Source: a bacterium
Lineage (GTDB): Bacteria > Oederibacteriota > CAKKQC01
NCBI GenBank assembly: GCA_919901855.1
Contig: CAKKQC010000023.1
Span: 1 to 64,000, forward strand
DNA length: 64,000 nt
Reading direction: 5' to 3'
Every line of letters starts with the position of its first letter. Positions within the stretch are counted from its first letter, which is position 1. Positions 1 through 64,000 of the stretch are shown here, one piece after another. A program made the position numbers and the translations under genes. Below the pieces are notes generated by a model. The model was not told where the DNA came from, made no database searches, and saw only the letters and a program-made list of their open reading frames with translations.

Positions 1-42
1 AGGCGGAGAGGTCCTTCAGGCCCTCAGACCGGAAATGATTTC

Positions 43-756
43 GTGATCACCACACTGGCGCTCGGAGTGATGTCAGTAGACATCAAGGACAACGAGGCGC
101 GCCTCCACATCGACGCCAGGAGCGATGACGATGCCGAGGCCATTGCGAGGGTGATTCTCGAACGGCTAACCCTGCATCTGACCGCGTATACCGATCATCT
201 GATCTCGTACCACCTGGACAGGGTCGACAACATCGACACCAACCGGTACTCGACGCCCAGCACAGTTAGCATCCATTTCGAGATGTATGATCTACCACGA
301 CTTCGCGGCGCTCTCGAAAGCGCCGCGCAAGCATGGGACTGCACGGACCAGATTCTGGAGAAGGCCATGGGGTACTTTCAGCACGCATTGTTCCTGATGA
401 AGGCTACGGACTCCATTCGGCACCGCTCGCTATCTCAGATCTTCCTGCTCTCCGATGCATTCCTGAACCTCTGGAAGGCGGTTTCTACTGTCATAGGCGA
501 TCCCTCAAAGGACTCCGACTATCAAAGTCGCTACAGGATGATCGGCATTGCCCCGGACTTCTTCCGAGATGAGATCGAGCCACTCCGCAAACTACGCAAC
601 GACTACGATGTCGCCCACTACATGGTCGGACGTGCGGGCCTGGATGAGGTTGCGGAGAACTTCGGTAAGGCTAGCAGGACGGCGGAGCATGTCTTGTCTG
701 CGTACCGACACTATCTTGTGAATGGAGGCAAGCCCCTCGCACCGGGAATCGTCTAG
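43..756 (+). CDS. HEPN-motif protein, putative defence or toxin RNase
   Basis: Protein of about 237 aa from a GTG start. The frame stays open to the first base of the window, so the true start may lie upstream. The N-terminal ~100 residues are mixed alpha/beta and not recognised. The C-terminal half is predicted helical and contains R185-N186-D-Y-D-V-A-H192. This fits the R-polar-x(3-5)-H signature of HEPN domains, which in many toxin and anti-phage proteins form a metal-independent RNase site at a dimer interface. RNase activity is inference from this one motif. It lies tail to tail with the TIR-like gene, 31 bp apart, in DNA of lower GC than the rest of the window. No partner antitoxin is visible. 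It could instead be a non-catalytic HEPN scaffold. Confidence 0.6.
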   Translation: MITTLALGVMSVDIKDNEARLHIDARSDDDAEAIARVILERLTLHLTAYTDHLISYHLDRVDNIDTNRYSTPSTVSIHFEMYDLPRLRGALESAAQAWDCTDQILEKAMGYFQHALFLMKATDSIRHRSLSQIFLLSDAFLNLWKAVSTVIGDPSKDSDYQSRYRMIGIAPDFFRDEIEPLRKLRNDYDVAHYMVGRAGLDEVAENFGKASRTAEHVLSAYRHYLVNGGKPLAPGIV

Positions 757-787
757 ATCGGAGTGGTGAAGGTTCTCAGCCCTTTCA

Positions 788-1993
788 CTAGGCCTTCCCC
801 TTCTGCAACCGTATCCCCTCACGCTCCAGAACCCGGCGAATCTCCTCGGTCTTTGAGTTGATGTCTCCCCGCTTGAATCGTATCTGGTCGATGCCATGGA
901 TGTTCGAGAACTCCTGACATCCATCCTCCAGAAGCACCACGGCACGCTCGAAACCCAGCCGCCCTTGAAACAGCCCCACTTCGTGGATGACATTGTCACG
1001 CGGACGGAACGTCCCATCAGGCTGTTGATCCTCTGCAGTCAAGACGAGGAATGCCATGCAGGCGTCCGAGAGCATCTTCTCCAATCGATCCTTCCGCGAC
1101 TTTCCCGCATTCGGTTCGAGGTTGTATTCATCCACCTGCAGGTGTAGCCGCTCCACCAGGAAGTCCTTCAAGTCACGCCAAGCAGGAGAGCGACCGTGGC
1201 CTATGAAGATCTTGCCGCCTCCCGCGCTCAGGGTGGACACATTCCGCAATGCGGCACCACCAGACAGTTCGCTCAAGCGCCGTAGGTAGCGGGCCAGTTG
1301 GTCAGCCAGCCCGGCAAGATCCCTTACATGCACGCCGTAAGACGATTGCTCTGTGAGCCAGGCGTCGAACGCAAGATGATGGGGAGCCTTGATTCCCTGC
1401 ATGAGCGCTTCCCTATCGCGGGACACCACCTGACTTGGCCGCTGCAATGTGATGAAGTCCTGCGCACTGTCATGGTCTCTTAGTTCGTCAACCTTCTTCC
1501 TCAGGTCACGCAAGGCACGATCATCTCGTAGAACCAAGAGAGCATCCACAATGGCAAGGACATCCGGTTTGGCCTCCGCAAATGTCTCCTGCGCCTTCCT
1601 CCGGCCAGCCTCGATCTGAGCTTCGTAGTCCTTCAGCCCGGATCTGCGCTCGATCTCGCGGCGCACATCATCGTATGGAACCTCTTTCCAATTGTCCGAA
1701 ACTGCCTCCTCGAACGGATGGGCAAATCCCCACTCCATGCTGAAGCCATCATCCGGTGCTGGCCGGCTGAATCCCTCGTAGTAGACGTGGGCTTGGTAAC
1801 CAATCCACGAGCCAGACCAAGACTCTCCCACCGAAGCAACCGCGTCAAAGAGCTTCTTGAAGATAAGATCGATCTCCCCGTTCTTGAGCCCATTGGCTGC
1901 CTTCCTGCATCGTGCGACGATCGCGCCCAGTTCACCTATCCAAGATGACTGCGAGTCGCTACCGCCTTGAACTTCCGTGACCCCGGAACTCAT
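788..1993 (-). CDS. TIR-like (CAP12/Pycsar-effector type) protein with novel N-terminal region
   Basis: Protein of 401 aa. Residues ~258-395 match the predicted nucleotide-binding TIR-like family (Pfam PF10137, CAP12/Pycsar effector TIR). The first strand reads KIFIGHGRS (261-269), and the family hallmark RPRDNVIHEVG (330-340) is followed by a GRLG turn. E338 lies where the family has its conserved glutamate, the likely NAD-cleaving residue. Residues ~1-255 are mostly helical, with charged heptad-like stretches around 105-175, and are not recognised; they may sense the trigger. Known relatives deplete NAD+ after cyclic-nucleotide or phage signals, but no cyclase gene is visible here. Convergent with the HEPN gene. 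A TAGAAT hexamer lies 6 bp before the ATG, suggesting a leaderless mRNA. NADase function is inferred from the motif. Confidence 0.72.
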   Translation of the reverse strand: MSSGVTEVQGGSDSQSSWIGELGAIVARCRKAANGLKNGEIDLIFKKLFDAVASVGESWSGSWIGYQAHVYYEGFSRPAPDDGFSMEWGFAHPFEEAVSDNWKEVPYDDVRREIERRSGLKDYEAQIEAGRRKAQETFAEAKPDVLAIVDALLVLRDDRALRDLRKKVDELRDHDSAQDFITLQRPSQVVSRDREALMQGIKAPHHLAFDAWLTEQSSYGVHVRDLAGLADQLARYLRRLSELSGGAALRNVSTLSAGGGKIFIGHGRSPAWRDLKDFLVERLHLQVDEYNLEPNAGKSRKDRLEKMLSDACMAFLVLTAEDQQPDGTFRPRDNVIHEVGLFQGRLGFERAVVLLEDGCQEFSNIHGIDQIRFKRGDINSKTEEIRRVLEREGIRLQKGKA

Positions 1994-1999
1994 ACGCCC

Positions 2000-2027
2000 A
2001 TTCTAGGACTTGATCCAGAAGCTGCAA
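2000..2027 (-). promoter_or_regulatory. Candidate promoter of the TIR-like gene
   Basis: On the minus strand TTGCAG (2027-2022), a 16-bp spacer and TAGAAT (2005-2000) resemble a sigma70-type promoter. Only 6 bases separate the -10 hexamer from the ATG at 1993, so transcription would start at or within a base or two of the start codon. Confidence 0.5.
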
Positions 2028-2334
2028 CAGCCGCGGAGTGCTGACAGGATGCCCTTCCTGCGCCCACAGAAGGCCTGAGAGCCCGTGCCAGATATTCGAC
2101 GGGAAAGGGGGGCCAAGCACGTAGTCACCGCGCAGTCTGCGCGGCTAGGGATGACCTCACAGACCGGACACGGGGATCGTGACCAGAACGTGACAGCCCA
2201 ACCGGGAATCGCCTCGGGAATCGTTGGGAATCCGGACGCCGTTCCTCGACGCGAATCGAAGAAGAAACCAAGACCTCGTCGCGATATTCACGGCGAACCA
2301 AGCACTTCCTCGTTGACCTCGTCGGAGGCTCGGC

Positions 2335-2376
2335 GGGATTTTGAGTCCCCTGCGTCTGCCGTTCCGCCACCCCGGC
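2335..2376 (-). pseudogene. 5' half of tRNA-Leu(CAA); 3' half missing
   Basis: Read on the minus strand from 2376, the sequence gives the 7-nt acceptor strand GCCGGGG, a leucine-type D arm (TGGCGGAACGGCAGACGC), and an anticodon stem-loop with CTCAAAA as the loop. The anticodon CAA is at 2343-2341. Pairing stops after the 3' anticodon strand TCCC: the fifth pair is G-G, and beyond it there is no variable arm, no TTCRA T-loop and no CCCCGGC acceptor strand. The tRNA 5' end faces the core operon and the broken side faces the low-GC genes. This is the orientation expected when an element integrates into the 3' part of a tRNA gene. It is probably non-functional unless the 3' half is supplied in some unrecognised way. 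Confidence 0.7.
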
Positions 2377-2409
2377 TCGTATGAACCCTGTGGAGATTCT
2401 AGCGCGTTC

Positions 2410-3882
2410 CTAGGCTCCCCGGGGACGAAGCTCCAGGACCGTGATGCTCATGGGCGGCAGGTCGCACACGATCTTCCCGTCTGCGGAGCCCAGGCTCCCG
2501 ACGACTAAAACCTCGGGATGCAGGTCGGTCTCCGATTCCCCGCAGAACCGCTCGCCGGTTGCCCGCCATTCGCCGGAATGGCCCGCGAGTTCAACCTCGA
2601 CGGAGAGCGCCTCACGCCCTTTGTTGACGAGAAAGAGGGCAAGCTCCTTCGTCCGCGGAGACCAGGCCGCGTACGCGGGTCCGCAGGCCAGCCCGGCCAG
2701 GGTCGCCAGATTCTCCTTCAGGTGCCTCCCCCACAGCCCCACGGCTTCCCCCGTCGGGAGCAGGTTGTTGTCCTCGTCGATCACGTCCTCCAGCCGCGAG
2801 GGGCTGTCAAACCAGCGGGTCGTCCACACCTGGATGCCGTCGATCAGGGGGTGGGCGAGGTGCTGGCCGAGGATGTCGAAGAGCACGACCGCATGGCCCA
2901 GGTCGTTGGCCCAGGCCCATCCCTTGTCGGTGCCCCGGTACCAGTGGCTCGCCGCCCAGTCGAAGGCGTTCGCCTCGGTTGCCTGGATCCTGAGGCGGGC
3001 AGCGTCGGCCGCGGGCGCCCACAACCGGATCGCCTCGGCGACCTCCTCGGTGCCCTCGGTGAACCCGGGAGCATGGGTACGGTAGTAGTCGTAGGAGCCC
3101 CACTCGTAGCACGGATACGGGTGCATGACGGCGAAGTCGATCTCCGCCGAGGCGCGGGACAGGAGATGCTGCCACCAGATCGGGCCGCCCTCCCCATCGG
3201 CCGGGCTCACGAGGCTCTTCCCGACGTGGCCGTTCACCCCGAAACGAATGCCGGGATCGACGGCCTTCATGGCCCTCGAGAACTCGATTGCGTCGCGCGT
3301 GTAGTCCGCCGCGCCGATCGCGGCCGCGGACCCGCGCCAGTAGCTCTCGTTGCCCAGCTCCCAGTCCCGGACCCCGTACCCCTTTACCCGGTTGGCGTAG
3401 CGGACCCACTCCACGGCGTTCGCCATGACTTCGGCGTGCGGTGTGCCGCGCCGCCCGCCCGTTTCATCCTTGACATAGGCCGCGCCGAGGTTCACGCACA
3501 CGATCGGGTGCGCGCCGACGGCCCGGCAGATCTCCATGAACTCGTCGAAGTCCATGGGTTTGACCAGGAAACGCCCATCCGCATCGACGCGGCCTCCCCC
3601 CTCGAGGTGCAGTCTGCCCTTGGGGCCGACGATCCCGAGCCGGGGCCTGGGGGCGTCCCAGGGGGGCGAGGACCACAGGTACTCGTTGGATTTCTCCCCG
3701 CCGGGGTAGCGCAGGGACCGGACCCCCATGCGGCGCAGGGCGGCGACGTACCCCTGCCCGCGCTGCCTTGACTCGGCGTGATCGGCCAGGAAGTTGACGT
3801 TGAGCCCCACGGCATTGGGCTTGACCGCCATCGTGATTTGCCCCGGATCGACGCGCAGGGGCGGCAGTCGGCGGGCGTTCAT
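2410..3882 (-). CDS. GH51-like glycoside hydrolase (alpha-L-arabinofuranosidase-like)
   Basis: Protein of 490 aa with a clan GH-A (beta/alpha)8 pattern. RYPGG (58-62) is followed by WELGNES with the presumed acid/base E179, and by ATEAN with the presumed nucleophile E303; a small beta domain ends the protein (~400-490). This layout fits retaining arabinofuranosidases of GH51 and relatives, but GH39 or GH79 specificity cannot be excluded. No signal peptide is evident (MNARRLPPLRVDPG), so it probably acts in the cytoplasm on imported or internal glycans. It is the last gene of the queA-tgt-yajC-secDF run, starting 6 bp after the zinc-ribbon gene. Its stop lies 33 bp from the tRNA fragment. Confidence 0.65.
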   Translation of the reverse strand: MNARRLPPLRVDPGQITMAVKPNAVGLNVNFLADHAESRQRGQGYVAALRRMGVRSLRYPGGEKSNEYLWSSPPWDAPRPRLGIVGPKGRLHLEGGGRVDADGRFLVKPMDFDEFMEICRAVGAHPIVCVNLGAAYVKDETGGRRGTPHAEVMANAVEWVRYANRVKGYGVRDWELGNESYWRGSAAAIGAADYTRDAIEFSRAMKAVDPGIRFGVNGHVGKSLVSPADGEGGPIWWQHLLSRASAEIDFAVMHPYPCYEWGSYDYYRTHAPGFTEGTEEVAEAIRLWAPAADAARLRIQATEANAFDWAASHWYRGTDKGWAWANDLGHAVVLFDILGQHLAHPLIDGIQVWTTRWFDSPSRLEDVIDEDNNLLPTGEAVGLWGRHLKENLATLAGLACGPAYAAWSPRTKELALFLVNKGREALSVEVELAGHSGEWRATGERFCGESETDLHPEVLVVGSLGSADGKIVCDLPPMSITVLELRPRGA

Positions 3883-3888
3883 CCGCGG

Positions 3889-4107
3889 TCAGTCGAAATA
3901 GGACATCTCGAACCGCTTCAGGCGGTCACGGTACCGGGTCTTGAACTGCTGGTAGCGGGCGAGGATGTCCTTCTCCGTGCCGACATACGCGCAGCGGTAG
4001 CAGTAGTACTCGTCGCGCTCCTTGTCCCAGAGCATGTCCATGTCCCACTCCCGCTCAAAGCAGACGGGACAGCGGTAGTTTACTTTGCCTTTGCGACCTT
4101 GAGACAT
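3889..4107 (-). CDS. Small zinc-ribbon protein, function unknown
   Basis: A 72-aa protein with two cysteine pairs, CPVC (13-16) and CYRC (36-39), spaced as in a zinc ribbon, followed by a basic/aromatic helix (residues ~48-72). Small zinc ribbons often bind nucleic acid or dock onto a larger partner; nothing here identifies the target. The ATG at 4107 lies 28 bases inside the end of the 606-aa gene, so the two are translationally linked and may act together. The GH51-like gene follows 6 bp later. It is an uncharacterised protein. Confidence 0.6.
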   Translation of the reverse strand: MSQGRKGKVNYRCPVCFEREWDMDMLWDKERDEYYCYRCAYVGTEKDILARYQQFKTRYRDRLKRFEMSYFD

Positions 4108-5900
4108 GATGTCAGCTCCTCATTCAGGCCGATGGTCTTCTTCAGGCCAAGGGTCAGGTTGGGTGCGAACATGTAACCTTCGCGGTAATAGCCCGCCGCG
4201 GTGCCCTCCGGCCGGAGGCTCAGGCGGCTCTGTACCTGGGGAACGACGGCGGCGGCTTCGCGGACCGACTCGACCGCCGCCTCCCGGCACCGGTAGGCGT
4301 AGTCGAGCGACTCGACCTTCCCGTCCGCACCGGTCAGGGACAGCGTGACGCCGGTGAGATCCTCGGAATACTCATTGGTCCCGTGGCACGAGGTGATGTA
4401 GTCGTCCACCTCGACGCGGGCCTGGGGCAAGCTGGCCGAGACGAGTTTCCTCGTGAACCAGATCTCGCCGGTGCCCTGCGGGAACCGGATCGTGGTCTGG
4501 ATCCCGACCGTGAGGCCCGAGAACTCGACCGTGACCGGGTCCAGGACGAGCGTTCTCGCGTTCCCCTCGTCGACGACCTTTCCGTGCGTGCGGCAGTTCG
4601 CCAGCTCCACCTCCTCCTTCCCGTACCGCACCTTGCAGCTCTTGATGGCCCCTTCGCCGGCGTAGTGGGTGAAGATCCCCGCCCGGTAGTGGGACTGGAC
4701 CAGGTACGGGTAGCACGCGTTCTGCATCTGCTTCGTGCCGACGCCCACGGGGCGGTTGAGCTGGGCCACGTAAGGGCGCAGGTCGATGATCGCGCCCCCC
4801 TGCTTCAGGTCCACGAGCACGCGGAAGAACGGGTCGGCGTACCACATGACCTGCTGGCCGGAACCGAACAGGATGTCCTTCCAGAGCCCGACCAGCGGCT
4901 CGTCGTAGCCCTTCTGGTGGGCGCGGAAGGTGTCCGCGAACTCGCTCATCGTCTCGTCGACGAGTTCGCCGCTCTTCTTGAGCCCGCCGTAATAGGACAG
5001 CATGTCCTCGTAGACCTTGACGCAGAGCGCGTGGCTGGCCTCCCAGCGGCCGCCCTTCCCCATCCAACCCGGGCCCACGAAGACCATGTTGTAGCCCAGG
5101 CCCCGGTTCTGGGCGCCCATCGCCCGGTACTGGTCGATCATGTTGAGCTGGTAGGGCATCTGGTCGCCCTCGTAGACCATGCCCCGCAGGATGTTCTGCG
5201 GATGCGTGCCGAACCACAGTCCCGGGGAATCCACGCTCGCCAGCAGGTCCCGGGAAAGGTGCGGGATGGCCACGATGCCGATATCGTCGGAAGCGTCCCG
5301 GGCTATGCAGTGGATGTTCTCCTTCGACGGCACCCACGCGGTCCACGGCCCCCCGTCCAGCAGCGTGTACCAGCTGTTGTTGCAGTTGTGGAAGACGCGG
5401 GGGCCTTCCTCGAAGCAGGTGGCGACCGCGATCTTGACCATCGGGAAGCGTTCCTTGATGTACCGGACGTGTTCCGCGTCCATGTAGTAGCAGCCGGTCG
5501 AGGTCGGGTGGAACCCGAACGCCTTGAAGAAGAGCGCGAAGAGGTCGTCCGTGATCCGCTTCTTGTCCTCCAGCGAAAACAGCCAGATCGCGAGCTCCTT
5601 GGTCTGGTATTTCTCCCGGAACTCCTTGCACTGGATCCCGAGGAAGGTCAGGCTGATCTCGTCGCCGAACTTCTCGTGGTGCTCCTTCGCGATCCCGATG
5701 CACTCCCGGTTGAACAGCGATGCGTAGGTCATCTGGATCGTGGTCTTGAGCCCGTGGCGGTGGGCCATCTCCTGCTGGAGGCGGAAGATGTCCAGCGACT
5801 CGCCGACGACCTCCTCGTGTTGTCCCGCCTGCGCGCTCCGGTCGATGTATTCCGGGAGAAGTTCGGGCCGGTGGATGACGTTCAGGACGAACTTGCCCAT
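4080..5900 (-). CDS. Uncharacterised 606-aa protein, possibly deacetylase/GH57-like
   Basis: 606 aa, no signal peptide and no membrane segment. The first ~330 residues (NVIHRPELLPEY, then HRHGLKTTIQMTY, and a DAEHVRYIKERFP segment) look like a beta/alpha barrel in the style of polysaccharide deacetylases or GH57 enzymes. The C-terminal ~200 residues are beta-rich and end in a conserved-looking GLKKTIGLNEELTSC stretch. I see no decisive catalytic motif, so a sugar-active role is inference, supported mainly by the neighbouring GH51-like gene. A strong AGGAGG ribosome site lies 7 bp before the ATG. It starts 19 bp after secF and overlaps the zinc-ribbon gene by 28 bp. Confidence 0.5.
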   Translation of the reverse strand: MGKFVLNVIHRPELLPEYIDRSAQAGQHEEVVGESLDIFRLQQEMAHRHGLKTTIQMTYASLFNRECIGIAKEHHEKFGDEISLTFLGIQCKEFREKYQTKELAIWLFSLEDKKRITDDLFALFFKAFGFHPTSTGCYYMDAEHVRYIKERFPMVKIAVATCFEEGPRVFHNCNNSWYTLLDGGPWTAWVPSKENIHCIARDASDDIGIVAIPHLSRDLLASVDSPGLWFGTHPQNILRGMVYEGDQMPYQLNMIDQYRAMGAQNRGLGYNMVFVGPGWMGKGGRWEASHALCVKVYEDMLSYYGGLKKSGELVDETMSEFADTFRAHQKGYDEPLVGLWKDILFGSGQQVMWYADPFFRVLVDLKQGGAIIDLRPYVAQLNRPVGVGTKQMQNACYPYLVQSHYRAGIFTHYAGEGAIKSCKVRYGKEEVELANCRTHGKVVDEGNARTLVLDPVTVEFSGLTVGIQTTIRFPQGTGEIWFTRKLVSASLPQARVEVDDYITSCHGTNEYSEDLTGVTLSLTGADGKVESLDYAYRCREAAVESVREAAAVVPQVQSRLSLRPEGTAAGYYREGYMFAPNLTLGLKKTIGLNEELTSCLKVAKAK

Positions 5901-5907
5901 GGTCGAT

Positions 5908-5913
5908 CCTCCT
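5908..5913 (-). promoter_or_regulatory. Strong Shine-Dalgarno of the 606-aa gene
   Basis: AGGAGG on the minus strand, 7 bases before the ATG at 5900. It is one of the few perfect ribosome sites in the window, where most internal operon genes rely on stop/start overlap. Confidence 0.7.
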
Positions 5914-5919
5914 GCCCGG

Positions 5920-6894
5920 CTATCGTTTGCCGGACATCCTCATGGCGGCGGCCTGGGCGGCGCGGCGCCGGCGATAGTTCTCCCACTCGACGATGATCGG
6001 GCTGGCCACGTACCACGACGAGTACGTGCCCACGATCACGCCGAAGGTCAGGGCGAGCGAGAAGTCGAAGGTCACGGGGCTCCCGTAGATGAGCAGGGAG
6101 ACCAGCGGCAGCAGCACCATGACCGACGTGACCAGCGTACGACTCAGCACCTCGTTAATGCTGCGGTTGACGTTGACCTCGAGGTTGTCGGCCGGATGCA
6201 GCCGCAGGTTCTCGCGGATGCGGTCGTAGACGACGACGGTGTCAGTGAGCGAGTAGCCGCCCAACGTCAGCAGGGCGGTCACGATCAGGAGGCTGAAATC
6301 CGCCCCCATCAGCCACATGATCCCGAGCACGGCGATGACGTCGTGCAGGGTCGCGATCGCGGCCGCCAGCCCGAACCGGTACTCGAACCGGATCCAGATG
6401 TAGACCATGATCAGGACGATCGCCCAGACGACCGCCCAGCCGGCTTGCTGCTGCAGGCGCCGGCCGACCGCCGGGCCGACCGCCTGAACGCCCTCGATCG
6501 TGATCGTGCATCCCGGCAGGGCGCCCACGAGGATGCCGCGGACCAGCTCCCCGCCTGTCCCCACCGCCGACGTCCCCGACATCTCCGCGCCCCGGAGCTT
6601 GATCAGCAGGCGCTCGCCCTTCGCGACCGTCGCTTGCTGGACCTGGACGTCGCTCAGGCCATTCGCCGTGAACGCACCACGCACCGCATCGAGGTCAATG
6701 GGCCCCTCGACGCCGGCCTGGATCGCCTGCCCCCCGCTGAAGTCGATCGCGACCTTCGCTTTCCCCCTGGCGAGCTGGACGGCCGCCACGAGCCCGATCA
6801 CGACCATGATCCCGGAGAATGCGAAAGCGATGTACCGCTTCCCGACGAAGTCCCAATCGGTCTTCTTCCAGCGAAGGAGCTCGAAGTGTGCCAT
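5920..6894 (-). CDS. secF: Protein translocase subunit SecF
   Basis: 324 aa, the usual SecF length. TM1 lies near residues 18-38, followed by a periplasmic domain with the conserved FSGG of this family (DFSGGQAI, ~53-60). Five more membrane segments follow between ~150 and 305, including the motif TDTVVVYDRIREN. With SecD it forms the proton-driven complex that pulls preproteins out of the SecYEG channel on the periplasmic side. The gene directly follows secD: the secD stop is at 6895-6897 and the secF ATG at 6894. Identification is secure from sequence and context. Confidence 0.95.
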   Translation of the reverse strand: MAHFELLRWKKTDWDFVGKRYIAFAFSGIMVVIGLVAAVQLARGKAKVAIDFSGGQAIQAGVEGPIDLDAVRGAFTANGLSDVQVQQATVAKGERLLIKLRGAEMSGTSAVGTGGELVRGILVGALPGCTITIEGVQAVGPAVGRRLQQQAGWAVVWAIVLIMVYIWIRFEYRFGLAAAIATLHDVIAVLGIMWLMGADFSLLIVTALLTLGGYSLTDTVVVYDRIRENLRLHPADNLEVNVNRSINEVLSRTLVTSVMVLLPLVSLLIYGSPVTFDFSLALTFGVIVGTYSSWYVASPIIVEWENYRRRRAAQAAAMRMSGKR

Positions 6895-8202
6895 CTATAT
6901 CGACAGGCTTTCGTATTGCTTGCGCATCTCGAAGATCGCGCGCGACACGACGATCGCCGTGAACAGGGAGATGGTCACGCCCCAAAACAGCGTGAATGCG
7001 AACCCACGGATCGGGCCGCTGCCGAAATAGAACAGGATCCCGGCCGTGATCAGGGTCGTGACGTGGGAATCGATGATGGTGCGCAAGGCCCGCTGGTACC
7101 CCGCGTCGATAGCCGCCCGCACGGTCTTGCCGCTCTTGAGCTCCTCGCGGATGCGCTCAAAGATCAGCACGTTTCCGTCGACGGACATGCCCATCGTGAG
7201 CACGATCCCGGCGATCCCGGGCAGGGTCAGCGTCGCCCGGTTCACGGCCATGAGCGCCAGCAGGAAGAGGAAGTTGAGCAACAGCGCGACGTCGGCGATG
7301 ACGCCCGAGAGCCGGTAGTAGAAGGCCATCCACGCGAGGACGAGGCCGGTGCCCACGAGGCAGGACTTCAGCCCGCGCTCGATCGAGTCACGGCCCAGCG
7401 ACGGGCCGACGACCTCTTCGTTGATGAGCTGGACGGGCGCCGGCAGGGCGCCGGCCCGCAGGATGAGCGCCAGGTTTCGCGCCTCCTCCCACGTGAACCG
7501 CCCCTCGATCTGGCCGTGCCCGCTGATCCGCGAACGGATGACGGGCGCCGAGAAGACCTTGCCGTCGAGGATGATCGCGAGCCGGCGGCCGATGTGCCGC
7601 GCGGTCAGGTCGGAGAAGAGCCGACTGCCCTCAGGCGTCATCTTGAAGCTCACGACCACGCTCGACAGCTCCCCCGTGGTCGGGTTGGCGTCCGCGAGCG
7701 CCGCGCCGGTCATGAGCTGGGTCTTCTCGATCAGATACCGCTCGGTCGGGTCCTTGCCGGTCAGGAGTTCGAGGTCCGCCGGCATCTTCTTCGGGTCCGC
7801 CTCCCCCGTCCGCGAGTTCGTGTAGTCGTCCATCGGCTTCTCGCTCACGAGCTTGAACTCGAGGAGGGCCGTGGTCCCGATCAGGTCCTTGGCCTTCTGC
7901 GGATCCCGCATGCCCGGGAGCTGGATCACTATCCAGCCTTCGCCCTGCCGCTGGATCACGGGCTCCGCCACCCCGAGCGCGTCGACGCGGTTCCGCATGA
8001 TCTCGATCGCGCGGTCCACGGCGTCGAGCATGGTCGTGCCGGCGGGGAGCTGGTCCTTCTTGACCTCGTAGACGAGGTGAACGCCGCCCTGGAGGTCGAG
8101 CCCGAGGTTCAGCTTCTTCTCGAGGGGCCAGACGGCCCAGATCGCGAGCGCCGTCAGGACGCCAACGAGGCCGAGCCAGAAGTCGCGGTACTGGGCAATC
8201 AT
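6895..8202 (-). CDS. secD: Protein translocase subunit SecD
   Basis: 435 aa, at the short end for SecD. TM1 (~8-26) is followed by GLDLQGGVHLVYEV, a family hallmark. A periplasmic P1/P4 region runs to ~250, then five membrane segments with the signature VDGNVLIFERIREE (~340). Together with SecF and YajC it assists SecYEG-dependent export using the proton motive force. The gene order yajC-secD-secF is the common bacterial one. It starts 4 bp after yajC, so the three should be made from one message. Confidence 0.95.
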   Translation of the reverse strand: MIAQYRDFWLGLVGVLTALAIWAVWPLEKKLNLGLDLQGGVHLVYEVKKDQLPAGTTMLDAVDRAIEIMRNRVDALGVAEPVIQRQGEGWIVIQLPGMRDPQKAKDLIGTTALLEFKLVSEKPMDDYTNSRTGEADPKKMPADLELLTGKDPTERYLIEKTQLMTGAALADANPTTGELSSVVVSFKMTPEGSRLFSDLTARHIGRRLAIILDGKVFSAPVIRSRISGHGQIEGRFTWEEARNLALILRAGALPAPVQLINEEVVGPSLGRDSIERGLKSCLVGTGLVLAWMAFYYRLSGVIADVALLLNFLFLLALMAVNRATLTLPGIAGIVLTMGMSVDGNVLIFERIREELKSGKTVRAAIDAGYQRALRTIIDSHVTTLITAGILFYFGSGPIRGFAFTLFWGVTISLFTAIVVSRAIFEMRKQYESLSI

Positions 8203-8206
8203 GCCG

Positions 8207-8587
8207 TTATTGGGCTCCGACCTGCTTGACGGTCGTTACCGCGCTGCGCGAGACTGTGACGCGCACACCCTGCGCGATCTCGAGGACGACCGTCCTGTCC
8301 GCCTCCTTGAACTCCACTATGGTCCCGTGCAGCCCGCCCGAGGTCACCACCCGGTCGCCCTTCTTGAGGGCCGCCAGCATCCGCTCGAGCTCCTTCTGCT
8401 GCTTGCGCTGGGGCGCGATGAGGAGGAAGTAGAAGACGACGAAGATCAGCGCGAACGGAATCAGGGACGTGAGCATGGCCCCCCCGGAGGGGGCTTGACG
8501 CATGGGAGCCCCCGTCGCACCGGCGGCCGGAGCGGTCGCGGGTGAGGCAGGCGCTGCCGCGTTCAGATGCAAACCGGAAAGATTCAT
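8207..8587 (-). CDS. yajC: Preprotein translocase accessory subunit YajC
   Basis: 126 aa. A low-complexity Ala/Pro/Gly N-terminus (1-35) precedes one membrane helix (~37-56, ending LLIAPQRKQQKE, typical of YajC) and a small basic cytoplasmic beta domain (KKGDRVVTSGGLHGTIVEF). YajC binds SecDF and is not essential in model species. The start is supported by GGAGG 8 bases upstream of the ATG. The long Ala/Pro tail before the helix is an extension not found in short YajC proteins. It begins the secDF block after the large GH42-like gene. Confidence 0.93.
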   Translation of the reverse strand: MNLSGLHLNAAAPASPATAPAAGATGAPMRQAPSGGAMLTSLIPFALIFVVFYFLLIAPQRKQQKELERMLAALKKGDRVVTSGGLHGTIVEFKEADRTVVLEIAQGVRVTVSRSAVTTVKQVGAQ

Positions 8588-8649
8588 GGACGAACCTCCA
8601 TCCCCTTGATCTCAGGTCGGAATACTCTACCCGAAACGGCCCACCCCCA
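8588..8649 (-). promoter_or_regulatory. Candidate promoter and leader of yajC-secDF
   Basis: The 62-bp gap after the GH42-like gene contains TAGAGT (8629-8624) and a GGAGG ribosome site near the yajC ATG. The leader would be about 30 nt. It is weaker than the other -10 candidates, and readthrough from the upstream operon is equally possible. Confidence 0.35.
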
Positions 8650-11600
8650 TCAAGGGAACAGGGCCAGAAGCCTCGTCTGGTACGGCGCCAGGGGCGCCTG
8701 GACGAGCCCGTTCGTCACCGCGAACTCGTCTCCCGACAGCAGATCGACGGCGGAAGACCCCGGCGGGACCACGATCTCGGCATCCCGGGCCCAGCTCGAG
8801 TTGCTCGCAACTATGATGAGCTTGCCGCGGGGAGACGCCCCCGCGTCCGGAGGTATCTCAAGGACGCCGACGCGGATCGGTGCCACGCGATCGAGCGGCA
8901 GGCCGAACTGGTCCCGGACGCCGTCGATCTCGCCGCGGCCCAGGTGCGGCAGGCCTTTCTGGGTCGCCAGCACGATCTCGCGCGACCGCGCGATCTCGGT
9001 GGACGACGCCCCCGCGGCGAGCGCCAACCGGGCCTGATCGGCGAGGAACGCCGGGCTGATCGGCGCTTGCACGAGCCTTGCCGGCGGCAGCGCGCCCGCG
9101 CGTTCGAGCAGGCCGCGCAGGTTCATGGAACAGAACAGCGCGTTGAGATGATGGCTCCTCCGGCCCATCCTTAGCTCGCGGAGTTCCGGCCGCGGGACCT
9201 TGAGGCTCTTGAGCGAGGTCAGGTATTCCCCCCAGATACCGATGCGCGGGAAGATCGCCGTCTGTCCCCGCCCCGTCGAGCGCAGGGTGATCGCGGGAAC
9301 CTCCTGGCCGGGCTTCCCTCCCGTGTAGACCGCGAGGACCTCGGTCCCGGGCCGCGCGCGCACACGATACGACCCGCTGTAGAACGAGAGGCTGAACATG
9401 GCGTTCTTCGTCATCTGGGTGAAGAGCGGCAAGTCCGTGACCCCCACCGTCATGTCGTCCTTCCGGGGCCGCTCGGCCGACTCGCTCGTCAGCCCGAAGA
9501 GCTCGTCCAGCCCGTCCGGCATCGGGCGACGCGGCTTGCCGTCCTCGGTCTCGCTCGCGAGAAAAGTGTCGGCGACGAGCAGACCGCCCCGCGCCACGAA
9601 CGCCTTGAGCGCGGCGACGGACGCGACGGGGAGCCTGGTTACGTGCGGGGCGAAGATCACGTCGTAGGGCACCGGTCCGGCTGTCAGGCTCCGTTCGGTC
9701 AGGATCCCGACGTCGTGAATGCCCGCGAGCGCGAGGATGCTCAGGAACGCGAGCGGGTGATAGCTCTCGGGATCCTCGAACAGCAGGGTCCGCCACGAGA
9801 TCAGGAGCCCGTACCGCGGCGATGCCGGGCGGGCGGCCGCGAGCCACGGCCCGATGGTGCGCAGCGCCCCCCCGATCTCGAGCGCCGCCAGGCCCTCGTC
9901 CGAGATGGTGAGCGCCGTCGATCCCTCTCGCGGCGCGAGGGCCAGCGAGCTCGCTCCGTGCCGCCCCGACCACCCGCGGAGGAAGAATCCGCGCGCCCCG
10001 GACAGCACGGCGCTGGCCGCGTACGGCGCCGCGTACGCGACCGGGAATACATCCTCCCGGTCGTCGCCCCCCAGCACACCCCCGGCGTGGAACTCGTAGT
10101 CCGTGAGCCACACGGGGCGGGAAGGCCCCGATTCCCGGGCGATGCCGATCGCCAGATCCTGGAATCTCGTCAGGAGGGGGAACGGCACCGCGTCGGGCGC
10201 GAGATCCATCGCCACCGGCCCGGTCCCCGCCGCGCCGATCGCGTCCATCGCGACGCCGTCCGGGTCGAGCGGACCGGTCAGGGCCAGCTCGCCCATCTTG
10301 GGCGCCGCCACCAGGGAGGTCGCGGAACCGCCTCCCGCCTGGGCCAACACGCCCGCCTGCCAGCCCAGTCCGCCGGCCAGCGCCTCCGACCGGAACAGCA
10401 ACCAATCCGCGATGCGGTCCCGCGATCCCGCGTACCGGCTCGCCGTCAGGCCCTGGTCCACCCGGATCGCGTCCGGGCCCGGCGGTTCCGCCTTCTCGAA
10501 CGTAGCGGGCGCGCCCTTCCCCCAGGCTTTCCGGAGCGCCTCAGGTGTGCCGTATTTGTCCTTCAGCCAGAGCCGGAAGAGCGCCGCGTATTCGGGATTA
10601 TGACCAAGGAGTCCCGGCTTCTCCAGGTGCCGCATCGCATCCGGCCCCTCGCCGAGCGATGGGTGCTGGGACAGCAGCCAGCCGCCGAATCCCGGACGCC
10701 CCGCGACATGGGCCGCGAGGGAGGTCAGACTCGTCCGCCAGGACCCGAGCCACCCCGGCTCCGCCGGAAGCGTCCGCGGATCCAGGAACGCGAACTTCCA
10801 GAACATGCCGTCGCAATCCCGCCCGCCCCCCCCGCCCGCGCGCGGGCGGGGGCCCTCCGGATGGGCCCGGAGATACCACGGCGTGAACCCCATGAGGGAC
10901 GTGGGGGAACCCGGCAACCGTCCCCCCACCCCCGCGTACTGCGGCCCGGACACGGCGTAGAGTCGCTGACCGTTGGCCGCCGCCGCCGCGAGCGCGCCGT
11001 CGGGAACGTTGAAGTCGTACCGCCCCGCTTCCGGCTCCCAGAGCCCCCACGGGAAGTCGATCTGGACGTCCTGCACGCCCCAGCGCGCGAGCCGGTCGAG
11101 CTGAAGGCCTATCGCGCCTGGTGCGGTAGGCCCACGGTACGCGAGCGAGACGCCGAACGGGAACGGCCATGGGGGGGTGGACGCGATCAGCGGGTCTCGC
11201 CGGAGGCCGTCGCGCCGCGCCAGCACGGTGGCGCGCCGGATCTCGTTGGCGGCATCCCGCAGGTGTCCCCAGCCCCGCCGCGACCAGCCTGCCTCGAGGT
11301 CCGTTAGCCCGGCGCCTTCGAGCCGGCGCGCCCGGTCGAGTGAGATGGCCGCGGTTTCCCAGAACCCTCCGGACACCCTGAGGGACTCCACCGTCACGGC
11401 AACCGCGCCGGCTTCCGTCCGGAACGCGCGGTCAAAGGCGGCCTGGGGCACCGCTTCGTCGCGCGGGAAGCGCGCCCCGATGATGGTGAAGGCTTCCTCG
11501 CGGGCGTCCCCGTACCCCGGCAGATATCCCGCCAGCTCGTGAAACGAGATGTCGTCGAACCACGAGGCACCGACAAAGTGGTCCGACCGGCACATGATCA

Positions 11601-12135
11601 CGGCCTGCGTCGCGCCCTCCGGCGGCTCGACCCGCGCCGCCACGATCACCCACGCGTTAGTCTCGGGGCCCGTCGATCCCGACACGGCGGGCGTCCATAC
11701 CTCGCGGAGGAGTCCCCCGCCGCCGTAGAAGCGGACCGCGAGCCGCACCTCGCCCGCCGAACGGTTCACGGCGACAAAGCCCGAGAGGAGATACGCCTTG
11801 CGGTCGTCAACGGCGACGGGAGCGGCCGACACCCAGCCCGTCCGCAGGCCCGAATCCTCGATCATGACCGCGTTGGACCCCGACGCCGGGCCGGTCCTCC
11901 GTCCGCCCGTGTTGTCCCAGGTGAACCGCCCCGACGCGCCCGGCTCGCTCCAGCGCGCCCACCCCGGCGGATTTGTGCCGTCGCTCGCCAGCTCCCCCGG
12001 CTCCACGCCCGGATTCACGGCCAGGTTCGGCCCCGTGGTCGCGAGCGTGGAATCCGCGACGGGGGATCCCGGGGCGAGCGCCCACGCGATCGAGACGACC
12101 GCGGCTGCCGCGCGACGCGCGCTACGGTCGGTCAT
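8650..12135 (-). CDS. Large secreted GH42-like protein, possibly inactive
   Basis: 1161 aa from the ATG at 12135, which overlaps the tgt stop as ATGA; a longer frame to 12213 is less likely because the chosen start leads directly into a signal peptide (RRAAAAVVSIAWALAPGSPVA). A jelly-roll carbohydrate-binding-like region (~35-205) and a linker precede a TIM barrel (~320-640) with GH42 features, e.g. FRLWLKDKYGTPEALRKAWG. A flavodoxin-like domain resembling the GH42 trimerisation domain follows (DVIFAPHVTRLP...ARGGLLVAD). Where GH42 enzymes usually have a W-x-x-x-N-E pair at strand 4 this protein reads GGWLLSQHPSLGE. The acid/base residue may therefore be absent and the protein may only bind sugar. 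Unusual position between tgt and yajC. Confidence 0.6.
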   Translation of the reverse strand: MTDRSARRAAAAVVSIAWALAPGSPVADSTLATTGPNLAVNPGVEPGELASDGTNPPGWARWSEPGASGRFTWDNTGGRRTGPASGSNAVMIEDSGLRTGWVSAAPVAVDDRKAYLLSGFVAVNRSAGEVRLAVRFYGGGGLLREVWTPAVSGSTGPETNAWVIVAARVEPPEGATQAVIMCRSDHFVGASWFDDISFHELAGYLPGYGDAREEAFTIIGARFPRDEAVPQAAFDRAFRTEAGAVAVTVESLRVSGGFWETAAISLDRARRLEGAGLTDLEAGWSRRGWGHLRDAANEIRRATVLARRDGLRRDPLIASTPPWPFPFGVSLAYRGPTAPGAIGLQLDRLARWGVQDVQIDFPWGLWEPEAGRYDFNVPDGALAAAAANGQRLYAVSGPQYAGVGGRLPGSPTSLMGFTPWYLRAHPEGPRPRAGGGGGRDCDGMFWKFAFLDPRTLPAEPGWLGSWRTSLTSLAAHVAGRPGFGGWLLSQHPSLGEGPDAMRHLEKPGLLGHNPEYAALFRLWLKDKYGTPEALRKAWGKGAPATFEKAEPPGPDAIRVDQGLTASRYAGSRDRIADWLLFRSEALAGGLGWQAGVLAQAGGGSATSLVAAPKMGELALTGPLDPDGVAMDAIGAAGTGPVAMDLAPDAVPFPLLTRFQDLAIGIARESGPSRPVWLTDYEFHAGGVLGGDDREDVFPVAYAAPYAASAVLSGARGFFLRGWSGRHGASSLALAPREGSTALTISDEGLAALEIGGALRTIGPWLAAARPASPRYGLLISWRTLLFEDPESYHPLAFLSILALAGIHDVGILTERSLTAGPVPYDVIFAPHVTRLPVASVAALKAFVARGGLLVADTFLASETEDGKPRRPMPDGLDELFGLTSESAERPRKDDMTVGVTDLPLFTQMTKNAMFSLSFYSGSYRVRARPGTEVLAVYTGGKPGQEVPAITLRSTGRGQTAIFPRIGIWGEYLTSLKSLKVPRPELRELRMGRRSHHLNALFCSMNLRGLLERAGALPPARLVQAPISPAFLADQARLALAAGASSTEIARSREIVLATQKGLPHLGRGEIDGVRDQFGLPLDRVAPIRVGVLEIPPDAGASPRGKLIIVASNSSWARDAEIVVPPGSSAVDLLSGDEFAVTNGLVQAPLAPYQTRLLALFP

Positions 12136-13283
12136 GCGGACTCCGCGGCGCCAAGGGCGCTGCCGCCGGCGAAGTCGCCGGGGCGCCACACGGCTTTCAG
12201 CGCGGACCGCCACGCCGCGAACCGGCCTTCAAGCACGGCTTCCCGCGCCTCCTTGAGGAGGTCCCGCATGTAGGCGAGGTTGTGCAGCGTGAGGAGGCGC
12301 AGGCCCGCTAGCTCGTTGGCATGGATGAGGTGGCGGAGGTACGCGCGGCCGTACCGGCGGCAGGCCGGGCAGGCGCACGCGGGATCGACTGGCCCGTCTT
12401 CCGACGCGGCCGCGTGGTTGCGGATCACGACGCGGCCCGCCCGGGTCAGCGCGAGCCCGTTGCGCGCGACCCGGGTGGGAAACACGCAGTCGAACAGGTC
12501 GACCCCCGCCGCGATCGCGTCCGCCACATCTCCCGGTTCCCCCACACCCATGAGATACCGCACCTTCCCCTCCGGAAGCAACGGCGCAGTGAAGTCGAGG
12601 GTTTTCAGCATCGCGGGCTTGGGCTCGCCGACGGAAAGACCGCCAATGGCGAACCCGTCGAACGGGAGGCTCGCTACCTCGCCTACGCTGCGCTCGCGCA
12701 ACTCCAGGTCGACGGCCCCCTGCACGATCCCGAACAGGGCCCCCGTTCCCGAGCGGCGGGCCGCCACGGCGCGCCTCGCCCAGGCCGTCGTCCTCGCCAC
12801 TGAGGCCTCCGCCGCCTCCCGCGTACACCCCGCGGGCGGGCACTCGTCGAGGACCATCGCCAAGTCCGACCCGAAGGATTCCTGTAGCCCCATGACGCTC
12901 TCGGGGGTGAACATCCGCGTCACGCCATCCAGGGGCGACTGGAAAGTCGCGCCCTCGTCCGTGATCTTCCGGAACTGCGCGAGGCTCATGACCTGGAATC
13001 CGCCCGAATCGGTCGCGATGAGCCCCGGCCAACCGATGAACTTGTGGAGGCCCCCGGCGCGCGCGATCGCGTCCACGCCCGGCCGCACCGCGAGGTGGTA
13101 GCTGTTGCACATGATCAGCCGGAACCCCAGTTCCTCCACGTCCTCGTGCGAAGCCGCCTTCACGGCGCCCTGGGTCGCCACGGGCATGAACGCGGGCGTG
13201 GGCACTTCGCCGCGCGGCAGGACCATGACGCCCGCGCGCGCCGCTCCGTCGCGGCCATCGAGGCGGAATCCGGGAGGCGTCAC
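12132..13283 (-). CDS. tgt: Queuine tRNA-ribosyltransferase (TGT)
   Basis: 383 aa, full length. Exchanges guanine-34 for preQ1 in tRNAs with GUN anticodons, an early step of queuosine synthesis. The proton-acceptor aspartate is in TDSGGFQ (D92), the nucleophile in DLFDCVFPTR (D265), and the zinc site is C303-x-C305-x2-C308 with H321. The start is GTG at 13283, overlapping the queA stop as GTGA. It is followed by the GH42-like gene with an ATGA overlap. Placement right after queA matches the usual queuosine operon. Confidence 0.95.
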   Translation of the reverse strand: MTPPGFRLDGRDGAARAGVMVLPRGEVPTPAFMPVATQGAVKAASHEDVEELGFRLIMCNSYHLAVRPGVDAIARAGGLHKFIGWPGLIATDSGGFQVMSLAQFRKITDEGATFQSPLDGVTRMFTPESVMGLQESFGSDLAMVLDECPPAGCTREAAEASVARTTAWARRAVAARRSGTGALFGIVQGAVDLELRERSVGEVASLPFDGFAIGGLSVGEPKPAMLKTLDFTAPLLPEGKVRYLMGVGEPGDVADAIAAGVDLFDCVFPTRVARNGLALTRAGRVVIRNHAAASEDGPVDPACACPACRRYGRAYLRHLIHANELAGLRLLTLHNLAYMRDLLKEAREAVLEGRFAAWRSALKAVWRPGDFAGGSALGAAESA

Positions 13284-14338
13284 GTGATCAGCATCGCGTC
13301 ACCGTAACTCAGGAACCGGTATCCGGCCTCGACCGCCTCCGCGTAGGCGCGGCGGACGTCGGCCAATCCCGCGAATGCCGCCACGAGGGCGAGCGGAGTC
13401 GACCGCGGCAGGTGAAAATTGGTCACGAGCGCGCCCACGACCCGGAAAGCGTAGCCCGGGCGGATGAAGATCGCGGTCTCGCCACGCGCGGGCCCGTCAC
13501 CCGCCAGCCCCTCGGGCCCCAGCGTCTCGAGCACCCGGACGGACGTGGTCCCCACCGCCACGATGCGGCGTCCGCCGCGGAGCGCGGCGCAGAGCGCGCC
13601 GCGCTCCGATTCCCCCACCTCGAACGTCTCCCCATCCATGACATGGTCCTCGAGCCGCTCGGCCGTAACGGGGCGGAACGTCCCGGGCCCGACGTGCAGG
13701 AGGACCCGGACCGTCTCGATCCCGGCCGAAGCGAGCTCACGGAGGATCGCCTCGGTCAGGTGAAGCCCCGCCGTGGGCGCGGCCACGGATCCGGGCACGC
13801 GCGCGTACACGGTCTGGTACCGCTCCACGTCGAGCGCCCGGAGTCGCGCCTGGCCGTCCGTCCCGTCCCGCCGGATATAGGGCGGCAATGGCATCTCCCC
13901 CATGGTCGCGGGCAGTCCCCCGGGGACGGGGTCGAGCTCGCGGATCGTCCAGCGCCCCGACGGCTCGCGGCCCTCGATCACGGCGATCGCGCGGACGCGA
14001 TCACTCACGTGTGCGAGGCGCAGACCCGCGCGGACCCGGCCGGCCGGGTTGAGAAAGGTCTCCCAGCGCCCGCCCCCCAGGTCCCGGAGCAGGAGCGCTT
14101 CGACGCCCCCGCCGGTTCCCTCCTTGACGAGGCGCAGGCGGGCGGGAATGACCCGGGATTCGTTGAGCACGAGGCAGTCCCCGGCGCGCAGGAGGCCAGG
14201 CAGGTCGTCGAATCCGCGATGCGTGACGCCCCCGGACGCGCGATCCAGCACCAGGAGGCGCGAGGCCTCCCGGCGGGCGGCGGGCTCCTGGGCGATGAGG
14301 TCCCGCGGCAATGCGTAGTCGAGCTCGCTGAGATTCAT
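13280..14338 (-). CDS. queA: S-adenosylmethionine:tRNA ribosyltransferase-isomerase QueA
   Basis: 352 aa from the ATG at 14338. The protein begins MNLSELDYALPRDLIAQEPAARREASRLLVLD, a typical QueA N-terminus, so an upstream extension of the frame (to 14539) is not used. It transfers and rearranges the ribosyl group of SAM onto preQ1 in tRNA to give epoxyqueuosine. Family motifs include NESRVIPARL, PTAGLHLT and the C-terminal FHLPRSTPLALVAAFAG. It overlaps tgt by four bases (GTGA). I found no preQ1 riboswitch upstream, only a GC-rich hairpin. Confidence 0.95.
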   Translation of the reverse strand: MNLSELDYALPRDLIAQEPAARREASRLLVLDRASGGVTHRGFDDLPGLLRAGDCLVLNESRVIPARLRLVKEGTGGGVEALLLRDLGGGRWETFLNPAGRVRAGLRLAHVSDRVRAIAVIEGREPSGRWTIRELDPVPGGLPATMGEMPLPPYIRRDGTDGQARLRALDVERYQTVYARVPGSVAAPTAGLHLTEAILRELASAGIETVRVLLHVGPGTFRPVTAERLEDHVMDGETFEVGESERGALCAALRGGRRIVAVGTTSVRVLETLGPEGLAGDGPARGETAIFIRPGYAFRVVGALVTNFHLPRSTPLALVAAFAGLADVRRAYAEAVEAGYRFLSYGDAMLIT

Positions 14339-14367
14339 GGGTGGACGGGGAGGGGAAAGACCCTTCA

Positions 14368-14386
14368 GGCCCGCGGCCAACGGGCC
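14368..14386 (-). terminator. GC-rich hairpin upstream of queA
   Basis: GGCCCG (14368-14373 on the plus strand) and CGGGCC (14381-14386) form a 6-bp stem with a 7-nt loop in the 61-bp gap between the small membrane-protein gene and queA. There is no T-run directly after it on the minus strand. It could be a weak terminator or just an RNA hairpin in the queA leader. Confidence 0.3.
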
Positions 14387-14399
14387 GCCGGCGCGCTGG

Positions 14400-14720
14400 T
14401 CACTTCGCGGCTTCGGCCGCTTCCTGGTCCCCCGCGTAGCGGTCGTAGAGCCAGTCGAAGACGGAGACGGCGCTGAACCCGAGACCGAAGACGAGCAGTA
14501 TGAACTTGCACACCTGCCACATGACTTCGTCCGGCGCATCGCCGAACTTGACCACCCCGGATACCGCGCAGTCGACGTAGACCGCGAGGCACAGGAGCAC
14601 GAGGAAGCCCCAGAAGATCAGGTTCACGTAGACGTATTCCATGAGCTTCGAGGTCTGGGGCGCGATGGGCTTGGGGCCTTGGCCCCTCTTCCCGTCCTTC
14701 GGAACGTTCGACTGAACCAT
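14400..14720 (-). CDS. Small membrane protein, unknown
   Basis: 106 aa with a basic N-terminus (KDGKRGQGPKP) and two predicted membrane helices (~33-52 and ~70-90), separated by a short loop containing VKFGDAPDEVMW, and a short charged tail ending QEAAEAAK. I recognise no family. A TTGAGT/TAGAAT promoter candidate lies just before its ATG, so it may be the start of its own transcript and lead into queA-tgt 61 bp downstream. That would make it the first gene of the queuosine/secDF operon. Confidence 0.5.
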   Translation of the reverse strand: MVQSNVPKDGKRGQGPKPIAPQTSKLMEYVYVNLIFWGFLVLLCLAVYVDCAVSGVVKFGDAPDEVMWQVCKFILLVFGLGFSAVSVFDWLYDRYAGDQEAAEAAK

Positions 14721-14729
14721 ATCGGGACT

Positions 14730-14759
14730 ATTCTAACAGAGGGTCACGGAAGGACTCAA
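14730..14759 (-). promoter_or_regulatory. Candidate promoter TTGAGT-18-TAGAAT
   Basis: TTGAGT (14759-14754) and TAGAAT (14735-14730) on the minus strand, 18 bp apart, with 9 bases to the ATG at 14720. The -35 box overlaps the stop codon of the upstream propeller gene. Spacing to the ATG suggests a leaderless or nearly leaderless message. Confidence 0.5.
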
Positions 14760-17700
14760 AGGGCCTGCTCCGTGCCCTGGGGGGGCCGGGCGAACGCCCC
14801 TATCTCGCTCTCCAGCGACACCTCGTAGAGGCCGAAGGTGTCGGCCGGCGCGAGCGAGATGCGCCAGAAACGGTCCGGGGCCGCGTACACGATCCGCTGC
14901 CCGTCGACCGAGAAGGCGGGGGCCGAGACCCAGTGGGCGAACGGCACGAAGCCGCTCACGCCGGGGGTGTCCGGGAGCCCCGTGACGAGCATGAGGGTCC
15001 GCACCGGGAAGGGCGCCAACGCGGACATCCTCTCCTCGATCACCGCCATCCGGTTCTTGAAAGCGGCCCACCGGAGGGAGTGCAGGATCCCGCGCGACCG
15101 GAACACGATCGTCAGGTCCGACCCGTCGCCGTTCATGTAGAGGAGTTCGTCCGTGCCCCCGATGCGGTGCGCGACACAGACTATCGTCCCCCCGTCGACG
15201 GACAGTGCAACCTCGCGGACCATGTCGTAATCGGCCCAGCGGAACCCGGGCGCCGGGGGCTTCGGCGTCCAGAGCGGGCGGGTGATCCAGAGTTCGCGAA
15301 TTCTCGGCCGGTAACCGAAGAACCCCGCCACCTGCTGCGTGCGCCGCCGGAACCACTCGAGCCCGGCCCGGACCCCGTCGCGAATCCTCTCCAGGAACGA
15401 CAGCACGGCCTTGCCTTCCTCGGATGGGGAGTAGATGAGCGGAAGCTCGCGTTTCGCGGGGGCCGGAGTTATGAGCAGGGGCTTGCGGTCCGCGAGCGCG
15501 ATCGATACCAGGCGGGGGGTAGCTCCCCGGGCGACCGCGCAGACGAGGCGCTTCCCGTCTCCGGAAAGCGCCGGCCAGGCCAGCTTCCACGGAACCTCGA
15601 TCAGGCGGGTGGCGTCGCCCTTCTCCGCGGAAAGGCGCCACACCTGGGTGCCGCCCGGCACCGATGTCAGCACCAGCATGGAGCGCCCCGAGGGCTCCCA
15701 CCATGGCTGCACACCCGTGACGCGCATGCCCTGCAGCCGGCTGCGCCAGCGCCGCTTGCCGTCGATCCCGACGGACTCGACCACGGTATCCCGGCCCTCG
15801 GGCACCGCGATCGCGAGTCGCGCGGAGTCCGGCGAGAACCTCGGCGTCACGCCCGATGTCGGCAGCGGGTACGCGTTCGTCCGCCATTCGACCGTGGCAC
15901 CCTCCACGATCTCGAGCATCCCTCCGCCGCCGCTGGGCGAGCGTATGACGTAGGCCGCGTGGAGGCCGTCAGGCGCCCACTCGAGCCACCCCGGCGCGGC
16001 CGGGAATCCGCCCACCATGGGGTTGGTCGGGAACATGCCCATCGCCGCCTTCCCCCACGTCATGGCCGCGAACACGAGCGGCGGGAACAGGGCCAACTGC
16101 TGGAAAAGGAGGACGGCGATGCCCAGGACCAGACTGGCCCCGGTCCAGGTCCCCGCCCGGAGGCCCTTGAGGCTCCGGGCGAAGACGAGCCCTCCGACCG
16201 AACAGACGAGGAGGGACGGCACCAACGCGCCGTTCACCCACCAGAGCCAGGAGCCGGTGCCCGATAACACCAGTGCCACCCCCGTCCAGAAAGCGTCGCG
16301 GCGCAGGGCCCACTCGAACCGGATGATGCGGATCCAGTGCATGATGCACCAGAACGCCACGAGCGCGGCCACGGGGTAGAGCGCGAGTTCGTTCGCGGTC
16401 GTGGCCACCAGGGGCCGGTCCTTCCAGGACATCCATTGACCGGCGTAGAACGCGGCCATCGCCAGGGCGCCCGCGGAAGCATGCTGAAGCGGACGAATCC
16501 GCCAGGCCTGGTTGCCCGGCGACCGCTGCCACCGCGCGGCGCGCGCGAGGAACGCGAAGGCCAGAAATACCGCCGAGAGCCCCAGCCGGCCGGCGAGCGC
16601 CCGGTACCGGGGATCGAGCCAGTCGGAAGGGAAATCCGGCGCCGGGGGAAACCACCCCGCGGGGTCGAAGAAGGAACCCCAGTTGGTGAGCGGTTCGGCC
16701 AGCCCGGGCCGGAGACGCCAGACAACTCCTCCCTCGGCGAAGAAGAGTTCGCCGGCATTCCCGGCGACCGCGGTCACTGAATGGCCCGGGAGAACGGGAC
16801 GCACGCTCGTCCGGGCCCGGTCCAGCTCCAGCATGGTTCCCCGCGAGGTTACGGCTATCACCCGGCCCCCCGCCACCCCCACAAGGTCCACCGCGGGCTC
16901 CCCTTCCGGCCAGCCCTTCGGTATGAGCGGTTGCCAACCGGAAACCGCCACGAGGGCCAGACCCCGGTCGGTCAACCCGAGGGCCGCGTCATCGCCGCTG
17001 GGGATCAACCGGCGCACCGGGTGACCCCGGAGCTCCACGGGCTCCCGGCAGGGCGTCCACTTCGCCCCGTCGGTTCGCACGACCCCGCCGGCATAGAGCC
17101 CGACCCAGACGGCGCCGCTCACACCCGCGGGGGCGAGCGAGGTCACGTACGGGCTGGCCAGTTCGGCCTTGAACCCGCGCCAGACCTTCCCGTCAAAGAC
17201 GAACAACCCATCCTTCGCGGTGCCGGCCCAGATCCGCCCCCGGGCATCCTGCGCCAGACAGGTGATGTGCACGCGCCCCGGCGTCCCCTTTCCCGGCACT
17301 TTCCGCATCGCCTTTCCGTCGTGATAGGCCAGCCCGCGCCCCGTCCCGATCCAGGTCACTGTGCCCGTCGGCAAAATCGCGGTGACGGTGCGGGAAGGCA
17401 GGTACCGGCGAATGCGCTGCCAGGGCTTCATCCGTCGGCCTTCGTGCAGGAGGGTCAGCTCCGCCGGCCCCGTGATCCAGAGATTCCGGCCGTCCACCTC
17501 CAGGTCTCTTATCGTCCCGAAGGACTCGATCCGGGGAGGGATGAAGTTCGCCCGGGTCGGCCAGCCGCCAAGCATCGTCCGCCAGGTGCGCGGCAGGAGC
17601 CAGCAGGACCAGACGAGCAGCGCGACCTCGAGAACCATGAACAGGCGCCTTGGCGACAGGGGAGGTTCCTTGGGTGGAGGCAGGGGCTTCCGCGGCGCGG

Positions 17701-17797
17701 CTCCGCGAACGCCCGGCGGCGGCGGAGGCACTTCCTCGCCCTTCATGAGGATCTTCAGCTGCTTCTGCCTCGCCTCGAACCAGTCGGACAGGCTCAT
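14756..17797 (-). CDS. Propeller-membrane-propeller protein
   Basis: 1013 aa. A cytoplasmic Pro-rich start (PPPPPGVRG, KPLPPPKEPP) leads into a membrane helix (~52-68). A first beta-propeller region with two-component-regulator-like blades (e.g. IWAGTAKDGLFVFDGKVW) spans ~85-380. Five or six membrane helices lie between ~405 and 590, and a second WD40/TolB-like region runs ~600-1013 (SPDSARLAIAVPEGRD, LSGDGKRLVCAV, FSVDGQRIVYAAPD). No kinase or other enzyme domain is present, so it is not a standard sensor kinase. A scaffold or sensor role at the inner membrane is inference. It lies 52 bp after the propeller lipoprotein gene in the same direction. Confidence 0.55.
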   Translation of the reverse strand: MSLSDWFEARQKQLKILMKGEEVPPPPPGVRGAAPRKPLPPPKEPPLSPRRLFMVLEVALLVWSCWLLPRTWRTMLGGWPTRANFIPPRIESFGTIRDLEVDGRNLWITGPAELTLLHEGRRMKPWQRIRRYLPSRTVTAILPTGTVTWIGTGRGLAYHDGKAMRKVPGKGTPGRVHITCLAQDARGRIWAGTAKDGLFVFDGKVWRGFKAELASPYVTSLAPAGVSGAVWVGLYAGGVVRTDGAKWTPCREPVELRGHPVRRLIPSGDDAALGLTDRGLALVAVSGWQPLIPKGWPEGEPAVDLVGVAGGRVIAVTSRGTMLELDRARTSVRPVLPGHSVTAVAGNAGELFFAEGGVVWRLRPGLAEPLTNWGSFFDPAGWFPPAPDFPSDWLDPRYRALAGRLGLSAVFLAFAFLARAARWQRSPGNQAWRIRPLQHASAGALAMAAFYAGQWMSWKDRPLVATTANELALYPVAALVAFWCIMHWIRIIRFEWALRRDAFWTGVALVLSGTGSWLWWVNGALVPSLLVCSVGGLVFARSLKGLRAGTWTGASLVLGIAVLLFQQLALFPPLVFAAMTWGKAAMGMFPTNPMVGGFPAAPGWLEWAPDGLHAAYVIRSPSGGGGMLEIVEGATVEWRTNAYPLPTSGVTPRFSPDSARLAIAVPEGRDTVVESVGIDGKRRWRSRLQGMRVTGVQPWWEPSGRSMLVLTSVPGGTQVWRLSAEKGDATRLIEVPWKLAWPALSGDGKRLVCAVARGATPRLVSIALADRKPLLITPAPAKRELPLIYSPSEEGKAVLSFLERIRDGVRAGLEWFRRRTQQVAGFFGYRPRIRELWITRPLWTPKPPAPGFRWADYDMVREVALSVDGGTIVCVAHRIGGTDELLYMNGDGSDLTIVFRSRGILHSLRWAAFKNRMAVIEERMSALAPFPVRTLMLVTGLPDTPGVSGFVPFAHWVSAPAFSVDGQRIVYAAPDRFWRISLAPADTFGLYEVSLESEIGAFARPPQGTEQAL

Positions 17798-17849
17798 GCG
17801 CCTCTCCGCATCCCGATCCGCGTCCGCCGCCCTGCCCCGTGCACTCGCG

Positions 17850-20114
17850 TCAGAACATCGGCGGCGCTTCCGCCGGGGTGGAGGTCGGGACGGGCTTCGG
17901 AGCGGCCGGCGGTGGCGCCGGAGGAGTCGCCGGCGCCGGCGGGGACGACGCGGCCGGAGCCGCGGACGCAGGGAACTTCCAGCCTCCCGATGTAGCCGGC
18001 GCGGGCGGTTGCGCCGAAGCCGCAGGCTTCGGCGGTGTCGCCGCCGGCGGGGACGACGGGACCGGGGGCGCCGGCGCCACCGGCGGCGGCATCGGTGCAG
18101 GAGCCGCCGGGGCGGCGGCTTTCGGCGCGGGAGCAGAAGCCTTGTAGGGCTTCAGCGGGGCCCCCGGCTTCGCTTCCGGCGCGCGCTGGACCGGAGCCGG
18201 AGCGCGCACGGGCACACCAGCCCCGGGCTCCACCCGCAGATCCGCGAGCACACTCACGCCGGAATCGGTCCCGAACCACTTCCGGCCGCGCGAATCCACG
18301 GCCACGGAATAGCAGAAATTGCTCGCCAGCCCCTGGGTGGCCGTGAAGGGCTCCCAGCGCGCGCCCTCCCAGAAGCACGCGCCACCCCCCCAGGTCGTGA
18401 CCCAGATATTCCCTTCCCGGTCGAGCGCCAGCCCTGTCACGTAGTCCGTCCCGAGCCCGTCGCGCTGCGTGTATGTCGTCCAGTTGCCGCTCTCGAAGCG
18501 GGACAAGCCCCCGGCCTGCGTACCGAACCACACCCTTCCCTTGGTATCGCACAGGATCGCCCGCACCGTGTCGTCGGACAGACCGTCCGCCTTCCCATAG
18601 GAGATCCACCGCTCGCCGTCGAAGCGCGACACGCCGCGGTCGGTCCCGAACCACACCGCTCCCGTCGGATCGAGCGCCACGGCCAGCACCGTGTCGCTGA
18701 CGAGCCCGTCCGCCTTGCGGAAGGTCCGCCATTTGCCGTCGGTGTAAAGGTTGACGCCCGCGTTGGTCCCGGCCCAGATCCGGCCGCTTGGCTCGACGAG
18801 GAGGCAGTGGATATAGTTGTTCGCCCAGCCCTGCTCCGTCTTCCGGATAACCCACTCGCTCTCGCTCATTTCGATGGCGCCCTGCGACGTGCCCAACCAG
18901 ACGTGGCCCGCCGGATCCACCGCGACCGCGTGCACCGATTCGGCCGGCAGCCCCTCGGCGGCGGTGATGGATGTCCACTTGCCGGCGAGGAGCCGCAGGA
19001 CGCCCTGATCGGTGCCGCAATACACGAGGTCGCGGCCCGGCGCGCAGGCGACCGCGAGGATGCTGTTGTTGGGCAGGGTCGAGGCGATCGGCTGGAGATC
19101 GAACTTGGCCCCGTCGAACCGGACCAGGCCCATCCGGCACCCGACCCAGACATCGCCCGACGCCTCGGCCAGCAGGGAGTAGATCTCGTCGGACGGGAGG
19201 CCCGTGGATTTCCCGTAGTAGGCCCACCGGACACCGTCGAACATCGCCATGCCCTGGGAAGTCCCGATCCAGAGACGGCGGGTCGCATCGACCGCGATCG
19301 CGTTTACGGGCAGATCCTGGTAGCGATCCGGCAACGGGATGTTGGTCCACACCTGCCCGTCGAACCGCGACACGCCCTTCTCGCTTCCGGTCCACAGGTA
19401 CCCGTAGGGGTCCACGTAGAGGCAGCGAATCTCGGTCCCGAGCAGGCCATCGTCCGACGTCCTGATGGCCCACTGCGTCCCGTCGAACTCGTTGACCCCC
19501 TCCGTCGTACCGGCCCAGACCGACCGGCTCCCGGCCACCATCGCCAGCACGTCGTTGTTCCGCCAGCCCTTGCCGGTCTGGAACGATGTCCACGCCTTGC
19601 CCTCGAATTTCGCGATACCCTGCGCCGTACCGCACCAGATCGTGTTGGCCGCGTCGACGATCACGGCGCGGACGTAATTGCTCGGAAGGCCGTTAGCGGT
19701 CGTGAAGACCTGCCAACGGCGGCCGTCGAACGAGCAAACGCCCACGGGCGTGGCGACCCAGACCTGGCCGTTACGGTCCACGTCGATGTCGAGGATGGTG
19801 TTGTGCAGGAGACCGTCGCTCTGGGTGTAGACCACGTAATCGCCGGTCGTCACCGAGTACCGCACAAGGCCCCCGCCGCGCGTGCCCAGCCACAGGGAAT
19901 CCCCCTGCCGCGCCATGCTCAGGATCTGGGTGATGTTCCGAAAGGTCTTCCAACCTGCCCGCGGCAGACTGACGACTTCCGCCCGTGTCACCGCCGACCG
20001 GAATTCCCTCGGAGGTTCGCAGCCGGAACCGGCCAGCACCATCAGCCCGGCCGCGACCGCGCCCCGGACCATCCGCCACGCCGTCCCATTCACCACCATC
20101 CGTCGCATGTTCAT
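17850..20114 (-). CDS. Two-component-regulator-type propeller lipoprotein
   Basis: 754 aa. The N-terminus (basic, then GAVAAGLMVLAGSGC) looks like a lipoprotein signal with the acylated cysteine at C32, though the -3 residue is atypical. Residues ~55-620 consist of about 14 repeats of ~40 aa of the form VWxGTxxGVxxFDGxxWxxYxxxDGL, as in the periplasmic propellers of hybrid two-component sensors (Reg_prop). The last ~110 residues are Ala/Pro-rich and probably span the periplasm or cell wall. No kinase domain follows. Its start overlaps the stop of the BNR gene as ATGA, so the two are co-expressed. Confidence 0.65.
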   Translation of the reverse strand: MNMRRMVVNGTAWRMVRGAVAAGLMVLAGSGCEPPREFRSAVTRAEVVSLPRAGWKTFRNITQILSMARQGDSLWLGTRGGGLVRYSVTTGDYVVYTQSDGLLHNTILDIDVDRNGQVWVATPVGVCSFDGRRWQVFTTANGLPSNYVRAVIVDAANTIWCGTAQGIAKFEGKAWTSFQTGKGWRNNDVLAMVAGSRSVWAGTTEGVNEFDGTQWAIRTSDDGLLGTEIRCLYVDPYGYLWTGSEKGVSRFDGQVWTNIPLPDRYQDLPVNAIAVDATRRLWIGTSQGMAMFDGVRWAYYGKSTGLPSDEIYSLLAEASGDVWVGCRMGLVRFDGAKFDLQPIASTLPNNSILAVACAPGRDLVYCGTDQGVLRLLAGKWTSITAAEGLPAESVHAVAVDPAGHVWLGTSQGAIEMSESEWVIRKTEQGWANNYIHCLLVEPSGRIWAGTNAGVNLYTDGKWRTFRKADGLVSDTVLAVALDPTGAVWFGTDRGVSRFDGERWISYGKADGLSDDTVRAILCDTKGRVWFGTQAGGLSRFESGNWTTYTQRDGLGTDYVTGLALDREGNIWVTTWGGGACFWEGARWEPFTATQGLASNFCYSVAVDSRGRKWFGTDSGVSVLADLRVEPGAGVPVRAPAPVQRAPEAKPGAPLKPYKASAPAPKAAAPAAPAPMPPPVAPAPPVPSSPPAATPPKPAASAQPPAPATSGGWKFPASAAPAASSPPAPATPPAPPPAAPKPVPTSTPAEAPPMF

Positions 20115-21994
20115 CCCGCCCCTCCAGGTCTATATCTCAGAATGACACCCCGGTCGCCGACCGCCCAGCCAAGCTGGGGTGACACGAACCACAGACCGTA
20201 GAAATCCGTCGGCACCGGGGGTTTCTCCGCCGACCACGTATCTCCGCCGTCCCATGTGCGCAGGAGCACCCCCCGGTCCCCCACGACCCAGCCGCGCGCG
20301 CGATCCACGAAACAGACATCCCGGAGGGACACGGCTCCGCCGACCCGCATTTCCTTCCAGACGCGGCCGCCGTCCGTCGTGCGCAGGATCGTCCCGCCGT
20401 CACCCACGGCCCAACCCCGGTCCGCATCGAGGAAGAAGATGGCGCGGAGCGCTTCGCCGCCGCCGCCCGTCGAGACCGCGGTCCACCGGCGCCCGCCGGA
20501 ATCGGTCGCGTACAACCGGCCGTCCTCGGCGGCGATGAAACCGTGACTCGGCGAGTCGAACCACACCGAATACAGGGCGCGGTCGAACCCGGTCCGCAGG
20601 CGCTCCCAGGACTCCCCCTCGTTGCCGGTGTACAGCAGCACGCCCTCGGATCCGGCCGCCCAGCCCCGGCGCGTGTCGAAGAAGAAGATGTCGTTCAGCA
20701 CGATGGGGGGCTTCCGGAGCGCCTTGGGCTTCTCGAGTTCGGCGGCCGTCAGGGGAGGCTCCTGCCAGACCCGGCGCCACGCCAGCCCACCGTCGTCGGT
20801 CTTCACAATCACGCTCTCGCCGACCGCGAAGCAGAGCAGCCGCGACGCCGCGAACACGGCGTGGAAATCCTTGCGCATGCCGGCATCCTGCTGGCCCCAG
20901 TTCCGCCCCCCGTCCCGGGTGTTCCAGATCAGCCCGGCCCGGCCCACCACCCAGCCAGTCGAATCGTCCACGAAAGACACGGCCACGTACGAAGGCAGGT
21001 TTTCCAGGGAGTAGGTCGCCCAGGCATCGCCGCCGTCTATCGAGGACAGGAGGGCGTTCTCGCCGCCCACCGCCCACGCCACCTTCCCCGTCTGGGCGAT
21101 CCCGGTTAGATCCTCGCGCGAACCCGTCTCCCGGGGCGTCCAGGTTACGCCCGCATCCGGGGTATTCCACGCCTTCCCGCCGGCACCCACGACGGTGACG
21201 GCGTCACCCGAGGATCCGCAGACGCAGTAGAGCGAATCGATCGCCCCCGGAACCGGGATTACCTCCCATTTCTTCATGAGGTACCGCAGGACGAGTCCAT
21301 CGCGGCCCACCGCCCAGCCCGTTTCACCGAAAAACCAGACGCCGTATAGCCACTTCGCGGACGGTTGCCGCTCCGTCGTCCACGTCCCCCCCGCATCCCT
21401 CGAATGCAGGATGATCCCGCGTTCGCCCACAACCCAGGCTTCCTTGGGGCTCGGCATGGTGACGGCCATCAGCGACTCCATCACCCCCAGGTCCTTTCGC
21501 GACCACGAGCGTCCGGCATCCGACGAGACGAGCAGGACGCCGCGCAGCCCTACCGCGACCCCGACGTTCCGGCTGCCGAAACACACACCCCGGAGATCCT
21601 CGGTGACGGGGGGTTTGGCCGCTCTCCACGTCGCTCCCGCGTCGTCCGTCGAGGCGATGAACCCGCCCTCGCCCACGGCGACGCCCGTCGTCGCGTCTCC
21701 GAACGACACGCCGTAGAGCGTCCGGTCCGTGAAGGGCCGTGGACGGTTCCAGAGTTTCCCGTCGACGGAGGTCATGAAACCGCCGCGCTCCCCGACGCCC
21801 CAGAACGCGCCGGACAAGGAACTCACGGCCAGCAGACGGGTAGACTCCCGCTTCACCATGAGTCCCCAGGGATTCACCTCCGCCGGCGGAGCGCCGGACG
21901 GAGCGGAGGCCGCCGGGGACACCCCCGCCGCCATCAGCGCCGCCACGGCCACGATCAGGGGCCGGCGGAAACGGGCCACGCCGGCCGGACTCAC
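20111..21994 (-). CDS. Secreted Ycf48-like BNR-repeat protein
   Basis: 627 aa from a GTG start that overlaps the PorV-like gene stop (GTGA). A signal peptide (~1-30, LIVAVAALMAAGVSPAASA) is followed by about 12 repeats of the type GWAVGxxGxILRTxDGGxTW, which form the seven-bladed fold of Ycf48/HCF136 and related BNR proteins. In phototrophs Ycf48 helps assemble photosystem II; no photosynthesis genes are visible here, and such repeats are common in secreted proteins of many bacteria. Its job is unknown but probably periplasmic or surface-bound, linked to the PorV barrel encoded just before it. Confidence 0.65.
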   Translation of the reverse strand: MSPAGVARFRRPLIVAVAALMAAGVSPAASAPSGAPPAEVNPWGLMVKRESTRLLAVSSLSGAFWGVGERGGFMTSVDGKLWNRPRPFTDRTLYGVSFGDATTGVAVGEGGFIASTDDAGATWRAAKPPVTEDLRGVCFGSRNVGVAVGLRGVLLVSSDAGRSWSRKDLGVMESLMAVTMPSPKEAWVVGERGIILHSRDAGGTWTTERQPSAKWLYGVWFFGETGWAVGRDGLVLRYLMKKWEVIPVPGAIDSLYCVCGSSGDAVTVVGAGGKAWNTPDAGVTWTPRETGSREDLTGIAQTGKVAWAVGGENALLSSIDGGDAWATYSLENLPSYVAVSFVDDSTGWVVGRAGLIWNTRDGGRNWGQQDAGMRKDFHAVFAASRLLCFAVGESVIVKTDDGGLAWRRVWQEPPLTAAELEKPKALRKPPIVLNDIFFFDTRRGWAAGSEGVLLYTGNEGESWERLRTGFDRALYSVWFDSPSHGFIAAEDGRLYATDSGGRRWTAVSTGGGGEALRAIFFLDADRGWAVGDGGTILRTTDGGRVWKEMRVGGAVSLRDVCFVDRARGWVVGDRGVLLRTWDGGDTWSAEKPPVPTDFYGLWFVSPQLGWAVGDRGVILRYRPGGAG

Positions 21995-23085
21995 TCCGCG
22001 GTCTCGCGTGGCCTCGGCCGCAAGCTGATGCTGAACGAAACGCGAGACACGTTGGTCGAAAGGTCGGACCAGTAGGAGTACGAGTAGTCCAGGGAGTAGA
22101 CGAACGGATCGACCGAGAAGCGCAGGCCTGCACCGGCCGACGGCGAATCGATGTCACTGCCCACCCGCACCGTCCACCCGGCGCGCAAGGCGAGAATCCC
22201 CGCCAGCCACCACTCCGTCCCGATTCCGTAGTTGTACCGGTTCTGAACCGGATGCTTGAGCGACATCGAGAAGATCGAGCCGATGCCCCCGCTCGGGATC
22301 ACGAGCCGGTAGCCGGTCTCCACCGGCTGGGACGCGTCCGCGGCGAACCTGACCGATAGCCACTCGTCCTCGTAGGCCTTCCACGACACCCCCCCGCGCG
22401 CCCAGAACGGCGACGGGCTGTTCGCATCGCGGAACCTGAGGCGCGACCCCATGTTCTGCAACGCAACCCCGCCCGAGATCGCCGGCTCCTCGTTTGTGTA
22501 CTGGACGCCGAGATCGAGCAACGGAGCCGACGCGGCCGAGCGCGGCCGGCCGTTCTGCTCGACCCCCGTGCTGAGGAACTTGAGGCCGCCACCGAGACTC
22601 CAACGGTCGGAAACCCTCCAGGCGTAGTAGGGCCCCGCCGCGAAGTTCGTGAGGTCGACGCCCGGCTCGACATCCTCGGGCACGTTCAGTATGCGGGGCA
22701 CGTGGAAGTAGTTGAAGGACGCTCCCAGGATATGGTCCGCGGCGATGGGCGCCGCGACGCCGACACTGGAGAACGAAGTGTCGGCGAACCAGTCGGTGTA
22801 GGACAGGGCAATCTCGAAACCCCGGAGGTGAGCCAGACCGGCCGCGTTCCAGGACATCGCGGACACGTCGTCCGCGACGCCCGTAAACGCCTCACCCATG
22901 CCGGTCGCGCGCGCCCCCGCGGCGATCAGGAGGAAGCTCCCCGCCTGCTGACCGTTGGTCACCGCGCCTCCGGGACCCGCCGCCAGGGCCGCGAGCACGA
23001 GCCCGGCGGCCACGCCGGCCCCAGGGCGGGACCACCTGCGCGACGACCCCGAATCCCCCATTCCCCCTGATTTTACCGGGCTCAC
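21991..23085 (-). CDS. PorV/PorQ-family outer-membrane barrel protein
   Basis: 364 aa from a GTG start. After a signal region (~20-42, AGLVLAALAAGPGGAV) comes the family start AGSFLLIAAGARATGMGEAFTGVADDVSAMSWNAAGLA, which is diagnostic for PorV/PorQ (UPF0164) proteins. The rest alternates beta strands and turns as expected for a FadL-like barrel. In type IX secretion PorV receives cargo carrying a C-terminal sorting domain. The three genes just upstream encode proteins with such C-termini, which supports a similar role here. It is translationally coupled on both sides by 4-base overlaps. Confidence 0.75.
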   Translation of the reverse strand: MSPVKSGGMGDSGSSRRWSRPGAGVAAGLVLAALAAGPGGAVTNGQQAGSFLLIAAGARATGMGEAFTGVADDVSAMSWNAAGLAHLRGFEIALSYTDWFADTSFSSVGVAAPIAADHILGASFNYFHVPRILNVPEDVEPGVDLTNFAAGPYYAWRVSDRWSLGGGLKFLSTGVEQNGRPRSAASAPLLDLGVQYTNEEPAISGGVALQNMGSRLRFRDANSPSPFWARGGVSWKAYEDEWLSVRFAADASQPVETGYRLVIPSGGIGSIFSMSLKHPVQNRYNYGIGTEWWLAGILALRAGWTVRVGSDIDSPSAGAGLRFSVDPFVYSLDYSYSYWSDLSTNVSRVSFSISLRPRPRETAE

Positions 23086-25133
23086 CGGATCACCGCCAGT
23101 TTCTTGACCCGACGCCCCCCGGGCACCCTGGCCACCACGAAGTACACGCCTGGCGCAACTACGACCCCCGCCTCGTTACGGGCGTTCCAGGAGACCAGGC
23201 GGGCCTCCGCGGGCAGGTCCGCATCCAGCAGGACCTTCACCGACTGCCCGGCCGCGTCGTGCACCTCGACCCGCGCCGGGCCCGGCCGGTCCATGCGGAG
23301 CTGCATCAGGCATTCCTCCCCCAGGGCAGGCCGGATGCTGTTGCACGCGATATCGAGGATGTCGTGCAGAGGATCCCAGGTCACCTGCCACGCCCGCAGT
23401 ATCGGCCGCTTGGCGCAGTCGGCCGGATCGCTTTCCATGACGGCTCGCAGGGACAGGGAAGGGCACCGGTACGGGTCCAGGGCCTCGAGCGAAGCGCCCG
23501 AGGCCACATCGGCCAGCAGGATGGCGCCGTCCGGCCCCAGAACGTCCACCCGAATCGTCGCGGCGGGAGAGGGCTTCTCGATCACGTAGTCCACGGTCCG
23601 CCAGCGCTTCACCGATGTCGGCGCGATGCGCCTCGATTGGGCCCTCGCCGCACACACGTAGTAGTGCACCATCACCTGCTGCAGGAGGGGACGGAACCCC
23701 CCGAAGTACAGGTTCGGAGGCGAAGGCGCCAGATCCGGGTCAAGGCCGGACGCCGCAACGCGACCGAACAGGTCGGCCGACCACTGGAAATACCGCCCGG
23801 TCACGGGCAGCCCCGCCGTGTCGTGGATGGGGTTGCATGCGTTCGTCACCATGTTCATCCCGATGACCCCCGCGAGCGCCTCTCCCCCGTGCGTGACCGT
23901 CCAGATCGCCGGGAGCGGCCCCGGCCCCGAGTTGCTGACCGAGTACGAGAGCCGGACCGGCGTGAGCGGCACGCCGGGCGGGAGCGCGCTGACGAGGCTG
24001 TCGACGTAGATCGTGCTCATGTTCGCCGTCCAGCAGATGTTCACCCATCGCGTCGCCGTCGACAGCGTGTCGAAGACGCCGGAGGTGTACCGTCCCTCGT
24101 CGGCCGTGAGCCAGATGGGCCCCAGCATCGTGCAGTGACTGCACCCCCAGTCCGTCCCGGGCTCGCGCGGCGGCACCTGGCTATATACTTGGAGATCCCA
24201 CCGGTGCCCGCTCACGTTCTTCGCCGCGTCGAGGTGCACCGAGACCGTGGTCAACTGCTGGAAATCGATCCCTTCGGGACCCGGCGGAGACTTCCCCGTC
24301 ATCTCGGGGAGGGTGGCGGTAAAGAACTGGCCCTCGTAGAGCGTCACGGACGCGGCCGCCGATTTCGCGTTCTTATCGTAGATCTGGCACATTAGGTACG
24401 CCGTCCCGGTGTGCGCGACGTGCCCCGACCCGAGCAGCGCGCCCGCGAGGAACGTCGCAGTGTAGCCCCGGTTCGCGACCGGCAACCTCAGATTGAGGCC
24501 GCCGAGCAGGGGCTCGCCGAGGAAGGTGGCCATGCCGGGCGGGTTCGGCGTGCCATCGCTCGGGCTCTTCGCTTTGTGGCAGAAGATGTACTCGATCGCC
24601 CCCCCGAGCGACGGCAAGTACCCAATCTCGACCTGGGCGTTCCAGCCCGCCGCCGGAATCCAGTTCGTCCCCTCGTACGGCGCATTCCGGATGCAGAAGG
24701 GCACGTAGTCGCCGTTCTGGTAGTTGTTCGCCAGGCCCTTGCATGTCCCGCCTGTCCAACCCTCGCAGCTATACGGCACATCGAGCTGGGTGCCGGGGTT
24801 GTACCGGGCGGACCAGAGCGACAGGTACTCGGCCGTCGATCCGGGGTTCCCCACCGTGATCGTCGGGTCGATCGACGCCGTCGGAGCCGAGAACGGCTCG
24901 GAGAAGCCCGTCGTGCTGTACGGCCAGGTCAGAGTCTGGATGTTCGAGTCGATCGTGAATCCGCTCGGAGAAGCCAAGCCCCCCTGCTGGTTCGTGACGA
25001 GCCCGGAGAGGTCTGTGAAATCGTCCCGCCACGTGCCCTTCAGCACGTCCATGCGCACGTTCGCGGACGCCGTCGCGGCACCCCAGAAGAACACCGCCAG
25101 CACCACGGCCGCCGTCCGTCGTGCCGCCGTCAT
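23082..25133 (-). CDS. Secreted protein with FlgD-Ig C-terminus, paralogue 3
   Basis: 683 aa. A signal peptide (RTAAVVLAVFFWGAATASA) is followed by the shared opening GTWRDDFTDLSGL. A large beta-rich region has several cysteines, then a FlgD-like Ig module: VEVHDAAGQSVKVLL, GVYFVVARVPGGRR and a final KLAVIR. This ending resembles the type A C-terminal sorting domain of type IX secretion cargo. It shares layout, and phrases such as GPIWLTADEGRYTSGVFDTLS, with the two preceding genes, so the three arose by tandem duplication. It probably sits on the cell surface; no enzymatic motif is visible. Overlaps its neighbours by 4 bases on each side or nearly so. Confidence 0.6.
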   Translation of the reverse strand: MTAARRTAAVVLAVFFWGAATASANVRMDVLKGTWRDDFTDLSGLVTNQQGGLASPSGFTIDSNIQTLTWPYSTTGFSEPFSAPTASIDPTITVGNPGSTAEYLSLWSARYNPGTQLDVPYSCEGWTGGTCKGLANNYQNGDYVPFCIRNAPYEGTNWIPAAGWNAQVEIGYLPSLGGAIEYIFCHKAKSPSDGTPNPPGMATFLGEPLLGGLNLRLPVANRGYTATFLAGALLGSGHVAHTGTAYLMCQIYDKNAKSAAASVTLYEGQFFTATLPEMTGKSPPGPEGIDFQQLTTVSVHLDAAKNVSGHRWDLQVYSQVPPREPGTDWGCSHCTMLGPIWLTADEGRYTSGVFDTLSTATRWVNICWTANMSTIYVDSLVSALPPGVPLTPVRLSYSVSNSGPGPLPAIWTVTHGGEALAGVIGMNMVTNACNPIHDTAGLPVTGRYFQWSADLFGRVAASGLDPDLAPSPPNLYFGGFRPLLQQVMVHYYVCAARAQSRRIAPTSVKRWRTVDYVIEKPSPAATIRVDVLGPDGAILLADVASGASLEALDPYRCPSLSLRAVMESDPADCAKRPILRAWQVTWDPLHDILDIACNSIRPALGEECLMQLRMDRPGPARVEVHDAAGQSVKVLLDADLPAEARLVSWNARNEAGVVVAPGVYFVVARVPGGRRVKKLAVIR

Positions 25134-27004
25134 CGCCGCACCGCGACCTTGCGCGTCCCCGCCCCGCCGGCGGTGGTGGCCGTTATGAAGTACATGCCCG
25201 CGGCCACCGGCCGGCCCCCCGCGCCCCGGCCGTCCCAGGTGAACCGCACCGCCTGGCTACCGTACCACCCGTCCACGAGCCGCACGATCGTGTTTCCGGC
25301 GGCGTCGTGCACGCGCACCCGGACCCGTCCGTCCCGCTCCACGGCCACGAGCCCGGAGACCGACTCCCCCAGGCCGGGCGTGAACGCGTTCCGGTCCAGG
25401 ATCAGGCGTTCGGGCAGGGGAATCCAGGTCGCCTTCCAGCCCTTCAGCACCGGCTTCACCCCCGGATTGCCGGGATCCGCGGCCAGGCGTGCGCGCAGGA
25501 CGAACGACGGGTACCGGTAGGCGTCCAGCGAGCCGGCGAGCGGGAATGTCCTCGGAATCGCGGCGAACAGGAGGGTGCCATCCGCGGCAAGCAGGTCGAC
25601 GGCCACCGTGGATCCTCCGGACGTTTCCGCCTCCCAGCTCACACTGTTCCAGGCCTTGAGCGACGAGGGGCTCACGGGTTTCGAGACTACCTCGGCCGCC
25701 CGCGCGTAGTAGCGAGCGGTCAGCCGGCGGACCACGGGGCGCCATCCCGAGAAGTGCCGGGCTCCCGTCGTCGGAGCCAGGCCGCTCGCCGCCGCCGCCG
25801 CGGTCTCGCGCCCATAGAGCGTCACGCAGAAACCGAGGTAGCGTCCGCCGACACCCGCGGGTACCGGCGCGTTGCCGATACCCGGGACCGGCAGGGGCAC
25901 CGCCTGCGAGCAGGCCACCGGCGGGGCCGCACCGGCATCCCAGGCGATCGCGACCGGCGTCAGGGGGCTGCCGGGCGTCGGGCACGCGCAAGCGGGATCC
26001 ACGTCGTTCGAGCTCTGGTCCACGTCCCACTCGATCCGTGTCCACGCCGTCTGGTCGGAGAGGGTATCCAGCACCGGCGACCGGTAGACGCCTTCCTGGG
26101 CCGTCAGGTAGACGGGCCCGAGTACCGTGCAGTGCCGCTCCGAGCCCGCCTGCGAGACGACCCGCACGTCATAGGACGCGGTCGCCGCCGGAGGCGTGAC
26201 GGTCACCGTGACGTGGGTCAGCCCCGCAAACGCCGTGCTGAGCGGCAGCCCCAGGTCGCTCTCTGCCACCGTGACCGCCCCCGGGGCGGTCTGGTTCGCC
26301 GCACGATCCCAGAACCCGAAAGACAGGTACGGAGCGGCGCTGCCGTCGTGGTCGGCCGACGCCGAGAAGCTCGCGGCGTATTCGTGCCCCGCCGCGAGAT
26401 TCGCGGCCCCTCCGGAAAGGATCGGGGAACCGCTGAACGGCGAGATGCCGCCGTACACGGGAGTCTGGACGCCCGCGCAGGCCGGTGGGCTGCCCGCCGG
26501 CGCGGCCGGGGTATCCCAGCCTGCCGCGGCGGCGTTCCCGTTTCCGACGAGGGGAAATCCCGACAATCCGCGCGGATATGCGCGGCCGTTGACGACGCCG
26601 TGCACGGCAGGGTCGATCGGACACGCGGTCGTCCCGACCGGCGCGCAGGCGGAAGCTACCGCGAGCGCCTGCCCCGGCTCGTAGATCCTCTGCCAGAGGG
26701 TCACCGTCTCGCCGCTCGAGCCCGGGGCGAGGATCTCGATCGTCGGGTCCGGCTTCCCCGCGGAGAACCGCGCGTTCGCCGGGACCGTCCACACCTGTTC
26801 AGCCGGGTCCAGGCTCACGCCGCCCCCCGCCACGAGCTTGACGTGCCGGGATGCCGAGATCCCCTTGAGATCCTCGAAGCCGTCCATCCACGATCCCAGG
26901 CGCTGGTCAATGTGCAAAGCGCCGCCGGCAACACCGGCAACACCGGCCAGCCACAGCCCCGCCAGCGTCGTTGCGGAACGCCGGCGGAATCCCGGTATTC
27001 CCAC
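25130..27004 (-). CDS. Secreted protein with FlgD-Ig C-terminus, paralogue 2
   Basis: 624 aa from a GTG at 27004. A longer frame would need a TTG at 27028, whereas the GTG leads straight into the signal peptide (RRRSATTLAGLWLAGVAGVAGGA). The mature protein opens with GSWMDGFEDLKGISAS, equivalent to the opening of both paralogues. GPVYLTAQEGVYRSPVLDTLSDQTAW is common to the family. It ends with a FlgD-like Ig module (VRVHDAAGNTIVRLV, GMYFITATTAGG) and KVAVRR. Expected fate is export to the surface through the adjacent PorV-like barrel (inference). ATGA overlap with the next gene. Confidence 0.6.
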   Translation of the reverse strand: MGIPGFRRRSATTLAGLWLAGVAGVAGGALHIDQRLGSWMDGFEDLKGISASRHVKLVAGGGVSLDPAEQVWTVPANARFSAGKPDPTIEILAPGSSGETVTLWQRIYEPGQALAVASACAPVGTTACPIDPAVHGVVNGRAYPRGLSGFPLVGNGNAAAAGWDTPAAPAGSPPACAGVQTPVYGGISPFSGSPILSGGAANLAAGHEYAASFSASADHDGSAAPYLSFGFWDRAANQTAPGAVTVAESDLGLPLSTAFAGLTHVTVTVTPPAATASYDVRVVSQAGSERHCTVLGPVYLTAQEGVYRSPVLDTLSDQTAWTRIEWDVDQSSNDVDPACACPTPGSPLTPVAIAWDAGAAPPVACSQAVPLPVPGIGNAPVPAGVGGRYLGFCVTLYGRETAAAAASGLAPTTGARHFSGWRPVVRRLTARYYARAAEVVSKPVSPSSLKAWNSVSWEAETSGGSTVAVDLLAADGTLLFAAIPRTFPLAGSLDAYRYPSFVLRARLAADPGNPGVKPVLKGWKATWIPLPERLILDRNAFTPGLGESVSGLVAVERDGRVRVRVHDAAGNTIVRLVDGWYGSQAVRFTWDGRGAGGRPVAAGMYFITATTAGGAGTRKVAVRR

Positions 27005-27011
27005 GGCCGAC

Positions 27012-29243
27012 TCAGCGCGACACCGCAAGGCGGGCGGTCTCCCGTCCGGCCGGAGTCATGACGGTGACGAAGTAGAGCCCGGGCGCCGCCGCCACGCCCT
27101 GCGGGTTGGTGTTGCTGTCGCTGCATGATGTCGGAGCATGCCCGCCGGGATCGCTCGTTCCGTTCCACCTCTTCTGGCAGATGTCGCCTGCTCTCAGCTC
27201 GCCGTGAAAGAGCCGCTTGACCAATTGGCCCGCCGCGTCGTGGACGGTCACGTCCACGAGCCCGGTCCTGTTCGTGCAGAACCGGATCGCGACATCCTCG
27301 CCGTAGGACATCCTTACGGTGTTCCGGTTCAAGGCGAGACACCCCTGGAGCGGGGTATAGCTTACCTTGAACCAGTAGACGCGCGGGTCCACCGGCGCCC
27401 CATTCCGGTACATCATGAACCTGACGCGGATCGACGGATACCGGCCGGGGTCGATGCCGGCCAGGGAACCGCCGTCAGGAACGTTCGCGAGGATGATCCC
27501 GCCTCCCCCGTCGAGCACGTCGCACACGATCCGGCCCGGCGCGGGGTCGCCCTTCTGGTAGTTAAGCCGCCCCCAGCGCCAGAGGCGTCCCGGCGTGATG
27601 GGCTTCGACACGCACTGACCCGCGTCCGGCTGGTAGGCCACGCGGAACTGGCGGACGCGCGGAAGGAGCGACCCGTCGTAGGACATGCCCGAATGCAGGC
27701 AGGAACCCCACGTATCGTAAAGACCGCCGGGCGGAGGGGGGAAGGGAGCCGGAGGAGGCGGATTGCCCGGAGACAGGTCGATGGACCACGACGAGAAGTC
27801 CGCGCGGTACTGGAAGTAGCGCCCCATGGCCGGCGGCATCACGTATTCGTCCGCCTCGTTCACGGGCAGGATCGACGCGTCGAAGGTCGTGTTCGAGAAC
27901 CCGAACCCCGTCGTGGTGTTCGCGACGCGCCAGCCGAGGCTGACGGGAGTCCGCACGCCCTTGGCGTCCGGATTGAGGTCGACGTTCCATGCCACCGTCA
28001 TCCACTGGGTCTTGTCGCTCAGGGAGTCGAACGCGGGGGACAGGTAGGCCCCCGCCCCGGCCGTGATCGACAGCCCGTCGATGAACAGGGACGCCGCCGC
28101 GCGCGAGTTGGTGCACGGAATCGCCGGGGTTCCACATGAGGAGCCGGCATCGTTGCTGTTCGGCGGCGACGACGTCCCCGTCGTGCTCAGAAAGAATCCC
28201 CAGGTCCCGCCCGGCGGCTCATGGCACAGACCGATATTCATCCCGCCGAGGAGGTCTTCCCCGCAGTCCTTAGCATCCCACGGACTCCCCGCCCCCCTGG
28301 TGCTGCCCGGCACGAAGCTGAAGGAATACGGCGTGTACGGCGCCTGAGACGGCACGCCGGGAGTGTTCAGGTAAAGCGTCGCCGTACCGCCTTCCGTCGG
28401 CGGGTCCGACAGCCGAAGGTGCAGGGGACAGCCGCGACTTCGCTCCAGACACCCGATAATGGGATCCTTCTCGCTGCACCCGGCATCCGCGCCGCCGAAG
28501 TAGTCGGTCCGGATCGTGCCGTTCGTCGTGTAGGTATAGCTGATGACGAAACCCGCGAGCCGGTCGTTGTACGCTCCCGAAGTCGGCGGAGGGTTGGGGT
28601 GCATGCCGGGCGACCGGAGCCACCACGTGGCGTTGTACGGATGGCCCGGCAGCAGGAGGTCGCGATTCGCATCCTGATAGACGTACAGCGCCGCCATGAC
28701 GTAGTCCCCCGAGCCCTGGCACGTCTTGTCCGACTGGCACCGGTTGAACCCCGCGACGTCGGGCACCAGCAGGACCTGCCTCGACTTCGCTCCATGCAGC
28801 ACCTCCGCCCCCTGCGCGGAAATCGGGTAGAGCAGGCAGCGGGGGTTTGCCGTGCTGACCGGTGGCAGACAGTCGTTCTCCCACTCCATCGTGTCCGTCG
28901 CCGAGTAGAAGCGTTGGAACAGCTCGAGCGCCTCGCCGTACGGCGTCGCGGTCGCCACCTGGACGAATGTGGTCGCCGTCCCCGCCACCGAGAAGAGGGT
29001 GTCCGTTAGGTAGGTGGCGCTCGGTCCCGGCTGGGCCCAGGTCCACCCGGTCGTCACCCCGATCGAGGTGTTCACTGAATTCACGGACACCGCCTGGATG
29101 AGGTCGAGTCCGGCGGTGTCCTCGAACTCCTCGGTGTAGACCCCCTCACGCGTGTTCCAGGTCCCCGACCCGAAGGCCCCGGACGCCCACAGGGCCACCG
29201 CGACCGCGGCGAAGAGCCCCCCCGGGCGAGCGGCGTGATCCAC
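27012..29243 (-). CDS. Secreted protein with FlgD-Ig C-terminus, paralogue 1
   Basis: 743 aa from the GTG at 29243, chosen over a longer frame to 29339 because it gives a clean signal peptide (MDHAARPGGLFAAVAVALWASGAFG) and starts just after the sppA stop (29249). The mature protein opens with GTWNTREGVYTEEFEDTAGLD and is rich in cysteine and proline loops. It carries GAYLSPAFDSLSDKTQW, as in the paralogues. Its C-terminal FlgD-like Ig module (VTVHDAAGQLVKRLF, GLYFVTVMTPAGR) ends in RLAVSR. It is the first of three tandem paralogues. The start could be questioned, the family assignment less so. Confidence 0.6.
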   Translation of the reverse strand: MDHAARPGGLFAAVAVALWASGAFGSGTWNTREGVYTEEFEDTAGLDLIQAVSVNSVNTSIGVTTGWTWAQPGPSATYLTDTLFSVAGTATTFVQVATATPYGEALELFQRFYSATDTMEWENDCLPPVSTANPRCLLYPISAQGAEVLHGAKSRQVLLVPDVAGFNRCQSDKTCQGSGDYVMAALYVYQDANRDLLLPGHPYNATWWLRSPGMHPNPPPTSGAYNDRLAGFVISYTYTTNGTIRTDYFGGADAGCSEKDPIIGCLERSRGCPLHLRLSDPPTEGGTATLYLNTPGVPSQAPYTPYSFSFVPGSTRGAGSPWDAKDCGEDLLGGMNIGLCHEPPGGTWGFFLSTTGTSSPPNSNDAGSSCGTPAIPCTNSRAAASLFIDGLSITAGAGAYLSPAFDSLSDKTQWMTVAWNVDLNPDAKGVRTPVSLGWRVANTTTGFGFSNTTFDASILPVNEADEYVMPPAMGRYFQYRADFSSWSIDLSPGNPPPPAPFPPPPGGLYDTWGSCLHSGMSYDGSLLPRVRQFRVAYQPDAGQCVSKPITPGRLWRWGRLNYQKGDPAPGRIVCDVLDGGGGIILANVPDGGSLAGIDPGRYPSIRVRFMMYRNGAPVDPRVYWFKVSYTPLQGCLALNRNTVRMSYGEDVAIRFCTNRTGLVDVTVHDAAGQLVKRLFHGELRAGDICQKRWNGTSDPGGHAPTSCSDSNTNPQGVAAAPGLYFVTVMTPAGRETARLAVSR

Positions 29244-29248
29244 GGCGG

Positions 29249-30340
29249 TCAGCGCAGGAGGTACTTCAGGGCCACCGCGCGGCCGGTGACTCCCGAGGGT
29301 TCGGGGAGACCCAGCATCCCGCCGAGATAGTCCATCCACGACCGCTCGCGCCGCCGCCGGGGGGGCGACACCGTGCCGGGCCGCCCACGGAGGTGCGCGA
29401 GCGCGGCGGCCCGGTCCAACGCGTCCTCGTATCCGCCGAGCTCGTCCACGAGCCCGTCGTCGTAGGCCAGCCGGCCCGACAAGACCCGTCCGTCAGCCAG
29501 CGACCGGAGCCAGGCCCGCGCCTCGCCGTCACGCACGTTCCCGACTTTCTTCCCGGTCTCCCGGGCGACGGCCTCGCGCAACTGCCGGCTGCGTCCCTCC
29601 CACACGGCATCGAGGAACTGCTCGTACACGTCCTCGACGGTTTCCTGCATGATCTCGCGCTCCTCGGGCGTCATTTTGCGGGCGAAGTTGCCGCTGTCCT
29701 TGTACCGGCCGCTCTTGATGACGACGTATTCGATGCCGACCTTCTTGAGGAGCTCCGCCGCGACCGGAAACTCGAGGATCACCCCGATCGATCCGGTCAA
29801 CGTCCCGGGATTGCTGTAGATGGCGTCCGCCGGGCACGCGATGTAGTACCCGCCGGACGCCGCCACGCCCGCGAAGGACGCGACGATGGGCCGCCGCACC
29901 TTCCCCTTGTCCCTGAACTTCACAAGTTCGTCGACGATCTCCTGAACCGCCCCGACATCGCCGCCGGGACTGTCGATCCGGAGGACCATGGCGCGGACCA
30001 GCGGATGCTTGTCGAGCGCGTGGATCTGGCTGATGATCCACCGGGGGTCCTCGATCGGCCCGTCGACCTCGAGCACGCCGATTTTGCCGGGCACCCAGCC
30101 ACCCCCCCAGTCGAACTTGAACCAGGGTTTCTTGGGCCCCGCCTGCTTGGCGGGCGACTTCGGGGCGGCGGGCGTGGACGGCTTAGCGGGAGATGCCGGC
30201 TTGGCCGGCGACGCCGGCTTGGACGGCGCAGGGTCAAGGTTCGCGGGCGCGGAAAAGCCTGCAGACGCAAGGCACCATGCCGCGATCGCGATCGCGGCAC
30301 CGACCCGGATTCTTCCCTGCTTGGCGCTCCCGACCCGCAT
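29249..30340 (-). CDS. sppA: Signal peptide peptidase SppA-type serine protease (S49)
   Basis: 363 aa. A signal/anchor helix (~12-31) and an unusual Ala/Pro/Ser/Lys repeat stretch (~38-70, repeats of ASPAKP) precede the protease domain (~82-310). Family motifs: RIDSPGGDVGAV (121-132), the nucleophile S162 in VAASGGYYIACPAD, and the general base K214 in GRYKDSGNFA. SppA cuts leftover signal peptides in the inner membrane; some S49 members process other membrane proteins. As first gene of the surface-protein operon it may help clear or mature these exported products. TATATT lies 9 bp before the ATG. Confidence 0.88.
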   Translation of the reverse strand: MRVGSAKQGRIRVGAAIAIAAWCLASAGFSAPANLDPAPSKPASPAKPASPAKPSTPAAPKSPAKQAGPKKPWFKFDWGGGWVPGKIGVLEVDGPIEDPRWIISQIHALDKHPLVRAMVLRIDSPGGDVGAVQEIVDELVKFRDKGKVRRPIVASFAGVAASGGYYIACPADAIYSNPGTLTGSIGVILEFPVAAELLKKVGIEYVVIKSGRYKDSGNFARKMTPEEREIMQETVEDVYEQFLDAVWEGRSRQLREAVARETGKKVGNVRDGEARAWLRSLADGRVLSGRLAYDDGLVDELGGYEDALDRAAALAHLRGRPGTVSPPRRRRERSWMDYLGGMLGLPEPSGVTGRAVALKYLLR

Positions 30341-30349
30341 CTTGTCCCT

Positions 30350-30355
30350 AATATA
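30350..30355 (-). promoter_or_regulatory. Candidate -10 box of the sppA operon
   Basis: TATATT on the minus strand, 9 bases before the sppA ATG at 30340, in the 64-bp divergent gap to the ABC gene. No good -35 box at 16-18 bp. The spacing implies an almost leaderless message. Confidence 0.4.
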
Positions 30356-30389
30356 ACATGCTTGCAGCGACGCAACCCGCCCGGTGAGG

Positions 30390-30395
30390 TAGAAT
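30390..30395 (+). promoter_or_regulatory. Candidate -10 box of the ABC transporter gene
   Basis: TAGAAT with 9 bases to the ATG at 30405, mirroring the arrangement of the divergent sppA gene. No convincing -35 element. Confidence 0.4.
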
Positions 30396-30404
30396 CAGAC
30401 CCTT

Positions 30405-31136
30405 ATGGGGCCCACGATCGTCCGGACCATCGGCGTGACCCGCGTCTACCAGCTCGGGAGCGAAGTAGTCGAGGCGCTCCGCGGCGTGGATCTCGAGGTA
30501 TCCGCCGGGGAGTATATCTCGATCATGGGCCCTTCCGGCTCGGGCAAGTCCACCCTTTTCAACATGATCGGCGGCCTGGACAAGCCCTCGGGCGGGCAGG
30601 TGCTGATCAACGACATCGATGTCGCCCAACTCGACGCGTACGAGCTCGCCTGGCTCCGGTGCCGGACGATCGGATACATCTTCCAGACTTTCAACCTCAT
30701 CCCCGTGATGTCCGCACTCGAAAACGTGAAGCTCCCCATGGTCTTCGCCGGGATGAACAACGACGAGTCCCACGACAAGGCCGCAGGCCTCCTCAAGCGC
30801 GTCGGTCTCGGCGAGCGGCTGTTCCACAAGCCGTCGGAACTCTCGGGCGGCCAGCAGCAGCGGGTCGCGATCGCCCGCGCGATGGCCAACGACCCCGCCA
30901 TCATCCTCGCGGACGAGCCGACCGGCAACCTGGACCTGTCCACGGGCAAGGAGATCATCGGCCTGCTCAAGGCGCTCCAGTCCGAACAGGGCGTGACCGT
31001 GATCTCGGCGACGCACGACATGAAGATGCTCGATGCCTCCGACCGCATCGTCTGGATCCGCGACGGCCGCGTGGAGCGGATCGAGGAGCGCTCGAAGCTC
31101 GCGATCGCGGTCGGCACCATCGACGGCAAAGCCTGA
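30405..31136 (+). CDS. LolD/MacB-type ABC transporter ATP-binding protein
   Basis: 243 aa, one complete nucleotide-binding domain: Walker A GPSGSGKST (42-50), the signature LSGGQ (146-150) and Walker B IILADE (166-171) followed by PTGNLD, typical of the LolD/MacB/FtsE subgroup. Members power lipoprotein release (LolCDE) or MacB-like export. No permease is encoded nearby, so its membrane partner must be elsewhere. A flippase gene follows 31 bp later on the same strand, but flippases of that type do not need an ATPase. Substrate therefore unknown. Confidence 0.85.
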   Translation: MGPTIVRTIGVTRVYQLGSEVVEALRGVDLEVSAGEYISIMGPSGSGKSTLFNMIGGLDKPSGGQVLINDIDVAQLDAYELAWLRCRTIGYIFQTFNLIPVMSALENVKLPMVFAGMNNDESHDKAAGLLKRVGLGERLFHKPSELSGGQQQRVAIARAMANDPAIILADEPTGNLDLSTGKEIIGLLKALQSEQGVTVISATHDMKMLDASDRIVWIRDGRVERIEERSKLAIAVGTIDGKA

Positions 31137-31167
31137 CGGGCCGTCCCGTCCCGGTCGAGCGACAGCC

Positions 31168-32403
31168 GTGAATCGCCGTCCCAGTCCACCCCACCGGTCC
31201 GCACTTCATCTGGTTTCGGCCCGCTGGTTCGTCGAGGGAGCCGGCCGGGTCTTCAATGTCGCCCTCTCGATCGTCGGCGCCCGCTGGCTCGGCCCCGCCG
31301 CCTGGGGCGTGTACTGGACGGCCTTCAGCTTCGCGCAGGTGGTCACGCTGGCGACCGACCTCGGCGGCCACCAGAACCTCGCCCGGCGCACAGCCGGAGC
31401 CCCCGCGCGCGGACCCGAGTTCCTCGCGCCCGCCCTGCGGCTCAAGCACTTGCTGACCCTGTGCGTCATCGCCGGCTGGGCCCTGCTGGGCACCCGCCTG
31501 TCCGGCCTGCCGCCCGCCCTTACCTGGCTCCTCCTGCTCGCCCTCCTCTGCCTGTCTTACGCCGAATTCCTCGGTTTCTACCTCCGCGGCCTCGGCCGCA
31601 TCATCGGCGAGGCCGCGATCCTTGGAGGCGACAGCGTGCTCGCGTGCGCTTTCGGACTCTCGGCCCTCGCCCTCGGCGCCGGGCTGTCCGGGTTCGCGGC
31701 GTCCCAGCTCGTTGCCCACGCGGCGGCGCTGGCCGCGGCGTGGGCGTGGGTCCGCGCCAGCGCACCCCGCCCCGGGCGCCATCGGCCCGGAGCCCTGACC
31801 GCCCACCTCGCCGGCTCCGCCCCCCTCGCGATCGCGGTCCTCGCCCTGACGGGATCCTGGCGGCTCGGCATGCTTTCGCTCCACGGATTCGGGCTGGCCG
31901 GAACCCCCGGGGCCGGCTACTACGCCGTCGCCCACCGGCTCCTGGACGCGATCCGTTTCTTCCCCATGATCGCGGCCGTCGCCCTCTTCCCCTCTTTTGC
32001 GCGCGGCCCGGGCTCCCGGAACCCCTGGAAGCCGCTCGCCGGGCTCCTGCCCGCGTCCATCCTGGCCTCGTGGGTCGCGACCCGCGCGCCGGTCGCAGGA
32101 TGGATCACGGGGACGCTGCTGGGTACCGCCTACGTCCCGGCCCAGCCCCTGCTCTCGCTCCTGCTCTGGTCAATCCCCCTGATGACGGTCAGCGCCATGC
32201 TCACGAACTGGCTCGTCGTCCGCGGTCACACGGTCACGGCCGCAGCCGTCGCGCTCGCCCACCTCGTGACGCATGCGGCCGGACTCGTACTCCTCGTCCC
32301 CCGGCAGGGCCCCGCCGGCGCCGCCACGGCGCTGGTCGCTGCGGAAGCCGTCGCCACCGTCGCCACCTTCCTGGGTTGGTGGCGGTTCCGCCGGTTGAAG
32401 TAA
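31168..32403 (+). CDS. Wzx-like polysaccharide flippase
   Basis: 411 aa from a GTG at 31168; a longer frame starting at 31033 would overlap the ABC gene deeply and begins with low-quality Ser/Arg sequence. The protein has about 12 hydrophobic segments and the N-terminal pattern SARWFVEGAGRVFNVALSIVGARWLGPAAWGVYWTAF, typical of oligosaccharide flippases (MATE/MVF superfamily). It probably moves lipid-linked glycans across the inner membrane. An O-antigen ligase-like gene lies elsewhere in the window. Long runs of Ala/Leu make the exact helix count uncertain. Confidence 0.7.
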   Translation: MNRRPSPPHRSALHLVSARWFVEGAGRVFNVALSIVGARWLGPAAWGVYWTAFSFAQVVTLATDLGGHQNLARRTAGAPARGPEFLAPALRLKHLLTLCVIAGWALLGTRLSGLPPALTWLLLLALLCLSYAEFLGFYLRGLGRIIGEAAILGGDSVLACAFGLSALALGAGLSGFAASQLVAHAAALAAAWAWVRASAPRPGRHRPGALTAHLAGSAPLAIAVLALTGSWRLGMLSLHGFGLAGTPGAGYYAVAHRLLDAIRFFPMIAAVALFPSFARGPGSRNPWKPLAGLLPASILASWVATRAPVAGWITGTLLGTAYVPAQPLLSLLLWSIPLMTVSAMLTNWLVVRGHTVTAAAVALAHLVTHAAGLVLLVPRQGPAGAATALVAAEAVATVATFLGWWRFRRLK

Positions 32404-32433
32404 CCCCGACATGAGACAATCGGGATCGCACTC

Positions 32434-33573
32434 ATGTCCCTGAAGACGCGAAAGGTTCGCATCGGCAGCATCGAGATCGGCGGCGGCCTCCCCGTCGCCG
32501 TCCAGAGCATGTGCGCGACCCACACGCGCGACGTCGACCCCACCGTCGCCGTAGCCCGGGCGCTGACCGCCGCGGGCGCGGGGGTAGTCCGGATCGCCGT
32601 GGACAGCGACGCCGAGGCGGAGGCCCTCGCCGAGATCCGGAAGCAGACCAAGGGCGCCGTGAACCTCTCCGTGGACCTCCAGGAGAGCTGGAGGCTCGCG
32701 ACGAAGGTCGCCCCGCACGTGGACAAGATCCGGTATAACCCCGGCCACCTCCACCACCACGAAAAGGACAAGCCCACCCGGGAGAAGGTCGCGTTCATCA
32801 TCGGCGCGGCCCGGGACCACGGATGCGCTGTGCGCATCGGCGTCAACTGTGGCTCCGTGGACCCCGAGGTGACGTCCCGCCACCCGCACGATTCGGTGGC
32901 GGCCACGGTCGAGAGCGCGCTCGCCCACTGCGACATTCTGGACGGGCTGAAGTTCGACCAGTACGTCGTCTCGATCAAGGACTCGGACCCCCGCAAGGTG
33001 GTTGAGGCCAACCGGGCGTTCAGCCGGGCGCGGCCGGACGTGCCCATCCATCTCGGCGTCACGGAGGCGGGCCTCCCCCCCGGAGGGGTGGTCAAGACCC
33101 GGATGGCGTTCGAGCCCCTGCTGACCGAGGGGATCGGCGACACGCTCCGCGTCTCCCTTACAGTCCCCTGCGACCGCAAGACGCAGGAGATCGAGGAGGG
33201 GCTCCGGATCCTCGCGGACGTAAAGGCGGGCCGGCTCACCTCGAAGGGGTTCCAGATCAAGGGGCTGAACATCATCTCGTGCCCCTCGTGCTCGCGCGTC
33301 GAGAACGAGGAGTTCGTCCATCTCGCCGAGCGCGTGGTGGAGATGGCGCAGTTCGCGAAGGACTCCGAGATCACGATCGCGGTCATGGGCTGCCGGGTCA
33401 ACGGACCCGGCGAGACCGACGACGCCGATTTGGGGTTGTGGTGCGGCCCCACCCACGTGAACCTCAAGCGCGGCCCCGAGAAGCTCGGGTCGTTCACCTA
33501 CACGGACGTACTGATCCGGCTGAAGGTCGAACTTGAGGCGATCGTGAAGCGGAAGGGCGGCGCGCCGGCGTGA
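32434..33573 (+). CDS. ispG: (E)-4-hydroxy-3-methylbut-2-enyl-diphosphate synthase IspG
   Basis: 379 aa, the short two-domain bacterial form. Makes HMBPP from MEcPP, the penultimate MEP-pathway step, using a [4Fe-4S] cluster. The N-terminal TIM barrel begins [21 protein letters not shown]. Cluster ligands are the two cysteines of SCPSC (near residue 282) and the cysteine of GCRVNGPGE. The gene is on the plus strand and ends 7 bp from the stop of proS, so it faces the dxr-rseP-proS operon with which it is often co-directional in other bacteria. Confidence 0.95.
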
Positions 33574-33580
33574 CCGGGAC

Positions 33581-35275
33581 TCAGGCCAGGGACTTGACCT
33601 GGGCGACCGCATCCTGCGGCGAGACCTCGATCCCCTGCTTCGTGCCGCGGCGGCGCATCTCGATCAGACCGCGCGCCTTGAAGGTCTTGCCGACGATGAG
33701 CTGGACGGGCACGCCGAGCAGGTCCGCGTCCGCGAACTTGACCCCGGGGGCCTCCGTGCGGTCGTCGAAGAGGACCTCGACCCCCGCCGCCTCAAGATCG
33801 ACGTAGAGCTGCTCGGCCGCGGCCACAAGGTCGGGCTCGGCTCCCACCGGTACCACCATCGCCTTGTACGGCGCGAGCGAGAACGGCCAGATGATCCCGC
33901 GGTCGTCGTGGTTCTGTTCGACGGCCGCCGCCACGATCCGGGTCACCCCGATGCCGTAGCAGCCCATGACCATCATCTGCTCTTTCCCACCCTCGTCGAG
34001 GAAGACGGCGTGCATGGCCTTGCTGTACTTGAGCCCGAGCTTGAAGATGTGCCCGACCTCGATGCCGTGCATGAGCTTCAGGGGCTGGCCGCATTTCGGG
34101 CACGGGTCGCCTTCACACGCCTTCCGGATCGGCGAGACGAGCGCCGGGGTGAAATCCCGGCCCGGTTTCACGTGGACCAGGTGCTCGTCGACCCGGTTCG
34201 CGCCCGTCACGATCGACGGCATCGCCGCCAAGTCCCGGTCCGCGATCACGCGGATCCCGGGCAGGTCGACCGGGCCCATGTAGCCGATCGGGAGGCCCGT
34301 CTTGGCGATGATGGTATCGGCCTTCGCCATCACGACCTCGTCCACCCCCAGCAGCCGGGCCAGCCGGACCTCATTGATCTCGTGGTCGCCGCGCACCATG
34401 ACGCCGACCAGTTCCTCGCCCACCTGGTAGAACATGAGCTTGGCGATGTCCCGGATCGGCCGGCCCAGCAGCTTCGACACCGCGTTCGCGGACTTGGTAC
34501 CCGGGGTGGAGATGGCCTCGGGAGCCGCCTCTGCTGACCCCTCCGGGGCGGGCAGTGGCGCGGATTCCGCCTTCTCCATGTTCGCCGCATAGTCGCACGA
34601 CGTGCAGGAGGCGATGATGTCCTCGCCCGCGTCCGCGAGCACCATGAATTCCTGCGAGAACGACCCGCCGATCGGCCCGGAATCCGCATCCACCATCCGG
34701 TAGTTCAGCCCAAGCCGGGTGAAGATCCGGTTGTAGGCGACGCGCATCGTCTCGTACGAGCGCTCCGACGCGGCGTCGTCGACGTCGAACGAATACGCGT
34801 CCTTCATCATGAACTCGCGCGCCCGCATGACCCCGAACCGCGGCCGCATCTCGTCCCGGAACTTGGTCTGGATCTGGTACATGGTCGCCGGCAGGCGCCG
34901 GTAGCTCCGCAGGGTCGCGCGGGCCAGGTCCGTAATGACCTCCTCATGTGTGGGCCCCAGCGCGAAGTCCCGCTCGTGCCGGTCCTTGAGCCGCATAAGA
35001 TTCTTCCCGTACGCCCCCCAACGGCCGCTCTCCTCCCAGAGCTCGCGGGGCGATAGCTGGGGCAGGAGCACCTCCTGCGCCCCGGCACGGTCCATCTCCT
35101 CCCGCACGATCGCGGCCGCCTTTAGCACGGCCCGCCACCCGAACGGCAGCCACTCGTACACGCCGGCGGCGACCTGCCGGATGAGCGAGGCGCGCACCAT
35201 GAGCTTGTGGCTGACGGTGTCCGCCTCCTTCGGCGCCTCGCGCAGGGTCTGGAATACGAGCCGGGAGAGCCTCAT
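33581..35275 (-). CDS. proS: Prolyl-tRNA synthetase
   Basis: 564 aa from the ATG at 35275, which overlaps the rseP stop as ATGA; the normal length of the bacterial enzyme is about 570. MRLSRLVFQTLREAPKEADTVSHKLMVRASLIRQVAAGVYEWLPFG is the typical N-terminus. Class II motifs 2 and 3 are present (KFRDEMRPRFGVMRAREFMMKDAYSFD; MGCYGIGVTRIVAAAVEQ). The insertion domain between them (~220-400) is the editing region that hydrolyses Ala-tRNA(Pro). The anticodon-binding domain fills the last ~110 residues. Last gene of the glycosyltransferase-dxr-rseP-proS run. Confidence 0.95.
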   Translation of the reverse strand: MRLSRLVFQTLREAPKEADTVSHKLMVRASLIRQVAAGVYEWLPFGWRAVLKAAAIVREEMDRAGAQEVLLPQLSPRELWEESGRWGAYGKNLMRLKDRHERDFALGPTHEEVITDLARATLRSYRRLPATMYQIQTKFRDEMRPRFGVMRAREFMMKDAYSFDVDDAASERSYETMRVAYNRIFTRLGLNYRMVDADSGPIGGSFSQEFMVLADAGEDIIASCTSCDYAANMEKAESAPLPAPEGSAEAAPEAISTPGTKSANAVSKLLGRPIRDIAKLMFYQVGEELVGVMVRGDHEINEVRLARLLGVDEVVMAKADTIIAKTGLPIGYMGPVDLPGIRVIADRDLAAMPSIVTGANRVDEHLVHVKPGRDFTPALVSPIRKACEGDPCPKCGQPLKLMHGIEVGHIFKLGLKYSKAMHAVFLDEGGKEQMMVMGCYGIGVTRIVAAAVEQNHDDRGIIWPFSLAPYKAMVVPVGAEPDLVAAAEQLYVDLEAAGVEVLFDDRTEAPGVKFADADLLGVPVQLIVGKTFKARGLIEMRRRGTKQGIEVSPQDAVAQVKSLA

Positions 35276-36546
35276 CTGGCGAGGTCGTTGAAGAGGGTGA
35301 AAGCCACCAGCGCCAATAGGAGCACGACGCCGACCTGCTGAAGCCTGGCGTAGACGGCCATCGAGAACCGGCGTCGCCGGATTCCCTCGAGGAAGGCCAA
35401 CACGATCATGCCGCCGTCCACGGCCGGAATCGGCAGGAGGTTCACGACCAGCAGCGAGACGTTCAGGACGCCGAGGAAATGGAGGAAGTCCCAGATCCCC
35501 TGTTCCGCCTTGGCCATCCCGAGCCGCACGATCATGACCGGCCCGCCCAGCACGTCCTTCAGACGCTGCTGCCCAGCCACCACGCGCCAGATCGACTTCG
35601 GGATCTCCCAGGCGATCAGGCCCGCCTCCAGGCTCGCCATCTTCACGCACTCGACCGCCGTGAACCGCTTGGTCACCGTCAGCGGGGCCGCGGAGGAGAT
35701 CCCTATGAACGACCGCTTCTGGATCGCATCGCGGCGCGGGGTCACGACCAGCTCGATCGTCTTGGCACCCCGCCGCACCCGGACCTTGACCGCCTTCTCG
35801 GGCGCGTTCGCGAGCACCAGGGACATCTCGGCCCAGCCGCGGATCGGGCGTTCGCCGATGGCGAGCACCCGGTCGCCGGCCTTGAATCCCGCCTTGTCGG
35901 CCCGGTCCATGGGCACGACCCCCCCGACCACGGCATCGACCCGCGGCTGGAACCCGAGCTCCGCGGCCACCGGCAGAGGGAGGGTCATCGGTGCGCGGTC
36001 GCGGACGATTTTCACCGTGGCGGTCTTCCCCGCGCCGGCCCGGTCGAGCTCGTTGTAGATGTCGTACCAGTTGGCGACCGCCACCCCGTTGACCGAGACC
36101 AACCGGTCCCCGGGCCGGAACCCCGCGGCCCACGCGGCTCCCTTCCTGGAAACCTCTCCCGCGACCGGCGGGTGGGTCCCGAGCTCTATCCCGTGCGCGT
36201 AGACCGCCAGGAAGATCGCCCACGCAAGGATGAGATTCATGGTCACGCCCGCGACATAGACGCCGATCCTCGCGTACCACGGCTTGGCCATGAGGTCGTA
36301 GGGCTTGAGGCGCCCCGTCTCCTCCCACTCCTCGCCCGAGAGCTTTACGTACCCGCCCAACGGAGTCGCCTGGACGACGTACTCCGTGTGCCCGACCTTC
36401 ACCCCGAAAAGCTTCGGGGGGAAACCGATCGAGAACTTGAGCACCCGGATCTTGACGAGCCGAGCCGCGACGAAGTGGCCGAACTCGTGCAGGAGGATGG
36501 CGAATCCCAGTCCGATTACGAGCTCGACGATATAGAGAGCCGTCAT
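35272..36546 (-). CDS. rseP: Site-2 zinc metalloprotease RseP
   Basis: 424 aa from the ATG at 36546, overlapping the dxr stop (ATGA). The zinc-binding HEFGH is at 20-24 in the first membrane helix, and the third ligand is in LPIPAVDGG near residue 375. Two PDZ domains lie between (AAGFRPGDRLVSVNG; AGFKAGDRVLAIGERPI), and four membrane helices in all are expected. RseP cuts membrane-embedded substrates such as anti-sigma factors and leftover signal peptides. The neighbours dxr and proS are its usual partners. Identification is secure; the substrate in this organism is unknown. Confidence 0.93.
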   Translation of the reverse strand: MTALYIVELVIGLGFAILLHEFGHFVAARLVKIRVLKFSIGFPPKLFGVKVGHTEYVVQATPLGGYVKLSGEEWEETGRLKPYDLMAKPWYARIGVYVAGVTMNLILAWAIFLAVYAHGIELGTHPPVAGEVSRKGAAWAAGFRPGDRLVSVNGVAVANWYDIYNELDRAGAGKTATVKIVRDRAPMTLPLPVAAELGFQPRVDAVVGGVVPMDRADKAGFKAGDRVLAIGERPIRGWAEMSLVLANAPEKAVKVRVRRGAKTIELVVTPRRDAIQKRSFIGISSAAPLTVTKRFTAVECVKMASLEAGLIAWEIPKSIWRVVAGQQRLKDVLGGPVMIVRLGMAKAEQGIWDFLHFLGVLNVSLLVVNLLPIPAVDGGMIVLAFLEGIRRRRFSMAVYARLQQVGVVLLLALVAFTLFNDLAR

Positions 36547-37721
36547 GGCGTCGCCAATGCCGTGAGCCCCGCCGCCACGACACGGGCCTCCCGGTCGACC
36601 TCGAGGACCTCCCCCACGCTGCGGGGCGCCTTCGGGCGCAGATTCGCCAGCGCCCCGCCGATCACGGCGGGAATGCACCGGAACGGGATCCGGCCGGCCA
36701 GGAAGGCCTCGACCGCTACCTCGTTGGCCGCGTTGAGCACGATCGGCGCCGCCCCGCCCGCCTTTACCGCCGTCCGCGCATGCGCGAGGCACGGAAACCG
36801 CGCCTCGTCGGGCGGCTCGAACGTGAGCGTGCCCACCTTAGCGAGGTTCAGCCGTTCGCGCGCCACCGCCGCGCGCTCCGGCCACGTCAGGGCGACCTGG
36901 ATCGGCAGGCGCATGTCCGGCAGGCCGAGCTGGGCCAGGACCGACCCGTCCACGAATTCGACCAGCGAGTGCACGATCGACTGCGGGTGGATGAGGACGT
37001 CGATCGCGTCGACGGCGAGTCCGAAGAGCCAGTGCGCCTCGATGATCTCGAGGCCCTTATTCATCAACGTCGCGGAGTCGATCGTGACCTTCTTCCCCAT
37101 CGACCACGTAGGATGCTTCAGCGCCTGCCGGACCGTCACGTGGACGAGCGACCGCCGGGTCCGGAACGGCCCGCCCGAGCCGGTGAGCACGAGCCGGCGC
37201 ACGAGGCCGGCGGACCGGCCGTGCAGGCACTGGAAGATGGCGCTGTGCTCGCTGTCCACGGGCACAATCTCGGCTCCCGTCCGCGCGGCTTCGCGGGTCA
37301 CCAAGTCGCCGCCCACGACGAGCGTCTCCTTGTTAGCGAGTGCGACGCGCTTCCCCCGCCGGACCGCCTCGAACGTGGGAGCCAGCCCCGCGCTTCCGAC
37401 GAGCGCCGAAACCACGATTCCGGCCTCCGGACGCCCGGCGGCCTCCACGACTCCCGCGCGGCCGGGCAGGATCTCGACGCCGCGGCCGACCCGGCGGCGC
37501 AGCTCCTTCGCGGCGGCCGCATCGCAGACGGCGACGAACTTCGGGTGGACCTGGCGGATCTGCCGCTCCAGCCGGTCGATGTCGCGATGCGCGGCCAGGC
37601 CGACGACCGAAAAGCCCGGAAGCCGGCGGATGACTTCGATCGTCGACCGGCCGATCGATCCCGTGGAGCCCAGGATGGTGACGGTCCGCACGGCGCGGCG
37701 CGAGGAGCGGTTCGTTGGCAC
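36543..37721 (-). CDS. dxr: 1-deoxy-D-xylulose 5-phosphate reductoisomerase
   Basis: 392 aa from the GTG at 37721, a normal Dxr length; a much longer frame upstream only runs antiparallel through other genes. NADPH-binding GSTGSIGRSTIEVI lies at the N-terminus. DSEHSAIFQCL and the metal/substrate loop follow, with the dimer region STWSMGKKVTIDSATLMNKGLEIIEAHWLF. Converts DXP to MEP, the first committed step of the MEP pathway. TAGAAT lies 7 bp before the GTG, giving dxr-rseP-proS a possible promoter of its own inside the gap after the glycosyltransferase gene. Confidence 0.95.
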   Translation of the reverse strand: MPTNRSSRRAVRTVTILGSTGSIGRSTIEVIRRLPGFSVVGLAAHRDIDRLERQIRQVHPKFVAVCDAAAAKELRRRVGRGVEILPGRAGVVEAAGRPEAGIVVSALVGSAGLAPTFEAVRRGKRVALANKETLVVGGDLVTREAARTGAEIVPVDSEHSAIFQCLHGRSAGLVRRLVLTGSGGPFRTRRSLVHVTVRQALKHPTWSMGKKVTIDSATLMNKGLEIIEAHWLFGLAVDAIDVLIHPQSIVHSLVEFVDGSVLAQLGLPDMRLPIQVALTWPERAAVARERLNLAKVGTLTFEPPDEARFPCLAHARTAVKAGGAAPIVLNAANEVAVEAFLAGRIPFRCIPAVIGGALANLRPKAPRSVGEVLEVDREARVVAAGLTALATP

Positions 37722-37728
37722 GGGACCT

Positions 37729-37734
37729 ATTCTA
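37729..37734 (-). promoter_or_regulatory. Candidate -10 box of dxr
   Basis: TAGAAT on the minus strand, 7 bases before the GTG at 37721. There is no clear -35 box. It fits the pattern of very short spacing between -10 and start codon seen elsewhere in this window, and supports the GTG start. Confidence 0.4.
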
Positions 37735-37738
37735 ACGG

Positions 37739-39793
37739 CTAACGGTTGCGGACGCCGGTAATCGCATAGCCCGTCCAGCCTTGATGCCGGTATACGACCC
37801 CCAGCCGCTTCCACCACGGATTGACTACGCCAAGCTCCCGGTCGGTCAGCCGGAACCCCGGGCCACGGTCCTGGGAGGCCCGAAACCCGTCCCCGTACAG
37901 GATCACGGCCCGGACCCCCGCCTGCCGGGTCTTGACCTCGAACCGGCGGAGACTCCCGGAATCCTCCGCCCATTCCTTCACCAGCATCCGGTCGTAGATG
38001 CTGCCGGCGCGCCACCGCCGGCCCAGTCCCAGGACCCGGTCCTCGCCCACCAGGAGGACGGTCCCGGCGGGCATATCCTTGAGGACCGCCCCGAATCCCC
38101 GCGCGCCCAGGCGGTCGGTGTACGGCGTCCGCCCGAACGTGTACTCGAACGCCCCGAACCGGTCGTCGAGGTTGAACCGGTGGTGCGCCCGCATGACCAG
38201 GACGGGAAGGAACCAGAGGATGGCGACGCCCATGAGCACCCGCGCGAACCGCGGCGACTCCTCCTCCACCCGTCCGATCAGCCAGCCGTACAGTCCGCAC
38301 GTGGCCGCGAGCGCGGGCAGGAGATACCGGATCAGGTGCGACGAAAGCGACCACGCCAGCCACTCCCCCGCGATCACGCCGAGGACGAGCGCGCCGCCCG
38401 GAGACCATCGCCGCCGGACAACGACGAGCGGGAGAAGGCCGAGCAGGAGCGGGCTCAGGGCGAATGTCCCGAACTCGGTGTCCCCGGGCGCGACGGAGGC
38501 GCGGTACAGGATTCCGGCCCAGCCTCGGAGCGTCTGTCCGGTCACGCCGTAGTGCGTGTTGTCCTGCATCCAGCGGGCGAGGTCCGCCGCCGTGAACCGG
38601 ATCGGGGTGAATATCCCCTGGAGGAACGGGTAGACCGGGTCGCCACCCAGGTACCAGTTCCGGGCCAGCCACGGAGCGACAACGAGGGAGGCCACGGCCA
38701 CGAACCAGATAGCGGGCTGCACGCGCGACCTCCCCTTCGTCCCGGCGACCCCGATCACGAGCAGCCCGAGCGCGAGCAGCCCGCCACGGATCACGGAAAG
38801 GTACTTCGACCCCATCGCGATCCCGGCGAAGACGGCGGCCACGGCCAGGGCTGCCCGGCTGCCGCGCACGGCCCGGATGGCCCAGATCAGGGCGACCGTC
38901 TCCATCAGCGCCCGTAAGTTGTCGCCGAATGAGATCTCGTTCTCGACCATGGTGACCGGCAGGGAGACGAACAGGAAGGCCGCCAGCGCCGCCGTCCAGG
39001 CCGCGGCCTTCGTGCCCGCGAGACGTCCCGCCAGCGCGGCCGCCGCGAGGGCGAGCAGGCCCCCCCAGCACCAGTTCAGGAGCTTGGCCGCCTCCTCCCC
39101 GCCGAAGGCGAGCGCCACGCCGTAGATCATCTCCGTGTTCAGCGGAAGGAATGTCAGGAGATTCTCGGGGCACGGGAAGAATTTGCGCTCGAACAGCAAC
39201 CGCTCGGGCAACCCGAGATGGTACATCTGCCCGTCCGAGAACCACTCCGGACACAGCGACGCGGCAAGGTCCGTCAGCAGGATAACGCCGGAGAGCGCCC
39301 AGAGGAGCACGCTCAGTCCCCGCGCGCCTCCCGCCTCTCCGCCCCTCCCCCCGGCGGGGACCTTCATCGCCACCATCACGACCCCGAGCGCCGCGAGCAC
39401 GACCGGCGTCATCAGTCCGGCCAGCGCCAGTCCCATCACCGCCACCGCCCAGCCGCCGAGACCCAGGCCGATCCGGCTCAGGAGACGTTCTCTCCCGTCG
39501 ATCGGCCTTTCCCGTCCGCCCAGCCACCGCAGGATCCGTCCGCCCGCGCACCAGGCGGCAGCCAGGATCGCGGCGGCGGCCAGGGCGGCCCGGCCGTGCA
39601 CCGGCAGCGCCCGCCCCAGCCCCCCCCACCCCGCCCAGTTCTTGAACCACGCGCGCGGCACGAGCGTGACGGCGTCCTGCAGCGCCCGGGCATCCGGCTG
39701 GGCCACCAGAGCCAGCGCCAGCACCGCGAGCCCGCACAGCACGGTCAGCGGGAACAGTATCCGCCGCGGTATCCACCACCCCTTCAGGAACAT
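37739..39793 (-). CDS. Multi-pass membrane glycosyltransferase-like protein (GT-C)
   Basis: 684 aa from the ATG at 39793 (MFLKGWWIPRR then TM1). A longer frame to 39829 runs into the inverted repeat and the end of the transposase gene, and is probably an artefact of the insertion. About 12-13 membrane helices are predicted. SDGQMYHLGLP (186-196), in a large first loop, resembles the D-x-x-x-YHL motif of GT-C enzymes that use polyprenyl-phosphate sugars (PMT/ArnT-like). The soluble C-terminal ~120 residues are predicted periplasmic. The acceptor is unknown. The mobile element ends one base before its ATG and may have replaced the native upstream region. Confidence 0.55.
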   Translation of the reverse strand: MFLKGWWIPRRILFPLTVLCGLAVLALALVAQPDARALQDAVTLVPRAWFKNWAGWGGLGRALPVHGRAALAAAAILAAAWCAGGRILRWLGGRERPIDGRERLLSRIGLGLGGWAVAVMGLALAGLMTPVVLAALGVVMVAMKVPAGGRGGEAGGARGLSVLLWALSGVILLTDLAASLCPEWFSDGQMYHLGLPERLLFERKFFPCPENLLTFLPLNTEMIYGVALAFGGEEAAKLLNWCWGGLLALAAAALAGRLAGTKAAAWTAALAAFLFVSLPVTMVENEISFGDNLRALMETVALIWAIRAVRGSRAALAVAAVFAGIAMGSKYLSVIRGGLLALGLLVIGVAGTKGRSRVQPAIWFVAVASLVVAPWLARNWYLGGDPVYPFLQGIFTPIRFTAADLARWMQDNTHYGVTGQTLRGWAGILYRASVAPGDTEFGTFALSPLLLGLLPLVVVRRRWSPGGALVLGVIAGEWLAWSLSSHLIRYLLPALAATCGLYGWLIGRVEEESPRFARVLMGVAILWFLPVLVMRAHHRFNLDDRFGAFEYTFGRTPYTDRLGARGFGAVLKDMPAGTVLLVGEDRVLGLGRRWRAGSIYDRMLVKEWAEDSGSLRRFEVKTRQAGVRAVILYGDGFRASQDRGPGFRLTDRELGVVNPWWKRLGVVYRHQGWTGYAITGVRNR

Positions 39794-39794
39794 C

Positions 39795-39820
39795 GGGGAC
39801 GTATTTAAGTATTTAAGTTG
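39795..39820 (+). repeat. Left 26-bp inverted repeat of the Y1 element
   Basis: Begins GGGGACG and contains two tandem copies of TATTTAAG. It is the exact reverse complement of 40850-40875. AT-rich core in otherwise GC-rich DNA. Confidence 0.9.
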
Positions 39821-40835
39821 CGGAGTCAAGCCCCACTCCCAGTTCGATTTCCACGCGACGGCCTCGCTGCACGCCCTGCGTCACTGCCGCCGAGGTCACT
39901 CCCAGGAGCTTGGCTACTGCGACTCCGCGCATCCCGAGATCCTCGACCAACCACTTACACGCGAGTGCCCGCCCCATGACAACAGCCTGGCGCCGATTCG
40001 GTCGTTGGATTGCATCAGCCGATACACCCACAGCCTTTGCCGCCGCTCGTACGGCCGCCTGCGGACTTACCCGCCTGCCTGCCCGCTGCCGTCTGCGTTC
40101 CGCTGCCTCCACCTTCGCCGCAACGCGGGCGATGAACCGCCCTCCACCCAATATGCGCGGGTCATTGCCTCCGCCACCACCCTCTTGCGTAGACTCAACG
40201 TCCATGATGATTCCCCTCATGTGCGACCAACCCCTGGCGAGATCGGGATGCCGGCTCTTCCTCACGCCGTCGGCCAGAAAAGCTGAATACCGGCTCCTCG
40301 CCCGAGACCGATCTCTCGAGAACTCCGCCAGCACATCGTCAGTTTCCTGCCATGGAGCGGACCGCCTCCCGAGCAACGCGGCGTGCCCCGACCATTGGTA
40401 ATCCGTCAGCCCTTCCAGCGATCCAACCAGACCAGCCCGTAGAGGATTCAGGTGAATGTACCGGACCAACTCCAGCAGGTAGCTGTCCTTGTCGCAGAGC
40501 AACGACTTGTACCGATTCCCGAATAGATGTCCAAACCGCCTGTGCCGCCGGTTGTACCGGCCGGCGTAGCGAAGAAGGAGACGATGCATGAGTCTCCAGA
40601 GCGGAACGGCTCCCGTCTGGATCAGCATGTGAACGTGATTGGGCATCAGCGACCATGCGAGACACCTTGCCCCTGCGCGAAGCAGTTCCCGCTCCAGTTC
40701 TCCGATGAAGAAACGGTAATCTGACCGGTCGACAAATACAGGAGCGCCCCCAACCCCCCGCACCATGACGTGATGCAGGGCCCCTGGGAAGTCCAGTCTC
40801 GCCTGACGAGGCATCGTGCCATCATTCTCCGTCAT
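39813..40835 (-). CDS. Y1 (HUH) transposase, REP-associated/IS200-like
   Basis: 340 aa. The N-terminal Y1 transposase domain (~10-135) has the metal-binding HVH in MPNHVHML (67-69) and a catalytic tyrosine in the helix RYAGRYNRRH (Y90 or Y94). The typical GHLFGNRYKSLLCD and YIHLNPLRAGLV segments follow. The C-terminal third (~225-340) is basic and ends with a helix-turn-helix-like stretch (VAKLLGVTSAAVTQGVQRG), as in RAYT-type proteins with a DnaA-like tail. These enzymes cut and join single-stranded DNA at folded ends. The gene appears intact. Its stop codon lies in the left repeat. Confidence 0.88.
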   Translation of the reverse strand: MTENDGTMPRQARLDFPGALHHVMVRGVGGAPVFVDRSDYRFFIGELERELLRAGARCLAWSLMPNHVHMLIQTGAVPLWRLMHRLLLRYAGRYNRRHRRFGHLFGNRYKSLLCDKDSYLLELVRYIHLNPLRAGLVGSLEGLTDYQWSGHAALLGRRSAPWQETDDVLAEFSRDRSRARSRYSAFLADGVRKSRHPDLARGWSHMRGIIMDVESTQEGGGGGNDPRILGGGRFIARVAAKVEAAERRRQRAGRRVSPQAAVRAAAKAVGVSADAIQRPNRRQAVVMGRALACKWLVEDLGMRGVAVAKLLGVTSAAVTQGVQRGRRVEIELGVGLDSAT

Positions 40836-40849
40836 TCAGCGGCTGCATA

Positions 40850-40875
40850 CAACTTAAATACTTAAATACGTCCCC
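40850..40875 (-). repeat. Right 26-bp inverted repeat of the Y1 element
   Basis: Perfect reverse complement of 39795-39820. It ends 9 bp before the stop codon of the DUF362 gene at 40885-40887. Confidence 0.9.
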
Positions 40876-40884
40876 TAGGATCCG

Positions 40885-41655
40885 CTAGGTGAGATGCGGG
40901 ATGGAGCGCCAGTCGAAGCCGAGGAGGGAGGCGGCGAGACGGTCGACCTCGACCGGATCGGCACCCGCGACCAGTTTCATCACGCGCGGCGAGCACTCGG
41001 CGCCGCCTAGGTGGTATTCGGCCAGCCCGACCCGGGCGTCGAGCAGCGTGAGGTCGGGCGTCCGATGGCGGTTGAGGTCCCGGATCGCCTCGTGCATCGC
41101 GCCATGGAACGCGGACTTCTTCCAGTGGCCTCCCTGTTGGTAGTGCGCCGGGGGGGCGAACCCCATCATGTTCTTGAGCGTGCCCGTGATCTTCGCCAGA
41201 CTGTGCGCCTTGAGCACGGGCACCGAGATCACGAAGTGGTCCATCGCGACGGCCGGCATGTGAAATGCGGGGAAAACCCGGCAGGCGGCGTTCCGCAGCA
41301 GGATCGTTGGCGCGGTGTTGAGGTTCAGGAGCGGCACCCCCGTGCGCTTCGACAGCGCCGCGTACCCGAGCTTATCGAACGCCAGCTCAGTGTCGTATGA
41401 CGCCGCGCCGCAGCCCTCGGCGACAACCAGGGACGCCTTCGAGCACGCGCGGCAGTAGGCGATGACGGCCTCCACGCACTCGACCGGGGTCGTCACCGGA
41501 GGCGGTACGGCCTCGACCAGGTTCGGCTTGATCAGGATCGCGTTCTGGCGGGAAAGGAGGCTGGCCGCGCCGGCGGCGTCAAGGACGCGCGGGACGGATT
41601 CGGCATAGGAGACGAACGGCACGACGGAGGGCCGGACGGCCGTCGCCCGGCCCAT
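40885..41655 (-). CDS. DUF362-family protein
   Basis: 256 aa from the ATG at 41655. The sequence ILIKPNLVEAVPPPVTTPVECVEAVIAYCR, then VPVLKAHSLAKITGTLKNMMGFAP and the late TPDLTLLDARVGL are typical of the DUF362 family. Biochemical role unproven; some relatives are fused to ferredoxin domains and are thought to bind iron-sulfur clusters. This copy has no ferredoxin domain. It follows nuoN by 14 bp and is probably co-transcribed with the complex I genes. The mobile element begins 9 bp after its stop. Confidence 0.75.
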   Translation of the reverse strand: MGRATAVRPSVVPFVSYAESVPRVLDAAGAASLLSRQNAILIKPNLVEAVPPPVTTPVECVEAVIAYCRACSKASLVVAEGCGAASYDTELAFDKLGYAALSKRTGVPLLNLNTAPTILLRNAACRVFPAFHMPAVAMDHFVISVPVLKAHSLAKITGTLKNMMGFAPPAHYQQGGHWKKSAFHGAMHEAIRDLNRHRTPDLTLLDARVGLAEYHLGGAECSPRVMKLVAGADPVEVDRLAASLLGFDWRSIPHLT

Positions 41656-41669
41656 GGACGGATCCCCCG

Positions 41670-43109
41670 CTACTGCCATCCCTGGGCCACGCCCATGGCC
41701 AGGTCCAGGAGATACCGCGGCGCCAGCCCGAGCGCGAGGATCCCGAGCACGCATAGAAGAAGGGCCAGCCCTGCCGTGAACCCCGGCTCGATCGGGGCCG
41801 TCGTCGTCGGCTCCTCGATATACATGCGCCGGATCACGAGCAGGTAGTAGTAGAGCGACACGATCGACAGGAGGACCGCCAGCACGACGAGCCACAGGAA
41901 GCGGGAGGGAAACTCCATCGCCGCCGCGAAGAGGTATACCTTCCCGACGAATCCGCCCAACGGAGGGATGCCCGCCAGCGACAGCAGGGAGAGCATCATC
42001 ACGAGCGCCACCAGCGGCGACCGGCGGGACAATCCGGCGAACGCCGCGATCTCGTCCGATCCGGCCGACCGGGACACCACGATCACGGAGATGAACGCGC
42101 CCAGGTTGGTGAAGACGTAGATCGCCAGGAACAGCAGGACCGCGGAGACGCCCCGGGGCGTGCCCGGCACGAACCCGACCAGCAGGTACCCGGCCTGGGC
42201 GATCGACGAGTACGCGAGAAGGCGCTTGATGTTCGTCTGCGGGATCGCCAGGAAGCTCCCGACCAGGAGCGTGCCCGCGGCCATGACCGAGACCAGGAGG
42301 GTCCAGTCCTCCTGGAGGACCCGGAACGGCCCCAGGAGCAGCCGGATCATGATCACGAACCCCGCCGCCTTCGAGGCGACGGAGGCGAAGGCGACCATGG
42401 GGGTGGGGCCGCCCTCGTAGACATCGGGCGCCCACATGTGGAACGGCACCGCGGCCACCTTGAACCCAACCGCCGCGAGCATGAAGACGAGTCCGACCAG
42501 GAACAGGGGTTCGGAGGCGTGCAGGGGACCCGCCACCGCGAGGTCCCGCAGCGCGGTGGAGCCGCCGATGGCGTAGACGAAGGAGGCGCCGAAGAGGAAG
42601 AGCGCGGTCGAGAACGCGCCCACCAGCAGGTACTTTAGCCCCGCCTCCTGCGACTTAGGCTCGCCCCGCCGGAGGGCCGCCATCACGTACAGCGAGAGGC
42701 TCGTGAGCTCGAGAGCGACGAAGAGCGATACCAGCTCGTTGGCGCCCGAGAGGAGGAGCATGCCCGTCGTGGACGACCCCAGGCAGAGGTAATACTCCCC
42801 CGCCCACGATTGGTCCCGCATGTCGCGCAGCGACGCGAGCGTCACGATTACCAGCGCGGACAGGAAGAGGATCTTGAAGTAGCGCGCGAGGCCGTCCACG
42901 ACGAACACGCCGTCCCAGAGCGAGGCGTTCGGCACCGGCCACGCGAAGGCCGCCACCAGGGCCGCAACCGCGCCCGCCAACAGCAGCCAGCCCGCCGGGG
43001 ACCGCCAGTTCCGCGGCCGGATGAGATCGGCGAGGAAGCCCGCCCCAATCCCGGCGAGCAGGATGGCTTCCACGCGGAAGACGCTCAAGTCCACGGCGGG
43101 GAAGCCCAT
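41670..43109 (-). CDS. nuoN: NADH-quinone oxidoreductase subunit N
   Basis: 479 aa from the ATG at 43109, which shares one base with the nuoM stop. About 14 membrane helices of the antiporter-like family. Conserved lysine-bearing helices include EAGLKYLLVGAFSTALFLFG, and the GFKVAAVPFHMWAPDVYEGGPTPMVAF motif is diagnostic for NuoN. It forms one proton channel of the complex I membrane arm. It is the last Nuo gene in the cluster, as in most nuo operons. Confidence 0.95.
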   Translation of the reverse strand: MGFPAVDLSVFRVEAILLAGIGAGFLADLIRPRNWRSPAGWLLLAGAVAALVAAFAWPVPNASLWDGVFVVDGLARYFKILFLSALVIVTLASLRDMRDQSWAGEYYLCLGSSTTGMLLLSGANELVSLFVALELTSLSLYVMAALRRGEPKSQEAGLKYLLVGAFSTALFLFGASFVYAIGGSTALRDLAVAGPLHASEPLFLVGLVFMLAAVGFKVAAVPFHMWAPDVYEGGPTPMVAFASVASKAAGFVIMIRLLLGPFRVLQEDWTLLVSVMAAGTLLVGSFLAIPQTNIKRLLAYSSIAQAGYLLVGFVPGTPRGVSAVLLFLAIYVFTNLGAFISVIVVSRSAGSDEIAAFAGLSRRSPLVALVMMLSLLSLAGIPPLGGFVGKVYLFAAAMEFPSRFLWLVVLAVLLSIVSLYYYLLVIRRMYIEEPTTTAPIEPGFTAGLALLLCVLGILALGLAPRYLLDLAMGVAQGWQ

Positions 43110-44695
43110 CAGCCCCCTCCCGCCACGCGCGCGAGCACGGGTCCGACGCCGCTGTTGATGATCGATACGAGCCACCCCGGGAGCATCCCCACCGCCACCA
43201 GGACGGAGGCCAGGATCGTGAGGCACAGGATCTGCACGGGGCTGGCATCGGTGATTTCATCGTAGTGCGGGTTGGTCAAGGGACCCCAGAAGCACTTCTG
43301 GAGCACGCGCAGGACGTAGGCCGCCGTCACCACGATCCCGACGGCCGCGATCGCGCACATGACCCGGTTCATCTGCCAGGCGCCGAGGAAAACCATGAAC
43401 TCGGCCACGAACCCCGAGAGGCCGGGCAGGCCGAGCGAGGCCAGCCCCGCGATGGTGAAGAAGGTCGCGATCACGGGCATCTTGGCCCCCAGCCCGCCGT
43501 ACTCGGCGATCATGCGCGTGTGAGTCTTTTCGTAGGTGAATCCCACGAGGGCGAAGAACATGCCGGTCATGATCCCGTGCGAGAACATCTGCAGCACCGC
43601 CCCGTTCAGCCCCGCGTCGTTGAGCGTGCAGATGCCGAGGATTACGATCCCCATGTGCGAGACGGAGGAGTAGGCGATCACGTACTTGAGGTCCACCTGC
43701 GACATGGCCGAGAACGCGCCGTAGGTGATGTTAACGAGCGTGAAGACCGAGAAGTACGGGAGCCAGAACCGGGCGCCCTCGGGGCACAGCTCGACGCCAA
43801 TGCGGATGATGCCGAACGCGCCGAGTTTCATGAGCACCCCCGCATGCAGCATCGAAACGGCGGTCGGGGCGGAGGCGTGGCCGTCCGGGGACCACGTGTG
43901 CAGGGGCCAGAACCCGGAAAGGATGCCGAACCCGATGAACAGGAACGGGAAGTAGAACTTCTGCACCCCGATCGGGTACGCCGTGCGCCGCATCGCGTCG
44001 AGGCTGAACGTGAGCGTGTGGGCGCCCGGCGCGCCGTAGGTCTCGGTCCCGAAGTACAGCGCGAGGAACCCGACGAGCATGAGCGCGCTACCCATCAAGA
44101 GGTAGAGCGTGAGCTTCATGGCCGAGTACTCCTTGGGCCCGGTCCCCCAGATCCCGATCAGGAGGTACATGGGCAGCACGGCGACCTCGTAGAACAGGAA
44201 GAAGACGAAGAGGTCCTGCGCGGCGAACACGCCGAACACGCCGGTCACGAGGAGCAGGAGAAGCGCGAAGAACTCCCGAGGACGGTGCTCGACCCGCCAC
44301 GAGGCCAGCACGCCGCAGAAGATGATGATCCCCGTCAGCAGCTCCATGGCGACGCCGATCCCGTCAACGGCCAGCAAATAGCTTGCACCCAGCCCCGGAA
44401 TCCACGCCGAGCTCTCGGCGAACTGGAAGGTCGAGACGCCCTCCCCGCGCTGGAACTGCAGGGCGAGGCAGATGGAGAGCACGAGGGCCGCGAACGCGAA
44501 GACGGCCGAGATCCACTTGATGAACCGCTCGTAGCGGTCCGGGATCGCCATCACGATCACGGACGCCGTTGCCGTGACGGCCATGAGGTTCGAGATCCAG
44601 TAGACCGTGTCGCCGGCGAGCTGGAGCCCGACGAACCAGCCCAAACCGGCCAGCGCCGCGGCCACGGTCCCCCATGCGCACACGGTCGTAACCAC
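43109..44695 (-). CDS. nuoM: NADH-quinone oxidoreductase subunit M
   Basis: 528 aa from a GTG start 3 bp after nuoL. It has about 14 membrane helices. Motifs typical of NuoM: FFLFYEVAVLPMYLLIGIWG, with the channel glutamate, and FWPLHTWSPDGHASAPTAVSMLHAGVLMKLGAFG. It is the second antiporter-like proton channel of complex I. The short gap to nuoL and one-base overlap with nuoN indicate co-translation. Confidence 0.95.
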   Translation of the reverse strand: MVTTVCAWGTVAAALAGLGWFVGLQLAGDTVYWISNLMAVTATASVIVMAIPDRYERFIKWISAVFAFAALVLSICLALQFQRGEGVSTFQFAESSAWIPGLGASYLLAVDGIGVAMELLTGIIIFCGVLASWRVEHRPREFFALLLLLVTGVFGVFAAQDLFVFFLFYEVAVLPMYLLIGIWGTGPKEYSAMKLTLYLLMGSALMLVGFLALYFGTETYGAPGAHTLTFSLDAMRRTAYPIGVQKFYFPFLFIGFGILSGFWPLHTWSPDGHASAPTAVSMLHAGVLMKLGAFGIIRIGVELCPEGARFWLPYFSVFTLVNITYGAFSAMSQVDLKYVIAYSSVSHMGIVILGICTLNDAGLNGAVLQMFSHGIMTGMFFALVGFTYEKTHTRMIAEYGGLGAKMPVIATFFTIAGLASLGLPGLSGFVAEFMVFLGAWQMNRVMCAIAAVGIVVTAAYVLRVLQKCFWGPLTNPHYDEITDASPVQILCLTILASVLVAVGMLPGWLVSIINSGVGPVLARVAGGG

Positions 44696-44698
44696 GGC

Positions 44699-46609
44699 CT
44701 ACCTCGCCCCCCCCAGACGCGCGAGCAGGAGCAGCAGGGCCACCCCCCCGAAAACCGCGGCCGCGTAGTGCTGGACCCGGCCGGTCTGGAGGTACCGGAG
44801 CTGCGCCCCCGTCTGCCGGGCCAGCCACGCCACTCCGTTGACCGCCCCGTCCACGACGTTCCGGTCGAACCAGCCGATGCCGGCCGAGAACCGCATCACC
44901 ACGCGGTCGATCAACCAGTCGTACGCCTCGTCCACGTAGTACCGGTGGCGCAGGAGATTGTACACGCCCGGGAACCGGTTCGACAGGGCCTCGGGATCGG
45001 GCGAGCGGTAGACGTACATCCCGGCGGCCAGAAGCAGGCCGGCGAGGGGGACGAGCTGGGTGGCGGCCGCGAGCCCGAGGTGGATGTGGACCTCCTCCAT
45101 CTCCCCGGCGTAGACGAATCGCGCGAAGTCCCAGACCCACCAGCCGACCGCGATCGAGAGGCCCGCGAGGATCACGAGCGGTCCGCGCATGACGAGCGGT
45201 GCTTCGTGCGCGTGGGCGGCGCCGCCGCCCCGGGCCGTGCCGAGGAAGGCGACGAACACGACGCGGCCCATATAGAACGCGGTGCAGAACGATCCGGCGA
45301 CCGCGAGCGCGAAGAGCGCGGGCGAGTAGGCGAGCACATGTACCAGGATTTCGTCCTTGCTGAAGAAGCCCGAGAACGGGAAGAAGCCCGCGAGCGCAAG
45401 CGAGCCGATGGCGAACGTCCAGAATGTCCAGGGCATCGACTTCCGCAGTCCACCCATTTCCCACATGTCGTTCGTATGCACCGCGTGAATGACCGCCCCG
45501 GCGCCGAGGAAGAGCAGGGCCTTGAAGAAGGCGTGCGTGAAGAGGTGGAACATGCCCGCGGTCACGGAGCCCGCCCCGAGCGCGAGCATCATGTAACCGA
45601 GCTGGCTGATCGTCGAATACGCCAGGACCCGCTTGATGTCGTCCTGGACGAGTGCGATCGTCGCCGCGAAGAACGCCGTGATCCCGCCGACCACGGCCAC
45701 CGTGGCCATTGCGTCGGGCGAGCCGTGGAAGATGAACGAGAACCGGGCCACCATGTAGACGCCCGCCGCGACCATGGTGGCGGCGTGAATGAGGGCGGAC
45801 ACGGGGGTCGGACCCTCCATCGCATCGGGCAGCCAGACGTGCAGGGGCACCTGGGCGCTCTTCCCCACCGCCCCGCAGAACAGGAGGAGCGCCGCGAGGG
45901 TGAGGGTTCGGGGATCAAGGAGTCCCGCCCCGATCTTCGCCTGCACCTCCGAGAACTCGAATGATCCCGCCGTCGTGCAGACGAGCAGGACCCCGAGCAG
46001 GAAACCGAGATCCCCCAGCCGCGTCGTCACGAACGCCTTCTTCGCCGCGAAGGCGGGCGCGTCGCGGTCGTACCAGAACCCGATCAGGAGGTAAGAGCAC
46101 AGCCCAACGAGCTCCCAGCATACGAACAGTTGCACGAAGCTGTGGGCCATAACGAGACCGAGCATCGCCGCGCAGAATAGCGAGAGGTAGGCATAGAAGC
46201 GCGACAACCCGGCCTCGCCCGCCATGTATCCCAGCGAATAGATCTGGACCATGAGCGCCACCGTCGTCACCACCAGCAGCATGACCGCGGACAACGGGTC
46301 CACCTGGAGCCCGACCATGGGGTGCAGGGTCCCCGTCGTGAACCACGGCAGGGAGGACGCCAGGACGGTGTCGGGGCCCGCCTTGACCTGCGCGATGAAG
46401 GTCCAGAGCGAGAAAACGAACGAGAGGCCGATCGCGACGACCCCCACCGCCGCGGACAGCAGGCGCCACGGGCGGGTCACGAGCCCGATCACGACGAACG
46501 CGGCCAGCGGCAGGCCCGGGATGAGCCAGAGGTATCCGGGCGCCTCGACGACCGTGATCGCCGGCGCCGCCGCGAGCGCGGAAACGGCGACGGCGCCGGC
46601 GGCTACCAC
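44699..46609 (-). CDS. nuoL: NADH-quinone oxidoreductase subunit L
   Basis: 636 aa from a GTG that overlaps nuoK by 7 bases. An antiporter-like core (FVCWELVGLCSYLLIGFWYDR; VPLHVWLPDAMEGPTPVSALIHAATMVAAGVYMVAR) is followed by the long C-terminal extension that in complex I gives the lateral helix (~490-636). Distal proton channel of the membrane arm. Its length and C-terminal extension distinguish it from nuoM and nuoN. Confidence 0.95.
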   Translation of the reverse strand: MVAAGAVAVSALAAAPAITVVEAPGYLWLIPGLPLAAFVVIGLVTRPWRLLSAAVGVVAIGLSFVFSLWTFIAQVKAGPDTVLASSLPWFTTGTLHPMVGLQVDPLSAVMLLVVTTVALMVQIYSLGYMAGEAGLSRFYAYLSLFCAAMLGLVMAHSFVQLFVCWELVGLCSYLLIGFWYDRDAPAFAAKKAFVTTRLGDLGFLLGVLLVCTTAGSFEFSEVQAKIGAGLLDPRTLTLAALLLFCGAVGKSAQVPLHVWLPDAMEGPTPVSALIHAATMVAAGVYMVARFSFIFHGSPDAMATVAVVGGITAFFAATIALVQDDIKRVLAYSTISQLGYMMLALGAGSVTAGMFHLFTHAFFKALLFLGAGAVIHAVHTNDMWEMGGLRKSMPWTFWTFAIGSLALAGFFPFSGFFSKDEILVHVLAYSPALFALAVAGSFCTAFYMGRVVFVAFLGTARGGGAAHAHEAPLVMRGPLVILAGLSIAVGWWVWDFARFVYAGEMEEVHIHLGLAAATQLVPLAGLLLAAGMYVYRSPDPEALSNRFPGVYNLLRHRYYVDEAYDWLIDRVVMRFSAGIGWFDRNVVDGAVNGVAWLARQTGAQLRYLQTGRVQHYAAAVFGGVALLLLLARLGGAR

Positions 46610-46914
46610 TTGAGCGCCGTGAAGCGGTCGAGCGCCGCCGACTTCAGGGCCCGGTACAGGGCCAGGATGATTGCGAGACCCACGATCGCCTCCGCGGCCG
46701 CGATCGCGATGATGAAGATCGCGAAGACCTGGCCCGACGCCGCCTGCGGATTGCCCTGCAGGCGCGAAAACGTCACGAAGTTGAGGGACGCGGCGTTCAG
46801 CATGAGCTCGATCGAGATCAGGACCGCGATCGCGTGCCGCCGCGCCAGGGCCCCGTAGATGCCGAGCCCGAACAGCAGGCTGGCCACGACGGCGTAGGCC
46901 TTGACGGTCAGCAC
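46603..46914 (-). CDS. nuoK: NADH-quinone oxidoreductase subunit K
   Basis: 103 aa, three membrane helices, the standard NuoK size. The conserved glutamates lie in IELMLNAASLNFV (helix 2) and AAAEAIVGLAIILAL (helix 3). The start is a GTG overlapping nuoJ by 7 bases. It is a small core subunit between NuoJ and the antiporter-like subunits in the proton path. Confidence 0.95.
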   Translation of the reverse strand: MLTVKAYAVVASLLFGLGIYGALARRHAIAVLISIELMLNAASLNFVTFSRLQGNPQAASGQVFAIFIIAIAAAEAIVGLAIILALYRALKSAALDRFTALKW

Positions 46915-47438
46915 GAACCGTCCTCCGGCCGGCCCGAACCGCTCGAATCCCGCGGGTCGTCCCGGGCGATCACCAGACCCCCGACCAGCGCCACCAGCAG
47001 GAGCAGGGACACGGCCTCGAACGGAACGAGAAACTGGTTCAGCAGGGAGCCGCCCAGGTCCCGGGCGGAGACGGCCGCCGGCGGCGGGTCCACGAAGGGC
47101 GCCCGCACCACGGCCCAGGCGGTTGCCAGGGCAAGCACCGTCCCGAGGACGATCCCGGGCATCACGAGGCCCCGGTTCAACGTGACCCGCAGGACCGAGC
47201 CCTCGCGCTCGGTCAGCATGATCGCGAAGATGATGAGGACCGAGACGCCGCCGACATAGACGAGGACCTGGACGACGGCCAGGAACTCCGCCCGCTGGAG
47301 CAGGAACAACCCCGCCACCCCGAATAGCGAGAGCATGAGCCCGAGCGCCGCACGGAAGACGTTGCGAACCACGACGGCGAGGAATCCGCCCGCCAGCGCC
47401 ATCAGCGCGAATACCGCGAAGGCCGCCTCAGCGGGCAT
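46908..47438 (-). CDS. nuoJ: NADH-quinone oxidoreductase subunit J
   Basis: 176 aa with five membrane helices; LQRAEFLAVVQVLVYVGGVSVLIIFAIML is the diagnostic NuoJ helix 2-3 segment. A GGGAGG ribosome site stands before the ATG although the gene overlaps nuoH by 11 bases. It directly follows nuoH: the nuoI gene that usually lies between them is absent. The C-terminal tail is short and charged. Confidence 0.93.
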   Translation of the reverse strand: MPAEAAFAVFALMALAGGFLAVVVRNVFRAALGLMLSLFGVAGLFLLQRAEFLAVVQVLVYVGGVSVLIIFAIMLTEREGSVLRVTLNRGLVMPGIVLGTVLALATAWAVVRAPFVDPPPAAVSARDLGGSLLNQFLVPFEAVSLLLLVALVGGLVIARDDPRDSSGSGRPEDGSC

Positions 47439-48675
47439 GGACCACCTCCCGCGGCCGGTTCATGCGGGCGAACTCGCGCTCGATCAGCGCCGACAGCCCC
47501 AGCCATCCCGCGCCCAGGAGGCCCCCGCATACCCCCCACGCCGCCAACCATCTCCCCACCGACGGCGGCGGAACGCCCGGCCCCGCGGCCAGCATGAAGT
47601 GCCAGATCGCCGCGGCCACGATCACCAGGAGGCTCATGGGAAACAGGAACTTCCACGCGAATCCGAGAAGCTGATCGATCCGGAGGCGCGGGAAGGTCCC
47701 CCGGAACCACATGAACAGGAAGAACATGGCGTAGAGCTTGAGATGGAACCAGGCCCAGGAAGGCACCACCCCCGCGACTCCCTGCAGGAAGCCGGGCAGG
47801 TAGGGTTGGGGACCCTGCCAGCCGCCGAGGAAGACCGTGGCCGCCAGCCCGCCGGAGGCGAAAGTGCCAAGGAACTCGGCCATCTGGAACATCGCGAACT
47901 TCATCCCCGTGAACTCCGTGTGGAACCCCGCGGCCAGCTCGGACTCCGCCTCGGCCAGGTCGAACGGCGTGCGGTTCGCCTCCGCGGCTCCGGCGAGGAC
48001 GAAAACCACGAAAGCCGCCAACCCCCAGGGCGTTCCGATGAACCAGCCGGACGCCTGGGCGTCCACGATCGACGCCGTGGACATCGTCCCCGAGGACATT
48101 ACGACCGCCACGAGCACCACGACCATCGGGATCTCGTAGGAGAGGATCTGGGCCGCTGCCCGCATGCTGCCCAGCACGGGATACTTCGACCGGGAGCTCC
48201 AGCCCGCGGCGATCACGAGCGGGGTCTGCACCGCCGACATGCCGAGGAAGAAGAGGAGTCCGACGTTGAGGTCAAGAGCCGTCATGTCGCGCCCGAACGG
48301 CAGAACGAGGAAGAGCATGAAGACCGGCGCCGTCGCGAGCGCCGGAATCAGGAAGTGCATGACCACATCGGCGTCGCGGGGCACGATGTCCTCCTTGAGG
48401 AACATCTTGATGCCGTCCGCGATGGGCTGCAGCAACCCCGCGGGCCCGACGCGGTTCGGCCCGTAGCGGTCCTGGAACCTCGCCACGGTCTTCCGCTCGA
48501 GCCACGTCAGGAACATCATCGTCACCGGCGCGAACACCAGGATGGCCGCCGAGATCACGAGGGCGGACACGAGCGGACTCAATGCCGCGTACCACGCGTT
48601 CGGCAGGAGAGTCGAGAGCACGTTAAGCAGGAACCGCTTCCCCTCGACGAAGATCCCGTCCAACGCGCCCGTCAC
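47428..48675 (-). CDS. nuoH: NADH-quinone oxidoreductase subunit H
   Basis: 415 aa from the GTG at 48675, 4 bases after the nuoA stop; a longer start at 48714 would overlap nuoA. Eight or nine helices with the quinone-site loop LERKTVARFQDRYGPNRVGPAGLLQPIADGIKMFLKED, and EANRTPFDLAEAESELAAGFHTEF with its conserved acidic residues. NuoH links the peripheral arm to the membrane arm and forms the quinone chamber. About 70 extra residues at the C-terminus form additional helices. Confidence 0.95.
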   Translation of the reverse strand: MTGALDGIFVEGKRFLLNVLSTLLPNAWYAALSPLVSALVISAAILVFAPVTMMFLTWLERKTVARFQDRYGPNRVGPAGLLQPIADGIKMFLKEDIVPRDADVVMHFLIPALATAPVFMLFLVLPFGRDMTALDLNVGLLFFLGMSAVQTPLVIAAGWSSRSKYPVLGSMRAAAQILSYEIPMVVVLVAVVMSSGTMSTASIVDAQASGWFIGTPWGLAAFVVFVLAGAAEANRTPFDLAEAESELAAGFHTEFTGMKFAMFQMAEFLGTFASGGLAATVFLGGWQGPQPYLPGFLQGVAGVVPSWAWFHLKLYAMFFLFMWFRGTFPRLRIDQLLGFAWKFLFPMSLLVIVAAAIWHFMLAAGPGVPPPSVGRWLAAWGVCGGLLGAGWLGLSALIEREFARMNRPREVVHAR

Positions 48676-48679
48676 GGTG

Positions 48680-49042
48680 TCACTCCCATTCGAGCGCCCG
48701 GTTCCGCCAGGCATAGGCCCAGGCGAGGACGAGCAGCCCTATGAACACCATCGCCTCCACGAACCCGGCAGCGCCCGCATCCTTGAAGACCATGGCCCAC
48801 GGATACAGGAAGAGGGACTCCACGTCGAAGACGAGGAAGACGAGCGCGTAGAGGTAGAACTGGATCCGGAACTGCCCCCACGGGTCGCCCGCCTCGACCG
48901 CGCCGCACTCGTAGGGCGAGGACTTGACCCGCCCCGGGTTCCGAGGGGCGACGAGCCGGGTGGCCACGAGCGCGCCCACGGGGCCTCCGATGGCAAGTGC
49001 AGCGAAGACGCCGAGGAGGAGAACGGGGTCGGCGATCGTCAC
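48680..49042 (-). CDS. nuoA: NADH-quinone oxidoreductase subunit A
   Basis: 120 aa with three membrane helices. Family motif SSPYECGAVEAGDPWGQFRIQFYLYALVFLVFDVESLFLYPWA, including the conserved cysteine and acidic pair. It starts within the ridA stop (ATGA overlap) and is followed by nuoH. The usual followers nuoB, C, D, E, F, G and I are missing from this cluster, so any peripheral arm must be encoded elsewhere. Confidence 0.95.
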   Translation of the reverse strand: MTIADPVLLLGVFAALAIGGPVGALVATRLVAPRNPGRVKSSPYECGAVEAGDPWGQFRIQFYLYALVFLVFDVESLFLYPWAMVFKDAGAAGFVEAMVFIGLLVLAWAYAWRNRALEWE

Positions 49043-49425
49043 GAGCCCAGGTACGCCACGACGTCGATCGCCAGCACGGCATCCTTGGGCAGGCGCGACA
49101 CCTCGACCGTCGACCGCGCCGGCTTCTCCCCGGGGAAGAACTCGGCGTACACCTCGTTCATCTGGCCGAAATCGTCGAGATTCTTCAGGAACACGGTGAC
49201 CTTCACGATGTGCGCCAGCGTGGCCCCCGATCCCTCGACTACCGCCTTGATGTTCTCCATGACCCTGCGGGTTTGACCTCTGACACCCGAACGGATGAGC
49301 GTGCCCGTCATCGGGTCGAAGGGCAACTGGGCCGAGACGTGGAGGAAGTCGCCCGCGCGCACGCCCTGGGAGTAGGGCCCGACCGGCTGCGGCGCCTGCG
49401 AGGTCAAAATGGTCTGTCTGGGCAT
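49039..49425 (-). CDS. ridA: RidA-family enamine/imine deaminase
   Basis: 128 aa, the full family length. Motifs: PVGPYSQGVRAGDFLHVSAQLPFDP, then the substrate-binding arginine near the end in KPARSTVEVSRLPKDAVLAIDVVAYL. RidA hydrolyses reactive 2-aminoacrylate and related imines made by PLP enzymes, preventing damage. Its coupling to nuoA (4-base overlap) is not the common arrangement and may only reflect shared expression. A GATACT hexamer lies 6 bp upstream of the ATG. Confidence 0.88.
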   Translation of the reverse strand: MPRQTILTSQAPQPVGPYSQGVRAGDFLHVSAQLPFDPMTGTLIRSGVRGQTRRVMENIKAVVEGSGATLAHIVKVTVFLKNLDDFGQMNEVYAEFFPGEKPARSTVEVSRLPKDAVLAIDVVAYLGS

Positions 49426-49431
49426 GGCGCT

Positions 49432-49437
49432 AGTATC
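49432..49437 (-). promoter_or_regulatory. Candidate -10 box of the ridA-nuo operon
   Basis: GATACT on the minus strand, 6 bases before the ridA ATG, in the 30-bp gap after the O-antigen ligase-like gene. Same very short spacing as other -10 candidates in the window. Confidence 0.35.
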
Positions 49438-49455
49438 TCACATCACCGCAAGGAA

Positions 49456-51264
49456 TCAGCGGGCCCGGCGAAGACGTCGCCCCCCTTCGCGGGCCAATCC
49501 CTCCAGGCTCTGCCGGGCCCCTGCCAGCTCCGGGTTCTCGCGCAACGCGCGACGCCACGCCGCCGCTGCGCCCGCGCGATCTCCGCGCAGGAAGGCGATA
49601 TTCCCGAGCGTGTGCCAGCTCTCCGACTGGTGCGCATTCAGCCGGATCGCCTCCCGGCAGGCCGCATCCGCCTCGTCCAGCCTCCCCTGCCGGGCCAGCG
49701 CGAGCCCGAGCTGGTTCCAGGTGGCCGGCAGGCCCGGGGCGTCCGCGAGGGAAGCCCGGGCCCACTTCTCGGCCTCCGGCAGGCGCCCGAGGGAGTAGGC
49801 GGCCAGGGCCGCATTGCCGGCCGCGCGCGACCGCCCGTCCCATATCCCCCAGGCATTGTAGCTCCGCTCCGCGCAGACCCCGGTCTCCGGCCACCGGCTA
49901 GCCGCCGCGAAGTCCCCCGAGAGCTTGAGCCAGCCGTCGGCAACGAGCTGGCGGCCCATGCCCCCCCCCACGAGCAGGACCGCCGCAATGAACACCCACC
50001 CGCCCCGCCGCGGCGCCGCCATCGCCGCGGCCGGCAACCGGGACCCGCGCGATGCCAGCCACGCGAACGAGAACCAGACCCAACCCTGCGCCGGGACGAG
50101 ATACCAGGGAAAGTTCACCTGCGCGTCGACGACCAGGGCCACGAGACCCAGCAGTACCGGGAGCGCCTCGGGGTCTCCGGTCCGGTGCGCGTTCCACCCG
50201 AGCCGCCAGAAGACGGCAAGCAGCCAGACCACGATCCCGAGGCCCACGACTCCGGCCTCGGAGGCGAGCTGGAGAATGTCATTGTGCGCGTTCTCGCTGA
50301 AGAACCACGGGCGGTCGGGATTCTCGGCCAGGAGCCGCGCGTGGTATTCGGGATACTTGCCCGCGTAGGATCCGGGACCGGCCCCGAGGAGCGGACGGTC
50401 CCGGACCATCCACATCGTCGCCCGCCACATCATGATCCGGCCCGTCGCGTCGAAGTGCCCGGTCGAGAACATGGCGGCCATGCGCGCCCGCCCCTGCCCG
50501 TGGACGGCGAGGTAGCCCGCGGCCACCAGCACCGCGATCGCCGCGGCCGACGCCATCCGGCGCGTGACCACGAGCCGGCCGCCCCCCGCCCGCCAGAGGA
50601 TCGGCGCCGCCACGGCCGCGGCGGCGACCCCGAGCCACGCGCCGCGCGACTGCGCGATCAGAAGCGCGAGTCCGGTCACGGCCGTGGCGGCCCACCAGTG
50701 CGCGTTCCCGCGCGAGAGCACCCGGGCGACCATGAGGGGAAAGACCGCCACGAGGTAGGCCGCCAGAAAGTCCGGGTTCCCCATCGTCGAGAACGGCCGC
50801 AGGCCGCGGGTCTCCATTCCGCCTGCGAGGTCCGACCAGAAGAACTGGATGAGGCTGTAAGCCGCGCTCACGGCGCCCGCCGCCGCCATCGCCACCGGAA
50901 GCGGCACCCCTTCATCGCGGCGGACGAGACGGCTGCCCATGAGGGCGAGGAGGGCAAACGCGATCCACCGCAACGACTCCAACATCGGACCTGGCGCCCC
51001 CAGTCCGGGATGCGCGACGACGCCGAAGGCGGCAATCAGGATCACGCCCCATACGGGCCACCCCCAGACCGGCCATCGCGCTGCGGGAGCGGTCCATTCC
51101 GGCCAGGCGGCCCACGCGACCAGGCCCACCAGCACGCCGACCAGCAGGAGGGTCTGGGGCAGCTTGAACGCGTCCTCGAACGGGGGCCAGAACGCGAGCG
51201 GCAGGAGAATGGCGCCCCACAGGAGGACGATCCGGTTCAGCCGCCGCTGAACCGCGGCTACCAC
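49456..51264 (-). CDS. O-antigen ligase/polymerase-like membrane protein with TPR tail
   Basis: 602 aa from the GTG at 51264, 5 bp after the TPR gene stop (the frame runs further upstream but without a start that avoids the TPR gene). About 11 membrane helices lie in ~15-430, with the Wzy_C signature PLLGAGPGSYAGKYPEYHARLL...ENAHNDILQLASEAGVVGLG. Three TPR-like repeats follow (~490-590, e.g. AREALAGA-type helices, NQLGLALARQGRLDEADAACREAIRLNAHQSESWHTLGNIAF). WaaL/Wzy-like proteins join or polymerise lipid-linked glycans on the periplasmic side. The exact activity is unresolved. Confidence 0.7.
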   Translation of the reverse strand: MVAAVQRRLNRIVLLWGAILLPLAFWPPFEDAFKLPQTLLLVGVLVGLVAWAAWPEWTAPAARWPVWGWPVWGVILIAAFGVVAHPGLGAPGPMLESLRWIAFALLALMGSRLVRRDEGVPLPVAMAAAGAVSAAYSLIQFFWSDLAGGMETRGLRPFSTMGNPDFLAAYLVAVFPLMVARVLSRGNAHWWAATAVTGLALLIAQSRGAWLGVAAAAVAAPILWRAGGGRLVVTRRMASAAAIAVLVAAGYLAVHGQGRARMAAMFSTGHFDATGRIMMWRATMWMVRDRPLLGAGPGSYAGKYPEYHARLLAENPDRPWFFSENAHNDILQLASEAGVVGLGIVVWLLAVFWRLGWNAHRTGDPEALPVLLGLVALVVDAQVNFPWYLVPAQGWVWFSFAWLASRGSRLPAAAMAAPRRGGWVFIAAVLLVGGGMGRQLVADGWLKLSGDFAAASRWPETGVCAERSYNAWGIWDGRSRAAGNAALAAYSLGRLPEAEKWARASLADAPGLPATWNQLGLALARQGRLDEADAACREAIRLNAHQSESWHTLGNIAFLRGDRAGAAAAWRRALRENPELAGARQSLEGLAREGGRRLRRAR

Positions 51265-51269
51265 CGTCG

Positions 51270-52658
51270 TTACCCGACCTTCCGCTGGCGGGCCTTGAGG
51301 GTCTTGATCTGCGCCCGGACCTTCTCCATGGCGTCCTGGTCCGTGCTGACGGTGAGGAAGATCTCGTAGTTGCGCTGGGCCGAGATGAGGTCGCCGGACG
51401 ATTCGTAGGCCCACCCCAGGTTCACGTAGACGTCGTCCAGATTCGGGTCCCGGGACAGCGCCTTCTCGTAGGCCCCGATCGCGTCGCGCCACTGCGACCG
51501 CGAGCTGTAGACATCCCCGAGGTACCGGTACCCGGCCGCGAGGTTGGGGTCCAGCTCGAGGGCCTTCCGGGCCGACCGCTCGGCCTCGTCCTTGTCGCCG
51601 TTCTGCAGGGCGATCCACGACATCTGCGTGAGGTATCCGGGCTCCTTCGGATTTCCGCGAATGGCTTTCCGCAGCATCACCATGGCCTCCGTGAGCTTCC
51701 CCTGCCGGGCCAGCGCCACAGCGAGCTGGGCCTGCGACGAATCCGCAGGCTTGATCTTGAGATCCAGGGCGCGCCGGAAGTGCGTCTCGGCTTCGCGCGC
51801 ATCCGCGAGCTGGAGCTTGATCATGCCGATGGAATAGTGCGCCTCGGGGGTTTCCTTGATCGCGAGCGCGTTCCGGTACTCGTCCGCCGAGTGTTTGAGG
51901 TCGCGCATCATGAAGTAGTAGTGCCCGTACATCATGTGCGACTCGAACGGCTTCTTCATGTCCTGATAGAAGGAGCCCATGACCCCGTACGGCAGGCCGT
52001 TCCCCGGGGACGCCGCCGCGGCGTTCTCGAGGAGGGCGAAGGCCTCGGGCACATTGCCCATCTCGTAGTAGACGGATGCTTTCCCCACCATCGCCCCCGC
52101 GTGCTTCGGTTCGATACGCAGCGCCTCCTCGAATTCGCGCAGCGCCTTGTCGTTGCGCCCCTTCCCCCGCAGGGCCACCCCGTGACCGTAGTGCAGGTCG
52201 GCGTTCTGCGAGTCGTTCTTGAGCCCCCGTTCGTAGACCGCGACCGCCTCGTCCCACCGGCGGTCGTAGAGCAGGATCTCCCCGATCCGCGTCAGCGCGA
52301 GCGTGTGGAACGTCTTGAGCTCGGGCGTGGCGTAGGTCGCCTTGAGGACGCCCTCGAACCGTTCCACGGCAGTCTTCCGCCTGCCCAACTGCATGGCGGC
52401 GAATCCCGCTCCGTAGAGCGCCTCGGGATGCCCCGGCCTCAGCTCGAGCGCCTTGAGGAACGAGCGTTCCGCCACCTTGAACCGGCCCACGGAAATCGCA
52501 TCCTTCCCCGCCGCGACCTGCGTATCGAAGTCGTCACCCCGGGCCGGACCGGCTGCCGACAGGGCGAGGAGTCCCGCGAGGAACAGGGCGGAACTGCAGG
52601 CCGTCCGACGGCCTGTGGCGGCGTGGGCGTTCCGCCCACGCCGTCTATCGGTGCGCAT
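51270..52658 (-). CDS. Exported TPR-repeat protein
   Basis: 462 aa. After a signal peptide (SSALFLAGLLALSAAGPARG) come about ten 34-residue TPR units from ~45 to 450 (e.g. AERSFLKALELRPGHPEALYGAGFAAMQLGRRKTAVERFEGVL and EAHYSIGMIKLQLADAREAETHFRRALDL). TPR proteins are docking platforms; this one is predicted periplasmic. It overlaps the end of rpe by 14 bases and is followed 5 bp later by the ligase-like membrane protein, which also carries TPRs, so the two may act in the same envelope complex. Confidence 0.7.
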   Translation of the reverse strand: MRTDRRRGRNAHAATGRRTACSSALFLAGLLALSAAGPARGDDFDTQVAAGKDAISVGRFKVAERSFLKALELRPGHPEALYGAGFAAMQLGRRKTAVERFEGVLKATYATPELKTFHTLALTRIGEILLYDRRWDEAVAVYERGLKNDSQNADLHYGHGVALRGKGRNDKALREFEEALRIEPKHAGAMVGKASVYYEMGNVPEAFALLENAAAASPGNGLPYGVMGSFYQDMKKPFESHMMYGHYYFMMRDLKHSADEYRNALAIKETPEAHYSIGMIKLQLADAREAETHFRRALDLKIKPADSSQAQLAVALARQGKLTEAMVMLRKAIRGNPKEPGYLTQMSWIALQNGDKDEAERSARKALELDPNLAAGYRYLGDVYSSRSQWRDAIGAYEKALSRDPNLDDVYVNLGWAYESSGDLISAQRNYEIFLTVSTDQDAMEKVRAQIKTLKARQRKVG

Positions 52659-53379
52659 GACTCCGGTGCCGGGCGGATTCGGCCGCGCGGCGCAGGCGCG
52701 CGATCGCCCGGGCGGGATCGGGAGCGCCGAAGATCGCGACGCCGGCGACGAGCACGTTGGCGCCAGCGCGTACGGCCGTGCCGGCAGTCCGCACCGTCAC
52801 GCCGCCGTCCACCTGGATGTCGAGCCGCAGTCCCAGACGCCGGGCGCGATGCCGGAGCGCCCGGATCTTGGGCACGACGCGCACCTGGAACGGCTGCCCG
52901 CCGAATCCTGGCTCCACCGTCATGAGAAGCACCATGTCCGCATGCTCGAGGAGACCGTGAAGCGCCGGAAGCGGTGTCCTCGGACGCAGGGCCAGCGCGG
53001 CCCCGGCACCCAGGGACCGTATCCGGTCCAGCAGGCGCCTGACCCCGCGTCCGCCCTCCGCGTGCACGGTGAGGCTCGACGCGCCGGCTCGCACGAAGGG
53101 CCCCACGAACTGCTCCGGATTCGTGACCATGAGATGCACGTCGATCGGAAGGTCCGTGTGGCGGCGGAGGGATTCGACCATGTGGGGCCCCATCGACAGG
53201 TTCGGGACAAAATGGCCGTCCATTACGTCCACGTGGACGCCGTCGGCCCGGCCACGCTCGAGCATCCGCAGGCTCTCCCGCAGGGCCGCGAGATCGGCAT
53301 TCAGGATCGAAGGGACGAGGCGTATCGGCGGATCCTGATCGGATCCAAGGGGGCGATTGTGCCGGGCGGCGGGCATCAT
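52645..53379 (-). CDS. rpe: Ribulose-phosphate 3-epimerase
   Basis: 244 aa from the ATG at 53379; an in-frame TTG 6 bp further upstream is less likely. TIM-barrel motifs: LVPSILNADLAAL, GVHVDVMDGHFVPNLSMGP with metal ligands H and D, HLMVTNPEQF, MTVEPGFGGQPF and the second catalytic aspartate in DIQVDGGV. Interconverts ribulose-5-P and xylulose-5-P in the pentose phosphate pathway. It sits in an envelope operon rather than with other sugar-phosphate genes, though rpe is often placed loosely in bacteria. Confidence 0.93.
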   Translation of the reverse strand: MMPAARHNRPLGSDQDPPIRLVPSILNADLAALRESLRMLERGRADGVHVDVMDGHFVPNLSMGPHMVESLRRHTDLPIDVHLMVTNPEQFVGPFVRAGASSLTVHAEGGRGVRRLLDRIRSLGAGAALALRPRTPLPALHGLLEHADMVLLMTVEPGFGGQPFQVRVVPKIRALRHRARRLGLRLDIQVDGGVTVRTAGTAVRAGANVLVAGVAIFGAPDPARAIARLRRAAESARHRSHAHR

Positions 53380-53386
53380 TACCAAC

Positions 53387-55456
53387 CTATCGACGGACGT
53401 TGATGACGAGGTCCACCCGCTGACGCTGCTCCTCCTCGGGGAGGTTCGGATAGCGCGGCGCCGGCCGGCTCCGCCCGTAGACGCGCAGGGAGACCCGCGA
53501 CGCCTCGAGCCGGTACTCCTCGACGAGGGCGCGCAGAACCCGCTCCGCCCGCGCCTTGGCCAGCTCGTAATTTACGTCGTCACCTCCGGGCACGTCCGAG
53601 AATGCCTCGATCGCCAGCGAACTACCCGGATGCTCGGCGATGAACGCCGCGGCCTTCTGGAGCACGAGCCGGTGCTCGTCGGTGAGCTCGGACGCGGTGC
53701 CCGTGTAGCGCACCCCGACCATGCGGACGCGGTTGCCGAGCAGCTCGGGCCGCACCTCCGCCTCGACCTGCGGGATCGGCCGCTCTCCCTTGGTCGTCTG
53801 CCCGTCCTCGTCCTGGAACTTCCAGCTGAACTTGGGCGCTTTGAGCGCCGTCATCCGGCCCTCGGCGTCCCGGCCGTCCCACCGTATCGGCGTGTCCGGC
53901 GTGCCCTGACCCTGCCAGGTCCGGACGATCCGTCCGGCGTCCAGGATCTGAAGTTGCCAGAGCTGGTAGTTGCCCTGCGGAAGGGCGAACGCCACCTCGG
54001 GGTAGAACGGCTTCCCGGCCACGGGCCGGATCTGGGGCTCCGCGCTCACGGAGGCGATGCTCGAAGCCGACGAGGACTCCCGGTTCGCCACGTCCTTCGC
54101 CTTAAGCACGAACCGGAACTTCGAGACGTCGGTCACGATCCGGCCCCGCTCGTCCGCGCCGTCCCAGTTCAGGCTCTTGGGCGGGAGACCGGTGCCCGCG
54201 AAGGTCTTGACCACCCGGCCGCGGTCGTCGGTGATTTCGACCTTCCACTCTTTGGGCGGCTGTTCGAACCGGATCGTCTTGGGCTCGATGACGAGGGCGG
54301 GCTTCACGGCCCGCTTGTCGATCGACACGGGCGCTTCCGTCGTCACCGCCTTCGGGATCCGGGGGATGCTCCAGCGAACCAGCATGGCCACCTGGTGCAC
54401 GCTCCCGAGCGTGCCGAACGGCGCCAGTGCGTAATCGAGCTGGACCAGCGCCGTCGGCGAGACTTTCCACCGGAAGCCCAGGCCGGTCCGCAGCGGCGAG
54501 GGCAGCTTCGCGAGGCCCGAGGAGTTCCCGTAGTCGAGCGCCGTCTTGCCGAAGCGCTGATCCAGCGGCTGCTCCCACCCGGCCCGGACGAACGCGATCC
54601 CCGCCACCCCGTATTCCGCCCCGAGGGACAGCCGCGGCCGGCCGACGGAGTCGATGAACGAGGTCAGGTCCGCCGTCGTCAGGAGTTGGGATCCCCATAG
54701 TGGGGTCCGCAGGACCCCCCCGAGCCGGAAGGTCACCGGCAGGATCTCGCCGGCCCCGAGCGCGAATCCGAATCCCTGACCGAACCCCCCGATCGCCCCC
54801 ATGTTCTGGACGGAGGCGCCCGCCGCCATCGTCCGGTCCAGGTTCTCCCACAGGACCCCGACGTCCGCGCCCAGACCGCCCGCCTGGAAATCGACTGACC
54901 GGGTCGGAACCGAGTCCCCGGTGACCGGGTCGGTCCGGTAACTGGCCGGATCCGCGCCGGTCAGCGACCGCCGGATCACCTTGAGGCTGGCGCCGACCGC
55001 GATCGATTCCGTCAGCGGCGCGGAATAGGTCACGAAGCCCATGAGGTCGGAGGCATCGCCGGCCGCCGCCCGCACGAGCGCCTGGGGGTCCGTCGAATCG
55101 AAACTGCCCGTGGCGAGCGCCATGAAGCCGGCGCCCCCGTTGCCGAACCCGAACGGCTGGCCCGGGAACTCCACCGCTCCCGTGACCAGGTACACCCCCG
55201 TGATCTGGTCGGATTGGTAGAGCTTGACGTATGAGAACGCCCCCTCGGGCGCCGTAAGGTTCGCAGTGCCCGCAGGATTCCAGTAGACGGAATAGATGTC
55301 CTCCCCGACCGCGGTGTAGGAGCCGCCCATTGCCACCGCGCGCACCCCGGCCGCGATCTTGAGGAAGTCCGCGCCGGCCTCGCCCCGCGAGAGCGCGGCG
55401 GCGGGCCCCGCGGCCAACGCCAAGCCAAGAACCAACGTGACAGACCACCGCCTCAT
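53387..55456 (-). CDS. PorV-like barrel fused to two FlgD-Ig domains and OmpA domain
   Basis: 689 aa from the ATG at 55456 (ATGA overlap with thpR). Signal peptide 1-21. A PorV/PorQ-type barrel opens with GADFLKIAAGVRAVAMGGSYTAVGEDIYSVYWNPAG and extends to ~365. Two FlgD-like Ig modules follow (~395-455, ITDDRGRVVKTFAG...LNWDGADERGR; ~495-555, ILDAGRIVRTWQG...IRWDGRDAEGR). An OmpA-type peptidoglycan-binding domain closes the protein (~588-689, with LAKARAERV and RVYGRSRPAPRYPN). It would tie an outer-membrane barrel to the cell wall. Related to the PorV-like protein at 21991-23085. Confidence 0.75.
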   Translation of the reverse strand: MRRWSVTLVLGLALAAGPAAALSRGEAGADFLKIAAGVRAVAMGGSYTAVGEDIYSVYWNPAGTANLTAPEGAFSYVKLYQSDQITGVYLVTGAVEFPGQPFGFGNGGAGFMALATGSFDSTDPQALVRAAAGDASDLMGFVTYSAPLTESIAVGASLKVIRRSLTGADPASYRTDPVTGDSVPTRSVDFQAGGLGADVGVLWENLDRTMAAGASVQNMGAIGGFGQGFGFALGAGEILPVTFRLGGVLRTPLWGSQLLTTADLTSFIDSVGRPRLSLGAEYGVAGIAFVRAGWEQPLDQRFGKTALDYGNSSGLAKLPSPLRTGLGFRWKVSPTALVQLDYALAPFGTLGSVHQVAMLVRWSIPRIPKAVTTEAPVSIDKRAVKPALVIEPKTIRFEQPPKEWKVEITDDRGRVVKTFAGTGLPPKSLNWDGADERGRIVTDVSKFRFVLKAKDVANRESSSASSIASVSAEPQIRPVAGKPFYPEVAFALPQGNYQLWQLQILDAGRIVRTWQGQGTPDTPIRWDGRDAEGRMTALKAPKFSWKFQDEDGQTTKGERPIPQVEAEVRPELLGNRVRMVGVRYTGTASELTDEHRLVLQKAAAFIAEHPGSSLAIEAFSDVPGGDDVNYELAKARAERVLRALVEEYRLEASRVSLRVYGRSRPAPRYPNLPEEEQRQRVDLVINVRR

Positions 55457-56022
55457 GCGGATCGCCCGCCGTCGAGCGGAATCACGCACAGCGATCGGTA
55501 CTCGGCCCCCTCCGGAGAAAGGAGGCTCTGGTGCAAAATCACGCGATTGATAAGGCATCTCCCCCCACCAGTGTCCCGCGATTCCCCTGCCAGTTCAACG
55601 TGGCCGAGATCGCAGGGCGGGCGGAACCGGGCCAGCGTCAGATGCGCCACGAAAGGCTTGTCATCAGCCCTCTCCAGACCCAGGGCGGCGGTCAGGGCCC
55701 GGACCCGCCGGACCAGGGCGGACAGGCCCCCCCCCGCCGACTCCAGCCCGATCCACAGCACCCGGGCCCGGCCGAACCCCGGAAACGCCCCGACGCGCCC
55801 GAGGCGCGCCTGGACCGGCGGTTCCCCCCGCAGGGACTCCAGCGAGTCCCGGAGACGGGCCACGTCCGCGTCCCCGATCTCCCCCAGGAAATCGAGCGTG
55901 AGATGGATCGCCTCCGGACGCGGCCACCGTCCCTCCGGAATCCGGGCCCGCAGCCGCTCGCTCGCGCGCGCCACTTCCGCGCGCGCCCCGGCCCCGATAT
56001 CCGCCGCCACGAAACACCGCAC
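55453..56022 (-). CDS. thpR: RNA 2',3'-cyclic phosphodiesterase ThpR (LigT family)
   Basis: 189 aa from the GTG at 56022, giving VRCFVAADIG, the common family N-terminus. Both catalytic H-x-T-x motifs are present: HLTLDFLGEIG (~43) and HLTLARFRP (~130). These enzymes open 2',3'-cyclic phosphates on RNA ends and show weak tRNA-splicing-type ligase activity in vitro. It begins 2 bp after the cinA stop, a frequent pairing in bacteria, and overlaps the barrel-OmpA gene by 4 bases. Confidence 0.88.
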   Translation of the reverse strand: MRCFVAADIGAGARAEVARASERLRARIPEGRWPRPEAIHLTLDFLGEIGDADVARLRDSLESLRGEPPVQARLGRVGAFPGFGRARVLWIGLESAGGGLSALVRRVRALTAALGLERADDKPFVAHLTLARFRPPCDLGHVELAGESRDTGGGRCLINRVILHQSLLSPEGAEYRSLCVIPLDGGRSA

Positions 56023-56024
56023 GA

Positions 56025-57290
56025 TCAGCCGGCTGATCCGGACAGCCGGGACAGGGACCGGCGGACGAGATCGAGGGCGAACGTCACCGCGTAGTCGCGC
56101 ACCTGCGAGCGGCCGCCGCGGAACCACCGCCGCTCCGCCGCGTCGCCGCCCGCCCAGGCCGCGCCGAGATAGACCGTGCCCACGGGGTCCTCGGCCGTTC
56201 CGCCGTCTGGCCCGGCCCATCCCGTGGTCGACACGGCCAGATCCGCGCCCGATGCCTCCCGCGCCCGCCGCGCCATCGCCAGCGCGGCCTCGCGACTCAC
56301 CGCCGAGTGCTCCGTCAGGAGGGCCGCATTGACGCCAAGCCAGCCCGTCTTGGCCTCATCCCCGTAGACCACCCAGCCGCCACGGACCGCCTCGGAGGCC
56401 CCCGGGACCGACGTCAGCCGGGCCGCCACGAGGCCACCGGTCAGCGACTCCGCTGTCGCCAGCGTGAGGCCCGCGGCCGCCATACGCCGGACGAGGTGCG
56501 CCTCCAGCGACTCCTCCTCCGTGGTCCAGACGGCTTCGCCGAGCGCGTCGCGGATGCCGCGATCCATCCCGTCGAATCCCGGCCACCCCGCGGGCGCCAG
56601 CAGGCGAAGCATGACCTCGCCCGAATCGATCTGGAGGGCGAACCGCACCTCCGGAGGCGCGCCGGCCCAGAGCGAGGCGACCCGCCGGTCGACCTCGCCC
56701 TCCGGCAGGCCGAGGATCCGGTATACGCGGGACCGCGGAGGCACGACGCGCGCGGCCAGGAGGCCGAATACGTGGTCCGCGGCTATGCGCTTCATTTCCG
56801 CCGGCACGCCGGGCAGCATGACGATCACGCCTCCGCCCGTCTCTACCCAGATGCCGGGCGCGGTCCCCACCGCGTTCCCGAGCGCGACGGCGCCGGCCGG
56901 CACGCGCGCCATGCGGCGTGCGCCGGCCGTCACCGTCGCGCCGCGTGCGCGGTAGATCTCCTCGATGCGTCCCATCGTTCCCGGGTCCTCGATCAGCCCA
57001 ACCCCCAGCGCGGCCGCGACCGTCTCGACGGTCAGGTCGTCCCGCGTGGGCCCGAGCCCGCCCGTCATCCACACGACCTCGGCGCGAAGACGGGCGAGCG
57101 CGAGGGCGTCGAGGATCGCCTCAGGCACATCGTCGACCGCAAGTTCGAGAACGACGTTCCAGCCGCGTTTCGTCAGCTCCGCCGCCGCCCACTGCGCGTT
57201 CGTGTCCGCGACCCGCCCCGTCGTGACCTCGGATCCCACCGACAGGATCGCGAGCCGGCCGGGCGCGGATTGGCTGGCGGACCCGCTCAT
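56025..57290 (-). CDS. cinA: CinA-family competence/damage-inducible protein
   Basis: 421 aa from the ATG at 57290. The N-terminal MoCF-like domain (LAILSVGSEVTTGRVADTNAQW; WMTGGLGPTRDDLTVETVA) is linked to ADP-ribose pyrophosphatase-type activity. The C-terminal CinA/PncC domain (LATAESLTGGLVAARLTSVPGASEAVRGGWVVYGDEAKTGWLGV) is a nicotinamide-nucleotide amidase. It likely recycles NMN in NAD metabolism. TATTTT 8 bp upstream of the ATG is part of an AT-rich patch shared with the divergent PilZ gene. First gene of a six-gene envelope-related run. Confidence 0.92.
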   Translation of the reverse strand: MSGSASQSAPGRLAILSVGSEVTTGRVADTNAQWAAAELTKRGWNVVLELAVDDVPEAILDALALARLRAEVVWMTGGLGPTRDDLTVETVAAALGVGLIEDPGTMGRIEEIYRARGATVTAGARRMARVPAGAVALGNAVGTAPGIWVETGGGVIVMLPGVPAEMKRIAADHVFGLLAARVVPPRSRVYRILGLPEGEVDRRVASLWAGAPPEVRFALQIDSGEVMLRLLAPAGWPGFDGMDRGIRDALGEAVWTTEEESLEAHLVRRMAAAGLTLATAESLTGGLVAARLTSVPGASEAVRGGWVVYGDEAKTGWLGVNAALLTEHSAVSREAALAMARRAREASGADLAVSTTGWAGPDGGTAEDPVGTVYLGAAWAGGDAAERRWFRGGRSQVRDYAVTFALDLVRRSLSRLSGSAG

Positions 57291-57297
57291 GTCCCGG

Positions 57298-57304
57298 TAA
57301 AATA
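57298..57304. promoter_or_regulatory. Shared AT-rich promoter patch between cinA and PilZ gene
   Basis: TAAAATA in GC-rich surroundings reads TATTTT on the minus strand (8 bp before the cinA ATG) and TAAAAT on the plus strand (17 bp before the PilZ ATG at 57321). One patch could serve as -10 for both divergent genes, which would then compete. Confidence 0.35.
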
Positions 57305-57320
57305 GGTGCAAGTCGCCACC

Positions 57321-57701
57321 ATGCTCCGCACCGACGAGAAACGCACCGCTCCCCGCGTCACGACGATCGTCCCGGTCAACTGCCGGGTGCTCGGCGCCGG
57401 CACCGTCGCGATCCCGAGCCAGCGGGGCGCCCCGCCCACCCGCGATTTCGCCGCCAAGACCGTGAACGTGAGCCGGGATGGCCTGCTCATCAACTGCGAC
57501 GCGGATCTCCTCCTGGGAACGCCTCTCGAGGTTACGCTCAACGCTCCGAACGACGGACACGTGGTGCGCATCACGGCGGATGTCGCGTGGTCGCGACGCA
57601 ACTCGATCAACCTCTTCGGACGGTACGCTGCGGGCCTCAGGATCAGAAAGGTCTCCGAAGCCGACCGCAAGGTGCTGACCGACTTCTTCAAGCCGCTCTA
57701 G
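57321..57701 (+). CDS. PilZ-domain protein, putative c-di-GMP receptor
   Basis: 126 aa from the ATG at 57321; an upstream in-frame GTG at 57306 would lie only 2 bp after the likely -10 box. A single PilZ domain has the N-terminal R-x3-R motif (RTAPR, ~8-12) and NVSRDGL, a variant of D/N-x-S-x-x-G, followed by the beta-barrel ending in YAAGLRIRKV. These are the residues that grip cyclic di-GMP in known PilZ proteins. No output domain is attached, so it must act through a partner. It is divergent from cinA and convergent with galU. Confidence 0.75.
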   Translation: MLRTDEKRTAPRVTTIVPVNCRVLGAGTVAIPSQRGAPPTRDFAAKTVNVSRDGLLINCDADLLLGTPLEVTLNAPNDGHVVRITADVAWSRRNSINLFGRYAAGLRIRKVSEADRKVLTDFFKPL

Positions 57702-57742
57702 CGCTCGCGGACGCGATCGCCGCGGTCGCGGACGCGACCGTT

Positions 57743-57761
57743 GCGGTCCTTCCCGGACCGC
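57743..57761. terminator. Hairpin between PilZ gene and galU
   Basis: GCGGTCC (57743-57749), loop TTCCC, GGACCGC (57755-57761): a perfect 7-bp GC-rich stem in the 69-bp convergent gap. There is no U-tract, so termination would depend on stem strength or a cofactor. It may serve both genes. Confidence 0.45.
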
Positions 57762-57770
57762 GCTCCCGCC

Positions 57771-58640
57771 TCAACACATCCTGCGCAAGAGCGACCGGAT
57801 CTTCGGACCCGCTTCCCGGTCCTTGAGCCCGTACGCGAGGCAGGCCTCCACGTACCCGACCTTGTTCCCGACGTCGTAGCGGGTGCCCTGGAACCGGTAC
57901 GCGAAGACTGGTTCCTCGGCGGCGAGGCGGGTGAGCGCGTCCGTGAGCTGGATCTCACCTTTGGCACCCCGGCGCGTGCGCTCGAGGATCGAGAATACGC
58001 GCGGCGAAAGAACATATCGGCCGACGATGCCGAGCCGGGACGGCGCCCGTGACGGCGAGGGCTTTTCGACCATCTCCCGGATCCGCATGACCCGGTTCGA
58101 CACCCAATCCCCGGCGACTATGCCGTAGGACGACACCTGCGATGCAGGCACCTCCATGACCGCGATGACCGAGCCGCCGTACCGGACAGCCGTGTCCCAC
58201 AACTGGCGCACGGCGGGCACCTCGGCATCGATGAGGTCGTCCGCGAGCTGGACGGCGAACGGCTCGTCCCCCACCAGCGTGCGCGCGCACAGGACCGCGT
58301 GGCCGAGGCCGAGCGGCTCCTTCTGTCGCGTGTAGATGAGATTCGCGAGATCGCTGATCCGGCGCACTTCGGCCAGGTTGGCCTTTTGCCCGTGCTGCCG
58401 CAGGAAGGCCTCGAGCTCGAGGGAACGATCGAAGTGGTTCTCGATCGCCTGCTTGTTGCGTCCCGTGATGACGATGACGTCCTCGACACCCGACGCCACC
58501 GCCTCCTCGACCACGTACTGGATGGCGGGCTTGTCGTAGATCGGGAGCATCTCCTTGGGCTGGGCCTTCGTCGCGGGCAGGAACCGCGTCCCCAATCCCG
58601 CCGCCGGAATGACGACCTTGCGCAGCGAGCCCTGTATCAT
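57771..58640 (-). CDS. galU: UTP-glucose-1-phosphate uridylyltransferase
   Basis: 289 aa from the ATG at 58640 (ATGA overlap with tatC). The nucleotide-binding signature VVIPAAGLGTRFLPATKAQPKEMLPI lies at the N-terminus. DLANLIYTRQKEPLGLGHAV and the late GTRYDVGNKVGYVEA segment are typical of bacterial GalU. Produces UDP-glucose for surface polysaccharides and cell-wall sugars, which fits the glycan genes elsewhere in the window. Its position after tatC is probably simple operon sharing. Confidence 0.95.
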   Translation of the reverse strand: MIQGSLRKVVIPAAGLGTRFLPATKAQPKEMLPIYDKPAIQYVVEEAVASGVEDVIVITGRNKQAIENHFDRSLELEAFLRQHGQKANLAEVRRISDLANLIYTRQKEPLGLGHAVLCARTLVGDEPFAVQLADDLIDAEVPAVRQLWDTAVRYGGSVIAVMEVPASQVSSYGIVAGDWVSNRVMRIREMVEKPSPSRAPSRLGIVGRYVLSPRVFSILERTRRGAKGEIQLTDALTRLAAEEPVFAYRFQGTRYDVGNKVGYVEACLAYGLKDREAGPKIRSLLRRMC

Positions 58641-59368
58641 CGTCGCCTCACCTCCCTGTTCGTTGTCCCTCGTTCCACGAGCCACGCCGTGACGATCCCC
58701 GCGAAATAGAGCGCGACGAGCGGCACGGCCAGCATCAACATCGTACCCGCATCCGGCGAGGGCGTCACCCATGCGGCGATCACGAGGCAGGCGATGATCG
58801 CCAGCCGCCATTGCCGCAACAGCGCCCTGGAGCGCAGGATCCCGGCCTTGGCGAGCGCGGCGGACACCACCGGGAACTCGAAAGCCACCCCGCATCCGCC
58901 CACGGTCCAGACGAGGAACTGCAGGTACTGGTCCACCGTCACCTGGGGCCGCATGTGCTCGGTCCGGAAGCCGAGCAGGAACGTCATCATCGCCGGCAGC
59001 AGGAACCGGTACGCGAACCAGCTCCCGAGGAGGAACATGCCCGAGCCGACGAAACCGGCCAGCGCCGCGAGCCGGCGCTCCCGGGCCTTGAGCGCGGGCG
59101 AGAGGAAGGCGGACACCTGCCATAGCCACACGGGGGAAGCCAGCAGCGCGCCGAGCACGAAGTCGAGTTTCACGACCGCCATGAATCCCCCGGCGGGACC
59201 CAGGTAGATGGCCGGCTCCCCCAGCGGCGCCAGCAGCCAGTCGAGCAGCGGCAGGGCCCGGGGCCAGACTGCGGCGCACGCGACCAGCCACGCGGCCAGG
59301 CAGATCAACAGACGGCGGCGCAGCTCCGCGAGATGGCCGAGTATCGTGAGCCGGGGGGACGAGGCCAC
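58637..59368 (-). CDS. tatC: Sec-independent protein translocase TatC
   Basis: 243 aa from a GTG start. Six membrane helices and the family motifs ILGHLAELRRRLLI near the N-terminus, then LDFVLGALLASPVWLWQVSAFLSPALKARERR and FEFPVVSAALAKAGILRSRALLRQWR. TatC binds twin-arginine signals of folded exported proteins. It follows the outer-membrane-like gene by 28 bp and couples to galU. No tatB gene is seen, so the system is probably the two-component TatAC form. Confidence 0.93.
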   Translation of the reverse strand: MASSPRLTILGHLAELRRRLLICLAAWLVACAAVWPRALPLLDWLLAPLGEPAIYLGPAGGFMAVVKLDFVLGALLASPVWLWQVSAFLSPALKARERRLAALAGFVGSGMFLLGSWFAYRFLLPAMMTFLLGFRTEHMRPQVTVDQYLQFLVWTVGGCGVAFEFPVVSAALAKAGILRSRALLRQWRLAIIACLVIAAWVTPSPDAGTMLMLAVPLVALYFAGIVTAWLVERGTTNREVRRR

Positions 59369-59396
59369 GGTCAGGCTCCGGACCGCGCGTCCGCCG

Positions 59397-60074
59397 CTAG
59401 AATCTCAGGCGCAGGGCGATGTTCCCATACGGGCCGTAGATGGGCCGGATCGGCGCGACGTTGGTGGCACCGCCCGCGTTCGTGGTCACCACCTTCACCA
59501 ACCCGCGCGTCTGCCGGTACCCGGCGATGACGTCGAAGAAGGTCTTCCCGATGGGGAACGAGAAGCCGGCCTGTCCATAGCCGCCCCACGCCGAGCCCTT
59601 CTTCCCGCCCGTGTACGGATCGTTGTTAATCAGCTTGAGGACCGTCGAGTCGTACGACACGAGCGTCACGCCGGCGCCGAAAATCCAGTGGTGCCACCCG
59701 AGCGCCATCCCGAGATCGAGGAACGTCTGGTCCGTCTTCCACTCCGTGAAGTTCCCCGCCTTGCGCTTGTACCCCCCCGTCAGGGACTTGTACAACCATG
59801 GCACGACGAGGACCGCGTCGAGAGCCTTGCCGAAGCCCGAGGGCTTCCGGGTGTAGTACCAACTGCCGATCCCGGGCGCCACGGTGAGGTAGATCGCCGC
59901 CTCCGGGTCGTCCGGCGCGAGGTTCCATCGCCCCTCGATCTTTCCGCCACCTCGGTCGCTGTCCTGTACGTAGGCCACGATTCCGACGTCGGCTTTGTGC
60001 CCCCCCGGCACGCCGGCCAGGGCGGGCGACGCGAATACCGCGATCGTCAGCGATGCCAGTACCAGGTTACGCAT
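59397..60074 (-). CDS. Putative outer-membrane beta-barrel protein, unknown
   Basis: 225 aa with a clear signal peptide (MRNLVLASLTIAVFASPALA) and a mature part made of alternating strands ending in aromatic phenylalanine (IALRLRF), the usual end of an outer-membrane barrel. Segments such as DVGIVAYVQDSDRGGGKIEGRWNLAP and AWGGYGQAGFSFPIGKTFFDVIAGYRQTRG suggest 8-10 strands. No family recognised. Its ATG overlaps the tatA stop by 8 bases, and tatC follows 28 bp later, so it is inserted between the two Tat genes and may be a Tat-linked or incidental neighbour. Confidence 0.55.
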   Translation of the reverse strand: MRNLVLASLTIAVFASPALAGVPGGHKADVGIVAYVQDSDRGGGKIEGRWNLAPDDPEAAIYLTVAPGIGSWYYTRKPSGFGKALDAVLVVPWLYKSLTGGYKRKAGNFTEWKTDQTFLDLGMALGWHHWIFGAGVTLVSYDSTVLKLINNDPYTGGKKGSAWGGYGQAGFSFPIGKTFFDVIAGYRQTRGLVKVVTTNAGGATNVAPIRPIYGPYGNIALRLRF

Positions 60075-60264
60075 CTTTCTTTACCCCCCGGCGATTCCGC
60101 GCGCGTGGCTCCACGGTCTCCACGCCCTCGCCGGACATGCCCTTCTTGAACTCGCTGATCGCCTGCCCGAGCGAGCGGCCGATCTCGGGGATCCGATTCG
60201 CCCCGAACAGGAGCATGGCGATGGCCAGGATGGCCACCAACTCCGGAAATCCGATATTTCCCAT
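60067..60264 (-). CDS. tatA: Twin-arginine translocase subunit TatA
   Basis: 65 aa from the ATG at 60264. One N-terminal membrane helix (~8-22), then the TatA hallmark LLFGANRIPEIGRSLGQAISEFKKGM with the FG hinge, and a short charged tail (RARNRRGVKKDA). TatA polymers form the pore when TatC has bound a substrate. An AAGGA-type ribosome site stands just before the ATG. It follows purF by 4 bp. Confidence 0.93.
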   Translation of the reverse strand: MGNIGFPELVAILAIAMLLFGANRIPEIGRSLGQAISEFKKGMSGEGVETVEPRARNRRGVKKDA

Positions 60265-60268
60265 GACG

Positions 60269-61723
60269 TTATCCTTTCCTTCCTGCGACCTTGGCGGACG
60301 GGGCCGCTTCCAGGGCACCTTTGGTCGGCGCCTGCTCGAAATCCACGGGGTAGCGGCCGTCGAAACAGGCCAGGCAGAACCCGGCCTTCACGTTTCGGAC
60401 GGCCTTGAGCAGGCCCTCAACTGAAATGTATTCCAGGCTTTCGACGTTCAGGAACTTCCGTATCTCCTCCCGAGAGTGCGTCGCCGCAATCAGCTCCTCG
60501 CGCGTCGGGAAATCGATCCCATAGAAGCACGGCCACTTGTGCGGAGGAGACGAGATCCGCACGTGGATCTCCTTCGCGCCCGCGTCGCGGATCATCTTCG
60601 TGATCTTCCTGAGCGTCGTGCCCCGGACGATGGAATCGTCCACGAGCACGACGCGCTTGCCCTCGATGGCCGCCCGCACGGGGTTGAGCTTGATCTTCGT
60701 GCCGAAGTCCCGGATGTGCTGGGACGGCTCGATGAACGTCCGACCGACGTAGTGGTTCCGGATCAGCCCCGCCTCGTAGGGAATCTTGGAGAAGTCCGCA
60801 TACCCGAGGGCCGCCACCAGCGCGGAGTCCGGGACGGGCACCACCACGTCCGCCCGCGCTGGAGCTTCCCACGCGAGCTGGCGGCCGAGTTCCTTGCGTA
60901 TGGCCTGGACCGAATGACCGAAGATCAGGGAATCCGGCCGCGAGAAGTAGATGAACTCGAAGATGCACATGGCCGCCCGTGCCGGCTCGAAGGGACGGTA
61001 CGAGGCGAGTCCGGCCTTGTTGATCACGAGGACCTCGCCCGGCTCGACGTCGCGCACGTACTTGGCCTCGATCAGGTCGAACGCGCACGTCTCGGACGCC
61101 ACCGCCCAGGCGCCGTTCTTGAGCTTGCCCAGCGCGAGCGGACGGAACCCGCTGGGATCCCGCACCGCCACGAGGGTATCCTCGCTCATGAGGGTGAGCG
61201 AGAACGCTCCCTTCATCGGCTTGAGACCGTTGACGACACGCTCGCCAAAATCCTTCCCTTCCGCAAGACGGATCGCGTGCATCATGCACTCGCTGTCGGT
61301 CGTGCCGCCCAACTCGACGCCCTGGCTTTCCAGCGTGGAGCGGATCTCGGGCGTGTTAACGAGGTTCCCGTTGTGGGCCACTGCCACCGAGCATCCGTCA
61401 CCGCAGCGCCCGAGGAACGGGGATGCGTTGCGGACGTGACTGCCCCCCGTCGTCGAGTAGCGCACGTGCCCGATCGAGAGCATCCCCGGCAGGGCTTCGA
61501 GCACGTCGCGGGTGAAGATGTCGGCAACCTGCCCCTGCGCCTTGTGCAACCTGACTTCGGTCCCGGTGGAGGCTGCGATGCCCGCGGCCTCCTGCCCGCG
61601 ATGCTGGAGCGCGTACAGTGCCAGGTAGGCAAGGTTCGACGCCTCCGGGTGGCCGAAGATCCCGCAGATCCCGCACTCCTCCCGGGGACGATCGCCGGCG
61701 AAATCGGGCAGGGCATTCATCAT
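60269..61723 (-). CDS. purF: Amidophosphoribosyltransferase
   Basis: 484 aa. A 16-residue propeptide precedes the catalytic cysteine C17 (EECGICGIFG). The N-terminal glutaminase domain includes TGGSHVRNASPF and AHNGNLVN. The PRPP-binding loop is VVLVDDSIVRGTT (358-370). C253, C399, C450 and C453 are placed like the [4Fe-4S] ligands of the Bacillus-type enzyme, so this is the oxygen-sensitive Fe-S form. Catalyses the first step of purine synthesis. TATAAT lies 12 bp before the first ATG. It follows purL by 34 bp. Confidence 0.95.
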   Translation of the reverse strand: MMNALPDFAGDRPREECGICGIFGHPEASNLAYLALYALQHRGQEAAGIAASTGTEVRLHKAQGQVADIFTRDVLEALPGMLSIGHVRYSTTGGSHVRNASPFLGRCGDGCSVAVAHNGNLVNTPEIRSTLESQGVELGGTTDSECMMHAIRLAEGKDFGERVVNGLKPMKGAFSLTLMSEDTLVAVRDPSGFRPLALGKLKNGAWAVASETCAFDLIEAKYVRDVEPGEVLVINKAGLASYRPFEPARAAMCIFEFIYFSRPDSLIFGHSVQAIRKELGRQLAWEAPARADVVVPVPDSALVAALGYADFSKIPYEAGLIRNHYVGRTFIEPSQHIRDFGTKIKLNPVRAAIEGKRVVLVDDSIVRGTTLRKITKMIRDAGAKEIHVRISSPPHKWPCFYGIDFPTREELIAATHSREEIRKFLNVESLEYISVEGLLKAVRNVKAGFCLACFDGRYPVDFEQAPTKGALEAAPSAKVAGRKG

Positions 61724-61735
61724 CTGGCCGTGGTC

Positions 61736-61741
61736 ATTATA
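61736..61741 (-). promoter_or_regulatory. Consensus -10 box TATAAT before purF
   Basis: TATAAT on the minus strand, 12 bases before the purF ATG at 61723, in the 34-bp gap after purL. A TTCGAG-like -35 would be 19 bp away. The leader would be about 5 nt, so purF may also be expressed apart from purL. Confidence 0.5.
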
Positions 61742-61757
61742 ACGCCGCCAAGTGGAC

Positions 61758-63998
61758 TCACTCGAAGAGGCGCTTCAGCGTCCGCTCCCGGGCATCGGCG
61801 AGCCGCGGAATACCGACACCTACCCGTTCCCTCGTGCCGGCTCGAACCCGCAGGGCGTCGCCGCCGACGCGTCCCAGCACCGTCACCGTCACGCCGCGGG
61901 CGACCGATCTGAAGTCCCCCAGCGCCCGCTCGGGCAGGCTCACGATCGCGCGCGAAGGCCCCTCCCCGAAGTAGAACTCCGCCACCGCGCCGGCCGGTTC
62001 CCGCACGTCGATCCCGCAGCCCAGCATGGGGACATCCGCGTCGGCGCCCGAGACGCAGCACTCGGCCAGCCCCAGCAGAAAACCGCCGTCGGCCAGGTCG
62101 TGGGCCGACGAGAGCAGCCCCCGCTTCGCGCCCTCGATCAACAGGGCGTGCAGAGCCAGCTCCGACTTCCAGTCGACGGCAACCGGCACCCCCCCGAATC
62201 GTCCGGCGAAATGCGCCTGGTAGGCGCTCGCGTTAAGCGAGACACGCCCCGGCCCCAGCAGGACCACCAGGTCCCCCTCCCGGCGGAACCATTGAGGCAC
62301 GGGCGGGTATCCGTCGAGGACGCCGAGCATGCCGATGATCGGGGTGGGGTCGATCCCGGCCGCCTGATGCTCGTTGTAGAAGCTCACGTTTCCGGACACG
62401 ACGGGAGTCCGGAGGCGGCGGGCGGCGAGCGCGATGCCGCGCACCGCTTCGCGGAACTGCCAAAGATTCCCGGGACGGTCCGGATTGGGGAAGTTGAGCC
62501 CATTCGTGAAGGCCAGGACCTTGCCACCGGCGCAGGCGACATTGCGGGCCGCCTCCGCCATCGCGAGTTGGCCGCCGATGAACGGATGCGCGGCCACGAG
62601 CCGCCCCGGCCCGTCGACCGTGATCGCGATGCAGAAGTCCGTGCCCTTGAGCCGGAGCACGCCGGCGTCCGACCCCGGGAGGATCGCCGTGTTCGTCCGG
62701 ACCATGTGGTCGTACTGGCGCCATACCGGGCGCTTGGAACCCAGCGATGGATCGGCCAGCATGGAGAGGAGGTCGCGCTGGGGATCGCACCGCCGGCGAA
62801 GCGGCGGAGCCTTGGGGTACGCCAGCCGCACCGGCTTCGGGAGCGGGCACAACGGCACGCCGTCGGCCATCACCGCGGGCGGGATGTCGACGACGAGCCG
62901 GCCGTGGTGCATAAGACGCACGCGCTTGTGGGACCGGACCTTGCCGACCACGGCGAACGGGATGCCGTACTTGCGCACGACCGCCCGGACGGCTTTCCAC
63001 TTCCGGGGCTCGACGACGAAGAACATGCGCTCCTGCGATTCCGAGAGCAGAATCTCGTAGGGCGTCATCCCCGCGGCGCGCTGCGGGATACGATCGAGGT
63101 CGACGTCCATGCCCGAGTTCCCCTTGGCCGACATCTCGATCGTCGAGCACGTGAGCCCGGCCGCCCCCATGTCCTGCATACCGACCAGGAGGTGCTTGGT
63201 GCACAGCTCGATGGACGCCTCCATCAGGAGCTTGCCGAGGAAGGGATCGGATACCTGCACGGCGCTGATCCCGCCCCCCTCGTCCTTCCGCTTCTTCGTG
63301 AACCCCTGCGAAGCCAGCAGGGAGGCACCGTGTATTCCGTCACGCCCCGTCATCGACCCCATGTATACGACGAGGTTGCCCGCCCCCGCCGCCTTCGCCC
63401 TGGTCAGGTCCTTGGGGTCGATGACCCCGACCGCCATCGCGTTCACGAGGCAGTTGTACTTGTAGCTCGGCGAGAACTCGAGCTCGCCCCCGACGGTCGG
63501 GATGCCGATGCAGTTCCCGTATCCCCCGATGCCGGCCACGACCCCGGTCACGATCCGCCGCGTCTTCGGGTCGTTTGGAAGCCCGAACCGCAGCGAATCC
63601 ATGAGCGCGATCGGCCGGGCCCCCATCGTGAAGATGTCCCGGAGGATGCCGCCCACGCCCGTGGCCGCGCCCTGGTACGGCTCGACCATCGAGGGGTGGT
63701 TGTGGCTCTCGACCTTGAGCAGGACGGCGAGGTTGGGCGCCAGCCGGACCCCCCCCGCGTTCTCCCCCGGTCCCTGCAGGACAAGCGGGCCCTTCTTCGG
63801 GTACATGGCGATGATCCGGCGCGAGTGCTTGTAGGAGCAGTGCTCGGACCACATCACGGAGAACATGCCGAGCTCCGCGTACGTGGGGGTACGGCCGAGC
63901 GAGCGCACGATCGCGCGATACTCGGCGGCCGTCAGCCCCAGCTTCGTGGCCAGGGCCGCGTTGACGACCGGATCTCCGGGAGCCGGGACAGGCCTCAT
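61758..63998 (-). CDS. purL: Phosphoribosylformylglycinamidine synthase subunit PurL
   Basis: 746 aa, the small-type PurL that works with separate PurS and PurQ. Contains ELGMFSVMWSEHCSYKHSRRI, VGMQDMGAAGLTCSTIEMSAKGNSGMDVDLD and LSESQERMFFVVEPRKW, all family hallmarks. Converts FGAR to FGAM in the fourth step of purine synthesis. The ATG at 63998 is only two bases from the window edge; the start fits the family length but cannot be checked against upstream sequence. Followed by purF. Confidence 0.93.
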   Translation of the reverse strand: MRPVPAPGDPVVNAALATKLGLTAAEYRAIVRSLGRTPTYAELGMFSVMWSEHCSYKHSRRIIAMYPKKGPLVLQGPGENAGGVRLAPNLAVLLKVESHNHPSMVEPYQGAATGVGGILRDIFTMGARPIALMDSLRFGLPNDPKTRRIVTGVVAGIGGYGNCIGIPTVGGELEFSPSYKYNCLVNAMAVGVIDPKDLTRAKAAGAGNLVVYMGSMTGRDGIHGASLLASQGFTKKRKDEGGGISAVQVSDPFLGKLLMEASIELCTKHLLVGMQDMGAAGLTCSTIEMSAKGNSGMDVDLDRIPQRAAGMTPYEILLSESQERMFFVVEPRKWKAVRAVVRKYGIPFAVVGKVRSHKRVRLMHHGRLVVDIPPAVMADGVPLCPLPKPVRLAYPKAPPLRRRCDPQRDLLSMLADPSLGSKRPVWRQYDHMVRTNTAILPGSDAGVLRLKGTDFCIAITVDGPGRLVAAHPFIGGQLAMAEAARNVACAGGKVLAFTNGLNFPNPDRPGNLWQFREAVRGIALAARRLRTPVVSGNVSFYNEHQAAGIDPTPIIGMLGVLDGYPPVPQWFRREGDLVVLLGPGRVSLNASAYQAHFAGRFGGVPVAVDWKSELALHALLIEGAKRGLLSSAHDLADGGFLLGLAECCVSGADADVPMLGCGIDVREPAGAVAEFYFGEGPSRAIVSLPERALGDFRSVARGVTVTVLGRVGGDALRVRAGTRERVGVGIPRLADARERTLKRLFE

Positions 63999-64000
63999 GG

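What the first reader, a model, noticed from the sequence alone, without database searches (positions are those of the whole stretch)
14756..30340. Eight-gene surface-protein operon: SppA, three FlgD-Ig cargos, PorV-like barrel, three propeller proteins
All genes run the same way and most share 4-base stop/start overlaps, so they are likely co-produced. Cargo-like proteins with sorting-type C-termini are encoded right before a PorV-like barrel, then a BNR protein and two propeller proteins. No other type IX secretion gene is in the window. It may be a self-contained export and display module or the cargo part of a larger system.
Basis: partly seen in the sequence, partly recalled or inferred. 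Interest (0 to 1): 0.65.

Follow-up and report, generated by a model that had tools for sequence, protein, structure and literature searches.

The report
Secreted-protein cassette with its own carrier
This operon makes three related secreted proteins together with a dedicated outer-membrane carrier (a PorV relative); the same secreted-protein-plus-carrier pair recurs about 49 times in this uncultured bacterium, which suggests a version of the Bacteroidota type IX secretion system that uses many specialised carriers and has no detectable PorU sortase.

Summary
The eight co-directional genes are real. The three cargo proteins are full-length paralogues ending in a FlgD-Ig domain, and the barrel belongs to the PorV/PorQ family. 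Order g2-g8, plus queA-tgt, is conserved in the only same-family genome, though broken across three contigs there. The operon is not self-contained. A SprA translocon, above its curated cut-off, lies on the same contig about 4 kb past the window and is itself followed by a cargo gene and a PorV-family gene. Across the genome, 49 of 58 PorV-family genes follow directly after a gene ending in such a C-terminal domain (about 0.2 adjacencies expected by chance). Carrier and cargo-domain trees correlate, and SprA is followed by a cargo gene in all five other genomes examined. No PorU-type C25 sortase was found. Best reading: a cargo-plus-dedicated-carrier cassette of a divergent type IX system, organised like the Bacteroidota type B/SprF pairs but using PorV-family barrels and Ig-type domains. 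The motor (PorKLMN) could not be tested. SppA and g8 are inner-membrane or envelope proteins, not surface proteins.

The parts
29249..30340 (-). g1: SppA-type signal-peptide peptidase (363 aa), one N-terminal membrane segment; first gene of the operon, divergent from an ABC ATPase at 30405
   Evidence: TIGR00706 198.7 bits over cut-off 155; Peptidase_S49; TM-like 13-31
27012..29243 (-). g2: cargo paralogue 1 (ORF opens at 29339; likely start GTG 29243), C-terminal FlgD-Ig domain
   Evidence: FlgD_ig 23 bits, sub-cut-off; paralogous to g3 and g4; orthologue on G001 contig C77, 42% identity
25130..27028 (-). g3: cargo paralogue 2 (632 aa), signal-peptide-like N-terminus, C-terminal FlgD-Ig CTD
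   Evidence: FlgD_ig 30.7 bits over cut-off 27; orthologue on G001 C77, 51%
23082..25133 (-). g4: cargo paralogue 3 (683 aa); CTD 607-683 predicted as an Ig-like sandwich
   Evidence: 32% identical to g3 over its length; AF2 model whose CTD aligns to the PorU CTD 6za2, Z 10.2, rmsd 2.4 over 91 residues; orthologue on G001 C109, 58%
21991..23085 (-). g5: PorV/PorQ-family 14-stranded outer-membrane barrel (364 aa), proposed carrier of g2-g4
   Evidence: NF033709 166.8 bits over cut-off 90; AF2 pLDDT 84; top Foldseek hits PorV 8gl6_F E 7e-16 and 6h3i_F; PDB sequence hit 6h3i_F PorV E 4e-7; orthologue in G001, 67%
20111..21994 (-). g6: Ycf48/BNR beta-propeller with signal peptide (627 aa)
   Evidence: PSII_BNR 5.6e-53, 8 stretches; orthologue in G001, 66%, directly after PorV
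17850..20114 (-). g7: Reg_prop beta-propeller, possible lipoprotein (LAGSGC), no CTD; PorZ-like only in its propeller repeats
   Evidence: Reg_prop 2.2e-48; PorZ model 97 bits, cut-off 260; orthologue in G001 C421, 73%
14756..17797 (-). g8: inner-membrane protein (1013 aa) with an N-terminal Reg_prop region, five hydrophobic segments and a TolB-like C-terminal propeller
   Evidence: Reg_prop and TolB matches; TM-like segments; full-length homologue only in the same family
53387..55558 (-). Separate PorV-family barrel fused to a FlgD-Ig domain and an OmpA peptidoglycan-binding domain (723 aa); not part of the operon but of the same system
   Evidence: NF033709 96.5 bits over cut-off 90, FlgD_ig 27.8 over 27, OmpA 37.9 over 27.2

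Best explanation
The operon is a cargo-plus-carrier cassette of a divergent type IX secretion system in a Coatesbacteria-related phylum. Proposed mechanism: g2-g4 are exported by Sec (SppA may clear the released signal peptides), their FlgD-Ig C-terminal domains (CTDs) are recognised in the pore of the genome's single detected SprA translocon by loops of the PorV-family barrel g5, and g5 then carries each cargo out sideways into the outer membrane and keeps it on the surface. Because no PorU sortase is detectable, the cargo is probably not cut and re-linked but stays bound to its carrier, as in the Bacteroidota type B/SprF pairs. g6-g8 are envelope propeller proteins co-produced with the cassette, perhaps for assembly or quality control. 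Shown: gene order and its conservation, family memberships, genome-wide cargo-to-PorV pairing, tree correlation, SprA and its own cargo neighbour, absence of C25 peptidase hits. Inferred: physical CTD-barrel binding, passage through SprA, retention on the carrier, and the roles of SppA and g6-g8.
For: SprA 263.5 bits over cut-off 200, followed directly by a CTD cargo and a PorV-family gene. SprA is followed by a CTD cargo gene in five other genomes too, and then by a PorV-family gene in G001. 49 of 58 PorV-family genes directly follow a gene ending in one of two CTD classes, against 11 of 2187 other ORFs with such an end; with curated Pfam/NCBIfam models alone, 23 adjacencies against 0.2 expected. 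PorV and CTD trees correlate within class 1 (r 0.52, p 0.0002) and class 2 (r 0.63, p 0.004), the nearest PorV has the same CTD class in 48 of 49, and the correlation holds when passengers are not homologous (r 0.63, p 0.0003). g5 folds like PorV of the solved substrate-bound translocon. In-frame PorV-FlgD_ig fusions occur in this and other genomes. No C25 peptidase in G000 or G001, although canonical genomes in the same search score strongly. Bacteroidota precedent for cognate cargo/carrier gene pairs: PMC12618676, PMC9143113; the PorV/SprA pulling mechanism: PMC10994853.
Against: The type A CTD model TIGR04183 and the PorV, PorQ and PorZ equivalog models are all below cut-off. No motor component was found; the GldM and GldL searches also failed in the genomes with canonical SprA and PorU, so they decide nothing. 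Tree correlation can arise from co-duplication of linked genes without binding specificity. Orphan cargo homologues without a PorV neighbour exist, so carriers may be shared. No expression or localisation data exist.
Confidence: 0.72

Rival explanations
1. g5 and the other PorV-family barrels are ordinary FadL-like transporters of hydrophobic solutes, next to secreted-protein genes because both serve one nutrient-use function.
For: The PorV family is related to FadL/TodX (Toluene_X 1.2e-5; FadL structures at E about 1e-9).
Against: The best structural and sequence match is PorV itself, by six orders of magnitude over FadL in Foldseek E-value. The neighbour always ends in the same kind of CTD while passengers differ, and the CTD tree follows the barrel tree even when passengers are unrelated.
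Confidence: 0.12
2. An ordinary Bacteroidota-style type IX system with one PorV for all cargos and a PorU sortase that was missed because the genome is incomplete or PorU has diverged; the pairs reflect only co-duplication.
For: The genome is 93% complete in 91 contigs, and SprA itself is strongly diverged.
Against: C25 gives no hit in G000 or G001 and hits only 4 of the 45 phylum members searched, while four canonical genomes give 1 to 10 strong hits. NF033707 is below cut-off throughout the phylum. 49 pairs with matching trees are not needed if one carrier serves all.
Confidence: 0.12
3. The operon is a self-contained export and display module.
For: The genes are contiguous and co-oriented, and their order is conserved.
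Against: It contains no translocon or motor; SprA sits elsewhere on the contig with its own cargo and PorV; about 48 other loci share the cargo/barrel arrangement.
Confidence: 0.04

Closest known systems
Type IX secretion system of Bacteroidota: SprA/PorV translocon with type A CTD cargo (PDB 6h3i, 8gl6; PMC10994853)
   Same: SprA over its curated cut-off; a PorV-family barrel with the PorV fold; cargos with an Ig-like CTD that aligns to the PorU CTD
   Different: About 58 PorV-family barrels, each usually with its own cargo gene, instead of one PorV for all type A cargo; no PorU sortase found; CTDs fall below the TIGR04183 cut-off; motor not demonstrated
Type B CTD cargo with cognate PorP/SprF carriers in Flavobacterium johnsoniae (PMC12618676, PMC9143113)
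   Same: Carrier gene directly downstream of its cargo gene; one cargo-one carrier logic; carriers thought to keep cargo on the surface without PorU; linkage to OmpA/PorE peptidoglycan-binding proteins
   Different: The carrier is PorV/PorQ family rather than PorP/SprF; CTDs are FlgD-Ig or a second class rather than type B; the barrel is fused in one chain to OmpA, TPR or CsgG-like domains in several loci
PorZ of Porphyromonas gingivalis
   Same: g7 has Reg_prop propeller repeats like PorZ
   Different: g7 has no CTD, carries a lipobox-like signal and scores 97 bits against a PorZ cut-off of 260

Membership tests
Type IX secretion system | SprA/Sov outer-membrane translocon | tested here: met
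   TIGR04189 263.5 bits, cut-off 200, at contig C23:68244-74099, 4.2 kb past the window
Type IX secretion system | PorV carrier (equivalog NF033710) | tested here: not met
   g5 69.3 bits, cut-off 250; it meets only the broader PorV/PorQ family NF033709
Type IX secretion system | Cargo with type A CTD (TIGR04183) | tested here: not met
   g2-g4 13.0-15.7 bits, cut-off 23; FlgD_ig matched instead, over cut-off in g3
Type IX secretion system | PorU C25 sortase | tested here: not met
   No PF01364 hit in G000 or G001; NF033707 below cut-off in the phylum
Type IX secretion system | PorL/PorM motor and PorK/PorN ring | tested here: inconclusive
   GldM and GldL models silent here but also in the canonical genomes; PorK and PorN not searched
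PorV/PorQ family (NF033709) | Score over curated cut-off and a FadL-like 14-strand barrel | tested here: met
   166.8 bits, cut-off 90; AF2 barrel, best match PorV
Type B CTD / SprF pair | Carrier encoded directly downstream of its cargo | tested here: met
   4-base overlap g4/g5; 49 of 58 genome-wide
Type B CTD / SprF pair | Type B CTD (TIGR04131) and PorP/SprF-family barrel | tested here: not met
   Neither model appears in the NCBIfam scan of the eight proteins at E up to 0.1; the barrel is assigned to NF033709 and the CTDs to FlgD_ig
PorZ | NF052228 over cut-off | tested here: not met
   g7 97.3 bits, cut-off 260
SppA | TIGR00706 over cut-off | tested here: met
   g1 198.7 bits, cut-off 155

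The most novel reading that the evidence does not exclude
In this phylum the type IX system works without a sortase and with dozens of dedicated PorV-family carriers. Each carrier extracts its own CTD cargo from one SprA and then stays as its permanent surface anchor, tethered in some cases to the cell wall or periplasmic partners by C-terminal OmpA, TPR or CsgG/LpoB-like tails. Bacteroidota type A (one PorV plus PorU) would then be one specialised outcome of an older one-cargo-one-carrier design.
Probability: 0.4. Interest if true: 0.75.

Novelty: new variant of a known kind. Interest (0 to 1): 0.6.

Why it matters
Type IX secretion has been described as restricted to Bacteroidota (PMC4793230) or their superphylum (PMC11205867), with one PorV for all type A cargo and cognate SprF carriers only for type B (PMC12618676). 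Here a PorV-family barrel has taken the cognate-carrier role on a genome-wide scale, without a detectable sortase, in a distant uncultured phylum. About 49 natural cargo/carrier pairs from one genome are a ready data set for finding the residues that decide which CTD a carrier accepts, a question the held literature leaves open. They also bear on how the system arose.

Tried and rejected
GldM and GldL searches were silent even in genomes with SprA and PorU over cut-off, so they are not used as evidence of absence. g7 as PorZ: rejected, below cut-off and no CTD. Adjacency by chance: rejected. Tree correlation explained only by copying whole cargo genes: weakened, since it persists among pairs with non-homologous passengers, though co-duplication is not excluded. 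Operon specific to PorV loci in general: rejected; g6-g8 homologues do not accompany the other PorV pairs, and full-length g8 homologues exist only in the same family. Promoter and terminator scans gave nothing above shuffled sequence. The passenger of g4 gave only weak jelly-roll-like matches in a low-confidence model, so no binding function is claimed. Literature searches found no report of multiplied PorV carriers paired with cargo; the held library is open-access only.

Full report
What is there. Eight minus-strand genes run from 30340 to 14756: SppA, three cargo genes, a PorV/PorQ-family barrel, a Ycf48/BNR propeller, a Reg_prop propeller, and a membrane protein with two propeller-like regions. 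Four junctions overlap by exactly four bases, and the rest are tight if g2 starts at 29243. The three cargos are paralogues: g3 and g4 align over their whole length (32% identity), and g2 joins them over the C-terminal half and more weakly at the N-terminus. All end in a FlgD-Ig domain. First, SppA and g8 have membrane anatomy, so 'surface proteins' fits at most six of the eight. Second, the window holds another PorV-family gene, a barrel fused to FlgD_ig and OmpA (53387-55558). Third, SprA lies just beyond the window.

Conservation. The window is part of an 85,875-base contig of a 4.68 Mb assembly. The only same-family genome (G001; GenBank title Candidatus Coatesbacteria) carries g2-g3-start of g4 on one contig, g4-g5-g6 on a second, and g7-g8-queA-tgt on a third, at 42-73% identity. 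The breaks fall at contig ends, so the order g2-g8 and its downstream neighbours is conserved as far as it can be read; SppA's place in that genome could not be read. Full-length g8 homologues occur only in this family, and elsewhere in the phylum the listed matches to the cargos are confined to the CTD region.

The larger system. A SprA homologue over the curated cut-off (263.5 bits against 200) lies at contig position 68244-74099, and the next two genes are a FlgD-Ig cargo and a PorV-family barrel. In five other genomes examined, the gene after SprA also ends in the same CTD, and in G001 a PorV-family gene follows. The genome holds 58 PorV-family genes at E up to 1e-3, 17 of them over the curated cut-off, and 58 FlgD_ig stretches. 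With these curated models alone, 23 PorV genes have a FlgD_ig end directly upstream against 0.2 expected. A profile trained on those 23 found 13 more among the 35 remaining loci, and a second CTD class, checked by leaving one out (13 of 14 members at E 1e-18 or better, one at 0.0015), brings the total to 49 of 58; 11 of 2187 other ORFs have such an end, and those include g2 and g3. Thirteen of the 17 barrels over the cut-off are paired. The second class was recognised by eye before it was modelled, so 36 is the stricter count. The same adjacency appears in three other phylum members (9 of 29, 9 of 23 and 3 of 7 with Pfam FlgD_ig alone), and at 40 of 70 loci with a readable upstream ORF in phylum relatives and other phyla such as WOR-3, Marinimicrobia and Elusimicrobia.

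Pairing is more than position. Barrel and CTD trees of the 49 pairs correlate within class 1 (r 0.52, p 0.0002) and class 2 (r 0.63, p 0.004), and the nearest barrel has the same CTD class in 48 of 49 cases (shuffles: mean 28.5, maximum 40). The correlation is unchanged among pairs whose passengers are not homologous (r 0.63, p 0.0003). This fits selection for matching barrel and CTD, but co-duplication of neighbours would also produce part of it.

Structure. g5 is predicted with confidence (pLDDT 84) as a 14-strand barrel with N-terminal hatch helices; its best matches are PorV in the RemA-CTD-bound and substrate-free translocons (E 7e-16 and 4e-14), followed at some distance by the FadL family. 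The g4 CTD is predicted as an Ig-like sandwich that aligns to the PorU CTD (Z 10.2, rmsd 2.4 over 91 residues), among many other Ig folds of equal score, so this is consistent but not specific. The passenger model is poor.

What is missing. No C25 peptidase, the catalytic domain of PorU, was found in this genome or in G001, while canonical genomes in the same search gave strong hits. The motor could not be judged, because the GldM and GldL models were silent in the canonical genomes as well.

How it most likely works. In F. johnsoniae the CTD binds PorV loops inside the SprA pore and PorV pulls the cargo out sideways (PMC10994853). Type B cargos instead use cognate SprF-like carriers encoded directly downstream, which are thought to stay as anchors, in some cases with the peptidoglycan-binding PorE (PMC12618676, PMC9143113). 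The operon has the second layout with PorV-family parts. I infer that g5 collects g2-g4 from SprA and holds them on the surface. Three cargos for one carrier agrees with other multi-cargo clusters (contigs C6, C7, C27). That 36 of 58 barrels carry tails beyond the barrel, including OmpA, TPR and CsgG/LpoB-like domains, fits carriers that stay and are tethered. The parts played by SppA and g6-g8 are guesses.

Membership and novelty. It shares SprA and a PorV-family carrier with the type IX system but fails the type A CTD, PorV-equivalog and PorU tests, and the motor is undecided. I therefore describe it as working like a type IX cargo/carrier pair and as a new variant, not as a canonical member. 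The existence of PorV-family and SprA annotations outside Bacteroidota is implied by the curated models used here; what I did not find reported is the genome-wide cargo/carrier pairing with no sortase.

Noticed in passing
window 53387-55558 (-); also contig C32 ORF at 41735 in L159: PorV-family barrel fused to FlgD_ig and OmpA in the window, and another barrel ending in an OmpA-like motif on C32: possible single-chain versions of the PorP-PorE anchor. In-frame PorV-FlgD_ig fusions also occur in G006 and G016.
   Followed up: partly
L184:5914-7293, L186:5506-6885, L205:4686-6035 and others: A subclass of PorV-family barrels carries a periplasmic CsgG/LpoB-like tail (Pfam over cut-off in three), others TPR or fn3-like tails.
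   Followed up: partly
L119:5187-14099 (contig C23:65187-74099); L232-L236: SprA is directly followed by a gene ending in a FlgD-Ig CTD in all six genomes looked at, a linkage that could be used to find divergent SprA systems.
   Followed up: partly
L223:5258-7393 and L224:4497-6626: Orphan full-length homologues of the operon cargos without a PorV neighbour, one 58% identical to g2 and one upstream of a gene that looks like a glycoside hydrolase.
   Followed up: no
G006:C1:223316 and G000:C40:188481: FlgD_ig matches lie in open frames of 24,245 and 10,753 codons, i.e. possible giant cargo proteins.
   Followed up: no
window 8650-12213 (-): Large protein with weak beta-galactosidase (GH42) matches downstream of the operon and queA-tgt.
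   Followed up: no
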